From: Sphingopyxis sp. H053
GTDB lineage: Bacteria > Pseudomonadota > Alphaproteobacteria > Sphingomonadales > Sphingomonadaceae
DNA length: 64,000 bases
Assembly: GCF_001468225.1 (NCBI RefSeq)
Contig: NZ_LNRU01000001.1
Coordinates: 620,001 to 684,000 of the forward strand
Direction: 5' to 3'
Within the stretch, counting starts at the first letter, position 1. The number at the start of each line of letters is the position of its first letter. Both the position numbers and the translations under genes were made by a program. The notes under the pieces are model-generated. The model saw only the letters and a program-made list of their open reading frames with translations. It did not search any database and was not told the origin of the DNA. Shown here piece after piece: positions 1 through 64,000 of this stretch.

Positions 1-801
1 CCAGGAGACGAGGCTGACCTTGGCGTTTGGAACCGCGGCACGAACCGTCGCGACCGCCGCGTCTACCGACGTCAGCTTGGCGGGCGGCTTCGCATCCTTG
101 TACGGCGCCGCCATCTCGGCAAGCTCGTCCATCTGCCAGATCATCGTGATCGGAAGCGTCATTGTGATGATGAAGCCCGTAAGACCGACGACACTGACCC
201 AACCGAGCGTCACAATGCCGACCATGTTATGCGTGTCGAGCCATCGCAGCCGCCGACTGCGGTCCTTGCGCACCGTCCCGAAAGCGAGCTTGCGCATGAA
301 GGGCGCGTAGACGACCACCCCCGACACCACGGCGACGAGGAAGACGAGGCCGATCAATCCGAGAAAAAGCTGCCCTGGAATGCCGAGCAGCAGATGGGCG
401 TGGAGATCGAGCAGGAACGCCATCACCCCTTCGTTGAACGGCGGTGCGTCGAGGCGCTTGCCGCTGCGCGCGTCGTAGAGATAAAGTTTGCCCTCATCCT
501 CGCCGGCGAGCGGTGTCGGGCCCACTGCGGCGAAGATGACCGGCTTGTCTGCGTCATAAGCGACGAAGATATTGTGCCATCCGGGATGCTCCTTCAGCGC
601 ATCGGCCGCGACGGCGTCGAGGCTGGCACTGCCCTCGGACGTCGCCTCGATCACCGGTGCGCGCGTCAGCTCGTCGATCTCCTCGTGAAAGATCAGCGGC
701 AGCCCGGTGATGCAGAACATCAACAGGAACGCCGTGCAGACGAGGCTGGTCCATTTATGGACCAGATACCACCGCCTTATGCCCGTTTGCGAAAGCGCCA
801 T
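1..801 (-). CDS. PepSY-associated transmembrane protein, partial (C-terminus outside window)
   Basis: The minus-strand frame opens at an ATG at 801 and stays open to the window edge, giving 267 residues of a longer protein. It begins with a short cytoplasmic stretch (RRWYLVHKWTS) and a hydrophobic helix (VCTAFLLMFCITGLPLIF), followed by a periplasmic-looking segment, an HLLLGIPGQLFLGLIG helix and a third helix near VGIVTLGWVSVVGLTGFII. This is the pattern of PepSY_TM/PiuB-like proteins, found next to siderophore receptors and thought to act in reductive iron release at the inner membrane. The start lies 10 bases after the stop of the upstream TonB receptor gene, so the two are almost certainly co-transcribed. 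The iron role is inferred from family and context. Confidence 0.85.
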   Translation of the reverse strand, partial: MALSQTGIRRWYLVHKWTSLVCTAFLLMFCITGLPLIFHEEIDELTRAPVIEATSEGSASLDAVAADALKEHPGWHNIFVAYDADKPVIFAAVGPTPLAGEDEGKLYLYDARSGKRLDAPPFNEGVMAFLLDLHAHLLLGIPGQLFLGLIGLVFLVAVVSGVVVYAPFMRKLAFGTVRKDRSRRLRWLDTHNMVGIVTLGWVSVVGLTGFIITMTLPITMIWQMDELAEMAAPYKDAKPPAKLTSVDAAVATVRAAVPNAKVSLVSW

Positions 802-811
802 CGCCCGTCCT

Positions 812-2857
812 TCAGAACCTGAGTTCGATGCCCGCGCTGATCTTCCGCGGTTCGAGGAGGACCGCATTGTCGAGCGCGGGCACGTCCATGCCCGTGAACG
901 GGTTTGCGCCAAGGCCCTTCGAGACGACCTTGTTGCTGTTGAGCAGGTTGCGCGCAGTCAGGAACAGCTTCGCCGGCCCGATGCTATAGGCGGCGCGCGC
1001 ATTGACGACCGCCCATGAGCCGACCTTCGCGCGTTCGACGTTGAGCACTTCGGAAAAATAGGATCCGCTGTAACGGACGTCGGCTCCGAGCTCGAACCGG
1101 TCGTCGGGAGAAAAGCTGAAACCAGCGGCAAAGTTGAACGCGGGTGACCGCGGCAATTCCTTCCCGACTGCCCGCGGATCGCTGCTGTAGCGATTGATCT
1201 TGGTGTCGAGCAGGCCGATGTTCGCGAAAATTTCATTCTTCTCCGACGGTCGCCAGCTCAGGCCCACTTCAGCGCCTTGCGTGGTTGCGCGTTCGGCGTT
1301 GCGGATCTCGATCGACAGCGAGGTCAGATAGAGCGGGAGCTGCATGTCCTTGTAACGGCTGTAGAAGATATTGCCGGTGAGCGACAGGTCGTTACCTAGG
1401 CCGGCGCGCGCGAAGCCCTCGAAATTCCAGACATGCTCGGGCCGGTAGGTATAGCCCTGGAAGGGCGGCGAGAGGGTGATGCTGGCGCCGCCGGCGTTAT
1501 AGCCTCGGCTCGCAGTGACGCCGACCGTCACTTCGGGTGCGAGGTCGAGTGACAGTGTCGCCTTGGGCAGGAACTCCTTGTAGGTTTCCTGAAAGTCCGT
1601 GACGAGGAACCCCGTCGCCCCGACGCGATAGCGCTTTTCTTCTTCATAGCGGGCGCCGAGGATGATCGAGAGCCGGTCGGCGGGCTTCACCGTTATTTCG
1701 CCGAACACCGCGGTCGTGTCGGTCTTGTCGCGATAGGCCCCGCCGCCGAGCAGGTCGTTCGTCTCGTCCTGGCGCGCGCGGAAGATATAGGCGGCGACGA
1801 ACCCCGAGAAGCGCCCGTCCGGGGTGCCGTAGCGGAGCAGCGGCTGGGCCATATACTCTTCGCCGTCGATCTGCGCATTGCCGGTCCCGGCGGGCGCATA
1901 GCGGTTGACCCGGAAATCAGTGGCGGAAAGCAGCAATTGCAGGCTGAGCCCGTCAGTAAGGTCGAACGTCGTGTCGGAGATCGCGGTCGAGTTGCGCGAA
2001 CGGAACACCGGCTGCTGCAAACCCGCATCGATCGAGATCGCGCGCTCGAACGGCAGCTTGACCCAGTTCGACTGCGGTTCCTTCCCGTCCTGGTAGGAAA
2101 GGGTTAGAAGCGAGCGGATGCCCTCCGCCGGCGTTAGCAGCAGCTTGCCGCGGAACGTCTTGGTGTCGTAGCGGCCGGGGTTTTCGGTGCCCGGATAGCC
2201 TTGAAAATCGACGAAGCTCTGGCTGCGCTGCCAGTCGACACTGGCGCGGAATGCGAGCACATCGGACACGATCGGGCCGCCAATGGCGGCCGAAGTCTGT
2301 ACCTCGTCCCGGTTGCCGATGACCCCTCGCGCTGCGCCGTGCCAGTCGAAGGTCGGATCGGCGGTCTTGATCGCGACGACGCCCGCGATCGCGTTGCGCC
2401 CGAGCAAAGTGTTCTGCGGCCCGCGATAGACCTCGACCTGCTCGATATCCCAGAGGCTCGTATCGCCGAAGGTCGCCTCGTTGAAGCTCAGCGTGCGCCC
2501 GTCGACCAGATAGCTGAAGCGGGGTCGGCCACCCGCGAAAAAGGCGGTCGGGCCGCCGCCTGGCCCGGTGCCGTCGACGCCGCGCACCGCGGGCATGTCG
2601 TTGCCGGGCTCGGTCGCGATGATGTTGGGGATGCGGTCGAGCAATTCGTTGACCGACCAGACGCCTGATTTTCGTTCGATATCCTCCCGCGTCGATACCG
2701 AAACACTTGCTGCGGTTTCGCGCAGGGTCCGATTGGCGCGCTCGCCGTTGACGATGATGTCATCCGGCGCCGTCGGCGCATCCTCGGCTCGCACTGCTCC
2801 AGCCTGGCCGAACGCACAGGAGGCCGCGCCGATCACAAACAACATATTTTTCCGCAT
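812..2857 (-). CDS. TonB-dependent receptor, probably for a siderophore
   Basis: A 681-residue outer-membrane receptor. A signal peptide (MRKNMLFVIGAASCAFGQAG, cleavage near AVRAED) is followed by a TonB-box-like DDIIVNGE segment, a plug domain (about residues 40-170, with VEVYRGPQNTLLGRNA and VAIKT) and a C-terminal beta-barrel ending in ELRF, with the terminal Phe expected for BAM-dependent insertion. Length is normal for the family. It is followed after 10 bases by a PepSY membrane protein and faces a PchR-like AraC gene, the usual arrangement of ferri-siderophore uptake loci. The ligand cannot be named from sequence. Regulation by the divergent AraC protein and by iron is likely but not shown. 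Confidence 0.92.
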   Translation of the reverse strand: MRKNMLFVIGAASCAFGQAGAVRAEDAPTAPDDIIVNGERANRTLRETAASVSVSTREDIERKSGVWSVNELLDRIPNIIATEPGNDMPAVRGVDGTGPGGGPTAFFAGGRPRFSYLVDGRTLSFNEATFGDTSLWDIEQVEVYRGPQNTLLGRNAIAGVVAIKTADPTFDWHGAARGVIGNRDEVQTSAAIGGPIVSDVLAFRASVDWQRSQSFVDFQGYPGTENPGRYDTKTFRGKLLLTPAEGIRSLLTLSYQDGKEPQSNWVKLPFERAISIDAGLQQPVFRSRNSTAISDTTFDLTDGLSLQLLLSATDFRVNRYAPAGTGNAQIDGEEYMAQPLLRYGTPDGRFSGFVAAYIFRARQDETNDLLGGGAYRDKTDTTAVFGEITVKPADRLSIILGARYEEEKRYRVGATGFLVTDFQETYKEFLPKATLSLDLAPEVTVGVTASRGYNAGGASITLSPPFQGYTYRPEHVWNFEGFARAGLGNDLSLTGNIFYSRYKDMQLPLYLTSLSIEIRNAERATTQGAEVGLSWRPSEKNEIFANIGLLDTKINRYSSDPRAVGKELPRSPAFNFAAGFSFSPDDRFELGADVRYSGSYFSEVLNVERAKVGSWAVVNARAAYSIGPAKLFLTARNLLNSNKVVSKGLGANPFTGMDVPALDNAVLLEPRKISAGIELRF

Positions 2858-3088
2858 ACAGAATATCGCCCCATTTTTGGCGCTTGGCGCCGATGGGGCA
2901 GGCCGACCTTATGTCATTTCCCTGATAAACCCACACGGGCCGTGCGCCGGCCGTCGCAAAGTTCGATCCACTTGCGACTAATTCCTATTATCGATTAATC
3001 TGGCTGGGCGCCATCGCGCGCGCTATGCAGAAAAACGGAAATTCCATTGCGAGAAATGAGTCGCGCGGGAACGGCACGAGGCAGGTCG
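2858..3088. promoter_or_regulatory. Divergent intergenic region between TonB receptor and AraC regulator
   Basis: This 230-base stretch must hold promoters for both genes. The only notable sequence is an AT-rich imperfect palindrome at 2976-3000, whose outer halves read GACTAATT and (other strand) GATTAATC around a CTATTATCG core. It could bind the AraC protein or Fur, but it does not match a textbook Fur box well, so no assignment is made. Confidence 0.3.
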
Positions 3089-4120
3089 ATGCGTCATGAG
3101 AGTACAAGCAGATCGGAAGCGGGCTTCCTAATACCTGCCATTTCGGGCGATTTTTCCGTGTCAGACCTCGTCCGGGCCGCCGCCGAGCGCGCCGTCACGA
3201 TCAGCCATGTCGCGCGACCCGATTCCCGGATCGATACGCCAGCCATGTCCGGCACCGTTTTTGGTGAGGAATTGCAGCCCGGGCTGCTTCTAACGGCGTA
3301 CGACCTTGTCTACACCGCAGACAGCCAAATCGAGGTCGAAGTAGACCGCTCGATCTCATGTGCGATCATGCTTGCAGGGGAGGCCGCCGCGCTCGAGGTG
3401 GTGGGCTATCCTCCTGTCGTCTCGCTACCGCGGCGGGTCATCGTTGTCGGTTACGGCGATAGGCTGTCATGCAGTCGCCCCTGGCGAGCTATGCAGCATA
3501 ATCGCGCTTTCGGTGTCACCCTGCGCCCGTGCTTTTTCGACCGGTTTGCCGATCTCGTCGACGACGGCGGACTCGACGTGCTGCGGTCCTATCTCGACCC
3601 GGGCCTGCATTCTTCGCTGTTGCCTCCGTCGCGCAAGCTGATTGATCTTGCGGAAAACACGCTCCGGCAACCCTATTCCGGGGCGCTCGGGGCCATTCAC
3701 CGTGAAGCACAGGCGCTCGGGTTCATTCTCGAAACCGCGTCGATGCTCCAGGAAGAACAGCGACTGGTCGCACGGATCGGGCGGCGCCATTATGACCGCG
3801 TGGTCCATGCCCGCGCTATGCTCGACCACAATCTCGTCGATCCGCCAAAGCTTCTCGAACTTGCAAGGGAATTGGGGATAAACGTCACCACGCTCCAGGC
3901 CAATTTCAAGGCCGCATTCGGTACCACGGTCTTCGGTTATCTGCGGGCGCGGAGGCTGGAGATGGGGCGTATCCTCATCGTCGAGCACCGCGTGGGCGTC
4001 GCCGAGGCAGGATATCGGGTCGGCTTCACCAACCCCGCGGCCTTCACTGCGGCCTATCGTCGGCACTTCGGCCTTCCGCCATCGCTGGACCGGAAGGATG
4101 CTCGTATCTTGCCTCATTGA
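3089..4120 (+). CDS. AraC-family transcriptional regulator (PchR-like)
   Basis: An unrecognisable N-terminal sensing half is followed by a C-terminal AraC DNA-binding domain (about the last 100 residues) with LLELARELGINVTTLQANFK as the first helix-turn-helix and AEAGYRVGFTNPAAFTAAYR as the second. The YRVGFTNPAAFTAAYRRHFG block is diagnostic. The frame is open from a TTG at 3047 with ATGs at 3056 and 3089; 3089 is chosen because GAGG sits 8 bases upstream, giving 343 residues, but 3056 is possible. The gene is divergent from the TonB receptor, which suggests it controls that operon in response to the ligand, as PchR does for pyochelin. Confidence 0.85.
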   Translation: MRHESTSRSEAGFLIPAISGDFSVSDLVRAAAERAVTISHVARPDSRIDTPAMSGTVFGEELQPGLLLTAYDLVYTADSQIEVEVDRSISCAIMLAGEAAALEVVGYPPVVSLPRRVIVVGYGDRLSCSRPWRAMQHNRAFGVTLRPCFFDRFADLVDDGGLDVLRSYLDPGLHSSLLPPSRKLIDLAENTLRQPYSGALGAIHREAQALGFILETASMLQEEQRLVARIGRRHYDRVVHARAMLDHNLVDPPKLLELARELGINVTTLQANFKAAFGTTVFGYLRARRLEMGRILIVEHRVGVAEAGYRVGFTNPAAFTAAYRRHFGLPPSLDRKDARILPH

Positions 4121-4383
4121 GGCGTCGACCATCACTTCTCAGGCCAACGACCGCGTTCTGGTGTCAAAATCTCCCAGGGCCGACCACCCTGCTGAAATTG
4201 TGCACAGTCCCCAGGAGTTTGGCAAACGATCGTGGGAGGAACGCTGATTATCTGTTTTCTGGGCGCTCCAGATATTCCGACGCATCGAACGGGAGTGCGG
4301 CTGACCCGGTTGGCTTGGGAATCGATCGTCTCGTTTGTCGTCAACGCGGAGAAAACTGCTCAACGAAAAGTTAGGAATCGAGA

Positions 4384-4794
4384 TCAGGCGAAAAAGCGAC
4401 CTGCCAAATCACCCGTCACGCGCACCAATTTCCGGGTTGAGCGGTCGAGGCAGCATAAGGTGCTCGTAACTTCCGCGCGCACGTCGCCTGGCTGCCCGAT
4501 ACGGAGTTCGAAGATGGCGCGGGGACCCGCATAATCTGCGACCCATAACTCGATGTCCACCCTTTCGGCCTCGAAGGTCGGGCGTCGGTAAGTGATCTCG
4601 TGCCGGAACGCTACCCAGACAATCCTCGCCAGATCTTCCGGTCGTGCAGTCTTCTGCCAGAAATGCGAAATCGCTTCCTGTACCCATCGCAGATAGACAG
4701 CGTTGTTCACGTGACCGAGCTCGTCGATCATGTCCGACGTTACGAGGATCTCATACCGGTGGCGTAATGCCCGACCATGATGCTGAGGGCTCAT
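4384..4794 (-). CDS. Hotdog-fold acyl-CoA thioesterase
   Basis: A 136-residue 4HBT/YbgC-type thioesterase. The active-site loop is clear near the N-terminus: SDMIDELGHVNNAVYLRWVQ, in which the Asp and the GHVNNAVY block match the catalytic signature of 4-hydroxybenzoyl-CoA thioesterase relatives. The frame is open upstream to 4950, but the first 52 residues look non-coding and the ATG at 4794 fits the family length. It should hydrolyse an acyl-CoA in the cytoplasm. It is divergent from the TetR gene at 5014 and may share its operator. A second thioesterase with the same loop lies at 41745-42185. Confidence 0.82.
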   Translation of the reverse strand: MSPQHHGRALRHRYEILVTSDMIDELGHVNNAVYLRWVQEAISHFWQKTARPEDLARIVWVAFRHEITYRRPTFEAERVDIELWVADYAGPRAIFELRIGQPGDVRAEVTSTLCCLDRSTRKLVRVTGDLAGRFFA

Positions 4795-4967
4795 CAGCTT
4801 GGAGCGAACCCGCCCGCTCTGGCGGGCGCTGATAATGCCAACATCCGATGATGGCTGAAGCTGAAGTGCGCCATGATCATGTTCTCCTCGCTCAGCGGTG
4901 TCCGGCGCGCCGGGCTTGCCTTCGCCGCTTCCCTGCGGCGGGCAGTGCAAGCTTGACTCGCGATAAC

Positions 4968-4989
4968 TCAGATATCATATGAAATCTGA
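4968..4989. promoter_or_regulatory. Putative TetR operator upstream of the CYP102 operon
   Basis: A 22-base palindrome with one mismatched pair: TCAGAT and ATCTGA arms around a central TCATATGA. It lies 24 bases before the TetR start at 5014 and behind a possible -35 hexamer TTGACT at 4953-4958. Position and symmetry suit autorepression by the TetR protein and possibly control of the divergent thioesterase gene. Confidence 0.55.
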
Positions 4990-5013
4990 AATTGAAAGGT
5001 CGGGAGAGGCAAG

Positions 5014-5718
5014 ATGCAATTGGCGCGCGCCAAAACGCCGCGAGTCCGCCGGGTTGACAGCCAGGCCGCAACGCGTGCCCGCTTGCTCGATCTCGCCGAA
5101 CAGATGGTTGTGAGCCAGTCGATACCCGGCCTTTCACTTCGCTCTCTCTGTGTCGCCGCCGGCTATACCCAAGGAGCTTTCTACTCGAACTTTGCGAGCA
5201 AAGACGCTCTCCTCCTCGTTCTTCTCGAGCGGCACATGGGTGAACAACATGCCAGCTTGGCGTCGGTGGCGGAAGCCGTGGCCGGAAGCAGTGTCGAGGG
5301 CACACTTGACGCACTTACCATATGGCTTCGGACCCTCGCCGCGCAGCGTGAATGGGCCGCACTCGCAACCGAATTGCGGCTTCATGCAAACAGGGACCCA
5401 ACATTCGGAGAGAAATTCGAAGAGGCCGAGCAGCGTATGGTGGCCTTGTTCGAGGCGCTACTGACCGATCTCGCAAAGCGATTTTCTGTCGATCCGCCTG
5501 TGTGCGCAAGAGGCGCAGCCGAGGCGCTCCTTGACCTTTGGCGTGGCCTTGCCCTCCGGCGCCAAACGGCCGCGGCGCCCGAACTCACATTTGTGCGGAC
5601 GCTGCGCGCCCTGATGGGTTTGGTTGATGGATGCTTCGCAGCAGGGGGCGCTTCCGTCGATACTGCGAGCGCCGAGGTGGCGACACTGCAAGGTCAAAGA
5701 CGCGAAGGGAAGGTATAG
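5014..5718 (+). CDS. TetR/AcrR-family regulator of the P450 operon
   Basis: A 234-residue TetR-type repressor. The N-terminal helix-turn-helix spans roughly residues 20-65, with LSLRSLCVAAGYTQGAFYSN and the following FASKDALLLVLLERH being typical. The C-terminal ligand domain is not specifically recognisable. A strong Shine-Dalgarno sequence, GGGAGAGG, precedes the ATG. The stop is only 5 bases from the start of the P450 fusion gene, so the regulator and enzyme form one operon. This resembles the BM3R1 repressor that precedes CYP102A1 in Bacillus, where fatty acids relieve repression; an equivalent ligand here is inference. Confidence 0.9.
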   Translation: MQLARAKTPRVRRVDSQAATRARLLDLAEQMVVSQSIPGLSLRSLCVAAGYTQGAFYSNFASKDALLLVLLERHMGEQHASLASVAEAVAGSSVEGTLDALTIWLRTLAAQREWAALATELRLHANRDPTFGEKFEEAEQRMVALFEALLTDLAKRFSVDPPVCARGAAEALLDLWRGLALRRQTAAAPELTFVRTLRALMGLVDGCFAAGGASVDTASAEVATLQGQRREGKV

Positions 5719-5723
5719 ACACG

Positions 5724-8700
5724 ATGTCCAATGCGCGACGGCCAATTCCATCGCCGCCTGGCCTTCCCTTGGTGGGCCATCTGCACCAGATCGCGCGGGG
5801 AGGACTGATCGGCAGATTGCTTGAAGTCAGTCGCACTATGCCCGAGGGAATCTTCAAGATCCGCTTCGGCGACCGCGTTTCGCTATTTGTTACCGACCCT
5901 GACCTCGTTGCCGAACTCTCCGACGAAAAGCGGTTCCGCAAAATGCCGGGCCCGGCGTTGCAGGTGGTCCGCAAATTTGCCGGCGACGGTCTCTTCACCG
6001 CATTCAGCGACGAGCCGAACTGGGGCAAGGCGCACCGCATTCTCCTCCCCGCATTCAGTCAAAGCGCGATGCGCGGATATTTCGACATGATCGTCGATGT
6101 TTGCGACGAACTGGTCGCCAAATGGGAAAAGCTGGCCGGAACCGATGTACTCGTGGCCGACGACATGACGCGATTGACGCTCGATTCCATCGCGATCGCG
6201 GGTTTTGGCCACCGCTTCGACAGCTTTGGCCGCGACGAGCTTGACGACTTTCTCGTCGCGCTGGGCCGCGCGCTCGAAGAGGCGCTAAACATGATTACCC
6301 GGCTTCCTATCCAGCAGCGCTTTGCCCAGCGTGCGAGGGCCCGGTATGAAGCGGATATCGCCCAGATGAATTCACTGGTCGACGGCATTATCGCCGACCG
6401 ACGCCGGCAACCGTCCGACGGCAAGGATCTGCTCAACCTGATGCTCAATGCGGTCGATCCGGAAACGGGGGAGGCGCTCGATGACCTCAACATCCGCTAC
6501 CAGGTCCTCACGTTCCTGATCGCGGGGCATGAAACGACGTCCGGTATGTTGACTTTCGCCTTCAGCTATCTGCTCCGAAATCCGTCGGTCCTAGCCCAGG
6601 CTTATGCCGAGGTTGACCGTGTGTTGCCGGGCGACGCACGGGCCGATTATTCACAGGTCGCGCAGCTTAAGGTGATCGAGCGAATTCTCAAGGAGGCACT
6701 CCGGCTGTGGCCCACGGCCCCGGCATTTCAGGTCGCGCCGTTCGACGACGAGATCATTGGCCAAGAGTGGCATTTGCGCAAAGACCGGCCGGTCAACATT
6801 TTCACTCCCGGCCTGCACCGCAATCCACTCGCTTGGGCCGAGCCTGAAGAATTCGATATCGATCGCTGGCTTCCGGACGCCGAGGCTGCACGCCATGCCC
6901 ATGCCTTCAAGCCGTTCGGCAATGGCGAACGGGCCTGTATCGGACGCCAATTTGCCATGGTCGAGGCGAAGATCGCCCTTGCAATGCTGCTGCGCCGGTT
7001 CGCGATCAGCGATCCGCACTCCTACAAGCTCCGGATCAAGGAAACATTGTCGATCAAGCCCGATGATTTCCGCATGCGTATCCGGCTTCGCGGAGCGCAC
7101 GAACGAAATGCACCCGCGACCTTGAATCAGGCGGCGACCGAGGGAACTCTCGCCTCCATCACCGGCACTGGTCAGCGTTTCGTCGTCCTTTATGGTTCGT
7201 CACTCGGGACGGCGCGCGATGTTGCGGAAGAAATCGCCGAGCGCGCCGCGGCAGATGGATTTGATGTCTCGGTTCGACCCATGGACGACGCGCTGCAAAG
7301 CGGTGACCTGCCCGAAGATAAGCTGATCGTGATCGTCACCGCCACCTATAATGGCCGTGCTCCCGATTCAGCCAAAGAGGTCGAGAAGTCGCTGGACGCA
7401 GAGCTTTTCGTCGCGGACGACTGGGCGGGTGCGCGTTTTGCCGTGCTTGGTGTCGGCAATTCGCAGTGGCCGAATTATCAGGCTTTTCCGAAGCGGGTCG
7501 ATGCGGCGCTCGAAGCCGCAGGTGCGACGAGGCTCGTGCCCCGTGCAGAAGCCGATGGCCAGGCGGATTTCGACGGCGCGGTCGGGACTTTCGTCCGCGA
7601 CCTGTGGCAAGCGCTCGGAACTGCGAGCGCACCCACCGCTTCCGAGGCACAGCTGGCGCTTCGGCTGGTTGAACCCGGCGATCTTAGAGCGGCAGCGCTG
7701 CCCGAGCATGCGCAGCGTCTGGTCGTGGTGTCGAACACTGAACTCGTCCGGCCCGTCGACGGGCTTTGGGATTTCGTGAAAGAACCGCCACGGCCCTCGA
7801 CACGGTTGATACGACTTCGCCTGCCCGAAGGGCAGACTTATCGCGCAGGAGACCATATCGCGGTCTATGCCCGAAACCGCCCGGATCTTGTCGAACGCGC
7901 CCTGACCCGGATGGCGCTCGATCCGGCCTTGCAGGTAGCAGTGGACGGGCAGGGTGGCCGCTTTCGTCATTTGCCGCTCGGCCGCACACTGACCGTTAGG
8001 CAGCTGCTTACCGACTTCGTCGAGCTGTCAGACCCGGCGCCAAAACGCGCGCTCGATGTTTTGGGAGGCGCGACACGTTGCCCGAAAACGCGTGCCGAGC
8101 TTGCTGTGCTCGCCAATGACTATGATGCCTCGGTGGCGGGAAAACGGCTGACCCTGCTTGATCTCTACGAGAGCCATCCGGCAATCGAGGCCGACCTGGC
8201 GCACCTCATCGAGTTGTCGGCCGCGATTGCGCCCCGCTTCTATTCGATTGCTTCAAGCCCCCTGGTTGCGCCTGATGTTGTGGACCTGATCGTCGGCACC
8301 ACCGCGGCACCTGCTTGGTCGGGGCTGGGGGAGCACCGTGGCTTTGCGTCCGCATATATGGCGAGCGCGGAAGCTGGGGCCGAGGTGTTTGCTTACGTCC
8401 GTCAGCCGAACCCGCCGTTCGCGCCGCCGAGTGACCTTGCGGTTCCCATGATCCTCATCGGGCCCGGAACGGGCTTCGCGCCTTTGCGCGGCTTTCTGCA
8501 GGAGCGAGAGGCGCAGCGCATGGCGGGCGCGGCTATCGAATCAGTTCATCTATTCTTCGGCTGCCGCCACCCGGATCATGATTGGCTTTGCCGCGGCGAG
8601 ATGGAGCGCTGGGAGACGACGGGACTCGCCTTCCTGCATCTCGCTTTCTCCGCAGTCGAAAGCCATCCCTGGCGTTTTGTTCAGGATGCCCTCTGGGCTA

Positions 8701-8909
8701 AGCAGGAGGTCGTCTGGGCGGCCCTCGAAGCTGGAGGGTATATATATTTGTGTGGAGACGGGCAGTTCATGGCACCCGCTGTCCGCGATACACTGATCCG
8801 CATCTGGATGCAGCAGGTCTGCGGTGAGCATGCGCAAGGCTCGGCATGGCTTGAGACCCTGATTGCACAAGGGCGTTTCCAGCAGGATGTCTTCGGCTTT
8901 GGCAAATAG
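5724..8909 (+). CDS. Self-sufficient cytochrome P450 / NADPH-P450 reductase fusion (CYP102-like)
   Basis: A 1061-residue single-chain monooxygenase closely resembling P450 BM3 in order and length. The haem domain shows the substrate-channel AGDGLFTA stretch, the I-helix AGHETTSG, the ExxR motif in KEALRLWP and the haem loop FGNGERACIG with the Cys ligand at residue 405. An FMN flavodoxin domain starts near residue 486 (VVLYGSSLGTARDVAEE), followed by the FAD domain (RFYSIASSP near 840) and NADPH-binding IGPGTGFAPLRGF near 912. The expected reaction is NADPH- and O2-dependent hydroxylation of medium or long fatty acids in the cytosol. The ATG at 5724 is preferred over upstream frame openings because of GGGAAGG just ahead of it. 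Confidence 0.95.
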   Translation: MSNARRPIPSPPGLPLVGHLHQIARGGLIGRLLEVSRTMPEGIFKIRFGDRVSLFVTDPDLVAELSDEKRFRKMPGPALQVVRKFAGDGLFTAFSDEPNWGKAHRILLPAFSQSAMRGYFDMIVDVCDELVAKWEKLAGTDVLVADDMTRLTLDSIAIAGFGHRFDSFGRDELDDFLVALGRALEEALNMITRLPIQQRFAQRARARYEADIAQMNSLVDGIIADRRRQPSDGKDLLNLMLNAVDPETGEALDDLNIRYQVLTFLIAGHETTSGMLTFAFSYLLRNPSVLAQAYAEVDRVLPGDARADYSQVAQLKVIERILKEALRLWPTAPAFQVAPFDDEIIGQEWHLRKDRPVNIFTPGLHRNPLAWAEPEEFDIDRWLPDAEAARHAHAFKPFGNGERACIGRQFAMVEAKIALAMLLRRFAISDPHSYKLRIKETLSIKPDDFRMRIRLRGAHERNAPATLNQAATEGTLASITGTGQRFVVLYGSSLGTARDVAEEIAERAAADGFDVSVRPMDDALQSGDLPEDKLIVIVTATYNGRAPDSAKEVEKSLDAELFVADDWAGARFAVLGVGNSQWPNYQAFPKRVDAALEAAGATRLVPRAEADGQADFDGAVGTFVRDLWQALGTASAPTASEAQLALRLVEPGDLRAAALPEHAQRLVVVSNTELVRPVDGLWDFVKEPPRPSTRLIRLRLPEGQTYRAGDHIAVYARNRPDLVERALTRMALDPALQVAVDGQGGRFRHLPLGRTLTVRQLLTDFVELSDPAPKRALDVLGGATRCPKTRAELAVLANDYDASVAGKRLTLLDLYESHPAIEADLAHLIELSAAIAPRFYSIASSPLVAPDVVDLIVGTTAAPAWSGLGEHRGFASAYMASAEAGAEVFAYVRQPNPPFAPPSDLAVPMILIGPGTGFAPLRGFLQEREAQRMAGAAIESVHLFFGCRHPDHDWLCRGEMERWETTGLAFLHLAFSAVESHPWRFVQDALWAKQEVVWAALEAGGYIYLCGDGQFMAPAVRDTLIRIWMQQVCGEHAQGSAWLETLIAQGRFQQDVFGFGK

Positions 8910-9113
8910 AGTGGGAGTCTGGCAGGTCCGAAATCGCATCCGCGCCCTTTAGAGGTCGACTATAAATCTGAGCAGATCTCCGGCCGTCTTCGAAGCCCGC
9001 AGGCCAGCGCGCCGGGCGTCTCGATGCAGGTCTAAGCCATTGAGGAAACGCGCTGCGTGCGCTGTCTGCAACGTCAACACGCGCGACCCGCGAACGCAAT
9101 CGCCCGCATGGTC

Positions 9114-9842
9114 TTAGCGAAGTTCGGCAACAGCAGTTCTGATCCAGTTCGAGAATTCACACGCGAGATGCCATCTATGTCCACTCACGACCGACGGCAG
9201 GATGAGGGTAGGAAATTCAACCGTCAGCTTTGCGCGGAAGCCGCTCCCTTCGTCGCGGAACTGGTGACGAACGCCCCCAATCGTCGTGCCATTCGGTGTT
9301 CGCGCCACACCCGCGACCTCTGACGGATAATCGGGGTCGGGTGTCGAGCGCAGAGTCGAAAGATCGGCGTAATCGATGAAGAAACGGGCAGCCATTGGCG
9401 ACCCGCCATTCGTCTCGATCACTTCCTGCCGGCCTGCGGCATCGGTGGCAATAAGGTAATGCTCGGGCGCCGCCGCAACCATGACATCTTCACGGTTCCG
9501 ATGCGCGAGTTCCTCAAACCAATTAGCGAACGCCGCCGCGGACCCTTCAGGCGACACAATCTCAATCACGCTATATCTGCGACCGCCGCGCGACAGCCAC
9601 GCGACAAGCCGTGCATATTTATCCGAGACTGCAAGCTCGCGCCGAAGCAGCTTGCGGATGCCGGAATGCCCTAGCTTCAGCTTGCGGGCGCGCAGCTCTG
9701 CACGAAGCTCTGCAAGATCCATATGATTGGCCCGGAGGCCCAGTCTGCGGAGCGCCCTGCGAGCGCTATTTTGCTCCCACCTCGAGACTGCATCCTGTGA
9801 TACGGCCTCGCCGTTGATGAAGACTTCAAGATCGATCGTCAT
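9114..9842 (-). CDS. Unrecognised protein, divergent from a TetR gene
   Basis: A 242-residue protein I do not recognise. The N-terminal third (RRALRRLGLRANHMDLAELR and the following RARKLKLGHSG) is basic and helical; the rest mixes short hydrophobic strands with polar loops (RRYSVIEIVSPEG, HYLIATDAAGRQ, FFIDYADLS). No signal peptide or membrane segment is visible. The start is taken as the ATG at 9842; no good ribosome binding site precedes it. It faces the TetR gene at 9913 across a 70-base gap containing a 14-base palindrome, so it is probably the main target of that regulator. Codon usage and length support a real gene; function is unknown. Confidence 0.7.
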   Translation of the reverse strand: MTIDLEVFINGEAVSQDAVSRWEQNSARRALRRLGLRANHMDLAELRAELRARKLKLGHSGIRKLLRRELAVSDKYARLVAWLSRGGRRYSVIEIVSPEGSAAAFANWFEELAHRNREDVMVAAAPEHYLIATDAAGRQEVIETNGGSPMAARFFIDYADLSTLRSTPDPDYPSEVAGVARTPNGTTIGGVRHQFRDEGSGFRAKLTVEFPTLILPSVVSGHRWHLACEFSNWIRTAVAELR

Positions 9843-9846
9843 TGGC

Positions 9847-9889
9847 TTGCCAGTCCCTCTGTCAATGCTATAAAAGCAACTATAGTTGC
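9847..9889 (+). promoter_or_regulatory. Promoter and palindromic operator of the TetR gene at 9913
   Basis: On the plus strand TTGCCA (9847-9852) and TATAAA (9869-9874) are separated by 16 bases, a plausible sigma-70 promoter. Directly after the -10 lies a perfect 14-base palindrome, GCAACTATAGTTGC (9876-9889). An operator at this position would block transcription and also sits in the upstream region of the divergent gene at 9842. Confidence 0.6.
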
Positions 9890-9912
9890 ATTAGGTCCGA
9901 GAGGCAACCAAT

Positions 9913-10548
9913 ATGATAGCGTCGAGTGAGGCAAAGACAGGAGGGCCGCGTAGCCGACCGGGGGGCCGCTCGACAAAAGTGGTAACGGCGGTCCGCCAGG
10001 CTTTGTTCGATTTGCTGGCAGAGCGTGGACTGGACGGCGTCGAGATTCCGGAGATCGCGTTGCGCGCGGGCGTCAACCGGACGACGATATACCGCCGATG
10101 GCCTACGAAGGCCGCGCTTCTCCTGGCGCTCATGCTCGAAGAGATGCGGGTGAGGGTGCCAACGCCCAATACAGGTTGTTTCCAAACCGACTTGGAACAG
10201 ATGTTAAAGGGTATCGCCAGCATATTGGCCGATCCCGCTATCCGCAGCATTTTCTTCTTTTTGTCCTCAAGGGTCGATCCAGAGGCCGCGCGCGTCAAAT
10301 CCGCATTCTGGGAGCAGCGTTTTGCGGACAGTGGTGAAATCGTCACGCGTGCAGTTATGCGGGGTGAACTTCCCAAGGATGTTTCGCCGCGCGTGATTCT
10401 CGAGCTGGCAGCCGCGCCACTTCTGTACCGTATCCTCATTCTCGGGACGTCTGTTGACGATCGAACCATCCGACAAATGGCAGCTTGGGTCGCACGCCAG
10501 GATGTGAAGGGCTTCCCGCCGTTGCAAGCGGCCGACCTTCGCGGTTAG
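9913..10548 (+). CDS. TetR/AcrR-family transcriptional regulator
   Basis: A 211-residue regulator. The helix-turn-helix is at about residues 25-65: VTAVRQALFDLLAERGLDGV, then IPEIALRAGVNRTTIYRRWP and the typical KAALLLALMLEE helix. The C-terminal half matches TetR proteins of the group with a TetR_C-type ligand domain. GAGAGG lies 8 bases before the ATG. The gene is divergent from the unknown gene at 9842 with a palindromic operator between them, so autorepression and control of that neighbour are likely. It may also affect the desaturase downstream, but that gene is on the other strand and ends 98 bases away. Confidence 0.88.
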   Translation: MIASSEAKTGGPRSRPGGRSTKVVTAVRQALFDLLAERGLDGVEIPEIALRAGVNRTTIYRRWPTKAALLLALMLEEMRVRVPTPNTGCFQTDLEQMLKGIASILADPAIRSIFFFLSSRVDPEAARVKSAFWEQRFADSGEIVTRAVMRGELPKDVSPRVILELAAAPLLYRILILGTSVDDRTIRQMAAWVARQDVKGFPPLQAADLRG

Positions 10549-10646
10549 GTTGAGCCCCGCGGGGTGCGAAGAACGTGCGCAATGCCGACGAGCAGGTGCG
10601 GTCGGTTACAGTGCGACAAGGCGACGGGTCAAGCAAGCGAAGGATG

Positions 10647-11504
10647 TTACAATCCGCCTAGATCGCAGCCGCGCTCCTCCAATATCGGGCGAAGCGCGCG
10701 AAAGGCGGCCGGATGCCGATTGAGCGGAATCGTCGGATAGAGGTGGTGAATGATGTGATACTGCATGCCCGATGAGCCGATATTGCCAAAGAAGCTGCGG
10801 AAGGCACGCGTGTCCTTGTAGCGCCCGCGACCATCCATCGGCCGATGCGGCGCCCAGCTGAGGTAGAAGTTGATATAGACCAAGCCGATTTTCAGCGGCA
10901 GCCACCAAAGCAGCAGCGCCTCAAGCGCATGTCCGCTCCATGCCAACGCGGCGAGGATTGAATATTGTCCGACCTTCGCTACCATCGCGTGAAGCGTGGC
11001 GGTCTTGGCGGCGGACGTCCCGAGCCTCTGCAATGCCATGCCGTAGCGGTCGTGGCGTGGCTGCCCTTTTACAAGCGCTCTGCCGATTGCGGCCCAGCCG
11101 CTGTTTGCAGCCATCGGAATGTCAGGATCGAGCAGCGGGTCGTTCGTGTGCCGATGATGTTCGAAATGGGTCACCCTGAGAACAGTAAGGGGGGCGAACA
11201 TGGGAATCAGCGCGTACCAGCCGATAAACTCGTTGAACCAGTGCCAGCGCGATCCTTCCGGCACGATGATGTGATGCTGGGCTTCGTGCGATGGCAGATA
11301 GGCTGCGGTCATGTTGATCGTTGCGATCAGAAATCCCGCCCATAGGGGCAGGGCGCCCGTCATGACCAGCGGCCACAACGCGAGCCACAGGCTTGTGTTG
11401 ACTAGGGGCCAGATCACCATGATCCAGGGAAAACCGCCGATGAATTGTTCGGCGATCGCCTTTTCGCGAGCCCTCAGGCCCGGTGTATTTGTTTCCGTCA
11501 CCAT
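10647..11504 (-). CDS. Membrane fatty acid desaturase (FA_desaturase family)
   Basis: A 285-residue integral-membrane di-iron desaturase or hydroxylase. The three histidine clusters are all present: HEAQHH, HFEHHRHTN and HIIHHLYP, with hydrophobic segments between them (PLVNTSLWLALWPLVMTGAL, WAGFLIATINMTAAYLP, LLLWWLPLKIGLVYINFYLS). It should oxidise a lipid acyl chain at the inner membrane using O2 and an electron donor. The ATG at 11504 is preferred to 11510 because GGAGG lies 8 bases upstream. The start overlaps the stop of a small membrane protein gene by 7 bases. Family relatives include sterol/carotenoid-type and acyl-lipid enzymes; the substrate cannot be told. Confidence 0.88.
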   Translation of the reverse strand: MVTETNTPGLRAREKAIAEQFIGGFPWIMVIWPLVNTSLWLALWPLVMTGALPLWAGFLIATINMTAAYLPSHEAQHHIIVPEGSRWHWFNEFIGWYALIPMFAPLTVLRVTHFEHHRHTNDPLLDPDIPMAANSGWAAIGRALVKGQPRHDRYGMALQRLGTSAAKTATLHAMVAKVGQYSILAALAWSGHALEALLLWWLPLKIGLVYINFYLSWAPHRPMDGRGRYKDTRAFRSFFGNIGSSGMQYHIIHHLYPTIPLNRHPAAFRALRPILEERGCDLGGL

Positions 11505-11692
11505 AGCCATGTCCTCCGCTGACGCGCGATCACACCCAATATGATGCCGATAAGAAGCCCAAACTGGATGGAGCTGAGGCCGGCCGGTGCATCGAGACCG
11601 CCCGCCGTGATAGCAGCAGCGATGACGGGCGCCAGAAACCCGATCCCAAACAGGATCGGTCCAAGGCTGAAGAGAAAGCCGACGATCCGCAT
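11498..11692 (-). CDS. Small two-helix membrane protein upstream of the desaturase
   Basis: A 64-residue hydrophobic protein with two predicted membrane helices: FLFSLGPILFGIGFLAPVIA and IQFGLLIGIILGVIA, ending RQRRTWLW. Its last bases overlap the desaturase start, so translation is coupled. A damaged copy of its 5' end appears near 17601 in front of the RND adaptor gene, which shows that this segment was duplicated. No known family is recognised; a role in supporting the desaturase is inferred from coupling only. Confidence 0.62.
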   Translation of the reverse strand: MRIVGFLFSLGPILFGIGFLAPVIAAAITAGGLDAPAGLSSIQFGLLIGIILGVIARQRRTWLW

Positions 11693-12013
11693 TCGTTACT
11701 CCTTCATCGCGCTAACGCTGCTATTCGGCGCGTCTGAATATCTCATCATGTCGCGCGCGCAATCAGCGGCTGATCCAATAGGTCATTCGCTCGATTGAGG
11801 CCACTCCGGCGAACACCTTCTTCCAGCGCTTGGACACCGAAAGCCTGCACCGGCCCCAAGGCACCTGTTCCGGTAATCCCCCCTGCGGCTTGGATCGAAG
11901 CCCACGCTAGAAAGTTCGCGGTGAAGCTGAAACCATCGACTCCCGTGAGGGTAGTTGTTTGCAAAAGTTCATCGCTATCGGACCAGCCCCGTGCAATGAC
12001 GCTGGTTGAGCCG
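11683..12013 (-). repeat. Repeat R1: 3' fragment of the saccharopine-dehydrogenase-like gene
   Basis: This stretch fills the gap between the desaturase group and the RND operon. From about 11811 to 12013 it matches the 3' end of the IS66-split gene (18314-18513). It still encodes a colinear minus-strand peptide, including TLTGVDGFSFTANFLAW, IQAAGGITGTGALGPVQAFG and ALEEGV, in the ORF 11746-11964. There is no 5' part of the gene, so it is a pseudogene fragment. From 11683 to 11760 it also matches 17601-17690. The tail after ALEEGVRRSG has diverged from the intact copy. Confidence 0.8.
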
Positions 12014-12023
12014 GGTGAAAGGT

Positions 12024-13394
12024 CTACTGGCTTGATGCAGGCCCCACAAAGTCGGCCTCAACCAATTGCAGCGTCGCCGGTGTGATAGTACCGACTGCGG
12101 TCGCCAGCGCTAGGCGCGCATATTCATATTCGATCAGCGCATCGTTGAGGTTGCGCTCGATCTCCAGGGTTTGCGCTTGTGCGGCCAAAACATCGCTTTG
12201 CGTACGGACCCCGACTTCTCGTCCGGTAATTGCGGCTTTTTCCTGAAGCCTGGCAGATGAAAGCGCCGTGCGCAGTGCTGCGATCTGCTGGAGGGCGCTG
12301 GATTGCGCCAACCAGGCTTCCTGCACCTGAAGGCGCACATCGCGCCGAGCAGCATCGACCTGATAGCCAACACCCCGCGCTTCCGCCTGGGACTGCCGCC
12401 GCTGCGCCTCCAACCCGCCGCCGGTGTAGAGCGGAGCTTTCAATTGCAGCCCAACCATGAACCCACCAACGCGATCGGGCGTCGAAATCACGCCCAACAG
12501 CGGCGGCTGATTCCCACCGCGCCAAAATTCACCTGCTGCGCCGATCGCGGAGACCCTGACCTGATTGCGCCACCGATATTGGTCGGCCCCGGCCCCGGCG
12601 GCGTCCAGTCGATACTGTCCGGCTAGAATTGCGGGCGATTGCGCTTCGGCTTCTTGTTGAAGGTCGCCGAGCGCTCGGTCTGGCGGCACAGGCTGCAAAT
12701 CGGACCGAACGCGCCACAAATCGTCTGCTGAAACTCCAGTAAGCTCTGCGAACCGCGCGCCGACGATCTCCCGTTGCGCACGCGCCCCGACGATCTGCGC
12801 GGCTAAGCTGTCGGCTCGCGTCTGGGCTTCACGGACATCGGTGATCTTGGCACGTCCAGCATCGAACCGGGCCTGCGCGGCTCGCTGTTCATATCGCGCG
12901 GATTGCTCCTGCGCTATCAGACTCGTCAATGCGTTGTCGGCTTTCAGCACGTCGAAATAAGCGCGACTAACGCGGAGCGCGAGCTGCTGGCGACTCGCTT
13001 CATATTGCACCTGCCCAGCCCTCGTGCCGGCGCGCAACTGCCGTCGTTGCGCCCCAGCCTTGCCGTCGATCAGCGGTTGTTCCGCCTGTAGTAATACACT
13101 GCCGCTGACGCCATCGACGGAGCTAGGAATGTTCACGCCGGTCACTGCGGCGTTGGAAGAGATCCGGCTGTACCCGCCGTTGGCTTGCGCTTCTACTTTC
13201 GGCCGGAACAGGGATTTGGCCAACGCATCATTCTCGTCGGATGCTTCGCGGCTGGCCTTCGCCGCTGCAAGATCTGGGTCGTGGTCCAGCGCCGCCTGAA
13301 AGGCGCCAGAAAGGCTCTGGGCTGCCGCCGAGCCAGGCAAGACAACGAAGCCCATCAGCGCAAATGCGGGCCAGGCGCTCCACCGATCACGCAT
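12024..13394 (-). CDS. RND efflux outer-membrane factor (TolC/NodT family)
   Basis: A 456-residue outer-membrane channel subunit. The ATG at 13394 overlaps the pump stop by 8 bases and starts a clean signal peptide (RDRWSAWPAFALMGFVVLPG, cleavage after SAAA-Q). Two OEP repeats follow, with long amphipathic helices such as QRRQLRAGTRAGQVQYEASR and RRQSQAEARGVGYQVDAARR and TolC-type strand segments. It is the last gene of a three-gene operon with the adaptor and pump and should form the exit duct of that tripartite transporter. Exported substrate unknown. Confidence 0.9.
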   Translation of the reverse strand: MRDRWSAWPAFALMGFVVLPGSAAAQSLSGAFQAALDHDPDLAAAKASREASDENDALAKSLFRPKVEAQANGGYSRISSNAAVTGVNIPSSVDGVSGSVLLQAEQPLIDGKAGAQRRQLRAGTRAGQVQYEASRQQLALRVSRAYFDVLKADNALTSLIAQEQSARYEQRAAQARFDAGRAKITDVREAQTRADSLAAQIVGARAQREIVGARFAELTGVSADDLWRVRSDLQPVPPDRALGDLQQEAEAQSPAILAGQYRLDAAGAGADQYRWRNQVRVSAIGAAGEFWRGGNQPPLLGVISTPDRVGGFMVGLQLKAPLYTGGGLEAQRRQSQAEARGVGYQVDAARRDVRLQVQEAWLAQSSALQQIAALRTALSSARLQEKAAITGREVGVRTQSDVLAAQAQTLEIERNLNDALIEYEYARLALATAVGTITPATLQLVEADFVGPASSQ

Positions 13395-16300
13395 GGGCGT
13401 TCTCCGTTTCGATCTTTGGCCCTTTGGCCCCGTAAGCGGCGGCATAGACAGCGGGCAGGAAAATGAGGGTGAGCAGGGTCGCGACCATCAACCCGCCCAT
13501 GATCGACCAGGCCATCGGTCCCCAGAAAATGGAACGGGTCAGCGGGATCATCGCGAGGATGGCGGCAAGTGCCGTCAGCATGATCGGGCGAACGCGATGT
13601 GCGGCGGCCTCGACAATGGCATCGCGCAGGTCGGCCCCGGCGGCCTCAAGCGCGTCGATTTGCGAAACGAGAATGACCGAGTTTCGAATAACCATGCCGA
13701 ACAACGCGAGACCGCCGAGCATCGCGACGAAGCCAAACGGAATCCGAAAAATGCTCAGGATCAGAGCAACGCCGATCAGCGCGAGCGGCCCGGTTATCAG
13801 GACCAGCCACATCTTCTTGATGCTTTGCAGCTGCAGAACGAGCAGAAAGAGGATCAATATCATCGCCACGGGTAGTTGGGACAGAACCGAGCTTTGCGAT
13901 GAGGCACTCTCCTCGATCGTTCCTCCCAATGTCAGGCTCGCATTGCCTGGCAAACTGGCCCGAATTTTGTCGAGATCGCCTGCCATTTTCTGCGCGACGT
14001 CCGCAGGTTGAGCGCCCGCGACATCGGCCTGCAACGTAATTGTCGGCATGCTCGAACGACGATTGAGTTCGGCTTGCTCAAAGGACGGTAGCAGCCGCGC
14101 AACCTGGGTTAGCGGCACAGTGCGGCCGGACGCCGTCGGTATGTTGATCTGCGACAGTCGGTCGAGCCGTTTGCGCGTCGCTTCTTCGGAGCGGGCGATC
14201 ACGTCCAGCGCCTTGTCGCCGTCACGGTAGCGCGTCATCGGAGCGCCTTCGAGCGCTCCTTCAAGCGCATTGTTGATAACCAGCGACGTAATGCCCAGCG
14301 CGCGCGCTTTGTCTTGATCGACCTCCACCCGGACCGTTTTCAGGAAATCGCCGTAATCCTTGTTGATGTCCCGCAATTGGGGCTCCGCGCGCATCAGCGT
14401 TTCCAGCCGATCCGCTGCGGGAGCGATGTCCGCAAAGTCTGTACCTGTCAGGCGAATCTTGAAAGGCTGGCCGACCGGTGGCCCTAGTTCGAGCGGACTC
14501 ACTCTTCCTCTTACTTCAGGAAAGCGATTGGCGAGGAGATCCTCAACGACGCCTTGCACGCGCTCGCGCTCTTCCTCACCCTTGGTCTGAATGACCAGTT
14601 GGGCGAGTGCGAGACTTGGTGTCTGGATGTCGAATGAGAGGTAGAAGCGCGGGGTGCCGCCACCGACATAGGTTGTAATCGAGTTGATGTCCTTGTTTGC
14701 AGCAAGGAGCCGCTCCATCCTCTGGCTCACCTCCATCGTTTGCGCGAACGACGTATTTTGCGAGGGACGCAGGTCGACGATGAGTTCGGATCGGTCGGAC
14801 GTCGGGAAGAATTGCTTCGGCACCGCGAGCGCGAATAGGCCGAGAGCGAGCACAAACATCGCAACGGTCACAAGAAGAACCAGGACGCGATGATCGAGCG
14901 CCCAGGACACGATGTCTCTGAATCTCTGGTAGAATGGGCTGTCGTAGGATTCGTGACCGTGCCCGTTTTGCTTATCATTGCCCGCGGTCGATAGACCTTG
15001 CTCGGGTAGGATGCGGTTGGCGATAAACGGGGTAACCAGGACGGCGACGATCCACGAAAATCCAAGTGAAATCGCAACCACCTGAAATATGGCACGGGAA
15101 TACTCGCCTGCGGACGACGGTGCCATTTCGATCGGAAGAAAGCCCAACATGGTGATGATCGTCCCGATCAACATTGGCTGCGCCGTCACCACGTAGGCTG
15201 ACACCACTGCCTTGGTCCGCTCCCAGCCTTCGTGGAGATGCGCGTCGATCTGTTCCACGACGATGATCGCATCATCCACCAGCAGACCCAGCGCGATGAT
15301 CAGTGCGCCGAGCGACACGCGGTGCAGGGGGATTCCGATTGCCAACATCGCCGTAAAGGTCAGCGCGAGGACTACCGGGATCGAGAAGGCGACAACGAGC
15401 CCCGGTCGCCAACCAAGCGAGACCAAGCTGACCGCGAGCACGATCGCGACCGCTTCGAACAATGATTTCGTGAATTCGCCGATCGAATGTTTGACAACTT
15501 CGGGTTGGTTGGAAACCGTACCGAGATCGACGCCAAGCGGCAATTCCGACTTGAAGGCATCGATTAGCGCGTCGCTATCTTTGCCCAAGCGCGTGATGTT
15601 GCCGCCTTTGCGCAACGACACCATCACACCAACCGCATCGTGGCCGTTGAAACGCATCCGAAATGTCGGAGGATCGGCAAGCGTTCGCCGAACATTCGCT
15701 AAATCGCCTAGCCGCAGGCTTTGTCCGTTGGACGCGATCCCGATCTTGCGAATTGCATCCACGCTGTCGAAGGTCCCTGTTACGTTGATGCGAACGCGTT
15801 CGGCCCCGGCATCGACGACGCCGGCGGAACTGACCGTATTCGTGTCCCTGATCGCAGCAACGATTGTTCGCGGATCGATCCCAAGCGTGGCGATTTTGGC
15901 AACGCTATATTCGACATAAATCCGCTCTTCCGGTGCGCCCTCCAATTCGATGCGGCCGATGTCGGGCAATTGACGAAACCGGTCGCGGAGCTTTTCGGCA
16001 AAATCGTTCAGCTGCGGCAAAGTGTATCCGCTGCCGGTCAGAGCGTAGATATTGCCATAGGTGTCCCCGAAATCGTCATTGAATTGCGGCCCCTGTAGTC
16101 CCGATGGAAGCTGGTTCGCGACGTCCGACACCCGCTGCCGAACCTTGGTCCACACCGCCGGCACGTCGCTTCCCGCGACCGATTCTCGCAGCTTGACGTT
16201 GATGATCATCCGGCCGGGCTGGACGTTGGTTTTCATGTAGTCGACTTCGGGCAGCGAGAAGATCGCCCGTTCGATCGGCTCGGCGGCTTGATCGGCCATT

Positions 16301-16482
16301 TCTTTGGCACTCGCGCCGGGCCACGCCGCTGAAACCAGCATGTTCTTGATCGTGAAATCGGGGTCTTCCTGGCGACCGAGCGACATATAGGAATAAACGC
16401 CGACTATCGCCGCCAGCGCGATCAGGAAGCGCATCACCGAGGGATGTTCGAGCGCCCAGGAAGAAAGATTGGGACCTCTCAC
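13387..16482 (-). CDS. RND-family efflux pump inner-membrane permease
   Basis: A 1031-residue proton-driven transporter of the AcrB/MexB superfamily. It starts with a cytoplasmic segment and TM1 (PSVMRFLIALAAIVGVYSYM), the first large periplasmic loop (LGRQEDPDFTIKNMLVSAAW), then a helix bundle with the proton-relay Asp pair in LGLLVDDAIIVVEQID near residue 400. The second half repeats this, with TM7 near VLVLLVTVAMFVLALGLFAL and a final helix group ending MVATLLTLIFLPAVYAAAYG. It overlaps the adaptor stop by 4 bases and the outer-membrane factor start by 8. Heavy-metal or hydrophobic-compound export is possible; sequence does not decide. Confidence 0.95.
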   Translation of the reverse strand: MRGPNLSSWALEHPSVMRFLIALAAIVGVYSYMSLGRQEDPDFTIKNMLVSAAWPGASAKEMADQAAEPIERAIFSLPEVDYMKTNVQPGRMIINVKLRESVAGSDVPAVWTKVRQRVSDVANQLPSGLQGPQFNDDFGDTYGNIYALTGSGYTLPQLNDFAEKLRDRFRQLPDIGRIELEGAPEERIYVEYSVAKIATLGIDPRTIVAAIRDTNTVSSAGVVDAGAERVRINVTGTFDSVDAIRKIGIASNGQSLRLGDLANVRRTLADPPTFRMRFNGHDAVGVMVSLRKGGNITRLGKDSDALIDAFKSELPLGVDLGTVSNQPEVVKHSIGEFTKSLFEAVAIVLAVSLVSLGWRPGLVVAFSIPVVLALTFTAMLAIGIPLHRVSLGALIIALGLLVDDAIIVVEQIDAHLHEGWERTKAVVSAYVVTAQPMLIGTIITMLGFLPIEMAPSSAGEYSRAIFQVVAISLGFSWIVAVLVTPFIANRILPEQGLSTAGNDKQNGHGHESYDSPFYQRFRDIVSWALDHRVLVLLVTVAMFVLALGLFALAVPKQFFPTSDRSELIVDLRPSQNTSFAQTMEVSQRMERLLAANKDINSITTYVGGGTPRFYLSFDIQTPSLALAQLVIQTKGEEERERVQGVVEDLLANRFPEVRGRVSPLELGPPVGQPFKIRLTGTDFADIAPAADRLETLMRAEPQLRDINKDYGDFLKTVRVEVDQDKARALGITSLVINNALEGALEGAPMTRYRDGDKALDVIARSEEATRKRLDRLSQINIPTASGRTVPLTQVARLLPSFEQAELNRRSSMPTITLQADVAGAQPADVAQKMAGDLDKIRASLPGNASLTLGGTIEESASSQSSVLSQLPVAMILILFLLVLQLQSIKKMWLVLITGPLALIGVALILSIFRIPFGFVAMLGGLALFGMVIRNSVILVSQIDALEAAGADLRDAIVEAAAHRVRPIMLTALAAILAMIPLTRSIFWGPMAWSIMGGLMVATLLTLIFLPAVYAAAYGAKGPKIETENAHA

Positions 16483-17567
16483 TGATCGGCTTTCGCGGTG
16501 CTGGGCAATATTCTGACCTTCTGCCCTGCCTTCAACAGATGCGCGCCTGCACTCGCAATGCGATCGCCGGGTCGCAAGCCAGTGGTAATCAGGACGAAAT
16601 TGTCCTGGACCGAGCTAATTTCCACCCGACGCGGGCGCACAATTGCCGGTGTCCCCGATACGATCCAGACCACGCTGACACCCTGGTCGCGCGTCACGGC
16701 GGCAAGAGGCACCCGATATCTGGGCGCGCTGGCACTCTGTTCGGCGAGCACCTCGGCCGTATTCCCGATTGCAACAGCGCCCGAAGGGGCAGTAAAGGCG
16801 ATCCGAGCCTCGAACGTCCTCGTCTGCGGGCTAGCTGCGGCGGCAATGGTTCGGATATATCCAGGGTACGTCACACCGGGCGAGGCCCAGCTCCGAACGC
16901 TGAGGCTGGAGGAGCGGAACCGCTCCACTTCGCCTTCTGGGATAGCGACGGATACCTCAATGGAACCCGGCTCTTCGACTGTGACAATGGGCTGTCCGGC
17001 AGCGACGACCTCTCCGACATCGCCACTGACCGCCGTCACCACGCCGGCCCGCTCGGCACGCAAAACGGTATAGGACAATTGTTGTTGAACGCTGGTCTGC
17101 GTTTCCTGTGTCGACCGGAGTTGCGCCTGCGCACCGGCGGTCGCGGCTCTTGTCTGATCGAATTCGGCGGGCGAGATAAAGCCTTCCGCGAGCAGTGCGC
17201 GCGCTCTTGCAAGATCGGCGATCTGCGCATTCGCGCGGGTGGCGGCAGCGGCGGATTGTGCTTGCGCGCTCCGCACGTTGACCTCAACATCGCGCGGATC
17301 GAGCCGCGCCAGGATTTGTCCCTGGGAAACTCTCTGCCCGATTTCGACGGAGCGCGCGGTAATCATTCCGGAAAGACGGAAACCGTAACTTCCGGAGTAG
17401 CGCGAAACCACGGGTCCAGAGTAAATTGCCGATGTATCGGCCGATCCGGGCGCGACGACCATCGTTTCCACGCCGCGTGGCACCTCGATAGATGCCTCGT
17501 TCCCACCACAGCCAGCAACCAGCAGGATCGGCAGCCATATCAGGCATCGGCCTGTGCTATTTCTCAC
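16479..17567 (-). CDS. RND efflux periplasmic adaptor (membrane fusion protein, lipoprotein)
   Basis: A 362-residue HlyD/AcrA-type adaptor. A lipoprotein signal (CLIWLPILLVAGC) gives Cys20 as the acylation site. The lipoyl-like half motif (GQRVSQGQILARLDPRDVEV), an alpha-helical hairpin (about 100-160) and the second half (LRAERAGVVTAVSGDVGEVV) are in order, followed by beta-barrel and membrane-proximal domains. It is the first gene of the operon. Directly upstream, at 17590-17620, lies a damaged copy of the 5' end of the small membrane gene at 11692, so the operon's own promoter region is chimeric. Confidence 0.92.
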   Translation of the reverse strand: MRNSTGRCLIWLPILLVAGCGGNEASIEVPRGVETMVVAPGSADTSAIYSGPVVSRYSGSYGFRLSGMITARSVEIGQRVSQGQILARLDPRDVEVNVRSAQAQSAAAATRANAQIADLARARALLAEGFISPAEFDQTRAATAGAQAQLRSTQETQTSVQQQLSYTVLRAERAGVVTAVSGDVGEVVAAGQPIVTVEEPGSIEVSVAIPEGEVERFRSSSLSVRSWASPGVTYPGYIRTIAAAASPQTRTFEARIAFTAPSGAVAIGNTAEVLAEQSASAPRYRVPLAAVTRDQGVSVVWIVSGTPAIVRPRRVEISSVQDNFVLITTGLRPGDRIASAGAHLLKAGQKVRILPSTAKADQ

Positions 17568-17600
17568 GCTGCACCCCCTTTTCCTTCACGCCGCAGACGG

Positions 17601-17775
17601 CTCCGCCGACGATCCGCATGCGTTACTCCTTCACCGGCTACCGCTACTAATCAGCGCGTTGGATGAACGCCTATCACGTCGCGCTTGCAATTCGACACCG
17701 AAAGCTTGCGCCGAACCAAAGGCCCCCGTTCCGGCAATCCCCCCCGGCGGGTTGAATCGAAGCCCAGGCCAAAAA
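17601..17775 (-). repeat. Repeat R2: decayed copy of the R1 segment
   Basis: A second copy of the block seen at 11683-11900. It starts with the shared GCCGACGATCCGCAT (start of the small membrane gene) and continues with recognisable but heavily mutated sequence of the saccharopine-dehydrogenase-like 3' end (CGACACCGAAAGCTTGC, AATCGAAGCCCAGGCCA). No reading frame survives. With R1 it brackets the RND operon as a direct repeat. The 299 bases between the adaptor gene and the EthD gene hold nothing else that I can identify. Confidence 0.65.
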
Positions 17776-17866
17776 AATGCGCTTCACCCGCTCCTCGAAC
17801 CAAAGCATCAGCGCTGAGTGGGCTGATGACGCAGCCACGCTTGGACTGGCTCTGTTTTATGGGGGA

Positions 17867-18196
17867 TTACTTTCCCTGACTGATTAAAACTTCGCTCATC
17901 TGAATAATTGCTTCTACATTGGTGTAGTTAGGAATATCCCCCTGAAGTTCACTGGCATGGGGGAGAAAGGCTTCCATAAACGCTTCGCTCGTGGAAAAAA
18001 GGAAGTGGCACATGGCGATATATGTTGGTGCCGAGTCCGGCGCCACTCCGGCAACGCCACGCTCCACCGATACACCACCAAAGCCGGGATGCGCTCCCAG
18101 CAACTGAATGGCCCGCGGCATGTGGATTTCGGTGTAATACGTGAAGTCGAAGTTGGCCCCGCTTTGGTGCGGGTACAGGATGCTGATTTTGACCAT
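17867..18196 (-). CDS. EthD-family protein
   Basis: A 109-residue dimeric alpha-beta barrel protein of the EthD group: it opens MVKISILYPHQSGANFDFTY, then the conserved HMPRAIQLLG and a C-terminal VEAIIQMSEVLI strand. EthD domains are small cytoplasmic proteins found with monooxygenases and decarboxylases of catabolic clusters; the original EthD supports ether degradation, but no reaction can be assigned here. The frame is open well upstream, but the ATG at 18196 with AGAGAG before it gives the normal family length. It follows the split saccharopine-dehydrogenase-like gene by 88 bases and was probably in its operon. Confidence 0.82.
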   Translation of the reverse strand: MVKISILYPHQSGANFDFTYYTEIHMPRAIQLLGAHPGFGGVSVERGVAGVAPDSAPTYIAMCHFLFSTSEAFMEAFLPHASELQGDIPNYTNVEAIIQMSEVLISQGK

Positions 18197-18284
18197 GCCA
18201 ATCTCTCTGTTTGACGAATTGAATAACAGCCGCCTTTCTGCAAATGCAAGAAGATGGCCCTGAGTAATTTTATGAATCAGCCAG

Positions 18285-18677
18285 TTAGTTAACCAGCACC
18301 AGACCGCTTTCCCGAACCCCTTCTTCCAGCGCCTCGACACCGAAAGCTTGCACCGGTCCCAAGGCACCTGTTCCGGTAATCCCCCCGGCGGCTTGGATCG
18401 AAGCCCACGCCAAAAAGTTCGCGGTGAAGCTGAAACCATCTACTCCCGTAAGGATAGTTGTGTGTAGAAGTTCGTCGCTGTCGGACCAGGCCCGTGCAAT
18501 CACGCTCGTTGATCCTGCGGCACGCGCCTCGTCGCTGGGGCCGCCGGAAGATCCGTTCGCCTTGCGCTCCATTGCGCCGCGTATGGCGCCCGCCACGGCG
18601 GGGATACGCATGCCGGCGTTGAGCGTTGCCGAGACGTACGGCACCACTGCTGACATAGCCCCATAGAGACCCAGGCC
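18285..18677 (-). pseudogene. Saccharopine-dehydrogenase-like reductase, 3' part (cut off by IS66)
   Basis: This is the C-terminal 130 residues or so of the gene whose 5' part is at 21794-22512. Reading from the IS66 junction it continues GLYGAMSAVVPYVSATLNAG and so on to VLVN and a stop at 18285. When the 8-base duplication is counted once, the two parts join in frame (EVGLG-LYGAM) to 367 codons plus stop. An ORF beginning inside the IS66 end (18815) runs into it but is not a real start. Fragments of the same 3' end lie at 11811-12013 and 17680-17775. Confidence 0.9.
18670..18677. repeat. IS66 target-site duplication, left copy
   Basis: CCCAGGCC, identical to 21794-21801 on the other side of the element. 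Eight bases is the usual duplication length for IS66. Confidence 0.95.
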
Positions 18678-18706
18678 GTTAGCGATGCGAGCACCCCACC
18701 TCGACG
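18678..18706 (+). repeat. IS66 left terminal inverted repeat
   Basis: First 29 bases of the element; pairs with 21765-21793 with three mismatches. Confidence 0.92.
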
Positions 18707-18746
18707 CTGTCGATCTGATCGCCAAGATGGCGGCTGGTGATTTGGC

Positions 18747-19208
18747 TTGGGGATTGATGTGGCTTTGGACGAAGAGATGCACGGTGCTGATAGTGCTTTG
18801 GACCATGCGGCGCATGGTGCGAGCACGGATTTATCCTGTGCGCCGCACGGTGCGAATGTGACTTCGTACGGTGAGACGGTCATTGGACCGCGCCGGACGA
18901 ACCGGAAGTGGAGTCCGCAGCAGAAGGCAAGGATCACGGCGGAAAGCTTTGAACCTGGCGCGAACATCACCGCGGTTGCCCGCCGCTATGATGTGGGAGT
19001 GGGGCTTTTGCATTACTGGCGGCGGCGGGTGCGTGATCGTGGCGGGCTGGAGAAGATCTCGTTTGTTCCCCTTGCTGTAGAGGATCGCGCCCCGACACCG
19101 ACGCGATCGGAACTCGAGATCGAGCTGGGCGGTGCGCGTGTTCATGTGCGCGGCCATGTCGATCAGGCCATGCTACGGACGGTGTTCGACGCCCTGCGTC
19201 CCCAGTGA
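18747..19208 (+). CDS. tnpA: IS66 TnpA accessory protein
   Basis: Up to 153 residues. The core is a helix-turn-helix of the transposase_8/IS66 OrfA type: RKWSPQQKARITAESFEPGA, then ITAVARRYDVGVGLLHYWRR. The N-terminal 45 residues carry three HGA repeats (MHGADS, AHGAST, PHGANV) and may be an extension; the frame opens at a TTG (18747), with an ATG at 18777. TnpA and TnpB are required for IS66 transposition together with the TnpC transposase. The stop overlaps the GTG of tnpB. Confidence 0.88.
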   Translation: MGIDVALDEEMHGADSALDHAAHGASTDLSCAPHGANVTSYGETVIGPRRTNRKWSPQQKARITAESFEPGANITAVARRYDVGVGLLHYWRRRVRDRGGLEKISFVPLAVEDRAPTPTRSELEIELGGARVHVRGHVDQAMLRTVFDALRPQ

Positions 19209-19558
19209 TCGGTTATCACAGTGACCTGAAGGTCGTGCTTGTGACCGGTCCGATCGACTTCCGCGCCGGGATCAACAGCCTGGCGTCGCTTGTCTTCAAT
19301 GCCATGGGCAGAAATCCTTATGACGGCCAAGTGTTCGTGTTCAGGTCGAAGCGCGCCGACCGGCTGAAACTGCTCCATTTTGACGGATCGGGCATGATCT
19401 TGCTGACGAAATGGCTCGAGGCGGGAAAGTTTGCGTGGCCGCCTGTCCAGGACGGCGTGATCAAGCTGACGAGCGCGCAGATGACCTTGTTGCTGGGCGG
19501 CATGGACTGGCGCAGGCTGGAGGAAAACCCGGTTAAAAAACCGCTGATGGCGGGCTAG
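19205..19558 (+). CDS. tnpB: IS66 TnpB accessory protein
   Basis: A 117-residue protein with the classical IS66 Orf2 sequence: TGPIDFRAGINSLASLV, PYDGQVFVFRSKRADRLKLL, and WDGSGM-type FDGSGMILLTKWLEAGKFAW. It starts at a GTG that overlaps the tnpA stop (GTGA), typical of translational coupling. Its function in transposition is essential in tested IS66 relatives but the mechanism is unclear. Confidence 0.95.
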   Translation: MIGYHSDLKVVLVTGPIDFRAGINSLASLVFNAMGRNPYDGQVFVFRSKRADRLKLLHFDGSGMILLTKWLEAGKFAWPPVQDGVIKLTSAQMTLLLGGMDWRRLEENPVKKPLMAG

Positions 19559-19603
19559 AAAATGGCGATTTTACTGGGCTTTTGAGGGCTTCTACGCTAG
19601 AGA

Positions 19604-21166
19604 ATGGCGGTGAAAAGCCGCCCTGAAAACCTGCCCGAAACGCTCGCGGCGATGACGGTGAAGGTCGCCGAACTGGAGGCTCAACTCGCGGCTGCCAACA
19701 AGCTCGTGGCGGCTTACAAGGCCATGCTCTTTGGCTCGAGTTCGGAAAAGGCACGGGCAATCCTCGGCGACCAGGGCCGGCTTGACCTGGGGGATCTGAG
19801 CGAGGTCCCGCCCACCCCGGTTGCGGCCAATGATGATCCGGCGCCGGCGCGCTCGCGGCCGGGGCCGCAGCGCAATATCGGTGCGCTGCCCAAGCATCTG
19901 CCGCGTGTGACAGAAGTGATCGAGCCAGACAGCCTGCAGTGTCCCTGTTGCGATGCCGGCCTGCACCGGATCGGCGAGGATGTCAGCGAGGCGATCGATA
20001 TCGTGCCGGCTATCCTGCGCGTCATTGCCACTGTTCGGCCCAAATATGCCTGCCGCGCGTGTGACGGAGGGATTATCCAGGCCCGCGCGCCGCGGCGCAT
20101 GATCGAGGGCGGAATGGCAACCACGTCGTTCATCGCGTGGATCGTCAGCCAGCGCTTTGCCTGGTATCTGCCGATCTACCGGCAAACCCAGATGCTGGCA
20201 GGTCACGGCCTCACGCTCGACCGCTCGACGCCGGTGCGCTGGGTCCAGCGTGCAGCCTGGTGGCTCGAGGGACTTTACGACCGGCAGCTGGCGTTCATCC
20301 ACCGTCAGGGCCGGATCCATGTTGACGAGACCCGGATGCCGGTGATCGATCCGGGACGCGGCAAGGTCCGCTTTGATCAGTTCTGGGCCCATGGTATCGA
20401 TGATCGGGGGTGGAATGGGCCCGCACCGCCTGCTGTCTGCTATGTTCATGATCGCTCTCGCGGCCACCGCACGATATCCGAGCAACTTGGGCGCTATCAA
20501 GGCGTGCTGCAGGTCGATGGCTATAGTGCCTACAAGAAGCTCGAGGATCCTGGACGCAAGGGAGGGACAATCGTGCTTGCCTTTTGCCTTGCTCATCTGC
20601 GGCGACGTTTTGTCGATCTGCACAAGAGCACGCAGTCGCCCATTACCGCGCAGATCATTGCGCTGCTCGGTCGGGTCTACCGGATCGAGGCGGATATCCG
20701 CGGCACGAGTGCCGAACATCGTCTGGCGGTCCGGCAGGAAAAGACCAGGCCGATCATGGACGAACTCAAGCTGCTGCTCGATGATACGCTCGAGCGGATA
20801 TCGACCAAGGCCGATCTGGCCGAACATATCCGCTATGCCCAGGGTCACTGGCGCGGGCTGATCCGGTTCCTTGATGATGGCCGCATCGAGGTCGACAACA
20901 ACATGATCGAGCGCCAGATGCGCCCGATTGGAATCAGCAGGCGCAACTCGTTGTTCGCCGGCAACGAAGGCGGCGCAAAGAGCTGGGCGATACTGGCATC
21001 CCTGCTTCAGACAGCAAAACTAAACGGTCTTGATCCGTTCACCTGGCTCAATGACGTGCTGACGCGGATCGTGTCGGGCGCGGTGAAGAACAATGAACTT
21101 GATCAGTTGTTCGCCTGGAACTGGGCGCCGGGACAACAAGCGGCTCAGCTGGAAATCGCTGCATGA
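19604..21166 (+). CDS. tnpC: IS66 TnpC transposase (DDE)
   Basis: A 520-residue transposase. A leucine-rich N-terminal coil (LAAMTVKVAELEAQLAAANK) is followed by a zinc-finger-like segment (CPCCDAGLHRIGEDVSE, CRACDGG) and the DDE catalytic domain: first Asp in HVDETRMPV, second in VLQVDGYSAYKKL, Glu in the VDNNMIERQMRPI block. A C-terminal SWAILASLLQTAKLNGLDP segment is standard. Full length, no damage. Its stop overlaps the ATG of the passenger gene (ATGA). Confidence 0.96.
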   Translation: MAVKSRPENLPETLAAMTVKVAELEAQLAAANKLVAAYKAMLFGSSSEKARAILGDQGRLDLGDLSEVPPTPVAANDDPAPARSRPGPQRNIGALPKHLPRVTEVIEPDSLQCPCCDAGLHRIGEDVSEAIDIVPAILRVIATVRPKYACRACDGGIIQARAPRRMIEGGMATTSFIAWIVSQRFAWYLPIYRQTQMLAGHGLTLDRSTPVRWVQRAAWWLEGLYDRQLAFIHRQGRIHVDETRMPVIDPGRGKVRFDQFWAHGIDDRGWNGPAPPAVCYVHDRSRGHRTISEQLGRYQGVLQVDGYSAYKKLEDPGRKGGTIVLAFCLAHLRRRFVDLHKSTQSPITAQIIALLGRVYRIEADIRGTSAEHRLAVRQEKTRPIMDELKLLLDDTLERISTKADLAEHIRYAQGHWRGLIRFLDDGRIEVDNNMIERQMRPIGISRRNSLFAGNEGGAKSWAILASLLQTAKLNGLDPFTWLNDVLTRIVSGAVKNNELDQLFAWNWAPGQQAAQLEIAA

Positions 21167-21753
21167 GTCTTCTCGATGAAATCGCGCTGTCGGACGACGC
21201 GCTCGAGGCGTGGCTGGCCGTGAAGGTCAATCGCCGTCCGCTGGTGCGGACGATGTCGGCGCTCGAAGGCTTTGTGACGGCGGCGGTCACTTGCCCGGTG
21301 TATATCGATCCGCAACACTGGATCTGTCCGGCCATGGGCCTGCCTCTCGATGTGCTGCACAACGGCACCGACGTCGAGCAGGCCGTGTTCGCCTCGGTCG
21401 CCCGGGTCCATAACCATGTCAACGAAATGCTGGTGCACGACTTTGCGCCGCGGTTCGCCACCAAGGCCAATGGCAATATCGATCCGCGGCCCTGGTGCCA
21501 CGGGTTCTATGCCGCCATGCAGCTCAACAAGAAGGACTGGAAGCCGTTGCTCGACCTGGGCAACGTCAACCATGGGTTGCTGCTTCCTATCCTGATCTAC
21601 TGCGTCGACAAGAAAGGAAACCCGGTCCTCGGAAAACCCCGTCCAGGACCGGAAACCGCGCACTTCATCGAGCATGAGGCCTATCTGGATATCGCGCTCG
21701 TCATCCCGGCGCTCAAAGAGCTGAATAACGAATCCCGCTACGGCAACTCTTAA
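21163..21753 (+). CDS. UPF0149 (YecA-like) family protein, IS66 passenger
   Basis: A 196-residue protein starting LLDEIALSDDALEAWLAVKV, then MSALEGFVTAAVTCPVYI, a pattern of the UPF0149/YecA family (small all-helical domain), with a C-terminal EHEAYLDIALVIPALKELN. It lies inside the inverted repeats and overlaps tnpC by 4 bases, so it moves and is expressed with the element. Similar extra genes accompany IS66 relatives in alphaproteobacteria. Its role in transposition is unknown. Confidence 0.82.
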   Translation: MSLLDEIALSDDALEAWLAVKVNRRPLVRTMSALEGFVTAAVTCPVYIDPQHWICPAMGLPLDVLHNGTDVEQAVFASVARVHNHVNEMLVHDFAPRFATKANGNIDPRPWCHGFYAAMQLNKKDWKPLLDLGNVNHGLLLPILIYCVDKKGNPVLGKPRPGPETAHFIEHEAYLDIALVIPALKELNNESRYGNS

Positions 21754-21764
21754 AAACCTCCGCA

Positions 21765-21793
21765 CGTCAACGTGGGGTGGTCGCATCGCTAAC
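21765..21793 (-). repeat. IS66 right terminal inverted repeat
   Basis: Last 29 bases of the element; inverted match to 18678-18706. Confidence 0.92.
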
Positions 21794-21801
21794 CCCAGGC
21801 C
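21794..21801. repeat. IS66 target-site duplication, right copy
   Basis: CCCAGGCC, identical to 18670-18677. Confidence 0.95.
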
Positions 21802-22512
21802 CACCTCGATATCGCGTAGGTGCGGGAACTGCTCCGGCAAGGTGAGGTGCTCGGTGCCGCCTGCGCTGAGGATCCAGCGCGGTCGACCCGAGGTATCCCT
21901 TACGCGCCGGGCGCGGGCGGCGGTCCGTTCGGTTATCAGGCGCCCTTGGCGGAAGGCGAATGACGGGGCGATGATCGCGGCGGCTGCACTCGCCTCCGCG
22001 CCGCCACTTTCCGCGCTGGTGCCATTCAGCAGGTAAGCGATTTCGACCCTTGTCGCGGCGCTGCCAGCTTGGCTGAGCGCCAGGGTGGCCGCGAGGTTGC
22101 CCGGCACCCAGTCGAAACCGTAAGCGGTCATCAGCGCTGATGAACGCAGGCGCGCCTGTGGTCCATAATGCTCGAACACCTTACGGATGAAGGCGGGCTC
22201 GCCCGTCGAATCGAGGTAGGTTGCTCCCGCGTCGATGGCTGCCTCCACCGCCGCATCCCCCCAGTGCAGAAAGGGGCCGACCGTAGAAATGAGGACGTCA
22301 CCATGCCCGATGGCGGCGCGGATCGAAGCGGGGTCCGCGATATCGGCGATGTGGGTTTCGAGTCCGCCCAGAGCGTCGGCCAGCGCCGCCAGCTTGTCGC
22401 GGGACCGTCCCGCCAGAACCGGCCGTGCGCCGCGTTCGACGAGCGCGCGCGCCACCAATGTTCCTGTGTAGCCGGTTGCACCGAAAACAACGATCCGCGC
22501 TGGTCCGCTCAT
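21794..22512 (-). pseudogene. Saccharopine-dehydrogenase-like NAD(P) oxidoreductase, 5' part (split by IS66)
   Basis: The N-terminal 239 residues of a Rossmann reductase: RIVVFGATGYTGTLVARALV gives the nucleotide-binding loop, followed by VLAGRSRDKLAALADALGG and GDVLISTVGPFLHWGDAAVE, the pattern of saccharopine dehydrogenase-like and trans-acting enoyl reductase proteins. The start overlaps the hydrolase stop by 4 bases (ATGA). The reading frame continues 1 to 2 codons past the IS66 border and then reads IS66 antisense sequence; the true C-terminus is at 18285-18677. The intact ancestor would be 367 residues. The substrate is unknown. The disruption should abolish function unless the N-terminal half is active alone. 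Confidence 0.9.
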
Positions 22513-23432
22513 TGCGATTGCCCGGTCGACGTAGATGTGCCCGTGGGCACATGCCGGGCCAGGAAATCCAGCTCTCTGGCGAGCACGTCGCGGAACGGCG
22601 CTCCATCATAAATGTCGAAGTGCCCGTACGGCACGACCTGAATATCGCCGCGAGGCGCCCGCCGTACATGGCTCAGTGAAGACTTAACGGGGATCAGCCG
22701 GTCACCCTCGCACAGAATGAACAGGGCCGGGCAGCTTATGTCCGGTGTCGACAAACCAGGCCGATACCCGATGATGGAAAACATGATACGCGCCGCAACT
22801 TGGGTCTCGCTCTGAACACCCTCGGGGATCATGGCGTTGAAGTCGGCCTGATTCGCCAACACCAGAGACTTGCTGCCGCGTGGCCCGCCGATATCGACGA
22901 GAACCGGCGGCGCGCCGCGCCGGCGCGCGATCACATCGCGTATCGCCGGCCCGAGAAGTCGGAGGCCGCGAACCGTATCCGTCAGACGCGATGAGGCCAC
23001 GCCATCCAGAAAAGGGCATTGGGCGATGATGGCCGCAATTCTCGTATCTTCGGAGCCCAGACGGGTTACGTGGCCGCCGCCGAAAGAGGTGCCGAACAGG
23101 ACGATGCGGTCCGGATCGAATTCGGCGCGGGAGCGGGCATAAACGATAGCCGCACGCCAGTCCTCGAGCAATTGTTCGGGATCGACGACCTGCCGCGGCG
23201 AGCCATCGCTGTCGCCGAAACCCCGGTAGTCGAACACGAGGCAACCATACCCGGCCGCACAAAAGGCTCGGGCAAAATTGTCGAGACGCCACGATCGCAC
23301 ACCGCCGAGACCATGTCCGAGGACAATCGCGGGAACGGGCTCCCCGGCAAAATTGTCGGGAAGGTAGAGCCAGGCAGCGCATTTCACGCCGCGTACGTAA
23401 AAATTCACATCGATCCGAGCCGACGCTGTCAT
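22509..23432 (-). CDS. Alpha/beta hydrolase (dienelactone hydrolase/peptidase-S15-like)
   Basis: About 307 residues. The oxyanion region PAIVLGHGLGGVRSW, the YRGFGDSDG block and the nucleophile elbow LFGTSFGGGH (Gly-Thr-Ser-Phe-Gly) are clear; the catalytic His is probably in VVPYGHFDIYDG and an acid in ILCEGDRLIPV. This group hydrolyses esters or lactones in the cytoplasm. The frame has two nearby starts: ATG 23441 overlaps the TetR stop (ATGA) and ATG 23432 has AAAGG 9 bases upstream; the latter is chosen. It sits between a TetR gene and the split reductase, so the three form an operon. Confidence 0.85.
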   Translation of the reverse strand: MTASARIDVNFYVRGVKCAAWLYLPDNFAGEPVPAIVLGHGLGGVRSWRLDNFARAFCAAGYGCLVFDYRGFGDSDGSPRQVVDPEQLLEDWRAAIVYARSRAEFDPDRIVLFGTSFGGGHVTRLGSEDTRIAAIIAQCPFLDGVASSRLTDTVRGLRLLGPAIRDVIARRRGAPPVLVDIGGPRGSKSLVLANQADFNAMIPEGVQSETQVAARIMFSIIGYRPGLSTPDISCPALFILCEGDRLIPVKSSLSHVRRAPRGDIQVVPYGHFDIYDGAPFRDVLARELDFLARHVPTGTSTSTGQSQ

Positions 23433-23437
23433 GTTCG

Positions 23438-24100
23438 TCATCCTTTGGGTTGCGGGGAAACGGTGGTGGACCCGAACAATGCGGAGAACCACATCTCGGT
23501 CAGGTCTGTGGCCAGCGCTGCGAACGCAGCCACGTCACCGCCGGATTTCGCCAGATTGTAAAGATTGCGTTCCTGTCCCCAAGCGAGCAGATGAGCCTGG
23601 CGACGTAGCGTCTCGGCGTCCCGAGAAATCTGTTCCAGGTCAAGTCGGTGGAGGAACAACTCTACACTGCCAATAACGGCGCGGCGCCACATGTCCTCCA
23701 CAACGAACAGGCGAGAGCCTAGTTCGACGGCGGCGCAGAGTATCTCACGGTGGGACAGCCAAGCCGCGACAATATGTCCGACACCCTCTCTGATCCTTGC
23801 GCGCGTATCGGCACCCTCGCGGGCATTGGCCAGTTCCAGGTTCGACCGGATTTCCGCCAATACTTCTTCGATTAGCGTCGCCAGCAATGCATCCTTGGAA
23901 GCAAAGTAGAAATAGAAGCTCGGCCGGGAGACATGGGCGCTGGCCACCAGCTCTGATATGGACATCGTATCGAAGGTCCGCGCTTTGAGCGCCGCCCTTG
24001 CTGCGGCGAGGATCGCGCGCTCGCGCTCATCGCCGCTACGCGGTTGCTCAACGCGCCGTTGAGCGCGCCGGGAAGGCGCCGCTGCGCTATGACTGACCAT
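23438..24100 (-). CDS. TetR-family regulator of the hydrolase/reductase operon
   Basis: A 220-residue regulator. The N-terminal helix-turn-helix (AILAAARAALKARTFDTMSI, then SELVASAHVSRPSFYFYFAS) is typical, and the C-terminal domain resembles the EthR-like TetR_C group (IRSNLELANAREGADTRARI). It is the first gene of the minus-strand operon with the hydrolase and the split reductase. A 41-base inverted repeat lies just upstream (24128-24168), probably its own operator. Confidence 0.88.
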   Translation of the reverse strand: MVSHSAAAPSRRAQRRVEQPRSGDERERAILAAARAALKARTFDTMSISELVASAHVSRPSFYFYFASKDALLATLIEEVLAEIRSNLELANAREGADTRARIREGVGHIVAAWLSHREILCAAVELGSRLFVVEDMWRRAVIGSVELFLHRLDLEQISRDAETLRRQAHLLAWGQERNLYNLAKSGGDVAAFAALATDLTEMWFSALFGSTTVSPQPKG

Positions 24101-24529
24101 ATTATACCATCGCTGCTCTGAAATTTATAATTGACATGTGTCGACCACTAATCAACACATGTCAATTAAATTATGGGGACATCACAGAGTCTGCCGTCGA
24201 TGGCCTTCAGGAGAATTTGACGCTCGGATGTAGCAGTACATGTGCAAAGACAGATCGGCGGGTCGGAGGCTGCGAATGGCGCGGTATTGGGGTGAGCTTC
24301 AAACACTCGGAGTTTTGAGGGACTGATCGACGAAGCGGCGCAACGTCGGCCGACGTTCATCAATGTAAACAGCCGCCCAGTTCCGGTCGCAGGCGGTCGA
24401 GCGCGGGCGGATTCCGGTCGTTCAGGGCGTGTATTGAGCTGGCGGACCGTCGGCATCGCGTGTACATCGCGAGCGCTAGGACGACTTGGAGTACAGCTTC
24501 CTTCGGCTCGACCAATCAAGTGGCAGCCA
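24101..24529. other. Gene-free stretch between TetR and AraC genes
   Basis: A 429-base region. The 70 bases next to the TetR gene are AT-rich and contain the inverted repeat described separately. The rest is GC-rich. A minus-strand frame is open from 24519 to 24166 (117 codons), but its composition is Arg/Pro/Ser-rich, it has no ribosome binding site and it resembles nothing, so I do not call it. Confidence 0.5.
24128..24168. promoter_or_regulatory. Long inverted repeat upstream of the TetR gene (putative operator)
   Basis: Two perfect 14-base arms, TAATTGACATGTGT (24128-24141) and its reverse complement (24155-24168), separated by 13 bases. Each arm contains the self-complementary ACATGT. 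The repeat lies 28-68 bases before the TetR start at 24100 and includes a TTGACA-like -35 on either strand, so a bound dimer of dimers could cover the promoter. Confidence 0.6.
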
Positions 24530-25408
24530 TTAAACGCAACGGCGGTATTCGGCCGGGGTTACACCCAGCGCTTTGCGGAACGTTCTGTTGAGATGGCTTT
24601 GGTCGGAAAAGCCGCAATCGGCCGCCACCACTTTCAGCGGGATGTTTCTCAAGAGTAGCAATGACTTCGCCCGTTCAATTCGACGCTGAACCACAAAGGC
24701 ATGCGGCGTGACGCCGAACTCCAATTTGAACTTGCGAGAAAAGTGAAACGGACTCAATCCCGCGGTAGACGCCAGATCCTCAAGGTGGATACCATCCGCC
24801 AATGTTTCCTCGATGTATTCGGAAACTGCCTTTCTGAGGCCTGACCCCAAGGCTCCCCCATGGGCTTCCTTGATCTCAATATCGGCGTAGTTTCTGATTA
24901 TGTGAACGGCGAGCTGCGTTCGTAGCGCGTCAATCAGCAGGGTTTCTCCAACTCCAGCACCCCGATATTCCCGCTCGAGCATCGCGAGACATGAAGGTAT
25001 CACAGTATCATTGCTGCGGATGCGGTCATCAATCTCTATGGCCGCGAGATTCCGATCAAAGATTTGCGCTGCGGCGTCGACGATGACGTCATGGCTAAGG
25101 TAGATATGCTGTACGGTGATAGCGTCGTCCCACTGCCATGTCGATTGCGCGCCTCGCGTAAGGAGCGAGACGGCCCCGGGACCAAGTCTCTCGGCTTGCC
25201 AGGGGCCGCCGCAACGTCGGCGCATGAAAGTGTCCGCTTCTTGATAGACCACGATCATGTAGTCCCGCATGGGCGGGATTTCGACTTCAAGGCCACTATA
25301 TCGATACCCCATCAAGGTAATGCCGCGCCAGCCCATCGCGGAGCTGTCGACCGTCTTGCGCCCCGGAATCCATTCCTTGATGTGTTCAGGTGGAATTAGG
25401 TCAGTCAT
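24530..25408 (-). CDS. AraC-family transcriptional regulator
   Basis: A 292-residue regulator with the DNA-binding domain in the last 100 residues: LEDLASTAGLSPFHFSRKFK (first helix-turn-helix) and VVAADCGFSDQSHLNRTFRK with the family-typical GVTPAEYRR end. The N-terminal part is cupin-like in length without a recognisable ligand signature. It lies 59 bases downstream of the CoA-transferase gene on the same strand and could be the last gene of the iclR-led operon. No palindrome stands out in the short gap. Confidence 0.88.
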   Translation of the reverse strand: MTDLIPPEHIKEWIPGRKTVDSSAMGWRGITLMGYRYSGLEVEIPPMRDYMIVVYQEADTFMRRRCGGPWQAERLGPGAVSLLTRGAQSTWQWDDAITVQHIYLSHDVIVDAAAQIFDRNLAAIEIDDRIRSNDTVIPSCLAMLEREYRGAGVGETLLIDALRTQLAVHIIRNYADIEIKEAHGGALGSGLRKAVSEYIEETLADGIHLEDLASTAGLSPFHFSRKFKLEFGVTPHAFVVQRRIERAKSLLLLRNIPLKVVAADCGFSDQSHLNRTFRKALGVTPAEYRRCV

Positions 25409-25467
25409 CGCTCACTCCCCCAACTCGGCGCTCTCGTTGATTTGTGGCGCGCAAGCTGGCCTTTGTT

Positions 25468-26670
25468 CTAGTCGCCGTCAGCTCCCTCGGTACAAAACAC
25501 TATCGCCTGATTTTCCAGTTCCGCAATCTGGGCCTCACTGTATCCCGATTCAAGCAATATGTGCCGGCTGTGCTGCCCGAAGCCGGGCGGTGCAGAGTGG
25601 ACCGATCCTGGCGTCCTGCCGAACTTTGCAGCTATTCCCGTGCCCCGATAGCCTTCCGCATCGATCACCATGTTGCGGTGGATCGTATGGGGATGCGCCA
25701 GTGCGTCGCTGACGTTTCGCACGACGCCTGCCGGCACCCCGGCGATCAGGAGGGTTCGTTCGAGGTCTTCCGCCTCGAATTGAGTAAGGCATTGTGCCAG
25801 AATTTCGCCAAGTTGCTCTCGATGCGCAATCCTGTCCGCATTGTCGACGAAGCGCACGTCCCGGGCAATGTCTGGGCGTTCGAGCACTGCGCAAAGCTTT
25901 GCGAACTGACTATTGTTGCCAACCGCGAGATAGATCTTTCCGGTTCTCGTCTCAAACATGTCATAGGGTACGATGTTCGGATGACCGTTGCCAGTCGCCA
26001 CGGGTGTGTTGCCCGACATCAAGCTATTCGCCGCCTGCGGATGGAGCATGCTGATAGCACAATCGTAAAGAGGAACTTCGATCTGTTGACCAAGCCCCGA
26101 CCGGCCTCGTTCGATTATGGCGGCAAGGATGGCGTTGCAGGCGATGAGGCCTGTTCCGATATCAACGATAGGCGTTCCCATCCGGACTGGTCCATGTTGG
26201 GGGTCGCCATTGATGCTCATCAAGCCAGTCATTGCCTGAACTACTGCATCATATCCTGGGAATCCGCCTAACGGGCCGTCGGCACCGAAGCCTGTAACAT
26301 GGCACATAACAAGGCGCGGGAAGCGCCCTTCAAGCACTTCGGTGTAGCCCAATCCCCACTTCTCCAGAGCACCGCTCTTGAAGTTGTGGACGAGCACGTC
26401 TGCTTCTTCCAACAGCTTCAATACGATGTCCCGTCCTTCCGGTTTGCCCACATCGATTGAGATCGAGCGCTTGTTGCGATTGGCGCCAGAAAAATATGCG
26501 CTGACGCCGTTCTTGAAGGGAGGCCCCCACGCTCGTGTTTCGTCACCTTGCGGCGGCTCGATCTTTATGACTTCGGCGCCGTAGTCGGCGAGAACCTGCG
26601 TGCAGTATGGCCCGCCAAGGACGCGGCTGAGGTCAACGACACGAATGCCTGTAAGCGGGCCGCCAATCAT
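25468..26670 (-). CDS. CaiB/BaiF-family CoA-transferase
   Basis: A 400-residue class III CoA-transferase: VVDLSRVLGGPYCTQVLADY at the N-terminus, the KIEPPQGDETR loop, and the catalytic Asp in MGTPIVDIGTG (Asp170). Length is standard. It moves CoA between carboxylic acids in the cytoplasm, activating the acid produced by the dehydrogenases around it. Its start overlaps the stop of the iron-type alcohol dehydrogenase by 4 bases. With the acyl-CoA dehydrogenase it forms an acid-activation and beta-oxidation entry module. Confidence 0.92.
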   Translation of the reverse strand: MIGGPLTGIRVVDLSRVLGGPYCTQVLADYGAEVIKIEPPQGDETRAWGPPFKNGVSAYFSGANRNKRSISIDVGKPEGRDIVLKLLEEADVLVHNFKSGALEKWGLGYTEVLEGRFPRLVMCHVTGFGADGPLGGFPGYDAVVQAMTGLMSINGDPQHGPVRMGTPIVDIGTGLIACNAILAAIIERGRSGLGQQIEVPLYDCAISMLHPQAANSLMSGNTPVATGNGHPNIVPYDMFETRTGKIYLAVGNNSQFAKLCAVLERPDIARDVRFVDNADRIAHREQLGEILAQCLTQFEAEDLERTLLIAGVPAGVVRNVSDALAHPHTIHRNMVIDAEGYRGTGIAAKFGRTPGSVHSAPPGFGQHSRHILLESGYSEAQIAELENQAIVFCTEGADGD

Positions 26671-27848
26671 AGGACTTCCTCGTATAGCGAGACCACATCG
26701 GCAAACGACATGTCGCGCGGATTGTTTGCTTGCAGGCGGGTAAGTCCGGTCGTCACCTCGCTCGCCATCATCTGGACGGCTTCGGCAGAAATGCCCAGCT
26801 GCGAAAGTCGCGTTTCCAAGCCGCTTGAAACAAACATCGACTCGATCGCCAGGACCAGACCGTTGGCCGCCTCAAAATCGTCGGAGAAGGTCTTCCCGGG
26901 CAAAAGCACACGGGCAAGTCGCGCGTATTCAGCCTTGGCCGAAGGGAGGTTGAACCGCAATACCGGTGCTGCAACCAAGGCGTTGCCATGGCCGTGCGGT
27001 ACCTGGAAATGGCTGCTCAACGGGTAGGAAAGGGCGTGGATCGAGCCAACGCTGGCGTTGATGAACGCCATGCCCGCCAAAGTAGCCCCCAGCAACACAG
27101 CTTCGCGCGCGGCCAGATCCGAAGGAGCGTCAAGTACGCGCGGCAGATTTTGTCCGAGAAGCGCGAGCGCCTTGTCCGCCAGCCCGTCCGATACCGGGTT
27201 CTTGCGGGTCCGACTGGTCGCAGCCTCGATAGCGTGCACCATCGCGTCAAGGGCAGTTGCTGCAGTAATCTTGCGGGGCATCCCTACGGTAAGCTCTGCA
27301 TCAAGCAATGCAACATCCGGGAGCAATTGCGGTGCATAAACCGCCATCTTCTCGTGATTTTCGCTGGTCAGGACCGAAACCCATGTGACTTCCGAGCCAG
27401 TGCCCGCCGTTGTGGGGACCTGAATCAATGGCAGCCGCTGGCCGACTGCCTTATCGGTTCCGATCATGTCATCGACCGACTGGCCAGTCGCCGCTGCCAG
27501 GGCAACGACTTTCGCAGTATCGAGGGAGCTTCCACCGCCCAAGCCCACAATGGCATCGGCGTGAAACGACCGGGCGCATTCCACGGCATCGTTGACTACG
27601 GTTATTGGCGGATCCGCTGCTACGCGATCGAACGTCGATGTAACGATTCCGACGTCGGCAAGGGCGGAAACGGCTTGTTCGGCAAATCCGCAAGCAACAA
27701 TTCCAGGGTCGGTGACAAGCAAAACGCGACTGCCGCCAAGGCCACGCATAAGTGCTCCAATTTGAGAGAGCGATCCCGCTTCGCAGATAACGCGGGGACA
27801 GGAACGGAAGTCGAGGCTCATTTCAGGTCTCCGGTCAGGCGGCGTCAC
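26667..27848 (-). CDS. Iron-containing alcohol dehydrogenase (group III)
   Basis: A 393-residue Fe-ADH. The NAD(P)-binding GLGGGSSLDTAKVVAL and TTAGTGSEVTWVSVLT blocks are clear. Metal ligands lie in TALDAMVHAIEA (Asp and His) and IHALSYPLSSHFQVPHGHGN (two His). It should oxidise an alcohol to an aldehyde or ketone, or work in reverse; maleylacetate reductases belong to the same superfamily and are a less likely alternative. It overlaps the acyl-CoA dehydrogenase by 14 bases and the CoA-transferase by 4. A clear paralogue is encoded at 40449-41684. Confidence 0.9.
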   Translation of the reverse strand: MTPPDRRPEMSLDFRSCPRVICEAGSLSQIGALMRGLGGSRVLLVTDPGIVACGFAEQAVSALADVGIVTSTFDRVAADPPITVVNDAVECARSFHADAIVGLGGGSSLDTAKVVALAAATGQSVDDMIGTDKAVGQRLPLIQVPTTAGTGSEVTWVSVLTSENHEKMAVYAPQLLPDVALLDAELTVGMPRKITAATALDAMVHAIEAATSRTRKNPVSDGLADKALALLGQNLPRVLDAPSDLAAREAVLLGATLAGMAFINASVGSIHALSYPLSSHFQVPHGHGNALVAAPVLRFNLPSAKAEYARLARVLLPGKTFSDDFEAANGLVLAIESMFVSSGLETRLSQLGISAEAVQMMASEVTTGLTRLQANNPRDMSFADVVSLYEEVL

Positions 27849-28995
27849 GGATCATGTTCCGTGCGATGATGAGTTGCTGAATTTGTGTCGTGCCTTCGTA
27901 AATTCGAAACAGGCGCACATCCCGGTAGAACCGCTCCACCGAATATTCGGACATATAGCCTGCGCCGCCATGAATCTGGACTGCGCGATCGGCGACCCGG
28001 CCAACCATCTCGCTGGCGTACATCTTGCAACATGCTGCTTCGGTAGACACGTCTTGACCGCAGTCACGTCGACGTGCGGTCTCTTCAATCATGCAACGGG
28101 CGGCGAATGCTTCGGCCTTGCTGTCGGCTAACATCGCTTGAATAAGCTGCTTTTCCGCAAGCGCCTCACCGAATTGCCTGCGCTCCATGGCATAACTCAG
28201 GCTGTCCCGGATTAGCCGCTCGGCGGCGCCGACGCATACGGCAGAAATATGCAGACGACCGCGGTCGAGTACTTTCATCGCCGTCCTGAATCCCTGATTT
28301 TCGCGCTCAGGACCCCCAATGATTGAGGATTCGTGCACTCTTACATCCTGGAAAATCACATCGCAGGTGTGCGTCCCTCTCTGGCCCATCTTGCGGTCAC
28401 GAGCGCCGAATGTGATGCCGGCTGTATCGCCATCCACGAGGAAGGCTGTAACCCCCGAAGAGTTTGTCGATCCCGGCTTGGTGCGTGCGAAAACTGTGAA
28501 CAGTCCTGCGTGCGGCGCGTTTGTTATGAAACGTTTTGTCCCATTTATGATGTAATGATCGCCATCGCGCTTGGCCGAAGTCGAAAGCGAACCGGCGTCA
28601 GAGCCCGCATCGGGTTCGGTTAAGGCAAATGAAGAAATCAGTTCTCCCGTAGCCAGCCGAGGCAAGTAGCGCTCCCGTTGCTCGGGCGTGCCGTCGATGA
28701 TGATTCCTTGCGAGCCAATACCATTGTTCGTCCCGATGAGTGACCGGAACGCCGGCGAGGCCTGGCCAAGTACAAATGCAGCTTTTACCTCTTCGGCCAT
28801 GGTCAGGCCGAGGCCGCCATATTCCTGAGGTATCGACATGCCGAATAGGCCCATGATCCTGATTTCCTCGGCGAGGGCCGGTGGAATTGCATCGTTTTCG
28901 GCCACCTCGGCTTCGCACGGGATGAGACGCTCGCGGACAAAGCGATCCAGCGTGTCGAGGAACTGTGAGAGTGTATCGTCGTCCAAAGGCATCAA
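27835..28995 (-). CDS. Acyl-CoA dehydrogenase
   Basis: A 386-residue FAD enzyme. The FAD/substrate block SFALTEPDAGSDAGSLSTSA, GTKRFITNAPHAGLF, and the C-terminal helix VQIHGGAGYMSEYSVERFYR are signature segments. The catalytic base is the Glu in FRIYEGTTQIQQL near residue 370. It introduces the alpha,beta double bond in an acyl-CoA, passing electrons to ETF. It lies 15 bases after the iclR gene and is the first enzyme of the operon, so its acyl-CoA substrate is probably the product of the neighbouring CoA-transferase. Confidence 0.94.
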   Translation of the reverse strand: MMPLDDDTLSQFLDTLDRFVRERLIPCEAEVAENDAIPPALAEEIRIMGLFGMSIPQEYGGLGLTMAEEVKAAFVLGQASPAFRSLIGTNNGIGSQGIIIDGTPEQRERYLPRLATGELISSFALTEPDAGSDAGSLSTSAKRDGDHYIINGTKRFITNAPHAGLFTVFARTKPGSTNSSGVTAFLVDGDTAGITFGARDRKMGQRGTHTCDVIFQDVRVHESSIIGGPERENQGFRTAMKVLDRGRLHISAVCVGAAERLIRDSLSYAMERRQFGEALAEKQLIQAMLADSKAEAFAARCMIEETARRRDCGQDVSTEAACCKMYASEMVGRVADRAVQIHGGAGYMSEYSVERFYRDVRLFRIYEGTTQIQQLIIARNMIRDAA

Positions 28996-29010
28996 AAGGT
29001 TTCCAAAAGC

Positions 29011-29808
29011 TCAGGGCGAAATTGCGCTGATGTTGCGGACAAGATCTTTCAGCCGAGCGCCAATGTCGGTTTCGATCCAATCGCGTGAAAGGTGAGACGC
29101 TGCGCCCCCGCAGTTGAAGGCTAGAACGGGGGAACCGTCCGAGGGGATGAAGGGCACCGCGACGGAGTTCACATCCGTCTTCCATTCGCCAATCGAAAGA
29201 CAATATCCGTGTTTGGCGTAGGATTCGAAAGCATCATATATCCCCCGCTCGATCGCGGGCCAGCTCTGGCCTTCGTGTTCTTGAATTTCTTGAAGGATTT
29301 CAGATCTGCGATCTTCGGAGATACCCGCCAGGTAAGCACGACCAATTGCTGTTGTCGCCAGCTTGATATGCGCCCCCACTTCGATCGCGAGTGTAACCGG
29401 ATTTGGACCGCGGCAGCGTTCCAGGTAAACCATTGTCAGGCGATCTCTGCCCGCAAGCGCAACGGGCATTCCCGAATAGTTCGCCAACTCCTGCATATAT
29501 GGCTTGGCCAACTGCAAGGTCGGCATTCCAGCCAGGCACGAATATCCCAGAGAAAGAACCGGCGGAGCGAGGCTGTATCGGGCCGTTTCTGGATTGAAGC
29601 TCAGGTAGCCAAGACGATGGAGCGTGTACGTCAGCCTGGAGATGGTCGACTTGCTCAAGCCGGTCCGGGCGGCAAAGTCACCGTTGCCTAAGGCCTCACC
29701 CTCCTTTCGGAAAGCGCGCAAAACTTCGAGTCCACGTCCCAACGCGACCACGAAATCGCGATCTGTATCACCGACTTTTGAAGGCTCCTTGCGCGGTCGC
29801 ACCGCCAT
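29011..29808 (-). CDS. IclR-family transcriptional regulator
   Basis: A 265-residue regulator. The winged helix-turn-helix (VALGRGLEVLRAFRKEGEAL, then AARTGLSKSTISRLTYTLHR) is followed by the IclR ligand domain (YMQELANYSGMPVALAGRDR, IGRAYLAGISEDRRSEILQE). The frame is open far upstream to 30156, but the ATG at 29808 with GAGAGGAG before it gives the normal family length. It heads the minus-strand operon (acyl-CoA dehydrogenase, alcohol dehydrogenase, CoA-transferase, AraC) and faces the aldehyde dehydrogenase gene. The palindrome at 29878-29904 is its likely target. Confidence 0.92.
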   Translation of the reverse strand: MAVRPRKEPSKVGDTDRDFVVALGRGLEVLRAFRKEGEALGNGDFAARTGLSKSTISRLTYTLHRLGYLSFNPETARYSLAPPVLSLGYSCLAGMPTLQLAKPYMQELANYSGMPVALAGRDRLTMVYLERCRGPNPVTLAIEVGAHIKLATTAIGRAYLAGISEDRRSEILQEIQEHEGQSWPAIERGIYDAFESYAKHGYCLSIGEWKTDVNSVAVPFIPSDGSPVLAFNCGGAASHLSRDWIETDIGARLKDLVRNISAISP

Positions 29809-29877
29809 ACTCCTCTCGCTCCGGTCGCTGCCGGCTTGAAATGCTTCTAAGCAGGGAGTAATGCTCCTGTCAAGTTT

Positions 29878-29904
29878 GCGGAATATATTTCCGCATAGCG
29901 GAAT
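29878..29904. promoter_or_regulatory. Putative IclR operator between iclR and the aldehyde dehydrogenase gene
   Basis: A perfect inverted repeat GCGGAA-5 bases-TTCCGC (29878-29894) followed 3 bases later by a third half-site GCGGAAT (29898-29904). It lies in the 156-base divergent gap, 70 bases from iclR and 60 from the aldehyde dehydrogenase start, so it can serve both directions. Confidence 0.62.
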
Positions 29905-29964
29905 AAGTTGTTTGAGATGCTGGTGCCGTAAGGACGCTGGCACTCGGGACCGGAGAGGATCGTT

Positions 29965-31419
29965 ATGACGCAACATGAATATGCAGACATCGGATTGTTC
30001 ATTGCAGGCGCCTGGATCAGTCCAGGAGAGCGCGAAGCACAGCCAGTCATCAATCCGGCCACCGCCGAGCAGATTGGCCTGATGGCAATGGCGACATTGG
30101 ATGATCTTGAGGCGTCGGTTCGATGCGCCCAGGCGGCTTTTGATGATTGGAAGCAACGGTCGCCGCTCGATCGGAGCGCCATCTTGCGGCGGTTCGCGAA
30201 CCTGCTTCGTCAGAACGAAGAGTCAATTGCTACGGCCATTACCCTCGATGAAGGGAAGCCGTTGGCCGAAGCGCGCGTTGAAGTACGGGCCTCGGCCGAT
30301 CATGTCGATTGGCATGCGGAGGAAGGGCGCCGCATCTATGGCCGTGTGATTCCTTCGCGCTCACCCGCTGTACAACAGCTGGTCCTGCGCGAACCAGTGG
30401 GGGTATGCTTGGCGATTACGCCCTGGAATTTTCCACTGAGTCAGGCGGTGCGTAAGGTCGCGGCGGCGTTAGCTTGCGGTTGCACGATGATTCTGAAAGG
30501 TCCTGCAGAAGCTCCGTCCGCATGTTTGGCCATAGCCCGTTACCTCCAAGAAGCTGGACTGCCCGATGGGTGCCTCAATCTTGTGTGGGGCAATGCGGCG
30601 ATGATTTCAGAAACGTTGGTGGCCCATCCTGACGTCCGCAAAATTACTTTCACCGGATCGGTTGAAGTCGGCAAGAATCTTGCTGAACTCGCGGGTCGCC
30701 ACATGAAGCGCACAACAATGGAACTTGGCGGTCATGCGCCGGTCCTGGTTTTCGACGATGCCGACGCAGAGGGCGCTGCCCTGGCACTGGCCGGCAACAA
30801 GCTGCGAAACGCTGGACAGGTCTGTATTTCACCGACCAGGTTCTTCGTGCAAGCAGGCGTCCACCAACGCTTTGTCGACGCGTTGGTTGACGCCTTCGCG
30901 AATGTCAAGGTAGGCGATGGGCTCGAGGCGGATGTTCAAATGGGACCGCTGTGCCACGCAAGGCGGATTACGGAAATGGAGCGGCTTGTCGAGGACGCGC
31001 GCGCTGGCGGAGCCGCAGTCCTGACTGGCGGCGCACGACAAGGAAATGCGGGATATTTCTTCGCACCGACCATCGTTGATACTATGGATGATCGCATCGC
31101 GCTGATGCGGGATGAACCATTCGGGCCGATTGCCGTTGTTTCGCGCTTTGGCGATATCAGCGACGCGATCGATCGGGCAAACGCATTGCCATTCGGCCTG
31201 GCTTCCTATGTTTTCACTGGTTCGCTGGAACGGGCCGACCGCGCCGCCGCCGCCCTCCAGGCCGGCATGGTCAGCATCAATCACTTTGGACTGGCATTAC
31301 CTGAAACCCCGTTCGGAGGGGTCCGTGACAGCGGCTACGGCACGGAAGGCGGTAGCGAGACCTTTGATGGCTACGTCAACACGAAATTTGTTTCGCGGTT
31401 TGCGGGAGTTTACGCATGA
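29965..31419 (+). CDS. NAD(P)-dependent aldehyde dehydrogenase (succinate-semialdehyde dehydrogenase-like)
   Basis: A 484-residue ALDH-superfamily enzyme. The cofactor region TPWNFPLSQAVRKVAAALAC and FTGSVEVGKNLAELAG, the general base Glu253 in MELGGHAP and the nucleophile Cys287 in GQVCISPTRF are present. It oxidises an aldehyde to a carboxylic acid in the cytoplasm; closest resemblance is to the GabD/succinate-semialdehyde group, but genomic context points to an aldehyde made by the Fe-ADHs. A strong GGAGAGG precedes the ATG. It is divergent from iclR. Confidence 0.93.
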   Translation: MTQHEYADIGLFIAGAWISPGEREAQPVINPATAEQIGLMAMATLDDLEASVRCAQAAFDDWKQRSPLDRSAILRRFANLLRQNEESIATAITLDEGKPLAEARVEVRASADHVDWHAEEGRRIYGRVIPSRSPAVQQLVLREPVGVCLAITPWNFPLSQAVRKVAAALACGCTMILKGPAEAPSACLAIARYLQEAGLPDGCLNLVWGNAAMISETLVAHPDVRKITFTGSVEVGKNLAELAGRHMKRTTMELGGHAPVLVFDDADAEGAALALAGNKLRNAGQVCISPTRFFVQAGVHQRFVDALVDAFANVKVGDGLEADVQMGPLCHARRITEMERLVEDARAGGAAVLTGGARQGNAGYFFAPTIVDTMDDRIALMRDEPFGPIAVVSRFGDISDAIDRANALPFGLASYVFTGSLERADRAAAALQAGMVSINHFGLALPETPFGGVRDSGYGTEGGSETFDGYVNTKFVSRFAGVYA

Positions 31420-31440
31420 GCGATGTGTGTTTGCGTCGGC

Positions 31441-31459
31441 GGGGCAAGCGTCTTGCCCC
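31441..31459 (+). terminator. GC-rich hairpin after the aldehyde dehydrogenase gene
   Basis: Perfect 8-base arms GGGGCAAG and CTTGCCCC around a 3-base loop, starting 21 bases after the stop codon. There is no T-run, so it may be a terminator of poor quality or part of the adjoining IS256 end. Confidence 0.4.
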
Positions 31460-31462
31460 CTT

Positions 31463-32330
31463 GAGGATCGTGTCCCACGGGGTGGTGTAGCCGGGGTCGG
31501 TCCCGGCATTTTCCTGCGTCAGTCTGAGTCGATCATATGCCTGGCACCGCCAACAGCATCATGATGGGATTGTCGCTGAGTGGGGCCATCGTTCCAAGTG
31601 TCATGTATCGGGCGCGCTGGATGGCCCATTCGTCGGATTGTTCCATGAGGATGGCGCCGACAAGGCAGTTGATCGCGGCTTCGTTCGGGAAGATGCCGAC
31701 GACGCCGGTCCTGCGCTTGATTTCGCCGTTGAGCCTCTCGATGGGATTCGTGCCGTGCAGCTTGGCGCGGTGCTCCCGTGGGTAGGTCATGTAGGTAAGC
31801 ACGTCAGGTTCGGCGTCGTCCGTCAAGGCCCCAACTTGGCCGCCGTCGCGTTGATGCCTTCTTGGGCATCGGAGATGACCAGCTTCACGCCGCGCTGGCC
31901 TAGGCAGGCCAGCTTGCGCAGTAAGGCCATCCAGAAAGGTTCGGCTTCGGATGCGCCGATGTCCATGCCCAGCATCTCGCGGAGGCCGTCGCTATTGACG
32001 CCGACCGCGACGATCACGGCGACCGAGACGATCACGGCGACCGCGACGATCACGGCGACCGAGACGATCCCTCCGTTCTGGCGGACCTTCACGTAGGTGG
32101 CGTAGATTCACAGGTATGTCCAGTCACCCTCGATTGGGCGATCAAGGAAAGTGGTGACCCGCTCATCGATTTCCTCGCACGGGCGGCTCACTTGGGCCCT
32201 TGGAGATGCCATCCGTGCCAAGCGCCTTGACTAGGTCATCGACCGAGCGTGTCGAGATGCCCTGGATATAGGCCTCCTGGATCACCGTCGTCAGCTGGAA
32301 CTTGCCAAAAGCGGACGGCACTGTGCAAGT
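31463..32330 (-). mobile_element. IS256-family remnant A (C-terminal half and inner N-terminal piece)
   Basis: A terminal repeat at 31463-31496 (GAGGATCGTGTCCCACGGGG) is the inverse partner of 37647-37680. The transposase C-terminus is at 31533-31826 (HRAKLHGTNPIERLNGEIKR, FPNEAAINCLVGAI). An internal piece at 31823-32092 (LREMLGMDIGASEAEPFW, GVKLVISDAQEGI) carries a repeat expansion. A short N-terminal part ([10 protein letters not shown]) lies at 32140-32320. Much of the middle of the catalytic domain is deleted and the frame is broken, so the element is dead. The 5' end is missing. Confidence 0.85.
32003..32069 (-). repeat. 18-base tandem repeat inside IS256 remnant A
   Basis: Units of 18 bases alternate between GACCGCGACGATCACGGC and GACCGAGACGATCACGGC: three complete units (32003-32056) plus 13 bases of a fourth. 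On the coding strand they give a repeating VAVIVSVAVIV peptide where a normal IS256 transposase has one VSVAVIVAVGVN stretch. Confidence 0.9.
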
Positions 32331-32366
32331 TCGAGCACTCATCTAGAATCGAGCAGCGTCGATTTG

Positions 32367-33170
32367 TCAGATTGCTAGAAAGCCACCATCTACGGGCAGC
32401 GAAATACCCGTGATGAAGGACGCTGCGTCACTAGCGAGAAAAGCTGCGGCGTGGGCGATGTCTTCGGCTTCGCCAAGTCTCGAAAAGGGCGTCCAAGCGC
32501 GAAAGCGTGCGTATACTTCTTCGTCGTCTAGGGCTCCCCTCGTCATGGCAGTTCGGATTGCACCCGGCATGATGGCGTTGACGTTGATCGAATGCGGTGC
32601 GAAATCGATGGCAAGCTGGCGCGTGAGCGCGGTTACCGCACCTTTTGATGCGCAATAGGCCGGTTCCAGATTCGCGCCCGCCATCGCCGCCACGGACGCG
32701 ATGTTGATGATCCGTCCTCGACACCCGTCCGCCCGGGGCTCTTGCTTCACCATCTGTGTCAATGCAAATTTGCATCCGAACCAAACCCCACGCGCGTTCA
32801 CGTTCATGGTGAGGTCGTAATCGGCTTGGGTCTGACCGATAATCGTCTCCAGCTTGGTGAATATGCCCGCATTGTTCACGAGGATGTCCAGCCGGCCGAA
32901 TGCCGACACGGCATGGGCCACCGCTGCTTCTACGTCCTCACCGCGACCGACATCGCAGGCGATGAAGTCTGCCCGACCGCCGCGGCTTGCGATGAGATCG
33001 TCCGTATCGATTTCCAGATCGGCCTCGAACCCGTCGGGGTTCGCCGACTTGCGGACGTCGGTACAGACAACGCTTGCCCCCCGCGCTGCTAGTTGCAGCG
33101 CCGTCGCCCGCCCCATGCCTGAGCCCGCGCCGGTGACCAGCGCGACCCGGCCCTCCAAATCCGTCATCAT
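32367..33170 (-). CDS. Short-chain dehydrogenase/reductase
   Basis: A 267-residue classical SDR. The cofactor motif is ALVTGAGSGMGRATALQLA, an Asp after the second strand (VCTDVR) suggests NAD preference, NNAG is in ILVNNAGIFTK, and the catalytic Ser, Tyr and Lys lie in INIASVAAMAG and YCASKGAV. It interconverts an alcohol and a ketone. A second start two codons down (MTDLEG) is possible. With the SDR at 33288 and the monooxygenase at 34262 it forms a minus-strand group that could deliver or process a ketone. The gene ends about 40 bases from an IS256 remnant. Confidence 0.9.
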   Translation of the reverse strand: MMTDLEGRVALVTGAGSGMGRATALQLAARGASVVCTDVRKSANPDGFEADLEIDTDDLIASRGGRADFIACDVGRGEDVEAAVAHAVSAFGRLDILVNNAGIFTKLETIIGQTQADYDLTMNVNARGVWFGCKFALTQMVKQEPRADGCRGRIINIASVAAMAGANLEPAYCASKGAVTALTRQLAIDFAPHSINVNAIMPGAIRTAMTRGALDDEEVYARFRAWTPFSRLGEAEDIAHAAAFLASDAASFITGISLPVDGGFLAI

Positions 33171-33287
33171 CGTTCTCCTGATTCAAAAAAGTGACACGCC
33201 GCATCGCATCGATTCAGAACAGTGACGATCGCGGAAAACCGTGCGCCGTATCGAACAATGTGTCGGCCAAGCGGAGACGCGCGCTCC

Positions 33288-34025
33288 TCACAGGCGTCCG
33301 CCGCCATCTATGGCGACTTCTGCGCCCATTACGAAGGATGCGGCGTCGGAGGCCAGAAACACAATTAGTTCAGCCACCTCTTCTGCGGTACCAAACCTTC
33401 CCGCAGGAGTCATCTCCGCGTACAGCGCCTTCAGTTCGGGCGGAGTGTCGGCGAGCATTGCGGTATCGATCACGCCAGGGCACACGGTATTGATTCTGAT
33501 GCCATCGCGCGCGAGTTCGCTGGCTAGGCACCCTCCCATACCGCGAAGCGCCCATTTGCTGGTGGCATAAGCGACCTGCTGCGGCAGATTGCGGAGCCCC
33601 GCGACCGATGCCGTGTTGACGATGGCGCCGCGGCCGACACCGCGCATGATGGGCGTAACGGCTTTGATCCCCAGGAAGGGGCCAAGCACGTTCACCCGGA
33701 AATGGCGCTCCATGAGCGCGGCGTCTGTAGTATCGAGCGGTTGGGAATTATAGTAGCCGGCATTGTTGACGAGGACATCGACGGTGCCGAACCGCGTGAC
33801 CGCCTGTTGCACGGCGTCCGCCCATTGCTTTTCGTCCGAAACGTCCAGCTGGGCGAAATCCGCTTGAGCGCCAAGCGACGCGGCGACCTCTTGAAGCGGC
33901 TCGGCTTGCACGTCGGTCAAGAGCACACTCGCACCCTCCCGCACGAAGGCCCTGGCGGCTGCGGTGCCCTGACCGCGCGCTGCGCCGGTAATAATGGCGA
34001 CCCGGTTGCTCAGTCGTGCGGTCAT
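33288..34025 (-). CDS. Short-chain dehydrogenase/reductase
   Basis: A 245-residue classical SDR with AIITGAARGQGTAAARAFVR, the Asp-containing LLTDVQAEPL after strand 2, VNNAGYYNSQ, the Ser in VNTASVAGLR and catalytic YATSKWAL. The C-terminus SFVMGAEVAIDGGGRL is typical. The Asp suggests NAD(H). It is distinct enough from the SDR at 32367 to act on a different substrate or step. A 117-base gap separates the two; upstream lies an IS110 fragment and then the monooxygenase gene. Confidence 0.9.
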   Translation of the reverse strand: MTARLSNRVAIITGAARGQGTAAARAFVREGASVLLTDVQAEPLQEVAASLGAQADFAQLDVSDEKQWADAVQQAVTRFGTVDVLVNNAGYYNSQPLDTTDAALMERHFRVNVLGPFLGIKAVTPIMRGVGRGAIVNTASVAGLRNLPQQVAYATSKWALRGMGGCLASELARDGIRINTVCPGVIDTAMLADTPPELKALYAEMTPAGRFGTAEEVAELIVFLASDAASFVMGAEVAIDGGGRL

Positions 34026-34069
34026 ACTCTTTCTCTCCTCATTTTTTCTCTCCTCATTTTGAACAACGG

Positions 34070-34161
34070 CGTCATCGGACCTGTCTCGCCCCCCAGACGC
34101 TCATCGACCCGCAAATCGCCGTCATCTTCTGCGATACGTCCAGACCGACATAATGGATCAT
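34070..34161 (-). mobile_element. IS110-family transposase, 5' stub
   Basis: From an ATG at 34161 the minus strand encodes MIHYVGLDVSQKMTAIC, the N-terminus of IS110 transposases including the first catalytic Asp (GLDVS). A frameshift follows (the VDE expected next is in another frame) and similarity ends near 34070. Nothing else of the element remains in the 236-base gap between the SDR and the monooxygenase. Confidence 0.7.
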
Positions 34162-34261
34162 GATATCCTCCGATGGTCGAACCACCGGGCCAAACGCCCG
34201 GACCGCGGCACTACCAGCGACTCAGTCACTCGCCGCGATTACCGGATGTCCGCAGATGACC

Positions 34262-35806
34262 CTAGGTAGCGCTTGCCAGCTCAAGGGCTGCGGCCTGTTG
34301 CGCGGCTTCAAAAACCAGCGGCTCTTTCGAGAAATCCAGCGCTTCGAAATCCGCGCGATCGGCCCAATAATCCTGCGAATGGCGCCAGGGATCATGGTCA
34401 CCGCTTCGCGGCAGGATATCAGCTGCGCGGATGGTATATCCCGGCGCAAATTCCTCTGTCGCCATATAGGGCAGAAGGTTCATGCCCTTGTCTTCTTCCC
34501 TCAATTTCGGGACAACGGTCGCATAGTGGCGATCATGCATCAGGTTCAGCAATTTGCCCATCAGATCAGCCACCAGTTCGGCCCGCAAAGTATAGGCGGC
34601 GGAACGGAAGTATCCCGCCACCCATACAAAATTGGGTGTTTCGGTAAACATCAGGCCGCGATAGGTAACAGTATCGGACATCGGCAACGGCTCCCCGTCC
34701 TTGACGATTTCCATATCGCCAAAGACATTGAGGTTGAACCCGGTAGCCGTAACGATCAAATCGGCTTCGATCTCTTCACCCGATTTTAGGCGCACCCCAT
34801 TTTCGGTGAATTGTTCGATCTCGCCGGTCGTGATGCTTGCCTTTCCGCTGGTGAAAGCGCCGAAATAATCATTGTCGGGGATCATGCAGACGCGCTGGCG
34901 CCACGGCTTATATTTTGGAATGAAATCGTCCGGGATTGTTCCACCCAGTGCCTCACGAACGCTGCCCAGCATTTCCTCGGTCGCCACGTCCGGATTGTCG
35001 AGGCTGTGGCGTACCCAGTCATTATGCTCTTTCAGTAATTGCTGGCGGACGATTTCATGAATCCATTCCCTCGGAATATCGAGCTGCCGTAACTGTGTCG
35101 CCAGTGGATATTCATTTGGCGAGGGAAAATAGTAAGAGGGCGAGCGTTGGATCTGCACGATTCGCTCGGCTTTTTCGGCCAATGCGGGAATGATCGTCGC
35201 GGCGGTCGCGCCAGAACCAATGACGATGACCCGCTTTCCGGAATAATCATAATTCTGGGGCCAGCGTTGCGGGTGCAATATGTCACCTTTGAAATGGTCG
35301 ATACCCGGCCATTGGGGAGAATGCCCCTCGCGATGGCGATAGTAGCCCTGACACATCCACAGGAAGTTTGCAGTATAAATGGCGGTCGTTTCGCCACCGA
35401 TTTCTACCGTTACAATCCAGTGTGCGTCAGCACTGGACCATTCGGCCCGTAGGACTTTGTGACCGTAGCGGATGCGATCCTGCAGATCATGTTCGCTGAT
35501 CGTCTCGCGCATATATTCGAGGATCGGCTCACCGCGGGCAATTGGCGCGCCTTCCCACGGTTTGAAACTATAGCCATAAGTGAACAGGTCGCTGTCCGAT
35601 CTTACGCCTGGGAATTTGTTGGATAGCCATGTTCCACCATGCGACTCCATCGCTTCGAGTACGGCAAAGCTGGCCCACGGGCATTCCTGCTGGAGACGAA
35701 CCGCCGAGCATAAGCCGGATATGCCCGCGCCGATTATGAGGACATCGAAGTTCGCCGCAACTGGTTGCGCCCCGGTAAATATGTTCGCATTGGCAGTCTC
35801 GTTCAT
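34262..35806 (-). CDS. Flavin-dependent monooxygenase, Baeyer-Villiger type
   Basis: A 514-residue FAD/NADPH enzyme. The N-terminal FAD loop is IIGAGISGLCSAVRLQQECP, followed by GGTWLSNKFPGVRSDSD. The second Rossmann loop is VIVIGSGATAATIIPALAEK. Between them FKGDILHPQRWP fits the Baeyer-Villiger fingerprint FxGxxxHxxxWP. Later, ATGFNLNVFGD is the third conserved block. It should convert a ketone to an ester or lactone, though related enzymes oxidise other groups. Its own AraC gene is divergent at 35983. Two SDR genes follow downstream on the same strand. Confidence 0.88.
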   Translation of the reverse strand: MNETANANIFTGAQPVAANFDVLIIGAGISGLCSAVRLQQECPWASFAVLEAMESHGGTWLSNKFPGVRSDSDLFTYGYSFKPWEGAPIARGEPILEYMRETISEHDLQDRIRYGHKVLRAEWSSADAHWIVTVEIGGETTAIYTANFLWMCQGYYRHREGHSPQWPGIDHFKGDILHPQRWPQNYDYSGKRVIVIGSGATAATIIPALAEKAERIVQIQRSPSYYFPSPNEYPLATQLRQLDIPREWIHEIVRQQLLKEHNDWVRHSLDNPDVATEEMLGSVREALGGTIPDDFIPKYKPWRQRVCMIPDNDYFGAFTSGKASITTGEIEQFTENGVRLKSGEEIEADLIVTATGFNLNVFGDMEIVKDGEPLPMSDTVTYRGLMFTETPNFVWVAGYFRSAAYTLRAELVADLMGKLLNLMHDRHYATVVPKLREEDKGMNLLPYMATEEFAPGYTIRAADILPRSGDHDPWRHSQDYWADRADFEALDFSKEPLVFEAAQQAAALELASAT

Positions 35807-35937
35807 TTGTCTCTCTCCTGTCGCCGTCAGAGGGTAGCATCTGACGATCCCGTGGTCGGGCTTCTCTTTTTTAAGATGCTGGCACGCGAGGGTTTGCCCA
35901 GTTGGTCAGCAAACAAAGCGTAACGGTGTGAAGCTGA

Positions 35938-35964
35938 TTTTGGCCAGTTGCTGACCGGCCAAAA
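35938..35964. promoter_or_regulatory. Inverted repeat between monooxygenase and AraC genes
   Basis: TTTTGGCC (35938-35945) and GGCCAAAA (35957-35964) flank AGTTGCTGACC. A related CAGTTGGTCAGCAA sequence lies about 40 bases upstream (35899-35912). The repeat is 19 bases before the AraC start, consistent with an operator in the divergent region. Confidence 0.45.
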
Positions 35965-35982
35965 AAGTGGCATTTTGAGCCA

Positions 35983-36993
35983 ATGCAAGATTCATTGTTC
36001 CAACTCCCGATGACAATGGGCTATTTACGGCTTCTTCACCGGGTTTATGGCACGGGGGATCACGATATTCTGGCAGGTGCGGACCTGGTACCTGAGGATC
36101 TGGCCGATCCGGTCCGCGAAATCAGCTTGTTTCAGCAAGCGCGCGTGATCGACAATCTAACGGCCATGTATGGCCCCGGCATCGTGTTCTCAAAGCCAGA
36201 AATCTGGAATGTTTCTATCCACGGCGCGGTTGCGATAGCCGTGATATCGGCGGCAACCGTTGGCGAAGGCATAAAATTGCTTCCGCGTTACGGCCCAGCA
36301 CGTACGCCGTTTCAGCGCGGCGTCATCCGGGAGGGGCGAGACCATTATACGCTGGACTGGGAGGTGACGGTCCCCCTTACACAGACGCAATGGCTGCCGA
36401 TGATGGAAGTCAATTTTCTGGCCATTCGTTCGATGATGCAATCGGCTCTAGGAGGCGATATCGACGGGCTAGAGTTTTCGTTTTCGGTCCCTATTCCGAC
36501 TTATGCCGAACGCGCCCGTGCCGCGCTCGGGCCCGGCGTGGAATATGAAGCGGGGGTTAATCGCGTCCGATTTCCCCGTTCTTGGTGGAGCATGCGGCCC
36601 GTCACAGCCGATCCGATATTGCACCGCGGCGCAATCAACGAACTGGAGCTGACGCTACGCAGGCGGCGGGAAAATTCTGCGCTTCTAAAAGGCAGGGTCG
36701 AGCATCTCTTGCAATCAATGCCCGACGGGCGCTTGGGCGCAGATGCGGTTGCACGCAGCCTAGGAATTTCGCGCCGTACGATGGCGCGGCGGCTTTCAGA
36801 GGCCGGGACAAATTTCCGCAGCCTGCTTGACGATGAGTTGAAAGAACGCGCCGTTCATTTTCGTTCGGCACGGTTGAGGCGGGACGAAATTGCAGTTCGG
36901 CTTGGCTACGAAGACGCCGCCAGCTTCAATCGCGCCTGGCGCCGATGGTTCCCCAAGGACCGCGAAACGCAGCGACCGGCGATAAGGGTTTAA
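35983..36993 (+). CDS. AraC-family regulator (arabinose-binding-like N-terminal domain)
   Basis: A 336-residue protein of the group with an Arabinose_bd domain (N-terminal half starting near MTMGYLRLLHRVYGTGDHDI and the block RYGPARTPFQ) and a C-terminal AraC domain: GADAVARSLGISRRTMARRL and ELKERAVHFRSARLRRDEIA plus RLGYEDAASFNRAWRRWFPK. Such regulators activate degradation genes in response to ketones or their precursors. The gene is divergent from the monooxygenase, its likely target. Confidence 0.9.
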   Translation: MQDSLFQLPMTMGYLRLLHRVYGTGDHDILAGADLVPEDLADPVREISLFQQARVIDNLTAMYGPGIVFSKPEIWNVSIHGAVAIAVISAATVGEGIKLLPRYGPARTPFQRGVIREGRDHYTLDWEVTVPLTQTQWLPMMEVNFLAIRSMMQSALGGDIDGLEFSFSVPIPTYAERARAALGPGVEYEAGVNRVRFPRSWWSMRPVTADPILHRGAINELELTLRRRRENSALLKGRVEHLLQSMPDGRLGADAVARSLGISRRTMARRLSEAGTNFRSLLDDELKERAVHFRSARLRRDEIAVRLGYEDAASFNRAWRRWFPKDRETQRPAIRV

Positions 36994-37011
36994 CGCCGCG
37001 GAAACGTAGGC

Positions 37012-37176
37012 TCAGCAGGTATGAGTGTCATTCTTTCCGGCGTCTTTCAATTCAGGGACTCCATTTTGCATGTAATGCCGGTAATGCCTTGGTGCCTGCC
37101 CCATCGTGTGATGAAAGGCAGTGCTGAACGCTGCCTCTGAAGAATATCCCGACGCATAGCCGATGCTGCTCACATT
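37012..37176 (-). pseudogene. AraC-family regulator, C-terminal fragment
   Basis: The minus strand encodes [20 protein letters not shown] followed by FHHTMGQAPRHYRH and a short tail to a stop at 37012. This is the second helix-turn-helix and end of an AraC regulator. The rest of the gene is missing: directly upstream, at about 37180, the sequence changes to IS256 remnant B. It is a leftover of a gene cut by that element or by recombination at it. Confidence 0.75.
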
Positions 37177-37179
37177 ATC

Positions 37180-37680
37180 CGAAGTCCGACAAGGGCGGTG
37201 ACCCGCTCGTCGATTTCCTCGCACAGGTGGCTCAGTTGGCTCTTGGCGATGCCATCCATGCCAAGCGCCTTGACTAGGTCATCGACCGAGCGCGTCGAGA
37301 TGCTCTGGATATAGGTCTCCTGGATCACCGCCGTCAGTGCCCGCTCGGCCATCCGGCGCGATTCCGGAAAGCGCGGAAAGTAGCTGGCTTTGCGCAAGCG
37401 GGGATGCGCAGATCGACAGTCCCGGCGCGGTTCTGCTAGCCCCGCTCACGGCCGGTCAGGCTGCCGACCTCCATCGCCATCAACCGCTCGGCGGCAAACG
37501 AAATCATGTCGCGCAGAATGTCAGCGTCAGGCGCCTTCTCGGCCAGCGAGCGCAGGTGCATCATCGAATCGGTCATCGTGGTTCCTTCCGTCAGGCTCCA
37601 GCGTTGCATCCCAAACCTATCCGGAAATCACGGTGACCACCTCAATCCCCAGCTGCATCACCTCGTGGGACAGATCCCCT
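37180..37680 (-). mobile_element. IS256-family remnant B (5' end and N-terminal part)
   Basis: The terminal repeat is at 37647-37680 (inverse partner of 31463-31496). A transposase start at 37576 reads MTDSMMHLRSLAEKAPDADI then [21 protein letters not shown] small deletion breaks the frame near 37435, and the N-terminal domain continues at 37397-37190 ([40 protein letters not shown]). The catalytic domain is absent. About 150 bases (37190-37340) are shared with remnant A (32140-32300) in the same orientation. Confidence 0.85.
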
Positions 37681-37850
37681 TGAGCGAATTTGGGCGGTAG
37701 CAATAAACGACAACGGAACGCGCAGGGAAATTCAAGACGTCCCCATAAGCACAACCTACGTCTCCTCCTGATCACGCCTCACATCTGTCTGCCTCACGCG
37801 ACGGGCAGCGGTGGAGTACGGCGTTCGCAAGAATCTGGATGGAGAGGAAA

Positions 37851-38753
37851 ATGGCGGAAAATCGGGAGGCAGATTTCCTGCGCGAGCTGTACGAGGATTG
37901 GAGCAACCGAATGGTCGCTGATCCTGAAATGTCCATCGCAGGGCTCCGCAGTATGTTCGACGAGTGGGGCAAGCCGGCACGCGAGCCGGAAGGGGTAAGC
38001 TACAAGTCAGATGAAATTGGCGGTGTTCCAGGCATCTGGGCATTCCCGCGAGATGCAGATCTCTCTCGAGTCATACTCTACACCCACGGCGGAGGTTTCG
38101 CGGTCGGTTCAGCGGATAGCCATCGCAAGCTTGTGGGGCATCTTGCGAAAGCTCTGGGCGTATCAGCTTTCATCCTGGACTATCGACGATCGCCTGAATT
38201 TCCATTTCCGTCCCAGATCGAGGATGCGGTTGCGTCATATTTGGGCTTGATCGAAAGAGGCATAGAGCCCCGGCACATAACAAGTGCGGGTGACAGCGCC
38301 GGCGGCAATCTTGCCATTGCCATGGTTCTTCAACTTCGAGAACTTGGCGAGCAGCTTCCTGGAAGCCTCATCGCGTTTTCGCCCTGGCTGGACATGGCGT
38401 TGCGTGGCGCCACGCTGGAGACAAACGCCGCAACGGATGCTCTCGTTGGCAGGCCGATACTGGAAGGTATGATCGCCATGTTTCTTGGCGACGCGACCAG
38501 TCCGCTAAATCCGCTGGCGAACCCGCTCGAGAACAGCTTTCAGCAATTCCCTCCACTGTACGTCAATGCGGGCGGCGCCGAGACATTGCTAAGCGACGCC
38601 GAAGCCTTGTGCGAAAAGGCGCGGAGCGAAGGCGTTTCAGTCGCCTTCTCGGTCGTCCCTGGCATGCAGCATGTCTTTCCAGCCCTCGCAGGTCGAGCCG
38701 CTGAAGCTGACGAGGAACTGCTCAAGATCGCCGCTTGGTATCACTCACTTTGA
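37851..38753 (+). CDS. Alpha/beta hydrolase, hormone-sensitive-lipase family (possible lactone hydrolase)
   Basis: A 300-residue HSL-type esterase. The oxyanion-hole motif is YTHGGGFAVGSADSH, the nucleophile is in SAGDSAGGNLAIAM (Gly-Asp-Ser-Ala-Gly), and the catalytic His lies in PGMQHVFPALAG. Family members include monoterpene epsilon-lactone hydrolases, which would suit its position directly before a Baeyer-Villiger monooxygenase: it could open the lactone made by that enzyme. The ATG at 37851 is chosen over 37839 because GGAGAGG precedes it. First gene of a plus-strand catabolic series. Confidence 0.9.
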   Translation: MAENREADFLRELYEDWSNRMVADPEMSIAGLRSMFDEWGKPAREPEGVSYKSDEIGGVPGIWAFPRDADLSRVILYTHGGGFAVGSADSHRKLVGHLAKALGVSAFILDYRRSPEFPFPSQIEDAVASYLGLIERGIEPRHITSAGDSAGGNLAIAMVLQLRELGEQLPGSLIAFSPWLDMALRGATLETNAATDALVGRPILEGMIAMFLGDATSPLNPLANPLENSFQQFPPLYVNAGGAETLLSDAEALCEKARSEGVSVAFSVVPGMQHVFPALAGRAAEADEELLKIAAWYHSL

Positions 38754-38814
38754 CACGCGCGAAAATCCATTTCGCAGCAACGGTTTGTGCGGGAACCCCG
38801 CTCTGGAGAAAATA

Positions 38815-40452
38815 ATGATCAGCAATGTAACCGCGACAAAAACCCATGGTGCCGATTTCGACGCGATTGTCATCGGCGGAGGCTTTGGAGGACTCTATGC
38901 GGTCCATAAGCTTCGCAATGAGCAGGGTCTTCACGTGAAGGCCTATGACAATGCGAGCGACGTCGGGGGAACCTGGCACTGGAATCGTTACCCCGGAGCC
39001 CTTTCCGATACGGAGAGCTTTTGTTACCGCTTTTCGTTTGACAAGGAACTTCTTGATCAAGGCAGCTGGCAGTCTCGATACCTTACGCAGCCCGAGATTC
39101 TCGAATATCTGAACGGCGTCGCTGACCGCTTTGATCTGCGCAGCAGCTATCAATTCAATACGAAAATCGTGTCAACCCGCTTCGACGAGGCCACCGGCTT
39201 GTGGCACGTTTTGACAGATAAGGGGGAGTCGGCATCGGCGAAGTATCTGATCACCGGCCTGGGGCTGCTTTCGGCAATAAACAAGCCACGATTCGCCGGC
39301 ATCGATGAATATCGCGGCGAAGTTTACCATACTGGCGCTTGGCCAGAAGGCGCCGATCTGAGCGGAAAGCGTGTCGGCATTATAGGAACCGGCTCTACAG
39401 GCGTTCAGGTCATCATCGCGCTTGCGCCCATTGTGCAGCATCTGGCCGTGTTTCAACGATCGGCCCAATATGTGGTTCCTATTGGAAACTGGCCCGAAGA
39501 CACCGAGACGATCGACAATTATAAGGCCAACTATGACGAAATCTGGAAACAGATTAAGCGTTCACAGGTTGCCTTTGGCTTCGCCGAGAGCACAACGTCA
39601 GGACTAGATGTCTCCGAAGCCGAACGAGACCGGGTATTCGAAGAAGCCTGGCAGCGAGGTGGCGGCTTCCGCTTCATGTTCGAGACATTCACCGATGTCG
39701 CAACCAGTCATGACGTAAACACGTCCGCTGCCAACTTCATCAAGCGGAAAATTGCCAGAATTGTGAAGGATCCGGACATTGCCCGGAAACTGATGCCTAG
39801 CGATCTTTATGCCAAACGCCCCCTGTGCGCAACGGACTACTACGGAGTCTACAATCGGAAGAACGTGTCGCTGGTAGACGTCAAGGAAGATCCGATCACC
39901 GAGTTCACGGCAAATGGCGTTCGCCTAGCCAGTGGTATCGAGCACGAACTGGACGTCGTGATTTTCGCCACGGGATTCGATGCGGTCGACGGGAACTATA
40001 CGAAGATCGATATTCACGGGCGCGGCGGTGTAACCATTCGCGAAAAATGGGCCGATGGTCCCTTGGGGTATCTCGGAATGATGGAAGCCGACTTCCCGAA
40101 CATGTTCATGATCCTCGGCCCGAATGGCCCATTCACAAACCTTCCGCCGAGTCTCGAAAGCCAGGTTGACTGGATTGCCGACGCCATTGCCACCATGGAA
40201 GCCGACGGCCGCTCCACGATCGAGCCGACACAGGCCGCCGAAGACGAGTGGGTAGAGACGTGCCGGACAATTGCAAATATGACACTCTTCCCGAAAGCTG
40301 AATCGTGGATTTTCGGAGCCAATATTCCGGGCAAGAAAAACGCCGTAATGTTCTATCTCGGCGGCCTTGGAAATTACCGCGATGCACTTCAGGCGGTGCG
40401 CGAGTCAGGATATGACTCAATGATTTTCGATCGCGAAGCAATTTTGACGTGA
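38815..40452 (+). CDS. Baeyer-Villiger monooxygenase (cyclohexanone/phenylacetone type)
   Basis: A 545-residue flavoprotein. FAD loop AIVIGGGFGGLYAVHKLRNE, then DVGGTWHWNRYPGALSDTES, the fingerprint YRGEVYHTGAWP (FxGxxxHTxxW with Tyr in place of Phe), NADPH loop VGIIGTGSTGVQVI and DVVIFATGFDAVDG. Length and motifs match type I Baeyer-Villiger enzymes such as cyclohexanone monooxygenase. It inserts an oxygen next to the carbonyl of a ketone. The frame opens at 38671 inside the hydrolase gene, but the ATG at 38815 with GGAG is the right start. The stop overlaps the next gene's GTG. Confidence 0.93.
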   Translation: MISNVTATKTHGADFDAIVIGGGFGGLYAVHKLRNEQGLHVKAYDNASDVGGTWHWNRYPGALSDTESFCYRFSFDKELLDQGSWQSRYLTQPEILEYLNGVADRFDLRSSYQFNTKIVSTRFDEATGLWHVLTDKGESASAKYLITGLGLLSAINKPRFAGIDEYRGEVYHTGAWPEGADLSGKRVGIIGTGSTGVQVIIALAPIVQHLAVFQRSAQYVVPIGNWPEDTETIDNYKANYDEIWKQIKRSQVAFGFAESTTSGLDVSEAERDRVFEEAWQRGGGFRFMFETFTDVATSHDVNTSAANFIKRKIARIVKDPDIARKLMPSDLYAKRPLCATDYYGVYNRKNVSLVDVKEDPITEFTANGVRLASGIEHELDVVIFATGFDAVDGNYTKIDIHGRGGVTIREKWADGPLGYLGMMEADFPNMFMILGPNGPFTNLPPSLESQVDWIADAIATMEADGRSTIEPTQAAEDEWVETCRTIANMTLFPKAESWIFGANIPGKKNAVMFYLGGLGNYRDALQAVRESGYDSMIFDREAILT

Positions 40453-41684
40453 GTTCTGCGACGCGACCGCTCGATGGATCGCTCGCCGCGCCAGCTCGCG
40501 GCGCGGCAGAAACGAGATTTGGGAGTCGCGAGACGCCGCTTGTTTTTCGTTCAGTGCCGACCCTCCATGTCGAATGGGGCGTCCATCGCCGCTTGGGACA
40601 ATTCTTCGCTGAGTGTTTTGCCGAGCGCCGCATCCTGATCGTTACGGACCATCATCTGCGCGCCGCTGGTATCCTGGATCCTGCTTTGGAATCGCTCGAA
40701 GGAGCCGGCTTCGCAATAACGGTTTTTGACGGCGTTGTTGCCGACCCACCCGAATCCGTGCTCGCCAACGCTGTCCAGCTGGCGCGTGAGGCGGGCACGG
40801 ATATCGTTCTTGGCCTGGGTGGCGGTTCATCGATGGATATTGCCAAGCTGGTTGCGGTCCTTGCTGTCTCAGAGCAAAATTTGTCCGAACTCTACGGCAT
40901 AGATCGCGTAAGGGGCAAACGAGTGCCTCTGGTGCAAATGCCGACTACCGCCGGCACAGGGTCCGAGGCAACGAACATATCAATCCTGACCACGGGGGAA
41001 TCTTCGAAATCGGGAATTATAGCGCAGCAGCTATACGCCGATCGGGTCATACTTGATGCGGAACTTGCCTGCGGTATGCCGCCGCTCCTCACTGCGGCAA
41101 CAGGCATCGACGCGATCGTGCATGCCATCGAGGCATATACGAGCCAGAACCGCAAGAACCCCATGTCCGATATGTTTGCTCGCGAAGCCCTCCGGCTCAT
41201 GACGGGCAACTTGATCACCGCTTGTCGCGTTGGTCATGACAGGAACGCGCGAGAAGCCATGATGCTTGGTGCAAATCTTGCGGGGCAGGCGTTTGCGAAC
41301 GCGCCGGTCGCGGCGGTCCACGCGCTTGCTTATCCGCTCGGAGGACATTTTCACATCGCACATGGGCTGTCCAACGCACTCATGCTGATGCCGGTACTTC
41401 GATTCAATATGGTAACAGCGTCGCCGCTGTACGCCGAACTTGGCGACGCGGTCCTGGGCCCCACGGTAGCACCGACTGTCGAGAGAGCTGAGGCGTTTGT
41501 GTCCTTCATTGGCCAGCTGCTGGTCGATTCCGGTTGCCCATTGAGGCTTCGGGACGTGGAAGTTCCTGAAGAGAGCCTGCCTTCGCTCGCCAGAGATGCG
41601 ATGCTGCAGACCCGGCTTCTCGTCAACAATCCGAGAGCCATGACGGAACAAGACGCCCTGTCGCTATATCGAGAAGCCTACTGA
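40449..41684 (+). CDS. Iron-containing alcohol dehydrogenase (second copy)
   Basis: A 411-residue paralogue of the protein at 26667-27848. Same cofactor blocks (GLGGGSSMDIAKLVAV, TTAGTGSEATNISILT) and metal ligands (TGIDAIVHAIEA; VHALAYPLGGHFHIAHGLSN). It has a 30-residue N-terminal extension starting at a GTG that overlaps the monooxygenase stop (GTGA); a later start is possible. After lactone opening, the omega- or secondary alcohol would be its natural substrate. A maleylacetate reductase function is possible from sequence alone. Confidence 0.9.
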   Translation: MSSATRPLDGSLAAPARGAAETRFGSRETPLVFRSVPTLHVEWGVHRRLGQFFAECFAERRILIVTDHHLRAAGILDPALESLEGAGFAITVFDGVVADPPESVLANAVQLAREAGTDIVLGLGGGSSMDIAKLVAVLAVSEQNLSELYGIDRVRGKRVPLVQMPTTAGTGSEATNISILTTGESSKSGIIAQQLYADRVILDAELACGMPPLLTAATGIDAIVHAIEAYTSQNRKNPMSDMFAREALRLMTGNLITACRVGHDRNAREAMMLGANLAGQAFANAPVAAVHALAYPLGGHFHIAHGLSNALMLMPVLRFNMVTASPLYAELGDAVLGPTVAPTVERAEAFVSFIGQLLVDSGCPLRLRDVEVPEESLPSLARDAMLQTRLLVNNPRAMTEQDALSLYREAY

Positions 41685-41744
41685 GGCTACCGAGTTTTCT
41701 CCCGAATGGTATTCCCGTTGAAGCGTCTTGCCCAAGGAGGCAGA

Positions 41745-42185
41745 TTGGAAAAATCGGAGCTCTTGCCCCGCGATGTTTACCCGCAGTGGGTGAAGATTCA
41801 GACACAATGGGCGGACAATGACATCTATGGCCATGTAAACAACGCCGTGCACTACAGATGGTTTGACACTGCGATCAACAGCTGGCTGATCCGTAGTGGC
41901 CTGCTTCGCCTAAGTGGAGGCAAGCTGATCGGCCTGGTTGTCGAAACGGGATGCAGATACGCAGAAGCAGTCTGCTATCCGGAAGCCGTCGATCTCGGGT
42001 TTGGCGTAAGCCATTTGGGGCGAACAAGCGTGACGTATCGCGTTGGCATTTTCCGCGAGCTGAGCGTCCTTGCTGCCGCGGAAGGGCATTTCACCCATGT
42101 CATGGTAGATCGTAAGAGCCGCCGACCAGTCGTCTTGCCCGCGCGATGGCGAAAAGTCCTTGCGGCGCAGATGATCGAAACTTGA
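41745..42185 (+). CDS. Acyl-CoA thioesterase (hotdog fold)
   Basis: A 146-residue thioesterase, with QTQWADNDIYGHVNNAVHYR as the catalytic loop (Asp and GHVNN). AAGGAGG at 41734-41740 points to the in-frame TTG at 41745 as the true start, although the frame is open from an ATG at 41706 (159 residues). It lies 60 bases after the alcohol dehydrogenase. It may release free acid from a CoA intermediate or relieve CoA trapping. Related to, but not the same as, the thioesterase at 4384. Confidence 0.82.
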   Translation: MEKSELLPRDVYPQWVKIQTQWADNDIYGHVNNAVHYRWFDTAINSWLIRSGLLRLSGGKLIGLVVETGCRYAEAVCYPEAVDLGFGVSHLGRTSVTYRVGIFRELSVLAAAEGHFTHVMVDRKSRRPVVLPARWRKVLAAQMIET

Positions 42186-42506
42186 TATCGCATGATGCTC
42201 GATCGTCGCTGATCGTGAGCTGACCGAGCGCCTCGGCCGTGGCTCTGCAAAGCGCCACGCTTTCCTAAAATCATCAGTGCGGCCCGGCAGGAATTTATAG
42301 CTGCTCTTGCGGCCGGAATGGCCGCGAATTCCTAGGCAATCCCGGTTGCCACCTCGCAGGATTGTTCAACCCATGCGAGCAAGGATTTTCAAGACTGCCG
42401 CCCCTCGATGGGCTCTACGCCTTGACGACAAACTAAGTCGGCATTCGCCTTTCCGCAAGCAGCGGGAGACGCGTGAAGAGCCGAACTTTGCAATCGAGGG
42501 AGAGAG
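42186..42506. other. Gene-free region before the TonB receptor, with nested inverted repeats
   Basis: A 321-base gap. The only structure I see is a nested stem at 42289-42333: outer arms AGGAATT/AATTCCT and inner arms GCGGCC/GGCCGC around GGAAT. No T-run follows. The promoter for the receptor gene must lie here but no convincing pair of hexamers stands out. Confidence 0.5.
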
Positions 42507-45071
42507 ATGATGAACCTGAAGGCAATTTCGCAGCTTCTATGTGGTTGCGCTTGGGGCATTGCGCTGTTGCCCGGGCAAGTGAACGCCCAGGCGGTGGCGA
42601 GCAGCGCCGGCGACGTGATCGATCAAGCTTCAGAAGAAGGCCATGGCGACGAGATCATCGTTACCGCACGGCAGAAGAACGAATCCCTGAAGGATGTTCC
42701 TGCGTCGGTCTATGTGCTCTCGACCGACACAATCGAAAATACCAAAGCTCGCGTAGCAGTCGATTTCGTGAGCTTGACTTCGGGTGTCACCATTCAAACC
42801 GCCACAACCGATCCATCGGACGTGTCCATCAACATCAGAGGTCTGAACAGTCCGCGCGACGCGGAAAACAACATTGCGCTGGTGGTCGATGGCGTTCTCA
42901 AGACGAGCATTGCTTCAACTAATGAGCCTCAGGGTGCGCTGGCACAGGTCGAAATTCTCAAGGGGCCACAGGGCGCTATCTACGGTCGGAACGCGTCGGC
43001 CGGCGCTATCGTCATTACGACAAAGAAGCCGACGCCGGATCTGTCTGGTCAGATCAAGGGCCGTGTCGCCAACGACAACACATATCTCGTCTCCGGGCTG
43101 CTAAGTGGCCCTGTCACAGATGGTGTCGGATTCGTGCTGAACGGCGAATGGACCAAGTCGGACGGATATTATCGCAACACCTTCGTAGGGTCGGATCTGC
43201 ATCAGAGTGTGTACGGCTATCGCGGCAATCCGGCTTCAGTGGACAGCTATAACAAATTGAACATCTTTGGGCGCATCCTGCTTGAGCCCTCGGATGACAC
43301 CGAAATCGATCTCAAGGCCAATTACGGAAGAAGCCACGGCGGCGCACTGAGTTTCAACGCAGTCTTCCAGATCCCAACGCTCGCGCAAGCGTTCAATGAC
43401 CCGATTTTCAACGCGCCGGTGAGCAAGCACAAGTTCATATTCACGGACGACACCGAGGCTAAGCACTGGCAAAAAACATATGGGGCGTCGATGAGAATTC
43501 GGCAGGACCTGGATTTCGGCACATTGATCGGAGTCGTGGCCTACAACAACAACAGGAATGAATATATTGCTGGAGGAACGAGCGGGGCGTTCGGTTTTTT
43601 CAACAACGAGCCCACCTGCATCCGCACCAGGCCAGCCACGGCAGGAGTAGTCAACCAGGCGCCATTTACACAGTATAATGCTGCGTTCGGTTTCGCCATG
43701 CCCTACTCACCTTCCACCTGCGACGGTATCCAGGGCAATCGTCGTACGCAGAAAGATGTGGTTTCGGAAATCCGGCTCACTGGCGGCGAAGGCACCTCGT
43801 TGAACTGGCAACTGGGAGGTAGCTACATCTACATCGATCGACGGGTTTGCGTAAACCTTACTCTCGACACGGGCCAGGGCGGGACGCGTCAGTGCTTCAC
43901 GACGGACCCGCGATTCCCGACGGAGAATCTCACCGATGACAATTACCGGACCAATGTCTATGCCGTGTTTGCCGCAGCCGACTGGGACGCGACTGACAAA
44001 CTTCGGCTGGGCGTCGCACTGCGCTACGATATCGAAGCGCGCGACCGCATCAATAATGTTCCGGTAAATGCCCGCACGCGCTGGGTTGGCAATCCGCGTA
44101 CGGGATATCCGATTGGTACGGCGACCACGCCGTCGAACTATTTCCTCAATCCAGGGCTCGACCCGGCCTATAACCCGTCGGGCGTGATTGCCCCGATTTC
44201 GGAAACGTTCAAGCAACTTCAACCGAAGATCACGATCACCTACAAGCCCAACAATGACCTCACGATTTTCGGAAACTGGGGCATGGGATTCAAGGCCGGT
44301 GGCTTCAATCCGGCCGGCACCGAGGCAATCATCAATGGCTACTTCAATCCGCCGCCGCCGACAGGCATCAGTGCCGGAATCTCGGTTCCCGATCTCATCA
44401 AAAAGGAAACCAACAGCGCATTCGAACTTGGCGTTAAGGGGCGTGTTTTCGATGCGGTGAACTTCGAAGTGGCCGGTTTTCTCACCAACGTGAAAAACAT
44501 GCAATTCTTTGAATTCTTCGTCGGCGACTTCGGTTTGCTGCGGAGCACCTCCAATATCGACAAGGTGCAGATCTACGGTATCGACGCTTCAATCGACTAT
44601 AAGATATCGCCCGTCTTCAAGGTTTTCGTGAACGGAAACTACACCGAGAGCGAAATCAAAGCCAATAGCGGCCGTCCTTATACCGTCGGCAACAAATCTC
44701 CTGCGACGCCCGATTTCACGATCAACGGCGGCGTGCAGATGAATGCCCCGGTTTCCGACCGGGTCAATCTGGTTAGCCGAATCGATTTCAGAGTTGTCGG
44801 TCCAACCCCGTTCCATACCGTTCAACGGAATACGACACCGACCATCTTCGGGTTGCCGGCAACCTATGACAACTCGACGCGGGATACATTTGCGACCGTG
44901 AATGCAAGACTCGGTGTGGATGTTGGCAACTTCTCGATTTCTGCGTTCGCTACCAACCTGTTTAACAAGCACTATGTCGAGGACGTGGTGATCGCTCCGG
45001 AGTTCGGAGGCGACTTCATTGCAGGTGGCGCGCTCCGCCGGTTCGGCGTCGACGTCTCCTATAAGTTCTAG
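42507..45071 (+). CDS. TonB-dependent receptor of the catabolic cluster
   Basis: An 854-residue outer-membrane receptor. The signal peptide (AISQLLCGCAWGIALLPGQV, cleavage near NAQA) is followed by a TonB box (DEIIVTARQ), a plug (DVPASVYVLSTDTIE, VEILKGPQGAIYGRNASAGA) and a barrel with a C-terminal VDVSYKF. GAGGGAGAG precedes two tandem ATGs; 42507 is used. Located within the plus-strand degradation genes, it probably imports the growth substrate rather than iron. Sphingomonads use many such receptors for hydrophobic compounds; the specific ligand is unknown. Confidence 0.94.
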   Translation: MMNLKAISQLLCGCAWGIALLPGQVNAQAVASSAGDVIDQASEEGHGDEIIVTARQKNESLKDVPASVYVLSTDTIENTKARVAVDFVSLTSGVTIQTATTDPSDVSINIRGLNSPRDAENNIALVVDGVLKTSIASTNEPQGALAQVEILKGPQGAIYGRNASAGAIVITTKKPTPDLSGQIKGRVANDNTYLVSGLLSGPVTDGVGFVLNGEWTKSDGYYRNTFVGSDLHQSVYGYRGNPASVDSYNKLNIFGRILLEPSDDTEIDLKANYGRSHGGALSFNAVFQIPTLAQAFNDPIFNAPVSKHKFIFTDDTEAKHWQKTYGASMRIRQDLDFGTLIGVVAYNNNRNEYIAGGTSGAFGFFNNEPTCIRTRPATAGVVNQAPFTQYNAAFGFAMPYSPSTCDGIQGNRRTQKDVVSEIRLTGGEGTSLNWQLGGSYIYIDRRVCVNLTLDTGQGGTRQCFTTDPRFPTENLTDDNYRTNVYAVFAAADWDATDKLRLGVALRYDIEARDRINNVPVNARTRWVGNPRTGYPIGTATTPSNYFLNPGLDPAYNPSGVIAPISETFKQLQPKITITYKPNNDLTIFGNWGMGFKAGGFNPAGTEAIINGYFNPPPPTGISAGISVPDLIKKETNSAFELGVKGRVFDAVNFEVAGFLTNVKNMQFFEFFVGDFGLLRSTSNIDKVQIYGIDASIDYKISPVFKVFVNGNYTESEIKANSGRPYTVGNKSPATPDFTINGGVQMNAPVSDRVNLVSRIDFRVVGPTPFHTVQRNTTPTIFGLPATYDNSTRDTFATVNARLGVDVGNFSISAFATNLFNKHYVEDVVIAPEFGGDFIAGGALRRFGVDVSYKF

Positions 45072-45085
45072 CTCGTTGGCCCGGT

Positions 45086-45120
45086 CCGGGATTCCCAAGC
45101 ATCATTGCTGAGGATCCCGG
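45086..45120 (+). terminator. Nested stem-loop between TonB receptor and Old Yellow Enzyme genes
   Basis: CCGGGAT (45086-45092) pairs with ATCCCGG (45114-45120); inside, AGCA and TGCT form a second stem with a 4-base loop. It starts 15 bases after the receptor stop. There is no T-tract, so it may slow or protect the transcript rather than end it. Confidence 0.45.
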
Positions 45121-45225
45121 GTCGCTAAATGCTCGGGAAGACCTGCAGACAGCCAGCGTCTTGCCCCTCCGGCACCGGTACCAACCGCGATTGGTAAGGC
45201 AATATGTCGTTGAAGGAATGGATCG

Positions 45226-46371
45226 ATGGTGTCGCTATTTGAACCGTTGACGCTGCCGCGTGGCCCCGCGATGAAAAACCGTTTTCTTCTCGCCCCGATG
45301 ACCAATCAGCAGGCACGTGACGATGGCACTCTGACGGACGACGAGTTGAACTGGTTGCTCATGCGCGCAACGGGTGACTTCAGCCTGGTCATGACCTGTT
45401 GCTCGCATGTGCATCTGAAAGGGCAGGGCTTTCCCGGCGAACTTGGCGTCTACTCTGATGCCTTGATTCCCGGCTTGGAGCGGCTCGCAGGTGCCCTCCG
45501 CGGAGCGGGGGCCATATCAAGCATGCAGCTCTATCATGGCGGAATTCGCACGATTACTCCGGATCGCGCGGGACCATCCGCCGCCCCGGAAGATCATGCA
45601 CGCGCGATGACGGTCGCAGAAGTGCGCGCGACAATTGAGGATTTCATAGTCGCGGCCGAGCGCGCAAAACGCGCCGGCTTCGATGGCGTGGAACTTCACG
45701 GAGCCCATGGTTACCTGATCAGTGCGTTCCTGAGCAGCGTCTATAACAGGCGTGAGGATCATTACGGCGGCAGCCCTGAGAAACGACGTCGGTTCCTGCT
45801 TGAGATTGTCGATGGAATTCGCGCGAGCTGCGGCGAGGATTTCCAGATCGGCGTTCGAGTTTCGCCGGAGCGTTTCGGCCAGGATGTCGGTGAAACCTCC
45901 GAACTGGCCCAGCAGTTGATCGACGAAGGAAAAATCGACTATCTTGATATATCGCTTTGGGACGTGTTCAAAGATCCGGTCGATCCCAAATATCAAGGAC
46001 GCTCATTGATGTCCTATTTCACGGAGCTGGATCTGAAGGGTGTCAGGCTTGGTTTCGCGGGTAAGATAAATTCGCATGCCGACGCGACACGCTGCCTTGA
46101 GCAAGGGGCGGATTTCGTCGTCATTGGACGCGCGGCGATCGCTCATCATAACCTGCCCAAGCTGTTCAGGGCGAATCCACACTTCATCCCCCAGAAGTTC
46201 CCCGTAACTGCCGACTACCTGCGCACTCAAGGCCTCGGAGAAAGCTTCATCGCATATCTTGCAACTTGGCCAGATATGGTGATCAACTACTTTGTACCGC
46301 CCGAGATTCCGCGGTTCGACGTCGAAGAATTCTTCAAGACCGGAAGGAGCGTCAAGCTCGCGGCCGGCTAA
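45226..46371 (+). CDS. NADH:flavin oxidoreductase, Old Yellow Enzyme family
   Basis: A 381-residue FMN enzyme with a TIM-barrel. MKNRFLLAPMTNQQARDDGT binds FMN, MQLYHGGIR and HGAHGYLISAFLSS (the active-site His-Gly-Ala-His block) follow, then YDNREDHYGGS-like SVYNRREDHYGGSPEKRRRF. Near the C-terminus VVIGRAAIAHHNLP is the phosphate-binding loop. These enzymes reduce the C=C of enones. Within this cluster it could reduce an unsaturated cyclic ketone before Baeyer-Villiger oxidation. It lacks the Fe-S domain of the longer 2,4-dienoyl-CoA reductase type. Confidence 0.92.
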   Translation: MVSLFEPLTLPRGPAMKNRFLLAPMTNQQARDDGTLTDDELNWLLMRATGDFSLVMTCCSHVHLKGQGFPGELGVYSDALIPGLERLAGALRGAGAISSMQLYHGGIRTITPDRAGPSAAPEDHARAMTVAEVRATIEDFIVAAERAKRAGFDGVELHGAHGYLISAFLSSVYNRREDHYGGSPEKRRRFLLEIVDGIRASCGEDFQIGVRVSPERFGQDVGETSELAQQLIDEGKIDYLDISLWDVFKDPVDPKYQGRSLMSYFTELDLKGVRLGFAGKINSHADATRCLEQGADFVVIGRAAIAHHNLPKLFRANPHFIPQKFPVTADYLRTQGLGESFIAYLATWPDMVINYFVPPEIPRFDVEEFFKTGRSVKLAAG

Positions 46372-46437
46372 TCGGCGTCGTTGTAAACGCTGGCGCCGCC
46401 ACCATTGGCAGTTCAGATAGCCGGATGGAGACAAGAA

Positions 46438-47319
46438 TTGGAGCGGATAGGGTGGATCGGCGCCGGAAAGATGGGCTCACCGATGAGCTTTCGCCTGGCG
46501 AGACAAGGCTATGCGGTAACGGTGTTCGACCCATCGCCTGCCGAAATTGAGCCTCTGATCGCCGAAGGCGGGCGGAGGGCGTCGAGCTTGGCGGAATTGG
46601 CTGAAGCGAGCGACCTGATATTTCTCACCATTCCCAACGACCAGGCGCTCGAGCAGATCATCTTCGGCGAAAACGGGATTCTCCCCGCGTTGGATGAATC
46701 GAAGCTGCTCATCGAAATGAGCACATTGTCGCCCGCCGTGTCAGCGAAGGTGGCGTCCGCGCTCGCCGCCGCTGGCGCGCGCTATCTGCGCGCGCCCGTT
46801 TCCGGCAGCACCGTCATGGCAAAGGATGGGAAGCTCACTGTGCTCGCGTCGGGCAATAGGGACGACTACGCCGCCGTGCTGCCGCTTCTGTCTTGCCTTT
46901 CGGCGCGCCAGTTTCTTGTCGGAACAGCGGAGGAAGCCCGCTACCTGAAACTTGTCCTCAACCTGATGTTGGCAGGCACCGCAGCATTGGTCGGCGAAGC
47001 GCTGACTTTTGGCGAAAAGGGCGGTCTCTCTGTCGAGGCTATGCTCGATGTCATCTGCGAAAGCGTGGTGGCATCGCCGGTTCTCGACTACAAGCGCGAC
47101 ATGCTTATTCGGCGTGATTTTACTCCCGCGTTTACGGTGTCACAGATGATCAACGACGTTGATCTCGCGCTGGATTCGGCCAAGGTCGACCACGTCCCGA
47201 TGGCGCTCAGTGCGCTCGTCCGTCAGCAATATGAAGTGGCCCGCGCACAAGGGCATGGCGCGAGAGACTTTTTCATGCTGCTCGAACAATGCGAGCGTGA
47301 TGCTGGCTTGGCCAGGTAA
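46438..47319 (+). CDS. NAD(P)-dependent beta-hydroxyacid dehydrogenase-like protein
   Basis: A 293-residue protein of the 3-hydroxyisobutyrate dehydrogenase family. The dinucleotide loop IGWIGAGKMGSPMSFRLARQ, the substrate motif APVSGSTVMAKDGKLTVL and the catalytic Lys in ARYLKLVLNLMLAG are in order. The frame is open from a TTG at 46405; the in-frame TTG at 46438, 7 bases after GGAG, places the start right at the dinucleotide fold and gives normal length. It would oxidise a hydroxyacid to a semialdehyde or ketoacid, as the last gene of the catabolic series. Confidence 0.88.
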   Translation: MERIGWIGAGKMGSPMSFRLARQGYAVTVFDPSPAEIEPLIAEGGRRASSLAELAEASDLIFLTIPNDQALEQIIFGENGILPALDESKLLIEMSTLSPAVSAKVASALAAAGARYLRAPVSGSTVMAKDGKLTVLASGNRDDYAAVLPLLSCLSARQFLVGTAEEARYLKLVLNLMLAGTAALVGEALTFGEKGGLSVEAMLDVICESVVASPVLDYKRDMLIRRDFTPAFTVSQMINDVDLALDSAKVDHVPMALSALVRQQYEVARAQGHGARDFFMLLEQCERDAGLAR

Positions 47320-47972
47320 ACGACCACGAACTCCTCCGTCTGATCGACTTCCTCGTCGAAACTCGGTCGCCGATGCCGCGCCTGCTGCCATCCGGCCGGC
47401 GATCTCATGCCTGGCTTTCGGGACTATGCCGGCGAAGTTAAATCGCTGCTCGCCAGAGCCGTGGGGATAGGGGAAAGCGGCGAGGCGGAGGCCCATTTAC
47501 GCGACCTCCTGCCACGCCGCGCTGCGGCGCGATTTGCGCGAGGAACAGAGCCTTAGAACGCTAGGGACTCCCGATGACATGCTTGCGCTTGCATGCCGAC
47601 CCTACCGATCCGGAAGTGGTCAATATGGCATCGTCTGGGTTGAGGCACGGGGAATGCCGGTGGCCTCGAGCTTCCTTATTTTTCTTGGCACTTTTGCCGG
47701 CTCCCCCGATGCAGGGCGGAGCCAGGCCGGGCAATTGATGGCCAAACTCCAGTCGGCGTCGGCTGAATATGGCACGACCTGCATCTCGCCGCGAGACGGA
47801 CGTCGTGGATGGCTAGGCTAGGGCGTCACCGAGGCTAGCCGTTCACCCCGAAATTTTGACATCGGAAAGAGAGTGCTAGTTGGAATCGGCAGGAAAACCT
47901 ACAATGCTTACAGTCCAGTGGATTGATTTGATCTTGTATTGAGTCATTCGTTTGTGCGTCCGGAGTCATTCC
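47320..47972. other. Stretch of 650 bases without a supported gene
   Basis: Short frames exist (for example plus strand 47534-47821, 95 codons), but none has a ribosome binding site or recognisable content. The first 200 bases keep a coding-like composition in shifting frames (NDHELLRLIDFLVE, then FRDYAGEVKSLLARAVGIGE after a frame change), which suggests a decayed gene I cannot name. The last 100 bases are AT-richer and probably hold the promoter of the LuxR-type gene. Confidence 0.45.
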
Positions 47973-48443
47973 ATGACCATCGATCAACTCACGCCCCGTG
48001 AGAAGGAATGCCTGAGGCTTCTTCTAAAACCCATGCGTGCCAAGGAAGTGGCCCGGGTTACTGGCTTATCGGTCAACACTGTCAACGAGCATCTGAAATC
48101 CGCGCGGCGCAAGCTGGGGACGACCGACAGCTGGAGCGCAGCCCAGTTGCTTCGCGCCCTCGAGGACCCCACCACTAATTCGGATACCAAAGAATGGGGA
48201 TCGTCCCCCATGGCGGTTCCTGTCCAGAACAGCGCCACCGACACGTCGGCGTTTGAGCCGGTGATGGTGGAGCGATCGAGCCTGTTTCCTTTCGCAACGA
48301 AAGGAAGACCATGGAACGATCTGAGTTTTGGATGGCGTCTTGCATGGCCGCTTCTCCTTTTTGGCGTTATCGCCATCGGAGCGGGAGCAATCATGGCCGT
48401 GGCATCGGAACTCTCGCAGCTGACCATCGCCCTCACACGCTGA
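47973..48443 (+). CDS. LuxR-type helix-turn-helix protein with a C-terminal membrane helix
   Basis: A 156-residue protein. Residues 5-60 are a GerE/LuxR DNA-binding domain: LTPREKECLRLLLKPMRAKE, VARVTGLSVNTVNEHLKSAR. There is no receiver or autoinducer domain; instead a Ser/Thr-rich linker (about 70-115) leads to one membrane helix (WRLAWPLLLFGVIAIGAGAI, then MAVASEL). This would anchor a DNA-binding domain in the inner membrane. CGGAG lies 7 bases before the ATG at 47973. It heads a three-gene plus-strand group with two small unrecognised proteins. Confidence 0.82.
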   Translation: MTIDQLTPREKECLRLLLKPMRAKEVARVTGLSVNTVNEHLKSARRKLGTTDSWSAAQLLRALEDPTTNSDTKEWGSSPMAVPVQNSATDTSAFEPVMVERSSLFPFATKGRPWNDLSFGWRLAWPLLLFGVIAIGAGAIMAVASELSQLTIALTR

Positions 48444-48488
48444 CATCGGATTGACGCATGGCGACGGCCTGGGGCCGCGAGGAGTTAT

Positions 48489-48878
48489 ATGTCGATGTCA
48501 TTTATGGAAAAACGTCAGGTTCAAATGCAGCGCCACGAAGTCGCGGGAGAAATTGTGTCGCGACTGAAGACCTTCGAAATGGATCTTGGCCGCGCCCTTT
48601 CAAGCGGTTCCGCGCTTGTCGGCTTGCTGCCGGAGGCGCGGTCGCGAGCCAACGTCTCCGATATCGTTGGCGTGGAGGTGATCAGCGATTTTGTCGCGTC
48701 CATCTCGCTCGTCAATCAGGCTATGGGCAAGGCAACAAGCGGACACTTGAACCTCGACGAAATACGCCGCGATCTGCGGATTCCTGAAACGCTTGGCGGC
48801 GACAAGATTCCGCTCCCGTCGTGGAGCGCCGTGCAGTCGGCAGCAAGTCCTGAAGAGCCGGATGCGATTGCCGGTTGA
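48489..48878 (+). CDS. Unrecognised small protein following the LuxR-type gene
   Basis: A 129-residue protein, largely helical: MEKRQVQMQRHEVAGEIVSR, LKTFEMDLGRALSSGSALVG, then a central VSDIVGVEVISDFVASISLV. It ends with an acidic tail (EEPDAIAG). No signal peptide or membrane helix. GAGGAG lies 5-10 bases before the ATG. I know similar unnamed proteins after LuxR/TM genes in sphingomonads, but no function. It sits 45 bases after the LuxR-type gene and 33 bases before a membrane protein gene, so the three are probably one operon. Confidence 0.68.
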   Translation: MSMSFMEKRQVQMQRHEVAGEIVSRLKTFEMDLGRALSSGSALVGLLPEARSRANVSDIVGVEVISDFVASISLVNQAMGKATSGHLNLDEIRRDLRIPETLGGDKIPLPSWSAVQSAASPEEPDAIAG

Positions 48879-48911
48879 CCGGGAGCCCCGTAATGCTGAC
48901 CGTACGCCCTG

Positions 48912-49424
48912 ATGATCAGGATATTGATTTTCAACGCCCTTTACATTGTCTCCAGCCTCTTCGCGCTAATCCGCGGAGGAGCGCCGGAGAGGATAGGGGC
49001 CGTCATCCTGATCGTCGACTTTCAACTCAGTGCCTGGGTCGTGGAGCCGATGCAAAGCCGCTTCGCCGGTGTGGAATGGCCTATGTTCGCCATCGACTCC
49101 GCTGCCTTCGTTGCGCTCTATCTCTTGTCGCTGGTAACAACCCGGTACTGGCCCGCGTGGATGGCAGGAACGCAGGCCTGCGTGGCATTGTCGCACCTGG
49201 CGGGATTGCGCTTGGAGATCATTCCCTGGGCCTATGGTACCGTCGTCGCGGTTTGGGCCTATGCCATGCTGATCATGCTTGTGGTTGCGACCTGCCGCCA
49301 CCGGCAGCGCTTGCGCCGCTATGGCGCCGACCCCGCCTGGGTTTGGCAACTTTCCGCTTCCTATCGGTCCGGTGCGCCGCATGAGGGGCCGGTCGAGGTC
49401 GCGTTGGGCTGCGCCGCAAACTGA
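48912..49424 (+). CDS. Unrecognised membrane protein (four to five helices)
   Basis: A 170-residue protein with hydrophobic segments at LIFNALYIVSSLFALIRGG, GAVILIVDFQLSAWVV, PMFAIDSAAFVALYLLSLVT, MAGTQACVALSHLAGL and YGTVVAVWAYAMLIMLVVAT, followed by a basic RHRQRLRRYGADPAW tail. No catalytic motif is visible. It is the third gene of the LuxR-type group. The family is unknown to me. A role in membrane signalling with the anchored LuxR-type protein is speculation. Confidence 0.72.
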   Translation: MIRILIFNALYIVSSLFALIRGGAPERIGAVILIVDFQLSAWVVEPMQSRFAGVEWPMFAIDSAAFVALYLLSLVTTRYWPAWMAGTQACVALSHLAGLRLEIIPWAYGTVVAVWAYAMLIMLVVATCRHRQRLRRYGADPAWVWQLSASYRSGAPHEGPVEVALGCAAN

Positions 49425-49466
49425 AGAAACGCCGCGGCGACCACCGACCGTTCGCCGCGAACGCCG

Positions 49467-49982
49467 TTGCCTGGAATCTCCTGCCGGATCGGCGGCGCTA
49501 AGGCCCCTCTAATGTCAGCATTCGACAGGTCCCCCATTTTGCGATCGTCACCGACCGGCCCGTTGTCGTTGAACGCCGCGCACGAAGAGTTTGTAGTTTC
49601 CCATTTCGGCGCTCGGCAGCGACCGTCTAAAGGCGCAAAGACCGCGCGCCTTGCTGTGTGGCAAGTGCGCAAAGCCATGAAGCTGATGGCGGACCATATG
49701 GCTGACCCGATCGATCTCGGCGAGGTTGCAAGAAGTTGCCGCGTTTCTCGCGGCTATTTCATTGACGCATTCAATGCATCCACCGGACTGACACCGCATC
49801 AATGGCTCATCCGCTCACGCCTTCATCGCGCTCAGGAACTGCTCGGGTCGACGGATCTTCCGCTCGCCCAGATTGCACTTGCTTGCGGCTTTTGCGACCA
49901 GAGCCATTTCAACCGCACGTTCGCGCGCCGGACGGGAGAAACGCCGGGTCGTTGGCGACGGATTGCGAGGCGGGCGATATAG
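49467..49982 (+). CDS. Short AraC-family transcriptional regulator
   Basis: A 171-residue protein with only the AraC DNA-binding domain plus about 60 N-terminal residues. The first helix-turn-helix is PIDLGEVARSCRVSRGYFID, the second LAQIALACGFCDQSHFNRTF with TGETPGRWRR at the end. There is no sensory domain, so it may act as an accessory activator. It lies 42 bases after the membrane protein on the same strand and may belong to the same group. Immediately downstream the sequence changes to decayed toxin-antitoxin fragments. Confidence 0.85.
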   Translation: MPGISCRIGGAKAPLMSAFDRSPILRSSPTGPLSLNAAHEEFVVSHFGARQRPSKGAKTARLAVWQVRKAMKLMADHMADPIDLGEVARSCRVSRGYFIDAFNASTGLTPHQWLIRSRLHRAQELLGSTDLPLAQIALACGFCDQSHFNRTFARRTGETPGRWRRIARRAI

Positions 49983-49984
49983 GG

Positions 49985-50105
49985 CTGTGCAAACCATATG
50001 CACGAGCTGGCCGAGTATCCCGATCCGGCCGGACAGCCACGTCAATTCTTACTCGCTGATCCTGTAATGTATCGAGTAGCTCGTATTTGCCGATGCCATC
50101 GCCCT
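49985..50105 (-). pseudogene. Fragment resembling the C-terminus of the nucleotidyltransferase-HEPN gene
   Basis: About 100 bases (for example TGTGCAAACCATATGCACGA and CTCGCTGATC) align with 52500-52600, the 3' end of the intact gene at 52456-53379, in the same orientation. The frame is lost and there is no start. It is a degraded second copy of that gene's tail. Confidence 0.65.
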
Positions 50106-50190
50106 GATGCAGGGCAGGCCGAAGGACCGATCAGGCCTTTAGTGCAATCAATAATTCAAGCCCGGAGCATGCTGACAGAATGGCGCCCGG

Positions 50191-50360
50191 CTATTCGCGT
50201 GCTGCAGGAAGCTCCGCGGTCGCTTCGCCCTTGAGTCCGCGTTCGACAAGGCCAGCAAGAAACTCGGCGAAGGGTGCGATAATCTGCTTGCTGCTCGCCG
50301 CCTCGAGGGACGCCATATATTCCTTGCGCCGTTCGACGGGAATGACGGTCCAGGGATACC
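50191..50360 (-). pseudogene. Fic-family protein, C-terminal fragment
   Basis: The minus strand encodes PWTVIPVERRKEYMASLEAA and SSKQIIAPFAEFLAGLVERG then a stop at 50191. This matches the C-terminal helix region of Fic-domain (AMP-transferase) proteins that often sit in toxin loci. The catalytic HPFxxGNGR part is missing and upstream sequence (50361-50615) shows no continuing frame, so it is a relic. Confidence 0.6.
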
Positions 50361-50615
50361 GGTCAGACTGGGAGCCGGGACAACCCATGGACTGTCAAAG
50401 GCGTCATAACCTGATAAGCCGATCGGGACCCGGTTCGCGGACTCCATCAGGGCCAGCAGTCCCTACCGACTGCATCAACAGGTCGGACAGACGACTGCAA
50501 CCGACCAGAACGCCGAACATCAATTTATGCTTGCAACGCGGGAGCCATCCACAGACGACAGACCACATTCGGCCGTGCCCGGTCGTTGCCGGCAGTGAAA
50601 TGCGGCCGTTGCCAA

Positions 50616-51950
50616 CTACTGATGCACATATTCAAGGCGCGACAGGCGCGCCCCGATCGCGCCAGCGACACTTTCATGGATATGGGTTGCAAAATCCTTG
50701 GGCATGCGGGCGAGGGCCCGTTCGGCGGCGCTTGGCGCCTTCGCAAGAATATCGTCGATCATTGCCCTTATCTGGGTTTTGCCGAACCCCGCTTCGCGCG
50801 CGGTTTCGACAAAATGCCGGCCCCAGATGTCGAGAATCTTGTATTTGCGGTTGGTGCCGACCGACATCGCGAGCTTGTAGCGGTTGTTCGGAATCTGCTT
50901 CTTGTCGAACGCCGGTTGCGCCGACAGCACGTCGTAAAAAGGGGTGAGGGCAAAGCCGCCGCCAGGGCGTAGATAGATGCTGAAATTCTTGCCGTGCCCG
51001 TCGGTCGCGCCGATCAGCCAGAATATGATCTGGCTTTTGAAGAAATCGGCGCGGTCCTTCGCTGGCTCGTCGCTCGCGGCAAGCAGTTTCAAAATGTCGA
51101 CCGCACTCGGCCCGTTCTGATGGCCGATGACGGTCGACTGATATTTGCGGGTCGGCGGGATACCGAGCGCCTGACAGCAATCTTCCTGCGGAATGCGCAG
51201 CAGGTCCTTGTCGCCGCGCCATTGGCGATCGAAACGTTCGACGACGAGCACGCGGCGCTTGCCGAAGGTTGTGATGCGCGTCTGGGCAACGGAGAGGCCG
51301 AACTGTTCGAGAAGCGTCAGGCAATAATGCTCGTTGTCGACGCTTGCGGCCATGTCGATGACGCCGGTCGAGGTCGGTATCTCGCCGATCTGAGGCTTAA
51401 GGATATGCGTGGTCGGGGTGATGCCGATCGGCTTCATCCATCTTCTCTCGAAATGAAGCAGCGCGGTCTTTTCCTGCGCACCAGCTACCGAAATCCGGAA
51501 CTCGTGCTCGGGATCGATACCGAGCGGCACGCCGCTAAGATTTGCGAGCATTTTCTCGATCGATTTGTCGCTGATCGGCTTGCCGTGGATGGTGCGATCT
51601 CCGTCGCCTTCGTGGTGCGGCAGGAATTGCATCGCGCCAACGCAGTCGCGGCCGATCTGTTCAAGCAGGCTGTAGGCGTCGGTTCCTGCGGCGCTGGTGC
51701 GCTCGGCAACTCGCCTCCGGATATTGGGATTATCGGGAAGGAGATTGTCGAACACGGCGACCACGGGCGCGCCGCGGTAGATGGCGCGGCGCAACGGAAG
51801 CGAGAGCGAAATCGCGAAGCGATGCTCCCATGCAAGCCAGCTTTCATCGTAACGGAAGCTGATCGCGCCGCTCGTTTCTTTTTCCAGCTGACCCGCAAGA
51901 CGCCCGTTTATCAGGATGTCGAGCGGGATGTGCGTCTTCTCGCGCGCCAT
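50616..51950 (-). CDS. hipA: HipA-family serine/threonine kinase toxin
   Basis: A 444-residue toxin. The N-terminal subdomain (LDILINGRLAGQLEKETSGA) is followed by the autophosphorylation/P-loop-like SVAGAQEKTALLHF, catalytic WLIGATDGHGKNFSIYL (Asp-Gly-His) and metal-binding TPFYDVLS. E. coli HipA phosphorylates glutamyl-tRNA synthetase and induces dormancy; the target here may differ. The start lies immediately after the hipB stop (one base apart). All key residues are present, so the toxin is probably active. Confidence 0.93.
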   Translation of the reverse strand: MAREKTHIPLDILINGRLAGQLEKETSGAISFRYDESWLAWEHRFAISLSLPLRRAIYRGAPVVAVFDNLLPDNPNIRRRVAERTSAAGTDAYSLLEQIGRDCVGAMQFLPHHEGDGDRTIHGKPISDKSIEKMLANLSGVPLGIDPEHEFRISVAGAQEKTALLHFERRWMKPIGITPTTHILKPQIGEIPTSTGVIDMAASVDNEHYCLTLLEQFGLSVAQTRITTFGKRRVLVVERFDRQWRGDKDLLRIPQEDCCQALGIPPTRKYQSTVIGHQNGPSAVDILKLLAASDEPAKDRADFFKSQIIFWLIGATDGHGKNFSIYLRPGGGFALTPFYDVLSAQPAFDKKQIPNNRYKLAMSVGTNRKYKILDIWGRHFVETAREAGFGKTQIRAMIDDILAKAPSAAERALARMPKDFATHIHESVAGAIGARLSRLEYVHQ

Positions 51951-51951
51951 G

Positions 51952-52200
51952 TCAGAAGATGTCGCCGATATTCTGGTTTCCCTTGGTGCGGGCGCTGATT
52001 GCTATGTTGAGATCGAGTGCGGCGAGCACGAGGAGAAGCGTGTCGAGCTTCGTGCCGTCGCTGCCCTGCTCGATACTCGATATGGTTTTCTGATGCTTGC
52101 CGATCATCTCGGCAAGCTGCTGCTGCGAGATGCCCTTGCGGGCGCGGGCGTCCTGAATATAGGCGCCTAGCTGCGTAGCGGTTCGTACCATCTGATTCAT
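51952..52200 (-). CDS. hipB: HipB-type antitoxin (Xre helix-turn-helix)
   Basis: An 82-residue Cro/CI-type repressor: LGAYIQDARARKGISQQQLA, then EMIGKHQKTISSIEQGSDGT and a C-terminal LDTLLLVLAALDLNIAIS strand/helix. It neutralises HipA and represses the operon. The ATG at 52200 has GGAGG 6 bases upstream. Three 18-base palindromes lie in the promoter region (52221-52292). Confidence 0.93.
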   Translation of the reverse strand: MNQMVRTATQLGAYIQDARARKGISQQQLAEMIGKHQKTISSIEQGSDGTKLDTLLLVLAALDLNIAISARTKGNQNIGDIF

Positions 52201-52220
52201 GCCGTGCCTCCGGGCGTCGA

Positions 52221-52292
52221 TATACCCTTTAAGGTATAAAAACGCAATATACCCTGCAGGGTATAATCCTTCATTACACCCTGCAGGGTATA
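52221..52292 (-). promoter_or_regulatory. hipBA promoter with three evenly spaced operators
   Basis: Three 18-base palindromes of the form TATACC-6-GGTATA: O1 at 52221-52238 (TATACCCTTTAAGGTATA), O2 at 52248-52265 (perfect TATACCCTGCAGGGTATA) and O3 at 52275-52292 (one mismatch). Centres are exactly 27 bases apart. A -35 TTGCGT (52247-52242) and -10 TATATC (52224-52219), 17 bases apart on the minus strand, are overlapped by O2 and O1. Confidence 0.8.
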
Positions 52293-52455
52293 TTGTGCAG
52301 CCGGAAGCGGAAATTGGAGCTAGAACGGAAGGGCCACTGCAGAGTATACCAGGGTCAGCGTCGTTCCAATGATAGCGAGAATGGACGGTGGTGCTCGGAT
52401 CGAGTCGCGCAAAGGGAACCGCTTTGAGCGGCTCAGGTAGGAGGGGGGCGAGCGA

Positions 52456-53379
52456 CTATTCCGATGAAGTGGAGGCGCGAAGCTCCTCGATACGCGCCGT
52501 GCAAACCATATGAACGAGTTGCCCGAGGGCCTCGATCTGCTTGGAGAGCCAGGTCAATTCCTCCTCGCTGATCTTGTAGTGTTTTGAGTAGCGCGCTTTC
52601 ACATAGGCATCCTTCAGCTTCTCGAACCGTGCGCGTTCCTTTTGCGTATCGCGCGGCCAGGCGTCGAACAGGCGCGGGGAGGCGCGCTCGGCTTGCGTGC
52701 GGAGAAAGTTGAGATTGTGGACGTGAGGTGTGTAGAAGGTGAGGACGAGGAGGACGCAATGGTACAACTGCTCGGTGGCTTGATGTAGCGAAAACGCAGC
52801 GTGCCGATGCTCATTCTGCGAAATGTAGAAAAGAGCTCCTTTTTGAGAGGCTACAGCCAGCGAGAACCATTCTTCAAAATACTCTTCTGCCAATGCAAGC
52901 GCCTGACCAGACGCTTTCGGTTTCGGTTTGTGAAGTTCGCTCTCGTCAGCCTGATAGAGGGCGATGCCATCGCGCGCGACGTCCATGAAGAAATACCGGC
53001 CATGCGCGAGGCCATCGTTCACTTCTTGGAGGCTGTGGACGATAAAATTGACGGGCGTCTTCAGGGTCTGCGTGATCGCGCGCTCACGGTTGAGCCGTTC
53101 CTCCGCGCGTTCCCAATAGGCGACCCGGTCGGTGAGCTCCTTCTGGTTGACGATCACGAGAAGGTCGAAATCCGATTGATAGCCCTTCGCCGTATGCGGC
53201 TCGTCGACCCAACCGCCGCGCGCATAGGAGCCGTAGAGAATGACTTTGAGAATGCGGCCGAGCCGGCGGTTGCCAGTCGCCTGGCCATTGGCATCGCCGA
53301 ATTCCTCGAACAGAATCTGGACGACACGCTCAAGCTCGCGCTGTTTTGCGGGAGGGAGATTATCGAGGTCGGTTTTCAC
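52456..53379 (-). CDS. Nucleotidyltransferase and HEPN domain protein (single-chain MNT-HEPN)
   Basis: A 307-residue protein. The N-terminal minimal nucleotidyltransferase domain shows ILYGSYARGGWVDEP and QSDFDLLVIVNQ (Gly-Ser ... Asp-x-Asp). The C-terminal HEPN domain (about 170-290) starts ALAEEYFEEWFSLAVASQKG and carries an RYSKHY Arg-x-x-x-His-type motif. In two-gene systems the nucleotidyltransferase AMPylates and silences the HEPN RNase; here both are on one chain. It is placed between hipBA and a Phd/PIN pair. No separate partner gene is seen. A decayed copy of its 3' end lies at 49985-50105. Confidence 0.85.
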   Translation of the reverse strand: MKTDLDNLPPAKQRELERVVQILFEEFGDANGQATGNRRLGRILKVILYGSYARGGWVDEPHTAKGYQSDFDLLVIVNQKELTDRVAYWERAEERLNRERAITQTLKTPVNFIVHSLQEVNDGLAHGRYFFMDVARDGIALYQADESELHKPKPKASGQALALAEEYFEEWFSLAVASQKGALFYISQNEHRHAAFSLHQATEQLYHCVLLVLTFYTPHVHNLNFLRTQAERASPRLFDAWPRDTQKERARFEKLKDAYVKARYSKHYKISEEELTWLSKQIEALGQLVHMVCTARIEELRASTSSE

Positions 53380-53398
53380 GTCATAAATCTCGTCAGCA

Positions 53399-53851
53399 TC
53401 ATGTCAGCGGGAAGAGGGAAGGGTCGTCTTCCCAAGGGTTGAAGATGACCGCGCCACTGTGCCGGATATCCTTCGCGTTCCGCGTCACCAAGATCAGGTG
53501 ATGCTCTACAGCGGTCGCGGCAAGCATCGTATCGATCACAGACGGGGCATGCCCGGTCTGCCGCTTCACTTCGCCCGATATCGCGCCCCAGCGGTATATC
53601 ACCGCGTCATCGACCGAAAGGATGCGATCGGCGAACCGCGTCGCCAAGGCGTCCCGGGCGACGGCATAGCGTGACCGATCGGGATGGTCCGGTTCGAGCT
53701 TGTGGATGCCCTTATCGATCTCCGCGAGCGTCAGGACACTGACGAACATGCGTTGCTCGTGCTGCGTCGACGCCCAGGACTTGACCGATGGCGCGCCACT
53801 GGGGCTTGCGAGCGCTGAAACAATATGAGTGTCGAGCAGCCACCCGATCAC
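53399..53851 (-). CDS. vapC: PIN-domain ribonuclease toxin (VapC-like)
   Basis: A 150-residue PIN nuclease: first acidic residue in WLLDTHIVSALASPS, second in LAEIDKGIHKLEPDH, third in APSVIDTMLAATAVEH. Acts by cleaving RNA, often initiator tRNA or rRNA in studied VapC proteins. Its start overlaps the antitoxin stop by 4 bases. All acidic residues expected for metal binding are present. The gene stops 19 bases from the start of the nucleotidyltransferase-HEPN gene. Confidence 0.92.
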   Translation of the reverse strand: MIGWLLDTHIVSALASPSGAPSVKSWASTQHEQRMFVSVLTLAEIDKGIHKLEPDHPDRSRYAVARDALATRFADRILSVDDAVIYRWGAISGEVKRQTGHAPSVIDTMLAATAVEHHLILVTRNAKDIRHSGAVIFNPWEDDPSLFPLT

Positions 53852-54141
53852 AACGCAAAATCTCGTCCACGGTCAATCTCGCGCTCCAGATTGAGTCCAT
53901 CGAGATGAAGCCCTTCTAGGAAGGGCACCAAGGAGAGCTGTTCGGGATTATCAGGCAGGAGCCGGTTGAGCTCAGCCACGCTCATTACTACGACCGCTTC
54001 GCGCCCGCGCACCGTAACGCGTTGGGGACCTTCGCTCTCGGCGAGCCGAACAACCTCGCTGAATCGTGCCTTGGCATCCTCCAGCTTCCAGCTCCGCATT
54101 CGAACGCCGGGTGCGCCACGAGCAATCTTGCGGGCAACCAT
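53848..54141 (-). CDS. Phd/YefM-family antitoxin
   Basis: A 97-residue antitoxin: MRSWKLEDAKARFSEVVRLA then ESEGPQRVTVRGREAVVVMS is the DNA-binding Phd fold; the C-terminal half (FLEGLHLDGLNLEREIDRG) wraps the toxin. The ATG at 54141 is chosen (GAGG 7 bases upstream) over the GTG at 54147. It is paired with the PIN toxin and preceded by an 18-base palindrome. Confidence 0.9.
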   Translation of the reverse strand: MVARKIARGAPGVRMRSWKLEDAKARFSEVVRLAESEGPQRVTVRGREAVVVMSVAELNRLLPDNPEQLSLVPFLEGLHLDGLNLEREIDRGRDFAL

Positions 54142-54153
54142 ACTCACACCTCT

Positions 54154-54171
54154 TCTGACTAGCTAGTCAGA
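54154..54171. promoter_or_regulatory. Operator palindrome of the Phd/PIN pair
   Basis: A perfect 18-base palindrome TCTGACTAGCTAGTCAGA, ending 13 bases before the antitoxin ATG. Phd-type antitoxins bind such sites to repress their own operon. Confidence 0.72.
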
Positions 54172-54484
54172 TATAGCGACACCTCGATCGAACGGCAATA
54201 GCGGATACAGTATTCGAAGGAGGAGTTGAGGAGGGCAGCACGGCTCGGCTCCATCAGGCGATGCCCGATCGTTTGGATAGCTGCGTATTCAATGGCGTTC
54301 CATAAGAGATGCCGCAGATCTTGCGGCAATTTTCATGGGTTGTGAGAGAGGAGGGGGAGGTCTTGTTTGGGGTCGATCCGCCGTCATGATACGAGCCAAC
54401 CGAGGATGTTCGCTATGGAACAGGAAACACAAGTGCAGGCCGCTCTGGAGGAATCTCCACCCGAATGGCATCACATGATCCTGG
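54172..54484. other. Gene-free stretch upstream of the Phd/PIN pair
   Basis: A 313-base region. A plus-strand frame with an ATG at 54415 (MEQETQVQAALEESPPEWHH) runs into the RES gene on the other strand and has no ribosome binding site of note. I do not see a gene here. Confidence 0.45.
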
Positions 54485-55168
54485 TCATCGCCCCGTCAAT
54501 TTCACGCCAATTCTGTCGGCGAGCAGAACAATCCCGGCAAAAATGGCGGGTTCGTTGACGATGTCGAGTGAAGGGCCATGCGGTGACAACAGCCCGGGAT
54601 CAATCCGGTCGCCAAACAGAACGATGGCAACCGCCCGGTCATCCTGTCGCGATACCCAGCACAATCCCTTAACATCTGCACATTGCGCATGGATCGCCTC
54701 CGCCCAGCTCCGGGTATAGGGATAGCGATCCTTCTCGGTATCGATGAGCTGGGTGCGCGCGACCCCGAGCTTCCGCAGCGCGGTTACCCGCAGGTCCGCC
54801 AGCGTCAGGTCGGAGGAACTGGCGAACTGCGAATAGAGATGGCCGCGGAGCTTGCGCTTGGCGACGCTTTTGAGTCCGGGCACAAAAGGGACGTCGTGAT
54901 AGACGGTTTCCATGGCGGCACAATCGAAGGTCTCACCGCCGTAAATGGTCGGAACCGATTTGCCCTTGGCGTCAAGGATGGGACTGAAACGCGCATTGCC
55001 CTTCGGACCGGGATTGAAGACGTCAGCGCCATATGCCTCCGGATGGACCCGGTGTATGATTTTGGTCGTTGGCCAGGTCACCCGGTGTACGAGGGCATCC
55101 AGATTTGCCGGAGGTGAAGGAGGGGGAGTGGGCGGCGGCGTGGAGGAAGCGGCCTTCTTCCTAGCCAT
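54485..55168 (-). CDS. RES-domain toxin
   Basis: A 227-residue protein with the RES signature: Arg in KIIHRVHPEAYGADVF, Glu in IYGGETFDCAAMETVYHDVP and a Ser further on (LCWVSRQDDRAVAIVLFGDR). RES-domain toxins degrade NAD+. A Pro-rich N-terminus (STPPPTPPPSPP) precedes the domain. The ATG at 55168 overlaps the end of the upstream gene by 8 bases (CATGGCTAG), which fits a toxin-antitoxin pair with the antitoxin first. Confidence 0.87.
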   Translation of the reverse strand: MARKKAASSTPPPTPPPSPPANLDALVHRVTWPTTKIIHRVHPEAYGADVFNPGPKGNARFSPILDAKGKSVPTIYGGETFDCAAMETVYHDVPFVPGLKSVAKRKLRGHLYSQFASSSDLTLADLRVTALRKLGVARTQLIDTEKDRYPYTRSWAEAIHAQCADVKGLCWVSRQDDRAVAIVLFGDRIDPGLLSPHGPSLDIVNEPAIFAGIVLLADRIGVKLTGR

Positions 55169-55883
55169 GCAGCACGCCGGCCACTTCGTCTTGAGCTGCC
55201 GCAAGAACGCGATCTGGAGCGCTCAACAGCAAATCCTTTGGTATCTTGCCGTCAAGGAAGCTGTTCACCGAGGCAAACCAGATCGCGACGTCCCATGCGT
55301 CAAGTTCGCCGTCGAATAGCGCCAGGATCGGCGCGAGCCCCTTGGCTGGCCGATATCCGCTGTCGGGGTCGAGCGCATAGCCAGGGTAATAGTCACTCCC
55401 GTTGCGACGGATCGCGAATATACGGCCCTCGCGTTTCCACTTGTTTGGCTGGGCGCTGGCATTCTGCCCACTGAACCCTGCGATTTCCGAAAGCTGCGCG
55501 GCCGTGAGCCAATCCGCAGTTTCCAACACATGCTTGCGTGCCTCGGCGTTCATCCGGGCCTCTGCAAGCAGATGCTGCGGCGGCGGAACCTGCGGTACCA
55601 GCGCATCGACAATCGTCTCCAGCGCCTGCTGCTCACGGCGAGCAACGGCAGCGAGCACGAGAGGTGCGATCGCCTGAATCGCCTCTTCGACCGCCTTCGC
55701 GAGCTTTTTGTTGCCATGTTCCATGGTGAACGCCACGACTTGATCGTCGCCCGCGGCGTCAAGTTTCCGCCGCACCTCGGAAGCCGTGCCTGCGAGTGTT
55801 TCGAAGCCGATTGTCGTCAATTCGGTGGGAAAGGTCGCAGCCATGCGCATGTCCATTGGGATATATTGAATATCCATATACAT
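55161..55883 (-). CDS. Antitoxin partner of the RES protein (MbcA/ParS-like C-terminus)
   Basis: A 240-residue protein. Residues 180-230 resemble the Xre/MbcA/ParS toxin-binding domain (PAKGLAPILALFDGELDAWD, VAIWFASVNSFLDGKIPKDL). The middle has a DNA-binding-like segment (TAAQLSEIAGFSGQNASAQP, NKWKREGRIFAIRRNG). The first part (LVLAAVARREQQALETIVDA) is helical. It is longer than the usual 150-residue antitoxins. The start is uncertain: the frame opens at 55883, but no ribosome binding site is seen and 55850 is possible. Confidence 0.72.
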   Translation of the reverse strand: MYMDIQYIPMDMRMAATFPTELTTIGFETLAGTASEVRRKLDAAGDDQVVAFTMEHGNKKLAKAVEEAIQAIAPLVLAAVARREQQALETIVDALVPQVPPPQHLLAEARMNAEARKHVLETADWLTAAQLSEIAGFSGQNASAQPNKWKREGRIFAIRRNGSDYYPGYALDPDSGYRPAKGLAPILALFDGELDAWDVAIWFASVNSFLDGKIPKDLLLSAPDRVLAAAQDEVAGVLHG

Positions 55884-55902
55884 TGATCTTCAAAATATTC
55901 AA
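55866..55902. promoter_or_regulatory. Inverted repeat overlapping the start of the RES antitoxin gene
   Basis: TTGAATAT (55866-55873) and ATATTCAA (55895-55902), separated by 21 bases, in an AT-rich patch. If it is the operator of this pair, translation may start downstream of 55883. Confidence 0.4.
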
Positions 55903-56064
55903 GAGAAAGGTTGGATCGACATCGCGAGCGGGAAAGGCGCAATCGAAGTTTGCCGGAATTCCGCAAGATTTGCGGCGATTGTCCCTCGGGGTTGGAGGAA
56001 AGATGGAGGAAATTGGTTGGGCTAGGTCAGCCCGCATGATAGGATCTATCCGGGATCAATCGAG

Positions 56065-56475
56065 ATGACACGCGAAATTCAAACGACGGATAGCGAGGAA
56101 GAAAATCCTCCGGAAAGGGTGCAACGGGCGCCCTTGTCCGCTTATCTTTGGCGCCCATGGTACGCTCGGCTCTGGTGGGTGGCGATCCCCGCCTATTGGG
56201 CGGGAATGGCGCTTTCGTCGCAAGTGCCGCTGATCGCGGATTTCTATGATCTCGCACTTGCCGGCTATCTCAACGTCTTCTTCTTTCCGCCGACCGCACT
56301 CATGGTGCTCGGGCTGGGCTTTGCGCAAGAGCGGATAGGCCCTTTCGATTGGTCCGGCGACTATGATCCCCACGAACGGTTCGGTCCGGAACGTGGACCA
56401 AGCGGCTTGCCCTGTTACGTGGATCCGCTCGACCCGCGCTCGGGTCCTCTCTGGATTGGCCACAAGCGGCACTGA
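56065..56475 (+). CDS. Unrecognised membrane protein beside the transfer operon
   Basis: A 136-residue protein. A polar N-terminus (TTDSEEENPPERVQRAPLSA) precedes hydrophobic segments at WWVAIPAYWAGMALSSQVP and AGYLNVFFFPPTALMVLGLG, and a charged C-terminus (GPLWIGHKRH). It is convergent with traG (stops 10 bases apart). Similar proteins occur next to conjugation genes of alphaproteobacteria, but I cannot name a family. The reading frame is clean and coding-like. Confidence 0.68.
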   Translation: MTREIQTTDSEEENPPERVQRAPLSAYLWRPWYARLWWVAIPAYWAGMALSSQVPLIADFYDLALAGYLNVFFFPPTALMVLGLGFAQERIGPFDWSGDYDPHERFGPERGPSGLPCYVDPLDPRSGPLWIGHKRH

Positions 56476-56485
56476 AGGTGGCGCC

Positions 56486-59400
56486 TTACTTGCGTTCCTT
56501 GAATTCGGAGTTACCATCGGTCCAGCCGTTGTCGAGGTCGGTCGAGAAGCTTCCGCTGTTCAAGACTGATCGCTGCTCGATCGATGTCAGGGGTCCAGTA
56601 ATGTCATCCGTCCCGCGGCTCGCATCGGCCTGCCGGAGATAACGGTTTCGCAGGCCATCACTGCCGAGGACCTCGCGCGACAGAGCAGAGCTGAAGGCCT
56701 TCTCGGGGACGGACGACCTAGCCGCCGCACGCTCGGCCTTGGCGATCGCATCGCGAACATCATAGTTCACGATATCAAGATTGGCATTGGCATCTTCGGT
56801 GGAATTGCCCATGTCGCTGCTCGAACCGCCGAGGCCGGCTCCGGATCGGCCATAATGATCTTTGCTGGGCGATTGACGGTTGCCCGCACGCGGCGCTGCG
56901 GCCGCGCCTCGGCTTCCGGCTCCGCCCGAGATCTCGGCGTCGATCGTCGAACCCATGGTAATGCTGTCGCTGGCGCTCCGCGTGATCGACCGCTGCCATC
57001 CTGTCTGGACCATGATCGCCTGCACGTCGCGCTGAAGCGTGTCGGCGACCTGCGGCTTGAGGCGCCAATCGCCGTTGCGGTCCATCTCGAATCCGCCCTT
57101 GAGCCACCCTTCCATCGCGCGCTGCCCTTCCGCGCCGCCGCCGAGGAAATGCTCGATCGTGTCGGGTCCGGCCTGTTTGCCCGCCTCGAACCGCGTACTC
57201 GTGTCGCTCCGCGCAGATTGCTGATAGCTCGCGCTGCTTGATACAAGCAGATCGTTATTCGCGAAGCTGAAACGCGCATGGCCGCCATTGGCGAGCGCGC
57301 CATATTGGCTGTCGTTGATGAGCCCGGCCTGGTGGAATTGTGCGGCCTGCGCCGCTGTGAGGTTGAGACCGAGATCGCCATTCTGCGCGAGCGCAAGGTC
57401 GCGCTTGGACATGGTGATGCCCTGCGCGCGGAGCAGCCCCTGCATACGGGTAAGCCGCTCCTTGTCGACGATGCTCGTGGTCCGCTCGTTGCGCGCGCGA
57501 TCGGCGATCCCGGCAGCGCCGCCAGCGGCCATATCGACCTGATTGCCCGCCGTGCGGCTGAGCGCCTGGATGAAGCTGTCGAGCTGCGCGGCTTCGCGGG
57601 TCGAAACGCCGGCGGCGGCAGCGCCCTGCGCGAACCCGAAATTGTCCGACTGCCGCCGCTGTTCGCCGACCCGCGCCGCCGCGCGGGTGCCGCTGGTCCC
57701 GACCTCGCGCTGCGCATCGAGCTTGCCCGACCGCTCGGCGAAGTCATAGCCGGCTGCCTCACGAGTGCGTCCATAGACGCTTGTGCCCTCGCGCCCGGCC
57801 TCGGCCGTCGCCCCGTCGGCGGTTCCAACCGAGACCGAGGCATTATATTGCTCGAGCGCGCGCATGACCTGCGCTTCATTGCGACCCGTCGACCGCGCGA
57901 GCTGCGTAATCGCGCTGCTGCGCGCCTCGCCCGACAAGGCGTTGATGAAGGAGACGCGCCGGGCGGTTTCGTCAAGCGGAAGGCCGAGCATGCCCGCCGC
58001 ACCACGCTGACCCTGATTGCTGCCGGTCCGCCACGCCTGTTCGGTCGCGACATTCGCGCGCTCGACGCCAGCAACATCTTCCCCTGCGAAGTCCCTGCGT
58101 CCAGCCATCGCGCCAGCCTGGACCTGTGCGGCGGTGAGGTCGTTCGCGATCATCCGCTCCTGGTCATAGGCATTGGCTATGAGCTTCGCGAAGGTCGGGT
58201 CGGCCTGCGCTTCGCCGATGACACCCGACGCCTTCAGCGCCGCATCCTCCTTCGAATAGCCGTTGCGCTCGAAATGACGCGTGGCGGCCTGCTGCATCAT
58301 CCCATAGGCGCGCTGATCGCCGAACGCACGCCATTGTACCAGGTTCTGGGCAAAGGAGGCAAAGGCACGTTCACCTGCTTCGCCCTTGCCGAAATAGGTC
58401 GTGCCGAGCGAACGAAGCGCATCCTGCTGCGCGAACTGGTGGATAGCGCTGGTCGCCGCGCTCGCCTGGACCGCGCGTGCCACATCCGGATCGGCGAGAT
58501 CGCGCCCGGCAAGCGCGGGGGCAAGGCCGCCGAGCGCGCGCGATCCCTCGATCCCGCCCAGCGCCATGGCCGTACCGCCGGGGGTGCCGGGCCGTTCACC
58601 GAGGATGCGGCCCGCCTCGCCGAAGGAGCGGTGGGCGCTGAATGTCGTGCGCTCGCCGAAATCGCCGAAGCTCGACGCCGCCGAGGCGCGGGCGCGTGTC
58701 CCGAGCGCGGAGGCTTGTGCCTCCAGTGCCGACGCCTGCCCTTCAGGGGTGGCCATCGGTGCGGCCGCGGCCGCCGCGCCGCCGGCAATCCCTTGTGCGC
58801 CGTGGGTGAAGGACGAGAAGACGTTTCCGCTGAACCGGAAGATCGTGAACACGAAGGCCCCGGCGATCCCGGCCGCCGCCGTCCGGAAGGTCCCGAACAC
58901 CGCGAGCGCCTTCATGGCCGAGGACGGCGCGAGCAACCAGGCGTTCGCCGCGAGTCCGTTCGCGCGCACCTCTTCGAGCGCCGCCATGGCCCGCCCCAGC
59001 GTGAGCTGATGAATGCCGGCATCGATCACGCCCCAGAGCGCGACAAAGACGAACAGCCCGAGCGCGAAGCTTGCGACCCGGAGATTGATCGGGGTCAGGA
59101 TGAAGAGAAGCGCGACCGGGATCATGAACAGCATGATCCCGAACACCGTCGCGCGGATTGTCGGCATCCATTCATTGGCGACCGACAAAGTCGCGAGCCC
59201 GTTCGACATGACCGCGCGATTGGCCATCACGCGCGCCGCGCTCGCGGGCGAGTCCTCGAACAGGACATCGCCTACCGTATTGCCGAGCAGCACGTGGGTC
59301 ATGAGCGCTTGGGTGGTAAGCGGGTGGCCGAGCATCATCTGGCCGAGATCGCCAAGCTGTTGCCGACAGCGCGCCAGCTGCTGCGCGCTGCCGACGTCAT

Positions 59401-60220
59401 AGCCGGTTCGCGAGCAAATCTGCTTTGTGTAGCCATCGAACAGCGTCGGGTCGGACAGGCGATCCGAAATATGGGTCCAGGCGTCCGAACAGCTCATCGT
59501 CGACCCACCCTTGTCGGCGGCGGTAAAGACCGTCGAGAAGGTCGCCGGCCCCGCCATCGCCGCGAACGCTTCAGGAAGGTCGGTTGCTGTGTGAAACAAT
59601 TTATCGTCGTCGACGCCATAGGCCGCAGATACCCTGGCGACCGGATAGCATTGCCGGACATAATCCTTGATCGTGGCATCGAGGAAGGTGTCGGTCATCG
59701 GCCCGCGCGGGCTCACCGCGTTGAGCAGCAGATCGAAGCCGTGGCCGCCGGCGCCGAACTCGATCTTGGCACCCGGATCGAGCGTATTGTCGTCGATCGT
59801 CTCGACGATCGCGCGCTCGATCATGTTCGTGGCGCCCGCCACCAGCACCAGCAAATTGGGGACGTCGCCAACCGGCTGGTAGGCGTTGCGCACCCGGTCA
59901 TAGACATGGACCGTGCCCGTGGTCGCGATAAGGCCCACGAACAGGCCAATGCCGAACAACATCTGGAAACCGAACCCGACGAGGCCGATTCCCGAGCCGC
60001 GAACGCTCGCGATGACCGCGCCGAGCGCGATCCCGGCGGTCGCGATGATCAGGACCAACGTCTCATAGCGTGGATCGGCGAAGATCATCGAGACGAGCCG
60101 GAACGCATCGACCGTCTCGGCGAAGCCATTATAAGTGTGGAAGCTCGTATCGATCGCCCAGGCGGGACCGGCGGCGAGAAGGGCGGGAAGTCCGGCGCTC
60201 AGGCGAAGAAGGCGGCGCAT
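56486..60220 (-). CDS. traG: Conjugal transfer protein TraG (F-type mating-pair stabilisation)
   Basis: A 1244-residue protein. A signal-like N-terminus (RRLLRLSAGLPALLAAGPAW) is followed by membrane helices (LVLIIATAGIALGAVIASV, FQMLFGIGLFVGLIATTG, and further ones at TVFGIMLFMIPVALLFILTP and VASFALGLFVFVALWGVI). The long C-terminal half is Ala/Gln-rich and periplasmic or cytoplasmic, as in F TraG, where it acts in mating-pair stabilisation and entry exclusion. The frame is open to 60952, but the ATG at 60220 starts the signal sequence 14 bases after the traH stop. Confidence 0.93.
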   Translation of the reverse strand: MRRLLRLSAGLPALLAAGPAWAIDTSFHTYNGFAETVDAFRLVSMIFADPRYETLVLIIATAGIALGAVIASVRGSGIGLVGFGFQMLFGIGLFVGLIATTGTVHVYDRVRNAYQPVGDVPNLLVLVAGATNMIERAIVETIDDNTLDPGAKIEFGAGGHGFDLLLNAVSPRGPMTDTFLDATIKDYVRQCYPVARVSAAYGVDDDKLFHTATDLPEAFAAMAGPATFSTVFTAADKGGSTMSCSDAWTHISDRLSDPTLFDGYTKQICSRTGYDVGSAQQLARCRQQLGDLGQMMLGHPLTTQALMTHVLLGNTVGDVLFEDSPASAARVMANRAVMSNGLATLSVANEWMPTIRATVFGIMLFMIPVALLFILTPINLRVASFALGLFVFVALWGVIDAGIHQLTLGRAMAALEEVRANGLAANAWLLAPSSAMKALAVFGTFRTAAAGIAGAFVFTIFRFSGNVFSSFTHGAQGIAGGAAAAAAPMATPEGQASALEAQASALGTRARASAASSFGDFGERTTFSAHRSFGEAGRILGERPGTPGGTAMALGGIEGSRALGGLAPALAGRDLADPDVARAVQASAATSAIHQFAQQDALRSLGTTYFGKGEAGERAFASFAQNLVQWRAFGDQRAYGMMQQAATRHFERNGYSKEDAALKASGVIGEAQADPTFAKLIANAYDQERMIANDLTAAQVQAGAMAGRRDFAGEDVAGVERANVATEQAWRTGSNQGQRGAAGMLGLPLDETARRVSFINALSGEARSSAITQLARSTGRNEAQVMRALEQYNASVSVGTADGATAEAGREGTSVYGRTREAAGYDFAERSGKLDAQREVGTSGTRAAARVGEQRRQSDNFGFAQGAAAAGVSTREAAQLDSFIQALSRTAGNQVDMAAGGAAGIADRARNERTTSIVDKERLTRMQGLLRAQGITMSKRDLALAQNGDLGLNLTAAQAAQFHQAGLINDSQYGALANGGHARFSFANNDLLVSSSASYQQSARSDTSTRFEAGKQAGPDTIEHFLGGGAEGQRAMEGWLKGGFEMDRNGDWRLKPQVADTLQRDVQAIMVQTGWQRSITRSASDSITMGSTIDAEISGGAGSRGAAAAPRAGNRQSPSKDHYGRSGAGLGGSSSDMGNSTEDANANLDIVNYDVRDAIAKAERAAARSSVPEKAFSSALSREVLGSDGLRNRYLRQADASRGTDDITGPLTSIEQRSVLNSGSFSTDLDNGWTDGNSEFKERK

Positions 60221-60234
60221 TGCGGTCGCCCTCG

Positions 60235-61656
60235 TCACGGATTGCGCGAAGCGGCGGTGCCGGCGGCGTCGCGAGCATCGCGGTCGCGCTCTCGCACCAG
60301 TCCCGCATAGCTCGCCGAAAGGTTCGCCGCCGACATCGCAGCCAGATAGCTCTGCCGCATCTGTGCACGCTGGCGCAGCACCTCGTCGCGCAGGTCGCGG
60401 AGTTGTTCGAGGCCCTTGGACAGGATTCTGGTCTGGCAAACATTCGCGTTGTTGGCGTCGGCCGCGCCCGCCGCGGCCGATCCGCGTTCGGCGTTGGTGA
60501 GGGCATAATCGATCGTGCGGGTAAGATCGTTGAGCATCTGGTAGGCGAGCGTAAGCGCCACCAGTTCGTCGGTGTCGGCGATGACGGAATCGACAACGCC
60601 CTGACGGACGCCCCATTCGAGCATGCGATAGACAGGAAGAGTGCGAACATTCGCGACGAACTGGCGCTCCTCGGGGCTGAGCGCCGCGCGGGTCCGGATC
60701 TTGGTGGCGATCGACTGCATCCGCTCGCGCGCCAGGAGGAGCGCCCCTCGGCCCGCTCCATCCTGTGAGCAGTCGGCGCCGGTCGGCGGCACGCTGAGCG
60801 AGCGCCGCTGGACCTTGCCGGTCAGGAAATCCTGCGCGCTCTCGCTGTCCTGCGCCGGGCATTGCGGAATGGCCGTGAACAACGGAACCTTGTCCGACGG
60901 GTCCCAGCGCATATAGACGTCGCCGACCCGGGCGCGCATCACGCCCGTCCATTCGCCGGCACCGACCCGCTGCGCGGCATGGGCGAGGAGTGAGCCCGTG
61001 CGGAAGATGTCGGTGACCTCACGCGGACAATTGGCGAGCGCGTCTTTCAGATCCTCGGTCGGGTTGTTGTTGTTCGCCTGGATTTTCTCTCGGCTCTGCT
61101 GATAGCTTTTCGCATAGCCCTGCTTGATCGAGCGATAGCCGGTCATCTCCTCGATGATCCCCGACATATTGTCGTCGCCCTTGGCGATCTGGACCATGCG
61201 GTTGGCAAGGCGGCAGTCGTTGACCTGGATCGAGTTCAGGAAATTGGTCGCCGCCTCCATCTTCGAGATGATGTTGCCCATCTTCTCGTCGAGGGTTTCC
61301 AGAAGATATTGGAATGCGACCGCCGGTGCCGCCTGGAGGATGCTCTCGAGTTTCTGGACGAGATATTCGGGGTCGAGGAAGGACATGCCGCCCAGGAACA
61401 TGTCAATGCCGCCGCAGCCCGCACGCACCTTGGGCAGGCTGATCGACATGAGATAATCATTATGGACGTCGACCCGCCCCGACATGCCGCCGGCGGTCAC
61501 ATAGCCGCGCGTCTGGTCCTCGAACGAGCCCGGCGAGGTATAAGTGACATTGTCGAACCAGCTCTCGGCCCAGCTTTGGGCGTGTGCAGGCGCCGAGCCA
61601 AAGCCGGCGAACAAGGCGAGGGCTGCCAGGATCGTGCGGGGAGGGGAGGTGGACAT
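60235..61656 (-). CDS. traH: Conjugal transfer protein TraH
   Basis: A 473-residue periplasmic protein. A signal peptide (TILAALALFAGFGSAPAHA-Q) and the TraH sequence GGMSGRVDVHNDYLMSISLP, KVRAGCGGIDMFLGGMSFLD are clear, followed by QAAPAVAFQYLLETLDEKMG and an alpha-helical C-terminus. In F-type secretion TraH belongs to the outer-membrane-associated group with TraF that assembles the pilus. The ATG at 61656 with AAAGGAAAC before it is chosen over a 24-residue upstream extension. Confidence 0.93.
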   Translation of the reverse strand: MSTSPPRTILAALALFAGFGSAPAHAQSWAESWFDNVTYTSPGSFEDQTRGYVTAGGMSGRVDVHNDYLMSISLPKVRAGCGGIDMFLGGMSFLDPEYLVQKLESILQAAPAVAFQYLLETLDEKMGNIISKMEAATNFLNSIQVNDCRLANRMVQIAKGDDNMSGIIEEMTGYRSIKQGYAKSYQQSREKIQANNNNPTEDLKDALANCPREVTDIFRTGSLLAHAAQRVGAGEWTGVMRARVGDVYMRWDPSDKVPLFTAIPQCPAQDSESAQDFLTGKVQRRSLSVPPTGADCSQDGAGRGALLLARERMQSIATKIRTRAALSPEERQFVANVRTLPVYRMLEWGVRQGVVDSVIADTDELVALTLAYQMLNDLTRTIDYALTNAERGSAAAGAADANNANVCQTRILSKGLEQLRDLRDEVLRQRAQMRQSYLAAMSAANLSASYAGLVRERDRDARDAAGTAASRNP

Positions 61657-61747
61657 GGCGGGTTTCCTTTGGAAGGCAAAGATCCCGCTCCCGGCCCGCC
61701 AAGCCCGGTTCGCAGGGTGATGAGGCATCCGATATCATCCTTGCATT

Positions 61748-61766
61748 TTCGGAATATAACTCCGAA
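61748..61766. promoter_or_regulatory. Inverted repeat at the start of the dead ATPase gene
   Basis: TTCGGA (61748-61753) and TCCGAA (61761-61766) flank ATATAAC. Such repeats commonly precede AAA/DUF4143 genes and may be their operator or insertion border. Confidence 0.4.
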
Positions 61767-61775
61767 TATACAAGG

Positions 61776-62945
61776 ATAATTGAACGCAGAATCAAGCAGG
61801 AGCTCGCGGAGCGCCTCGGCGAGGTGCCCGCTGTCGCGTTGCTTGGGCCGCGGCAGTTTGGCAAGACGACGCTTGCCCACGAAATAGCGGAGGGGCGCCC
61901 TTCGATTTATCTCGATCTCGAATCGGACGCCGACCGGGCGAAGCTTGCTGATCCGGAGTTCTATCTCGCGGCCCATGAGGAACAGCTCGTCATTCTCGAC
62001 GAGGTTCATCGCATGCCCGGCATCTTCCAGATCCTGCGCGGGCTCGTTGATCGCGGACGCCGAAAGGGTCTTCGCGCCGGTCGCTTCCTTCTCTTGGGCG
62101 CGGCTTCGATAGACCTGCTCGCTTAATCCGGGGAAAGCCTTGCGGGCCATATCAGCTATCTCGAAATGCGTCCGCTCGATGCTCTCGAAGTCCCGCCGAA
62201 GGATCTCGACCGGCTTTGGGTGCGCGGCGGCTTCCCCGACAGTTTTCTGGCAATCAGCGACCGAGTGAGCCAGCGCTTGCGGCAGGATTTTGTTCGCACC
62301 TATCTCGAACGCGACATTCCGATGCTGGGACCACGCATCGCGGCGGAAACGCTGCGGCGTTTCTGGACGATGCTTGCGCATCACCAGTCGGGATTGCTCA
62401 ACGCATCGGACTTCGCGCGCAGCCTCGGCGTGGATTCCAAGACCGTCGCGGGATATCTTGACCTGCTCGTAGATCTGCTGCTCGTCCGGCGGCTTGAGCC
62501 TTGGCACAGCAATGGTTCCAAGCGCCTGGTCAAGTCGCCGCGCGTTTATGTTCGCGACAGCGGCCTGGTGCACAATCTGCTCGGCCTGACGACTCTTGAC
62601 GACATATTGGGACATCCCGTCGCTGGGGCCAGCTGGGAAGGCTTCGTCATCGAAACCATGATCGCGGCCGCGCCTGAAGGGAGCACCGCGAACTTCTATC
62701 GGACGGTCGCCGGTGCAGAAATCGATCTTCTGCTGACCCTTCCGGGCGGTGCGCTCTGGGCGATCGAAATCAAGCGCAGCCTCGCTCCGAAAATGGAGCG
62801 CGGATTCTACAGCGCGTGCGAAGACCTTAAGCCCCAACGCAAGATTGCGATCTATCCCGGCGCTGAGGCCTTCCCGTTGAAGGAGGGGGTAGAGGCGATG
62901 CCCCTCCCATTCGCAGCGCAGGAATTGCTGTCGCTCGGCGGCTGA
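61776..62945 (+). pseudogene. AAA ATPase with DUF4143 domain, inactivated
   Basis: The frame encodes a complete protein of this family, about 389 residues: Walker A in VALLGPRQFGKTTLAHEIAE, Walker B in EEQLVILDEVHRMPGIFQIL, and the DUF4143 part from 62166 on (VRGGFPDSFLAISDRVSQRL, DFARSLGVDSKTVAGYLDLL, VYVRDSGLVHNLLG, GAEIDLLLTLPGGALWAIEI). However, TAA at 62124-62126 interrupts it where Gln (CAA) fits, and the expected start position (IERRIKQEL, 61776) has ATA. Both look like point mutations. The gene lies on the opposite strand inside the tra operon. Confidence 0.85.
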
Positions 62946-62980
62946 CCACCCGTTCCGGGAGCGGCGGACGTTGTTCGTGG

Positions 62981-63559
62981 TCACCGGGAGCTGGCCCGCG
63001 CGGGCACGCCGACTATGCCGGTGAATTTGGACATGGCGCGGACCCCGACATCGGGGCGCACGCCCGTCGCCATCTTCGCCGCGAGATAGAGATTGCGCGC
63101 GAGGTTGGGACGATGATCGGTCCCGACCGCGACCGGGATCGTGCGATTGACGTCCGCGAGCGGGCGAACCCAGGCCACGGGGTGTCCGACCCAGGGAAGC
63201 CCGAGACGCCCGGAGCGCAGCATAGCTTCTTGCGAACCGATCGTCCGGACCTGCCAGCCATAGTGCCGGCCGAGTGCAACGAGCTTGGTCCAGAGGTCCG
63301 CGCAGGGAAGGCAGCCCGGCGCGGTGCTCATCTCGATTGTGAAAGCTTGGCCGTGGCCGCTAAGCGTACTCGTGAAATCGTCCGGGAAGTCGCGGGTGAC
63401 GGGAACGCGTGACAGCCAGGTCTGCATCGCACCGTTATCGCGAACCGGATGGATAGCCGCGCGCATCGCGTCTTCGCGTGACACGGTCTGAGCGGTTGCG
63501 GCCGATCCGATCGCGAACACGAGACCGGGAATGCCGAGCAGGATATGGAAGAGGGTCAC
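62981..63559 (-). CDS. Thioredoxin-like periplasmic protein of the transfer operon
   Basis: A 192-residue protein with a signal peptide (LFHILLGIPGLVFAIGSAAT-A) and a redox-type Cys pair in MSTAPGCLPCADLWTKLVAL. F-type operons often carry a disulphide isomerase-like protein (TrbB or a DsbC relative) that helps fold TraH, TraU and others, and this is probably the local equivalent, though the sequence is not a clear TrbB. The start overlaps the traF stop by 4 bases, and the stop lies about 35 bases from the inactivated ATPase gene. Confidence 0.78.
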   Translation of the reverse strand: MTLFHILLGIPGLVFAIGSAATAQTVSREDAMRAAIHPVRDNGAMQTWLSRVPVTRDFPDDFTSTLSGHGQAFTIEMSTAPGCLPCADLWTKLVALGRHYGWQVRTIGSQEAMLRSGRLGLPWVGHPVAWVRPLADVNRTIPVAVGTDHRPNLARNLYLAAKMATGVRPDVGVRAMSKFTGIVGVPARASSR

Positions 63560-64000
63560 GGTTCGACGCCCACGTGGGTCTCGACGAGATCGCCGCCGAT
63601 TACGCGCGGGTCCGTGGCCGAAACCGGGCCATTGCCCAGCGCATCGAAGAAGCCGGCATCCTCGCCGGGGCCGGTCATGAACTGCTCGGGGCGGATGTCT
63701 CCGCGCAGGAGCCGGACCGCCTGATAGGCCATCTGCGAAAGGTTGGGATAGGCCTCGACCCCCGAGGCGATGACCATGCGCTGCTGGCTGCCCCGGCGGA
63801 TCACCATGGTGGTCGGCGTCACCTCGACGCCAAAGCGGCGGCCGACGTCAGGCCGACTGCCGAGATCGACGAGCGTGACCTGCCAGCCCATCTCTTCCTG
63901 GAAGCGCTGGATGATCGGCCATTGGACGCGGCAATAGCCGCAGGTCGTACGCGAGAACATGACGAGCGCGAATTCGCCGGCATGGCTTCTGAGATAGGCG
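63556..64000 (-). CDS. traF: Conjugal transfer protein TraF (thioredoxin fold), partial
   Basis: The last 148 codons of a larger gene; the N-terminus lies beyond 64000. It reads YLRSHAGEFALVMFSRTTCG-YC, a thioredoxin-like active site (CGYC), then RFGVEVTPTTMVIRRGS with the cis-Pro (TP) and a helical C-terminus. TraF is a periplasmic component of F-type secretion that works with TraH. An internal ATG at 63960 is not the start because the upstream codons continue the fold in frame. Unlike E. coli F TraF, the CxxC pair is retained here. Confidence 0.87.
   Translation of the reverse strand, partial: AYLRSHAGEFALVMFSRTTCGYCRVQWPIIQRFQEEMGWQVTLVDLGSRPDVGRRFGVEVTPTTMVIRRGSQQRMVIASGVEAYPNLSQMAYQAVRLLRGDIRPEQFMTGPGEDAGFFDALGNGPVSATDPRVIGGDLVETHVGVEP

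Follow-up and report, generated by a model that had tools for sequence, protein, structure and literature searches.

A rearranged gene cluster, very probably for cyclohexanone catabolism, on a probable integrative conjugative element of Sphingopyxis sp. H053

Gene clusters of the chn type encode a cyclohexanone monooxygenase (CHMO), an HSL-type caprolactone hydrolase, an omega-hydroxyacid dehydrogenase, an aldehyde dehydrogenase and an AraC-type regulator; Acinetobacter ChnD is a zinc-type enzyme. The cpn cluster also comprises a Baeyer-Villiger monooxygenase (BVMO), a lactone hydrolase and an aldehyde dehydrogenase, for a five-ring substrate and together with an NtrC-type regulator. As cited in the accessible parts of PMC9477822 and PMC5125639, the chn clusters of Acinetobacter and Brevibacterium HCU handle the oxidation of cyclohexanol and cyclohexanone. 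The accessible part of PMC5125639 also lists two iron-type alcohol dehydrogenases (Fe-ADHs), namely ChnD1, the 6-hydroxyhexanoate dehydrogenase of Brevibacterium HCU (cyclohexanone), and CpnD, the 5-hydroxyvalerate dehydrogenase of Comamonas (cyclopentanol). The initial annotation of the locus studied here had called the combination with an iron-type enzyme undescribed; these precedents contradict it, and we discarded the enzyme type as a novelty.

The window, a stretch of 64,000 nucleotides from Sphingopyxis sp. H053, very probably carries a catabolic cluster leading from cyclohexanol or cyclohexanone to adipate, which is rearranged and lies on a probable integrative conjugative element (Table 1). 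Like the chn clusters, it comprises a CHMO and an HSL-type hydrolase, along with candidates for the omega-hydroxyacid dehydrogenase, the aldehyde dehydrogenase and the AraC-type regulator, and its CHMO and caprolactone-hydrolase-type genes lie side by side with a 61-base gap. Its candidate omega-hydroxyacid dehydrogenase is an Fe-ADH, as is ChnD1 in the accessible part of PMC5125639. Unlike the chn clusters, it includes genes for beta-oxidation and has a divergent layout with an IclR gene; the sphingomonad versions also contain a TonB receptor gene. An Fe-ADH is also common to this cluster and the cpn cluster of Comamonas NCIMB 9872 (CpnD; accessible part of PMC5125639), a likeness at the level of described gene types. 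Among the matches listed, the titles and abstract beginnings of open-licence papers contained no account of the sphingomonad and roseobacter cluster.

Table 1. Features of the window, with their positions and the families or comparisons on which the assignments are based.
Feature	Position	Strand	Basis
AraC1, AraC-family regulator, candidate pathway activator	24530..25408	-	HTH_18/HTH_AraC
Class III CoA-transferase, candidate adipate CoA-transferase	25468..26670	-	CoA_transf_3
FeADH1, iron-type alcohol dehydrogenase, candidate 6-hydroxyhexanoate dehydrogenase	26667..27848	-	Pfam Fe-ADH
Acyl-CoA dehydrogenase, candidate adipyl-CoA dehydrogenase	27835..28995	-	Pfam
IclR-family regulator	29011..29793	-	IclR_C, HTH_IclR; conserved in relatives; start codon chosen by us, open frame extends to 30156
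SSADH-like aldehyde dehydrogenase (ALDH), candidate 6-oxohexanoate dehydrogenase	29965..31419	+	Aldedh
Inserted segment	31427..37698	.	Breakpoints against Sphingopyxis HIX and H050
SDR in insert	32367-33170	-	
SDR in insert	33288-34025	-	
BVMO-like FMO in insert	34262-35806	-	
AraC in insert	35983-36993	+	
HSL-type (family IV) hydrolase, candidate caprolactone hydrolase	37839..38753	+	Abhydrolase_3; HGGG and GDSAG motifs
Cyclohexanone monooxygenase (CHMO, type I BVMO)	38815..40452	+	Identity to 6er9 and Thermocrispum CHMO
FeADH2, second iron-type alcohol dehydrogenase	40449..41684	+	Pfam Fe-ADH
4HBT thioesterase	41706..42185	+	4HBT_2
TonB-dependent receptor	42507..45071	+	Pfam
Old Yellow Enzyme (OYE)	45226..46371	+	Oxidored_FMN
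6PGDH/HIBADH-type hydroxyacid dehydrogenase (HIBADH)	46405..47319	+	NAD_binding_2, NAD_binding_11
F-type conjugation genes TraG, TraH, TraF	56486..63960	-	Pfam

Judged by its sequence, the BVMO belongs with the cyclohexanone monooxygenases. Over nearly its full length it shares 316 of 519 residues (61%) with the crystallised enzyme 6er9, and it is identical to the Thermocrispum CHMO at 310 of 526 positions. It scores 738 bits against 6er9 versus 408 against OTEMO, the sole terpenoid-ketone BVMO in a comparison list that holds no enzyme of the monoterpene-ketone type. Of 40 pocket-region positions, chosen as sites that line the pocket or take part in catalysis in CHMOs of solved structure, 35 equal those of 6er9, the differences being at 144, 246, 276, 491 and 507 (6er9 numbering). 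The BVMO fingerprint is FxGxxxHxxxW(P/D); here it reads YRGEVYHTGAWP at residue 166, with tyrosine in place of the first phenylalanine and the remainder matching. Since CHMOs accept many ketones, the natural substrate has to be inferred from the neighbouring genes.

Directly upstream of the CHMO gene lies the hydrolase gene. A homologue with at least 50% identity lies directly upstream in all 12 loci that have a BVMO of at least 60% identity and upstream DNA, in 3 of 14 loci at 50-60%, and in none of 53 loci below 50% (any hydrolase match was found in 7 of these). The pairing of hydrolase and BVMO thus exceeds chance in this sample, which consists of 80 of the 149 loci found plus three hand-picked plasmid loci and includes some near copies. 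The seven genes named in the initial annotation, from this hydrolase to the HIBADH, all exist as open frames and match the families assigned to them in Pfam; the frames given here begin at 37839 for the hydrolase and 46405 for HIBADH, as against 37851 and 46438 there. The gaps along this run measure 61, -4, 21, 321, 154 and 33 bases.

A second, divergent group of genes at 24.5-31.4 kb belongs to the same pathway as the CHMO half. It occurs in the same order in Novosphingobium percolationis, Sphingobium fluviale, Novosphingobium UBA6272 and plasmids of Roseibium and Sulfitobacter. Identities in syntenic clusters reach 72-98% for the CoA-transferase, 78-97% for the acyl-CoA dehydrogenase and 73-96% for ALDH. 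The AraC-family gene AraC1, a candidate counterpart of the AraC/XylS regulator ChnR, is conserved in related clusters, with homologues at 44-50% near CHMO in loci L015-L018, L089 and L091. This left half (24530-31419) had been overlooked in the initial annotation. FeADH1 and ALDH supply the omega-hydroxyacid and aldehyde dehydrogenase families, both syntenic and with predicted substrates: ALDH reaches 458 bits against the SSADH model (cut-off 646), and the CoA-transferase, ALDH, FeADH1 and FeADH2 all score under every equivalog cut-off displayed. FeADH1 and FeADH2, 44.5% identical to each other, both match Pfam Fe-ADH and are candidates for the conserved-domain subfamilies cd08191 (ChnD1) or cd08193 (CpnD). 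Homologues of FeADH1 at 60-80% occur in 19 of the 20 CHMO plasmid records listed, in two of them in two pieces; the pieces in Sulfitobacter pontiacus are annotated as hypothetical proteins. Among seven loci with a CHMO at 60-80%, just two have FeADH1 at 45% or more. In Neobacillus citreus, HSL hydrolase, CHMO, Fe-ADH and ALDH form a single run.

The Roseibium and Sulfitobacter plasmids (NZ_CP045625.1, AP027376.1) have in common with the window the order AraC-CoAT-FeADH-ACAD-IclR / ALDH-...-hydrolase-CHMO, with proteins that are 65-79% identical, except for AraC at 49-50%. They differ in having ETF genes and an SDR and in retaining a hydratase/dehydrogenase and a thiolase (62% and 62%; 54% and 57% to N. 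percolationis L011); TonB receptor, OYE, HIBADH and a separate FeADH2 were not found in the stretch examined. Locus L011 (N. percolationis c1) is closer, with CHMO, CoA-transferase, acyl-CoA dehydrogenase, ALDH and TonB receptor at 88-90% and FeADH1, HSL hydrolase and IclR at 78-85%. It carries the hydratase/dehydrogenase and thiolase between ALDH and the hydrolase and ETF genes after the receptor, and FeADH2, thioesterase, OYE, HIBADH and the inserted segment were not found there. The S. fluviale locus L012 is the identical cluster, so that the two are not independent.

The hydratase/3-hydroxyacyl-CoA dehydrogenase and 3-oxoadipyl-CoA thiolase are present in L011, L012, L013, L089 and L091, located between the cluster halves in the Novosphingobium relatives; the window, L009 and L010 lack both. 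Against pcaF, the thiolase of L011 reaches 657 bits, above the curated cut-off of 597. With the pair missing from the Sphingopyxis copies, paralogues encoded elsewhere must finish the pathway there, and the gap is likely a deletion. No thiolase above the pcaF cut-off was found in three Sphingopyxis genomes, a point against the proposed end of the pathway in this genus. In the window, a 6.3-kb segment occupies the spot of the missing pair, with Mutator-family transposase fragments close to both edges: two of three Transposase_mut pieces at the left edge are above the cut-off, and the right-edge piece was recognised by the repeat that it shares with the left one (32153-32294 and 37197-37337). 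That 31427-37698 is an insertion had escaped the initial annotation. Its SDR-SDR-FMO-AraC block (32367-36993) is absent from HIX and H050, and we discarded it as a conserved pathway part. Matches to the FMO at E 1e-120 or better occur in 39 of 148 genomes, its own included, at 41-53% identity, itself excluded. The two SDRs, members of the family expected for a cyclohexanol dehydrogenase, are at most 39% identical to the Roseibium SDR and lie in the insert only; a clear cyclohexanol dehydrogenase was not found in the conserved part of the cluster here.

Farther right, the TonB receptor follows in all five sphingomonad loci with enough DNA on that side (90-99% identical in L009, L010, L011, L013 and L014; L012 stops short), in keeping with the weight that the initial annotation gave to its placement. 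The enone reduction proposed there for OYE is left without comparative support, as this gene was not found in the available DNA, in several cases incomplete, of 11 non-Sphingopyxis loci with a BVMO of at least 60%. Among the loci compared, FeADH2, thioesterase, OYE and HIBADH adjoin the cluster in Sphingopyxis only. No common set of OYE, FeADH2 and HIBADH was found among the relatives examined: of the ten listed for each, two FeADH2 relatives neighbour SSADH-like aldehyde dehydrogenases and two OYE relatives adjoin other genes, and HIBADH does not reach 60% identity in any of the 1110 plasmid records with a match. The restriction to Sphingopyxis and the differing surroundings of the FeADH2 and OYE relatives favour regarding the four genes as neighbours outside the cyclohexanone pathway, a serious possibility, though somewhat less likely than not, that is compatible with the core explanation. 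Against it, FeADH2 and CHMO share 4 bases at the CHMO stop codon, and a gap of just 21 bases leads on to the thioesterase, which makes co-transcription likely. In a further reading, the mobile pathway would have lost its dedicated back end (hydratase/dehydrogenase and 3-oxoadipyl-CoA thiolase) by deletion and been widened at the front by accretion into a multi-ketone pathway. OYE, acting on cyclohexenones, would have joined it along with FeADH2, HIBADH and thioesterase, followed by another BVMO and the regulator that belongs to it, and the host would supply the last beta-oxidation steps; this elaborate version appears unlikely.

The alicyclic-ketone reading of the initial annotation, with lactone formation by a BVMO, opening by an HSL-type hydrolase and oxidation of the alcohol, holds at the level of sequence, and its view that the substrate is not readable is too pessimistic. 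It had also suggested a terpenoid ketone. In such a pathway of the carvone/menthone type, for a substituted or terpenoid cyclic ketone, OYE would reduce the enone, the BVMO would form the lactone, the HSL hydrolase would open it, and FeADH2 and HIBADH would oxidise the hydroxyacid. These five genes do lie in a single plus-strand run with short gaps, and the additional Sphingopyxis OYE, HIBADH and thioesterase could broaden the substrate range. However, the BVMO is much nearer to CHMO than to OTEMO, OYE and HIBADH were not found in the available DNA of other close clusters, and the 3-oxoadipyl-type thiolase of the syntenic clusters suggests an unbranched C6 chain. On these three grounds we discarded a terpenoid substrate as very improbable. 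About as improbable is a cyclopentanone/valerolactone pathway to glutaryl-CoA with a CpnD-type 5-hydroxyvalerate dehydrogenase, to which we give hardly any weight. CpnD is indeed an Fe-ADH (accessible part of PMC5125639) and the top NCBIfam match of the CoA-transferase is succinate--glutarate CoA-transferase, but this match, at 352.6 bits, is far under its cut-off (750), L011 carries a thiolase of the 3-oxoadipyl type, and the BVMO groups by score with CHMOs in a set without a cyclopentanone monooxygenase.

The likeliest route thus runs from cyclohexanone via adipate to 3-oxoadipyl-CoA; gene families, synteny, the CHMO-type sequence and the breakpoints are observed, and we infer every substrate and the order of steps. 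CHMO would convert cyclohexanone to epsilon-caprolactone, which the HSL-type hydrolase would open to 6-hydroxyhexanoate; FeADH1, perhaps with FeADH2, and ALDH would oxidise this to adipate. The class III CoA-transferase and the acyl-CoA dehydrogenase would begin beta-oxidation, which the in-cluster hydratase/dehydrogenase and 3-oxoadipyl-CoA thiolase may carry on in related clusters. The presence of that thiolase in the syntenic clusters fits an unbranched C6 product.

An integrative conjugative element is the probable carrier of the cluster. Beyond TraG, TraH and TraF, the genes TraN, TraC and TrbI follow past the window's end (Pfam). A tyrosine integrase with Arm-DNA-bind_3 and Phage_integrase domains lies at one end of the probable element (G000:C1:617081-618373) and was found in 3 of 148 genomes searched, its own included. 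In all three, the left edge carries an att-like copy of 47 bases of the tRNA-Lys(CTT) 3' end with zero mismatches, and the intact gene is on another contig. In G000 this is contig C6, which differs at 604-13274; HIX and H050 are collinear across tRNA-Lys, unlike G000 C6. The right end was sought and not found on the contig, which stops at 697618.

Industry handles both cyclohexanone and cyclohexanol in bulk on the way to adipate. The cluster opens no new chemistry, as the conversion of cyclohexanone to adipate is already known; less ordinary is a copy that has been cut, refilled and set beside DNA-transfer genes. A near-complete gene set from cyclohexanone to central metabolism is common to sphingomonads and marine roseobacter plasmids, and its CHMO, hydrolase and Fe-ADH are a candidate set for biocatalysis. 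The intact, cut and refilled copies provide a natural series for the rearrangement of a catabolic operon.

The initial annotation had listed seven plus-strand genes as a ketone pathway; all of them are present in the 64 kb window (G000:C1:620001-684000, from a genome of 5.13 Mb), and their classes were correctly assigned. The Baeyer-Villiger monooxygenase among them (CHMO) scores 738 bits against the solved enzyme 6er9 and 732 bits against the Thermocrispum enzyme, compared with 479, 478 and 408 bits for the steroid, phenylacetone and OTEMO monooxygenases. Judged by sequence, its nearest solved relatives are thus cyclohexanone monooxygenases (316/519 identical positions to 6er9; 310/526 to the Thermocrispum CHMO). 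At 40 positions that we take to be catalytic or pocket-lining, or to surround such residues, 35 are the same as in 6er9, and the BVMO fingerprint carries Y instead of F at its first position.

To define the conserved neighbourhood, 22 window proteins were compared with 80 loci retained out of 149 relatives and with three hand-picked plasmid loci, chosen among the 20 listed of 423 CHMO plasmid matches. A hydrolase of at least 50% identity lies immediately upstream of the best CHMO match in 5/5 loci with CHMO identity of at least 80% (a sixth, L014, begins within the gene and was left out), in 7/7 loci at 60-80%, and in 3/14 at 50-60%. Below 50%, none of 53 loci qualifies, and seven contain a hydrolase match of any level. 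In these counts L021 was scored as a miss since its better CHMO copy lacks a hydrolase while its second copy has one. The compared loci include near copies, namely the Sphingopyxis relatives HIX and H050, and Novosphingobium percolationis (L011) and Sphingobium fluviale (L012). The TonB receptor follows downstream in five of the six closest loci, the sixth (L012) stopping short of that point. At a threshold of at least 45%, OYE, HIBADH, the second iron-type alcohol dehydrogenase (FeADH2) and the thioesterase occur in two of these six, both Sphingopyxis. Among the seven loci at 60-80%, OYE, HIBADH and the thioesterase are absent at this threshold, FeADH1 is found in just two, and FeADH2 matches in two, placed only where FeADH1 sits.

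Coordinates of the main features (window positions unless prefixed)
Feature	Position	Remarks
tRNA-Lys(CTT) 3'-end copy, tyrosine integrase	G000:C1:616827-618373	left of window
AraC, class III CoA-transferase, FeADH1, acyl-CoA dehydrogenase, IclR, aldehyde dehydrogenase	24530-31419	first five (-), aldehyde dehydrogenase (+)
6.3 kb segment: two SDRs, BVMO-like FMO, AraC regulator	31427-37698	where relatives have the thiolase pair
Enoyl-CoA hydratase/3-hydroxyacyl-CoA dehydrogenase, 691 residues (N. percolationis, L011)		in the interval from aldehyde dehydrogenase to hydrolase
F-type transfer genes TraG, TraH, TraF, TraN, TraC, TrbI	56486-63960 and on to contig end	right side

The genes from AraC to the aldehyde dehydrogenase are a half of the pathway that the initial annotation overlooked. 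Their order is the same in HIX, H050, the Roseibium and Sulfitobacter plasmids, and N. percolationis, S. fluviale and Novosphingobium UBA6272, the last three loci starting within the CoA-transferase gene. FeADH1 matches at 60-80% occur in 21 plasmid records, including 19 of the 20 listed CHMO records; in AP027376 and AP022340 the match is split in two pieces, and these genes may be broken. The one listed record without it comes from Actibacterium, where an 'alcohol dehydrogenase' is annotated downstream in its place. Neobacillus citreus carries hydrolase, CHMO, iron-type ADH (34% identity to FeADH1) and aldehyde dehydrogenase in a single run, so an enzyme of the iron type turns up again in a second phylum.

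In the stretch that separates its aldehyde dehydrogenase and hydrolase genes, N. percolationis also encodes a thiolase scoring 657 bits against a curated 3-oxoadipyl-CoA thiolase cut-off of 597, and ETF genes follow its TonB receptor. The hydratase/dehydrogenase and thiolase pair is identical in S. fluviale, 84% and 86% identical in Novosphingobium UBA6272, and present on the plasmids of Roseibium (62% for both proteins) and Sulfitobacter (54% and 57%); it is absent from the window, HIX and H050, and from the examined locus DNA of L014-L017, L043 and L090. A 3-oxoadipyl-CoA thiolase fits an unbranched six-carbon diacid rather than a chain derived from carvone or menthone, which points to cyclohexanone. 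From gene families and synteny, we infer cyclohexanone as the pathway substrate.

DNA alignment to HIX covers 22743-31426 at 93.9% and 37699-50449 at 98.8%, a step that looks as if the halves had different recombination histories. The intervening 6.3 kb is missing in HIX, with 197 bases in its place, and likewise in H050; N. percolationis alignments break and restart at nearly the same points (31425 and 37691). The HIX spacer includes 52 bases that match the hydratase/dehydrogenase gene of N. percolationis at its 5' end with 77% identity (E 4e-6, computed between those two short pieces only); they are most simply read as a deletion scar. Sphingopyxis thus probably lost the pair, and the window strain would have acquired the 6.3 kb segment later. 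No thiolase exceeds the pcaF cut-off of 597 in three Sphingopyxis genomes (best 367, 361 and 301 bits), nor in 14 control genomes. The inserted BVMO-like FMO has the fingerprint FKGDILHPQRWP. Mutator-family transposase pieces lie at the segment's left edge, one being repeated near the right edge; within the broken transposase, tandem 18-base units (31998-32087) read as a VAVIVAVAVIVSVAVI stretch.

Searches of 196 genomes found CHMO (E <=1e-150) in three, and searches of 148 found the left-edge integrase in the same three, own genome included in both. The shared DNA begins near G000:C1:616,820 with an exact 47-base copy of the tRNA-Lys(CTT) 3' end, followed by the integrase; the intact tRNA gene is on a different contig in all three genomes. 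Since the contig stops within reach of the transfer genes, before any right border, and the left flanks of the three genomes do not match one another, an integrative conjugative element common to these Sphingopyxis genomes (also locus L139) is probable rather than demonstrated. In the H050-like genome, a second tRNA-Lys 3'-end copy with one mismatch lies 26 kb further out (G065:C9:38125-64441), which suggests elements stacked at a single tRNA. HipA-like (50616-51950), PIN (53399-53851) and RES (54485-55204) domain proteins separate pathway and transfer genes. Elsewhere, a CYP102-like fusion protein that joins a cytochrome P450 to flavodoxin, FAD and NAD reductase domains (5631-8909) lies near a fatty acid desaturase (10647-11510).

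Conversion of cyclohexanone to adipate via CHMO and caprolactone hydrolase is established. The initial annotation knew of no description of this combination with an iron-type ADH, yet a table in PMC5125639 already records two, the 6-hydroxyhexanoate dehydrogenase ChnD1 of Brevibacterium HCU and the 5-hydroxyvalerate dehydrogenase CpnD of Comamonas. This cluster type departs from the known routes in carrying beta-oxidation genes and a TonB receptor alongside the core enzymes, in its divergent arrangement around IclR, in having been cut and refilled at a single junction, and in its mobile setting. The chemistry is already known, and what varies is the make-up of the cluster, its rearrangement and its mobile setting.
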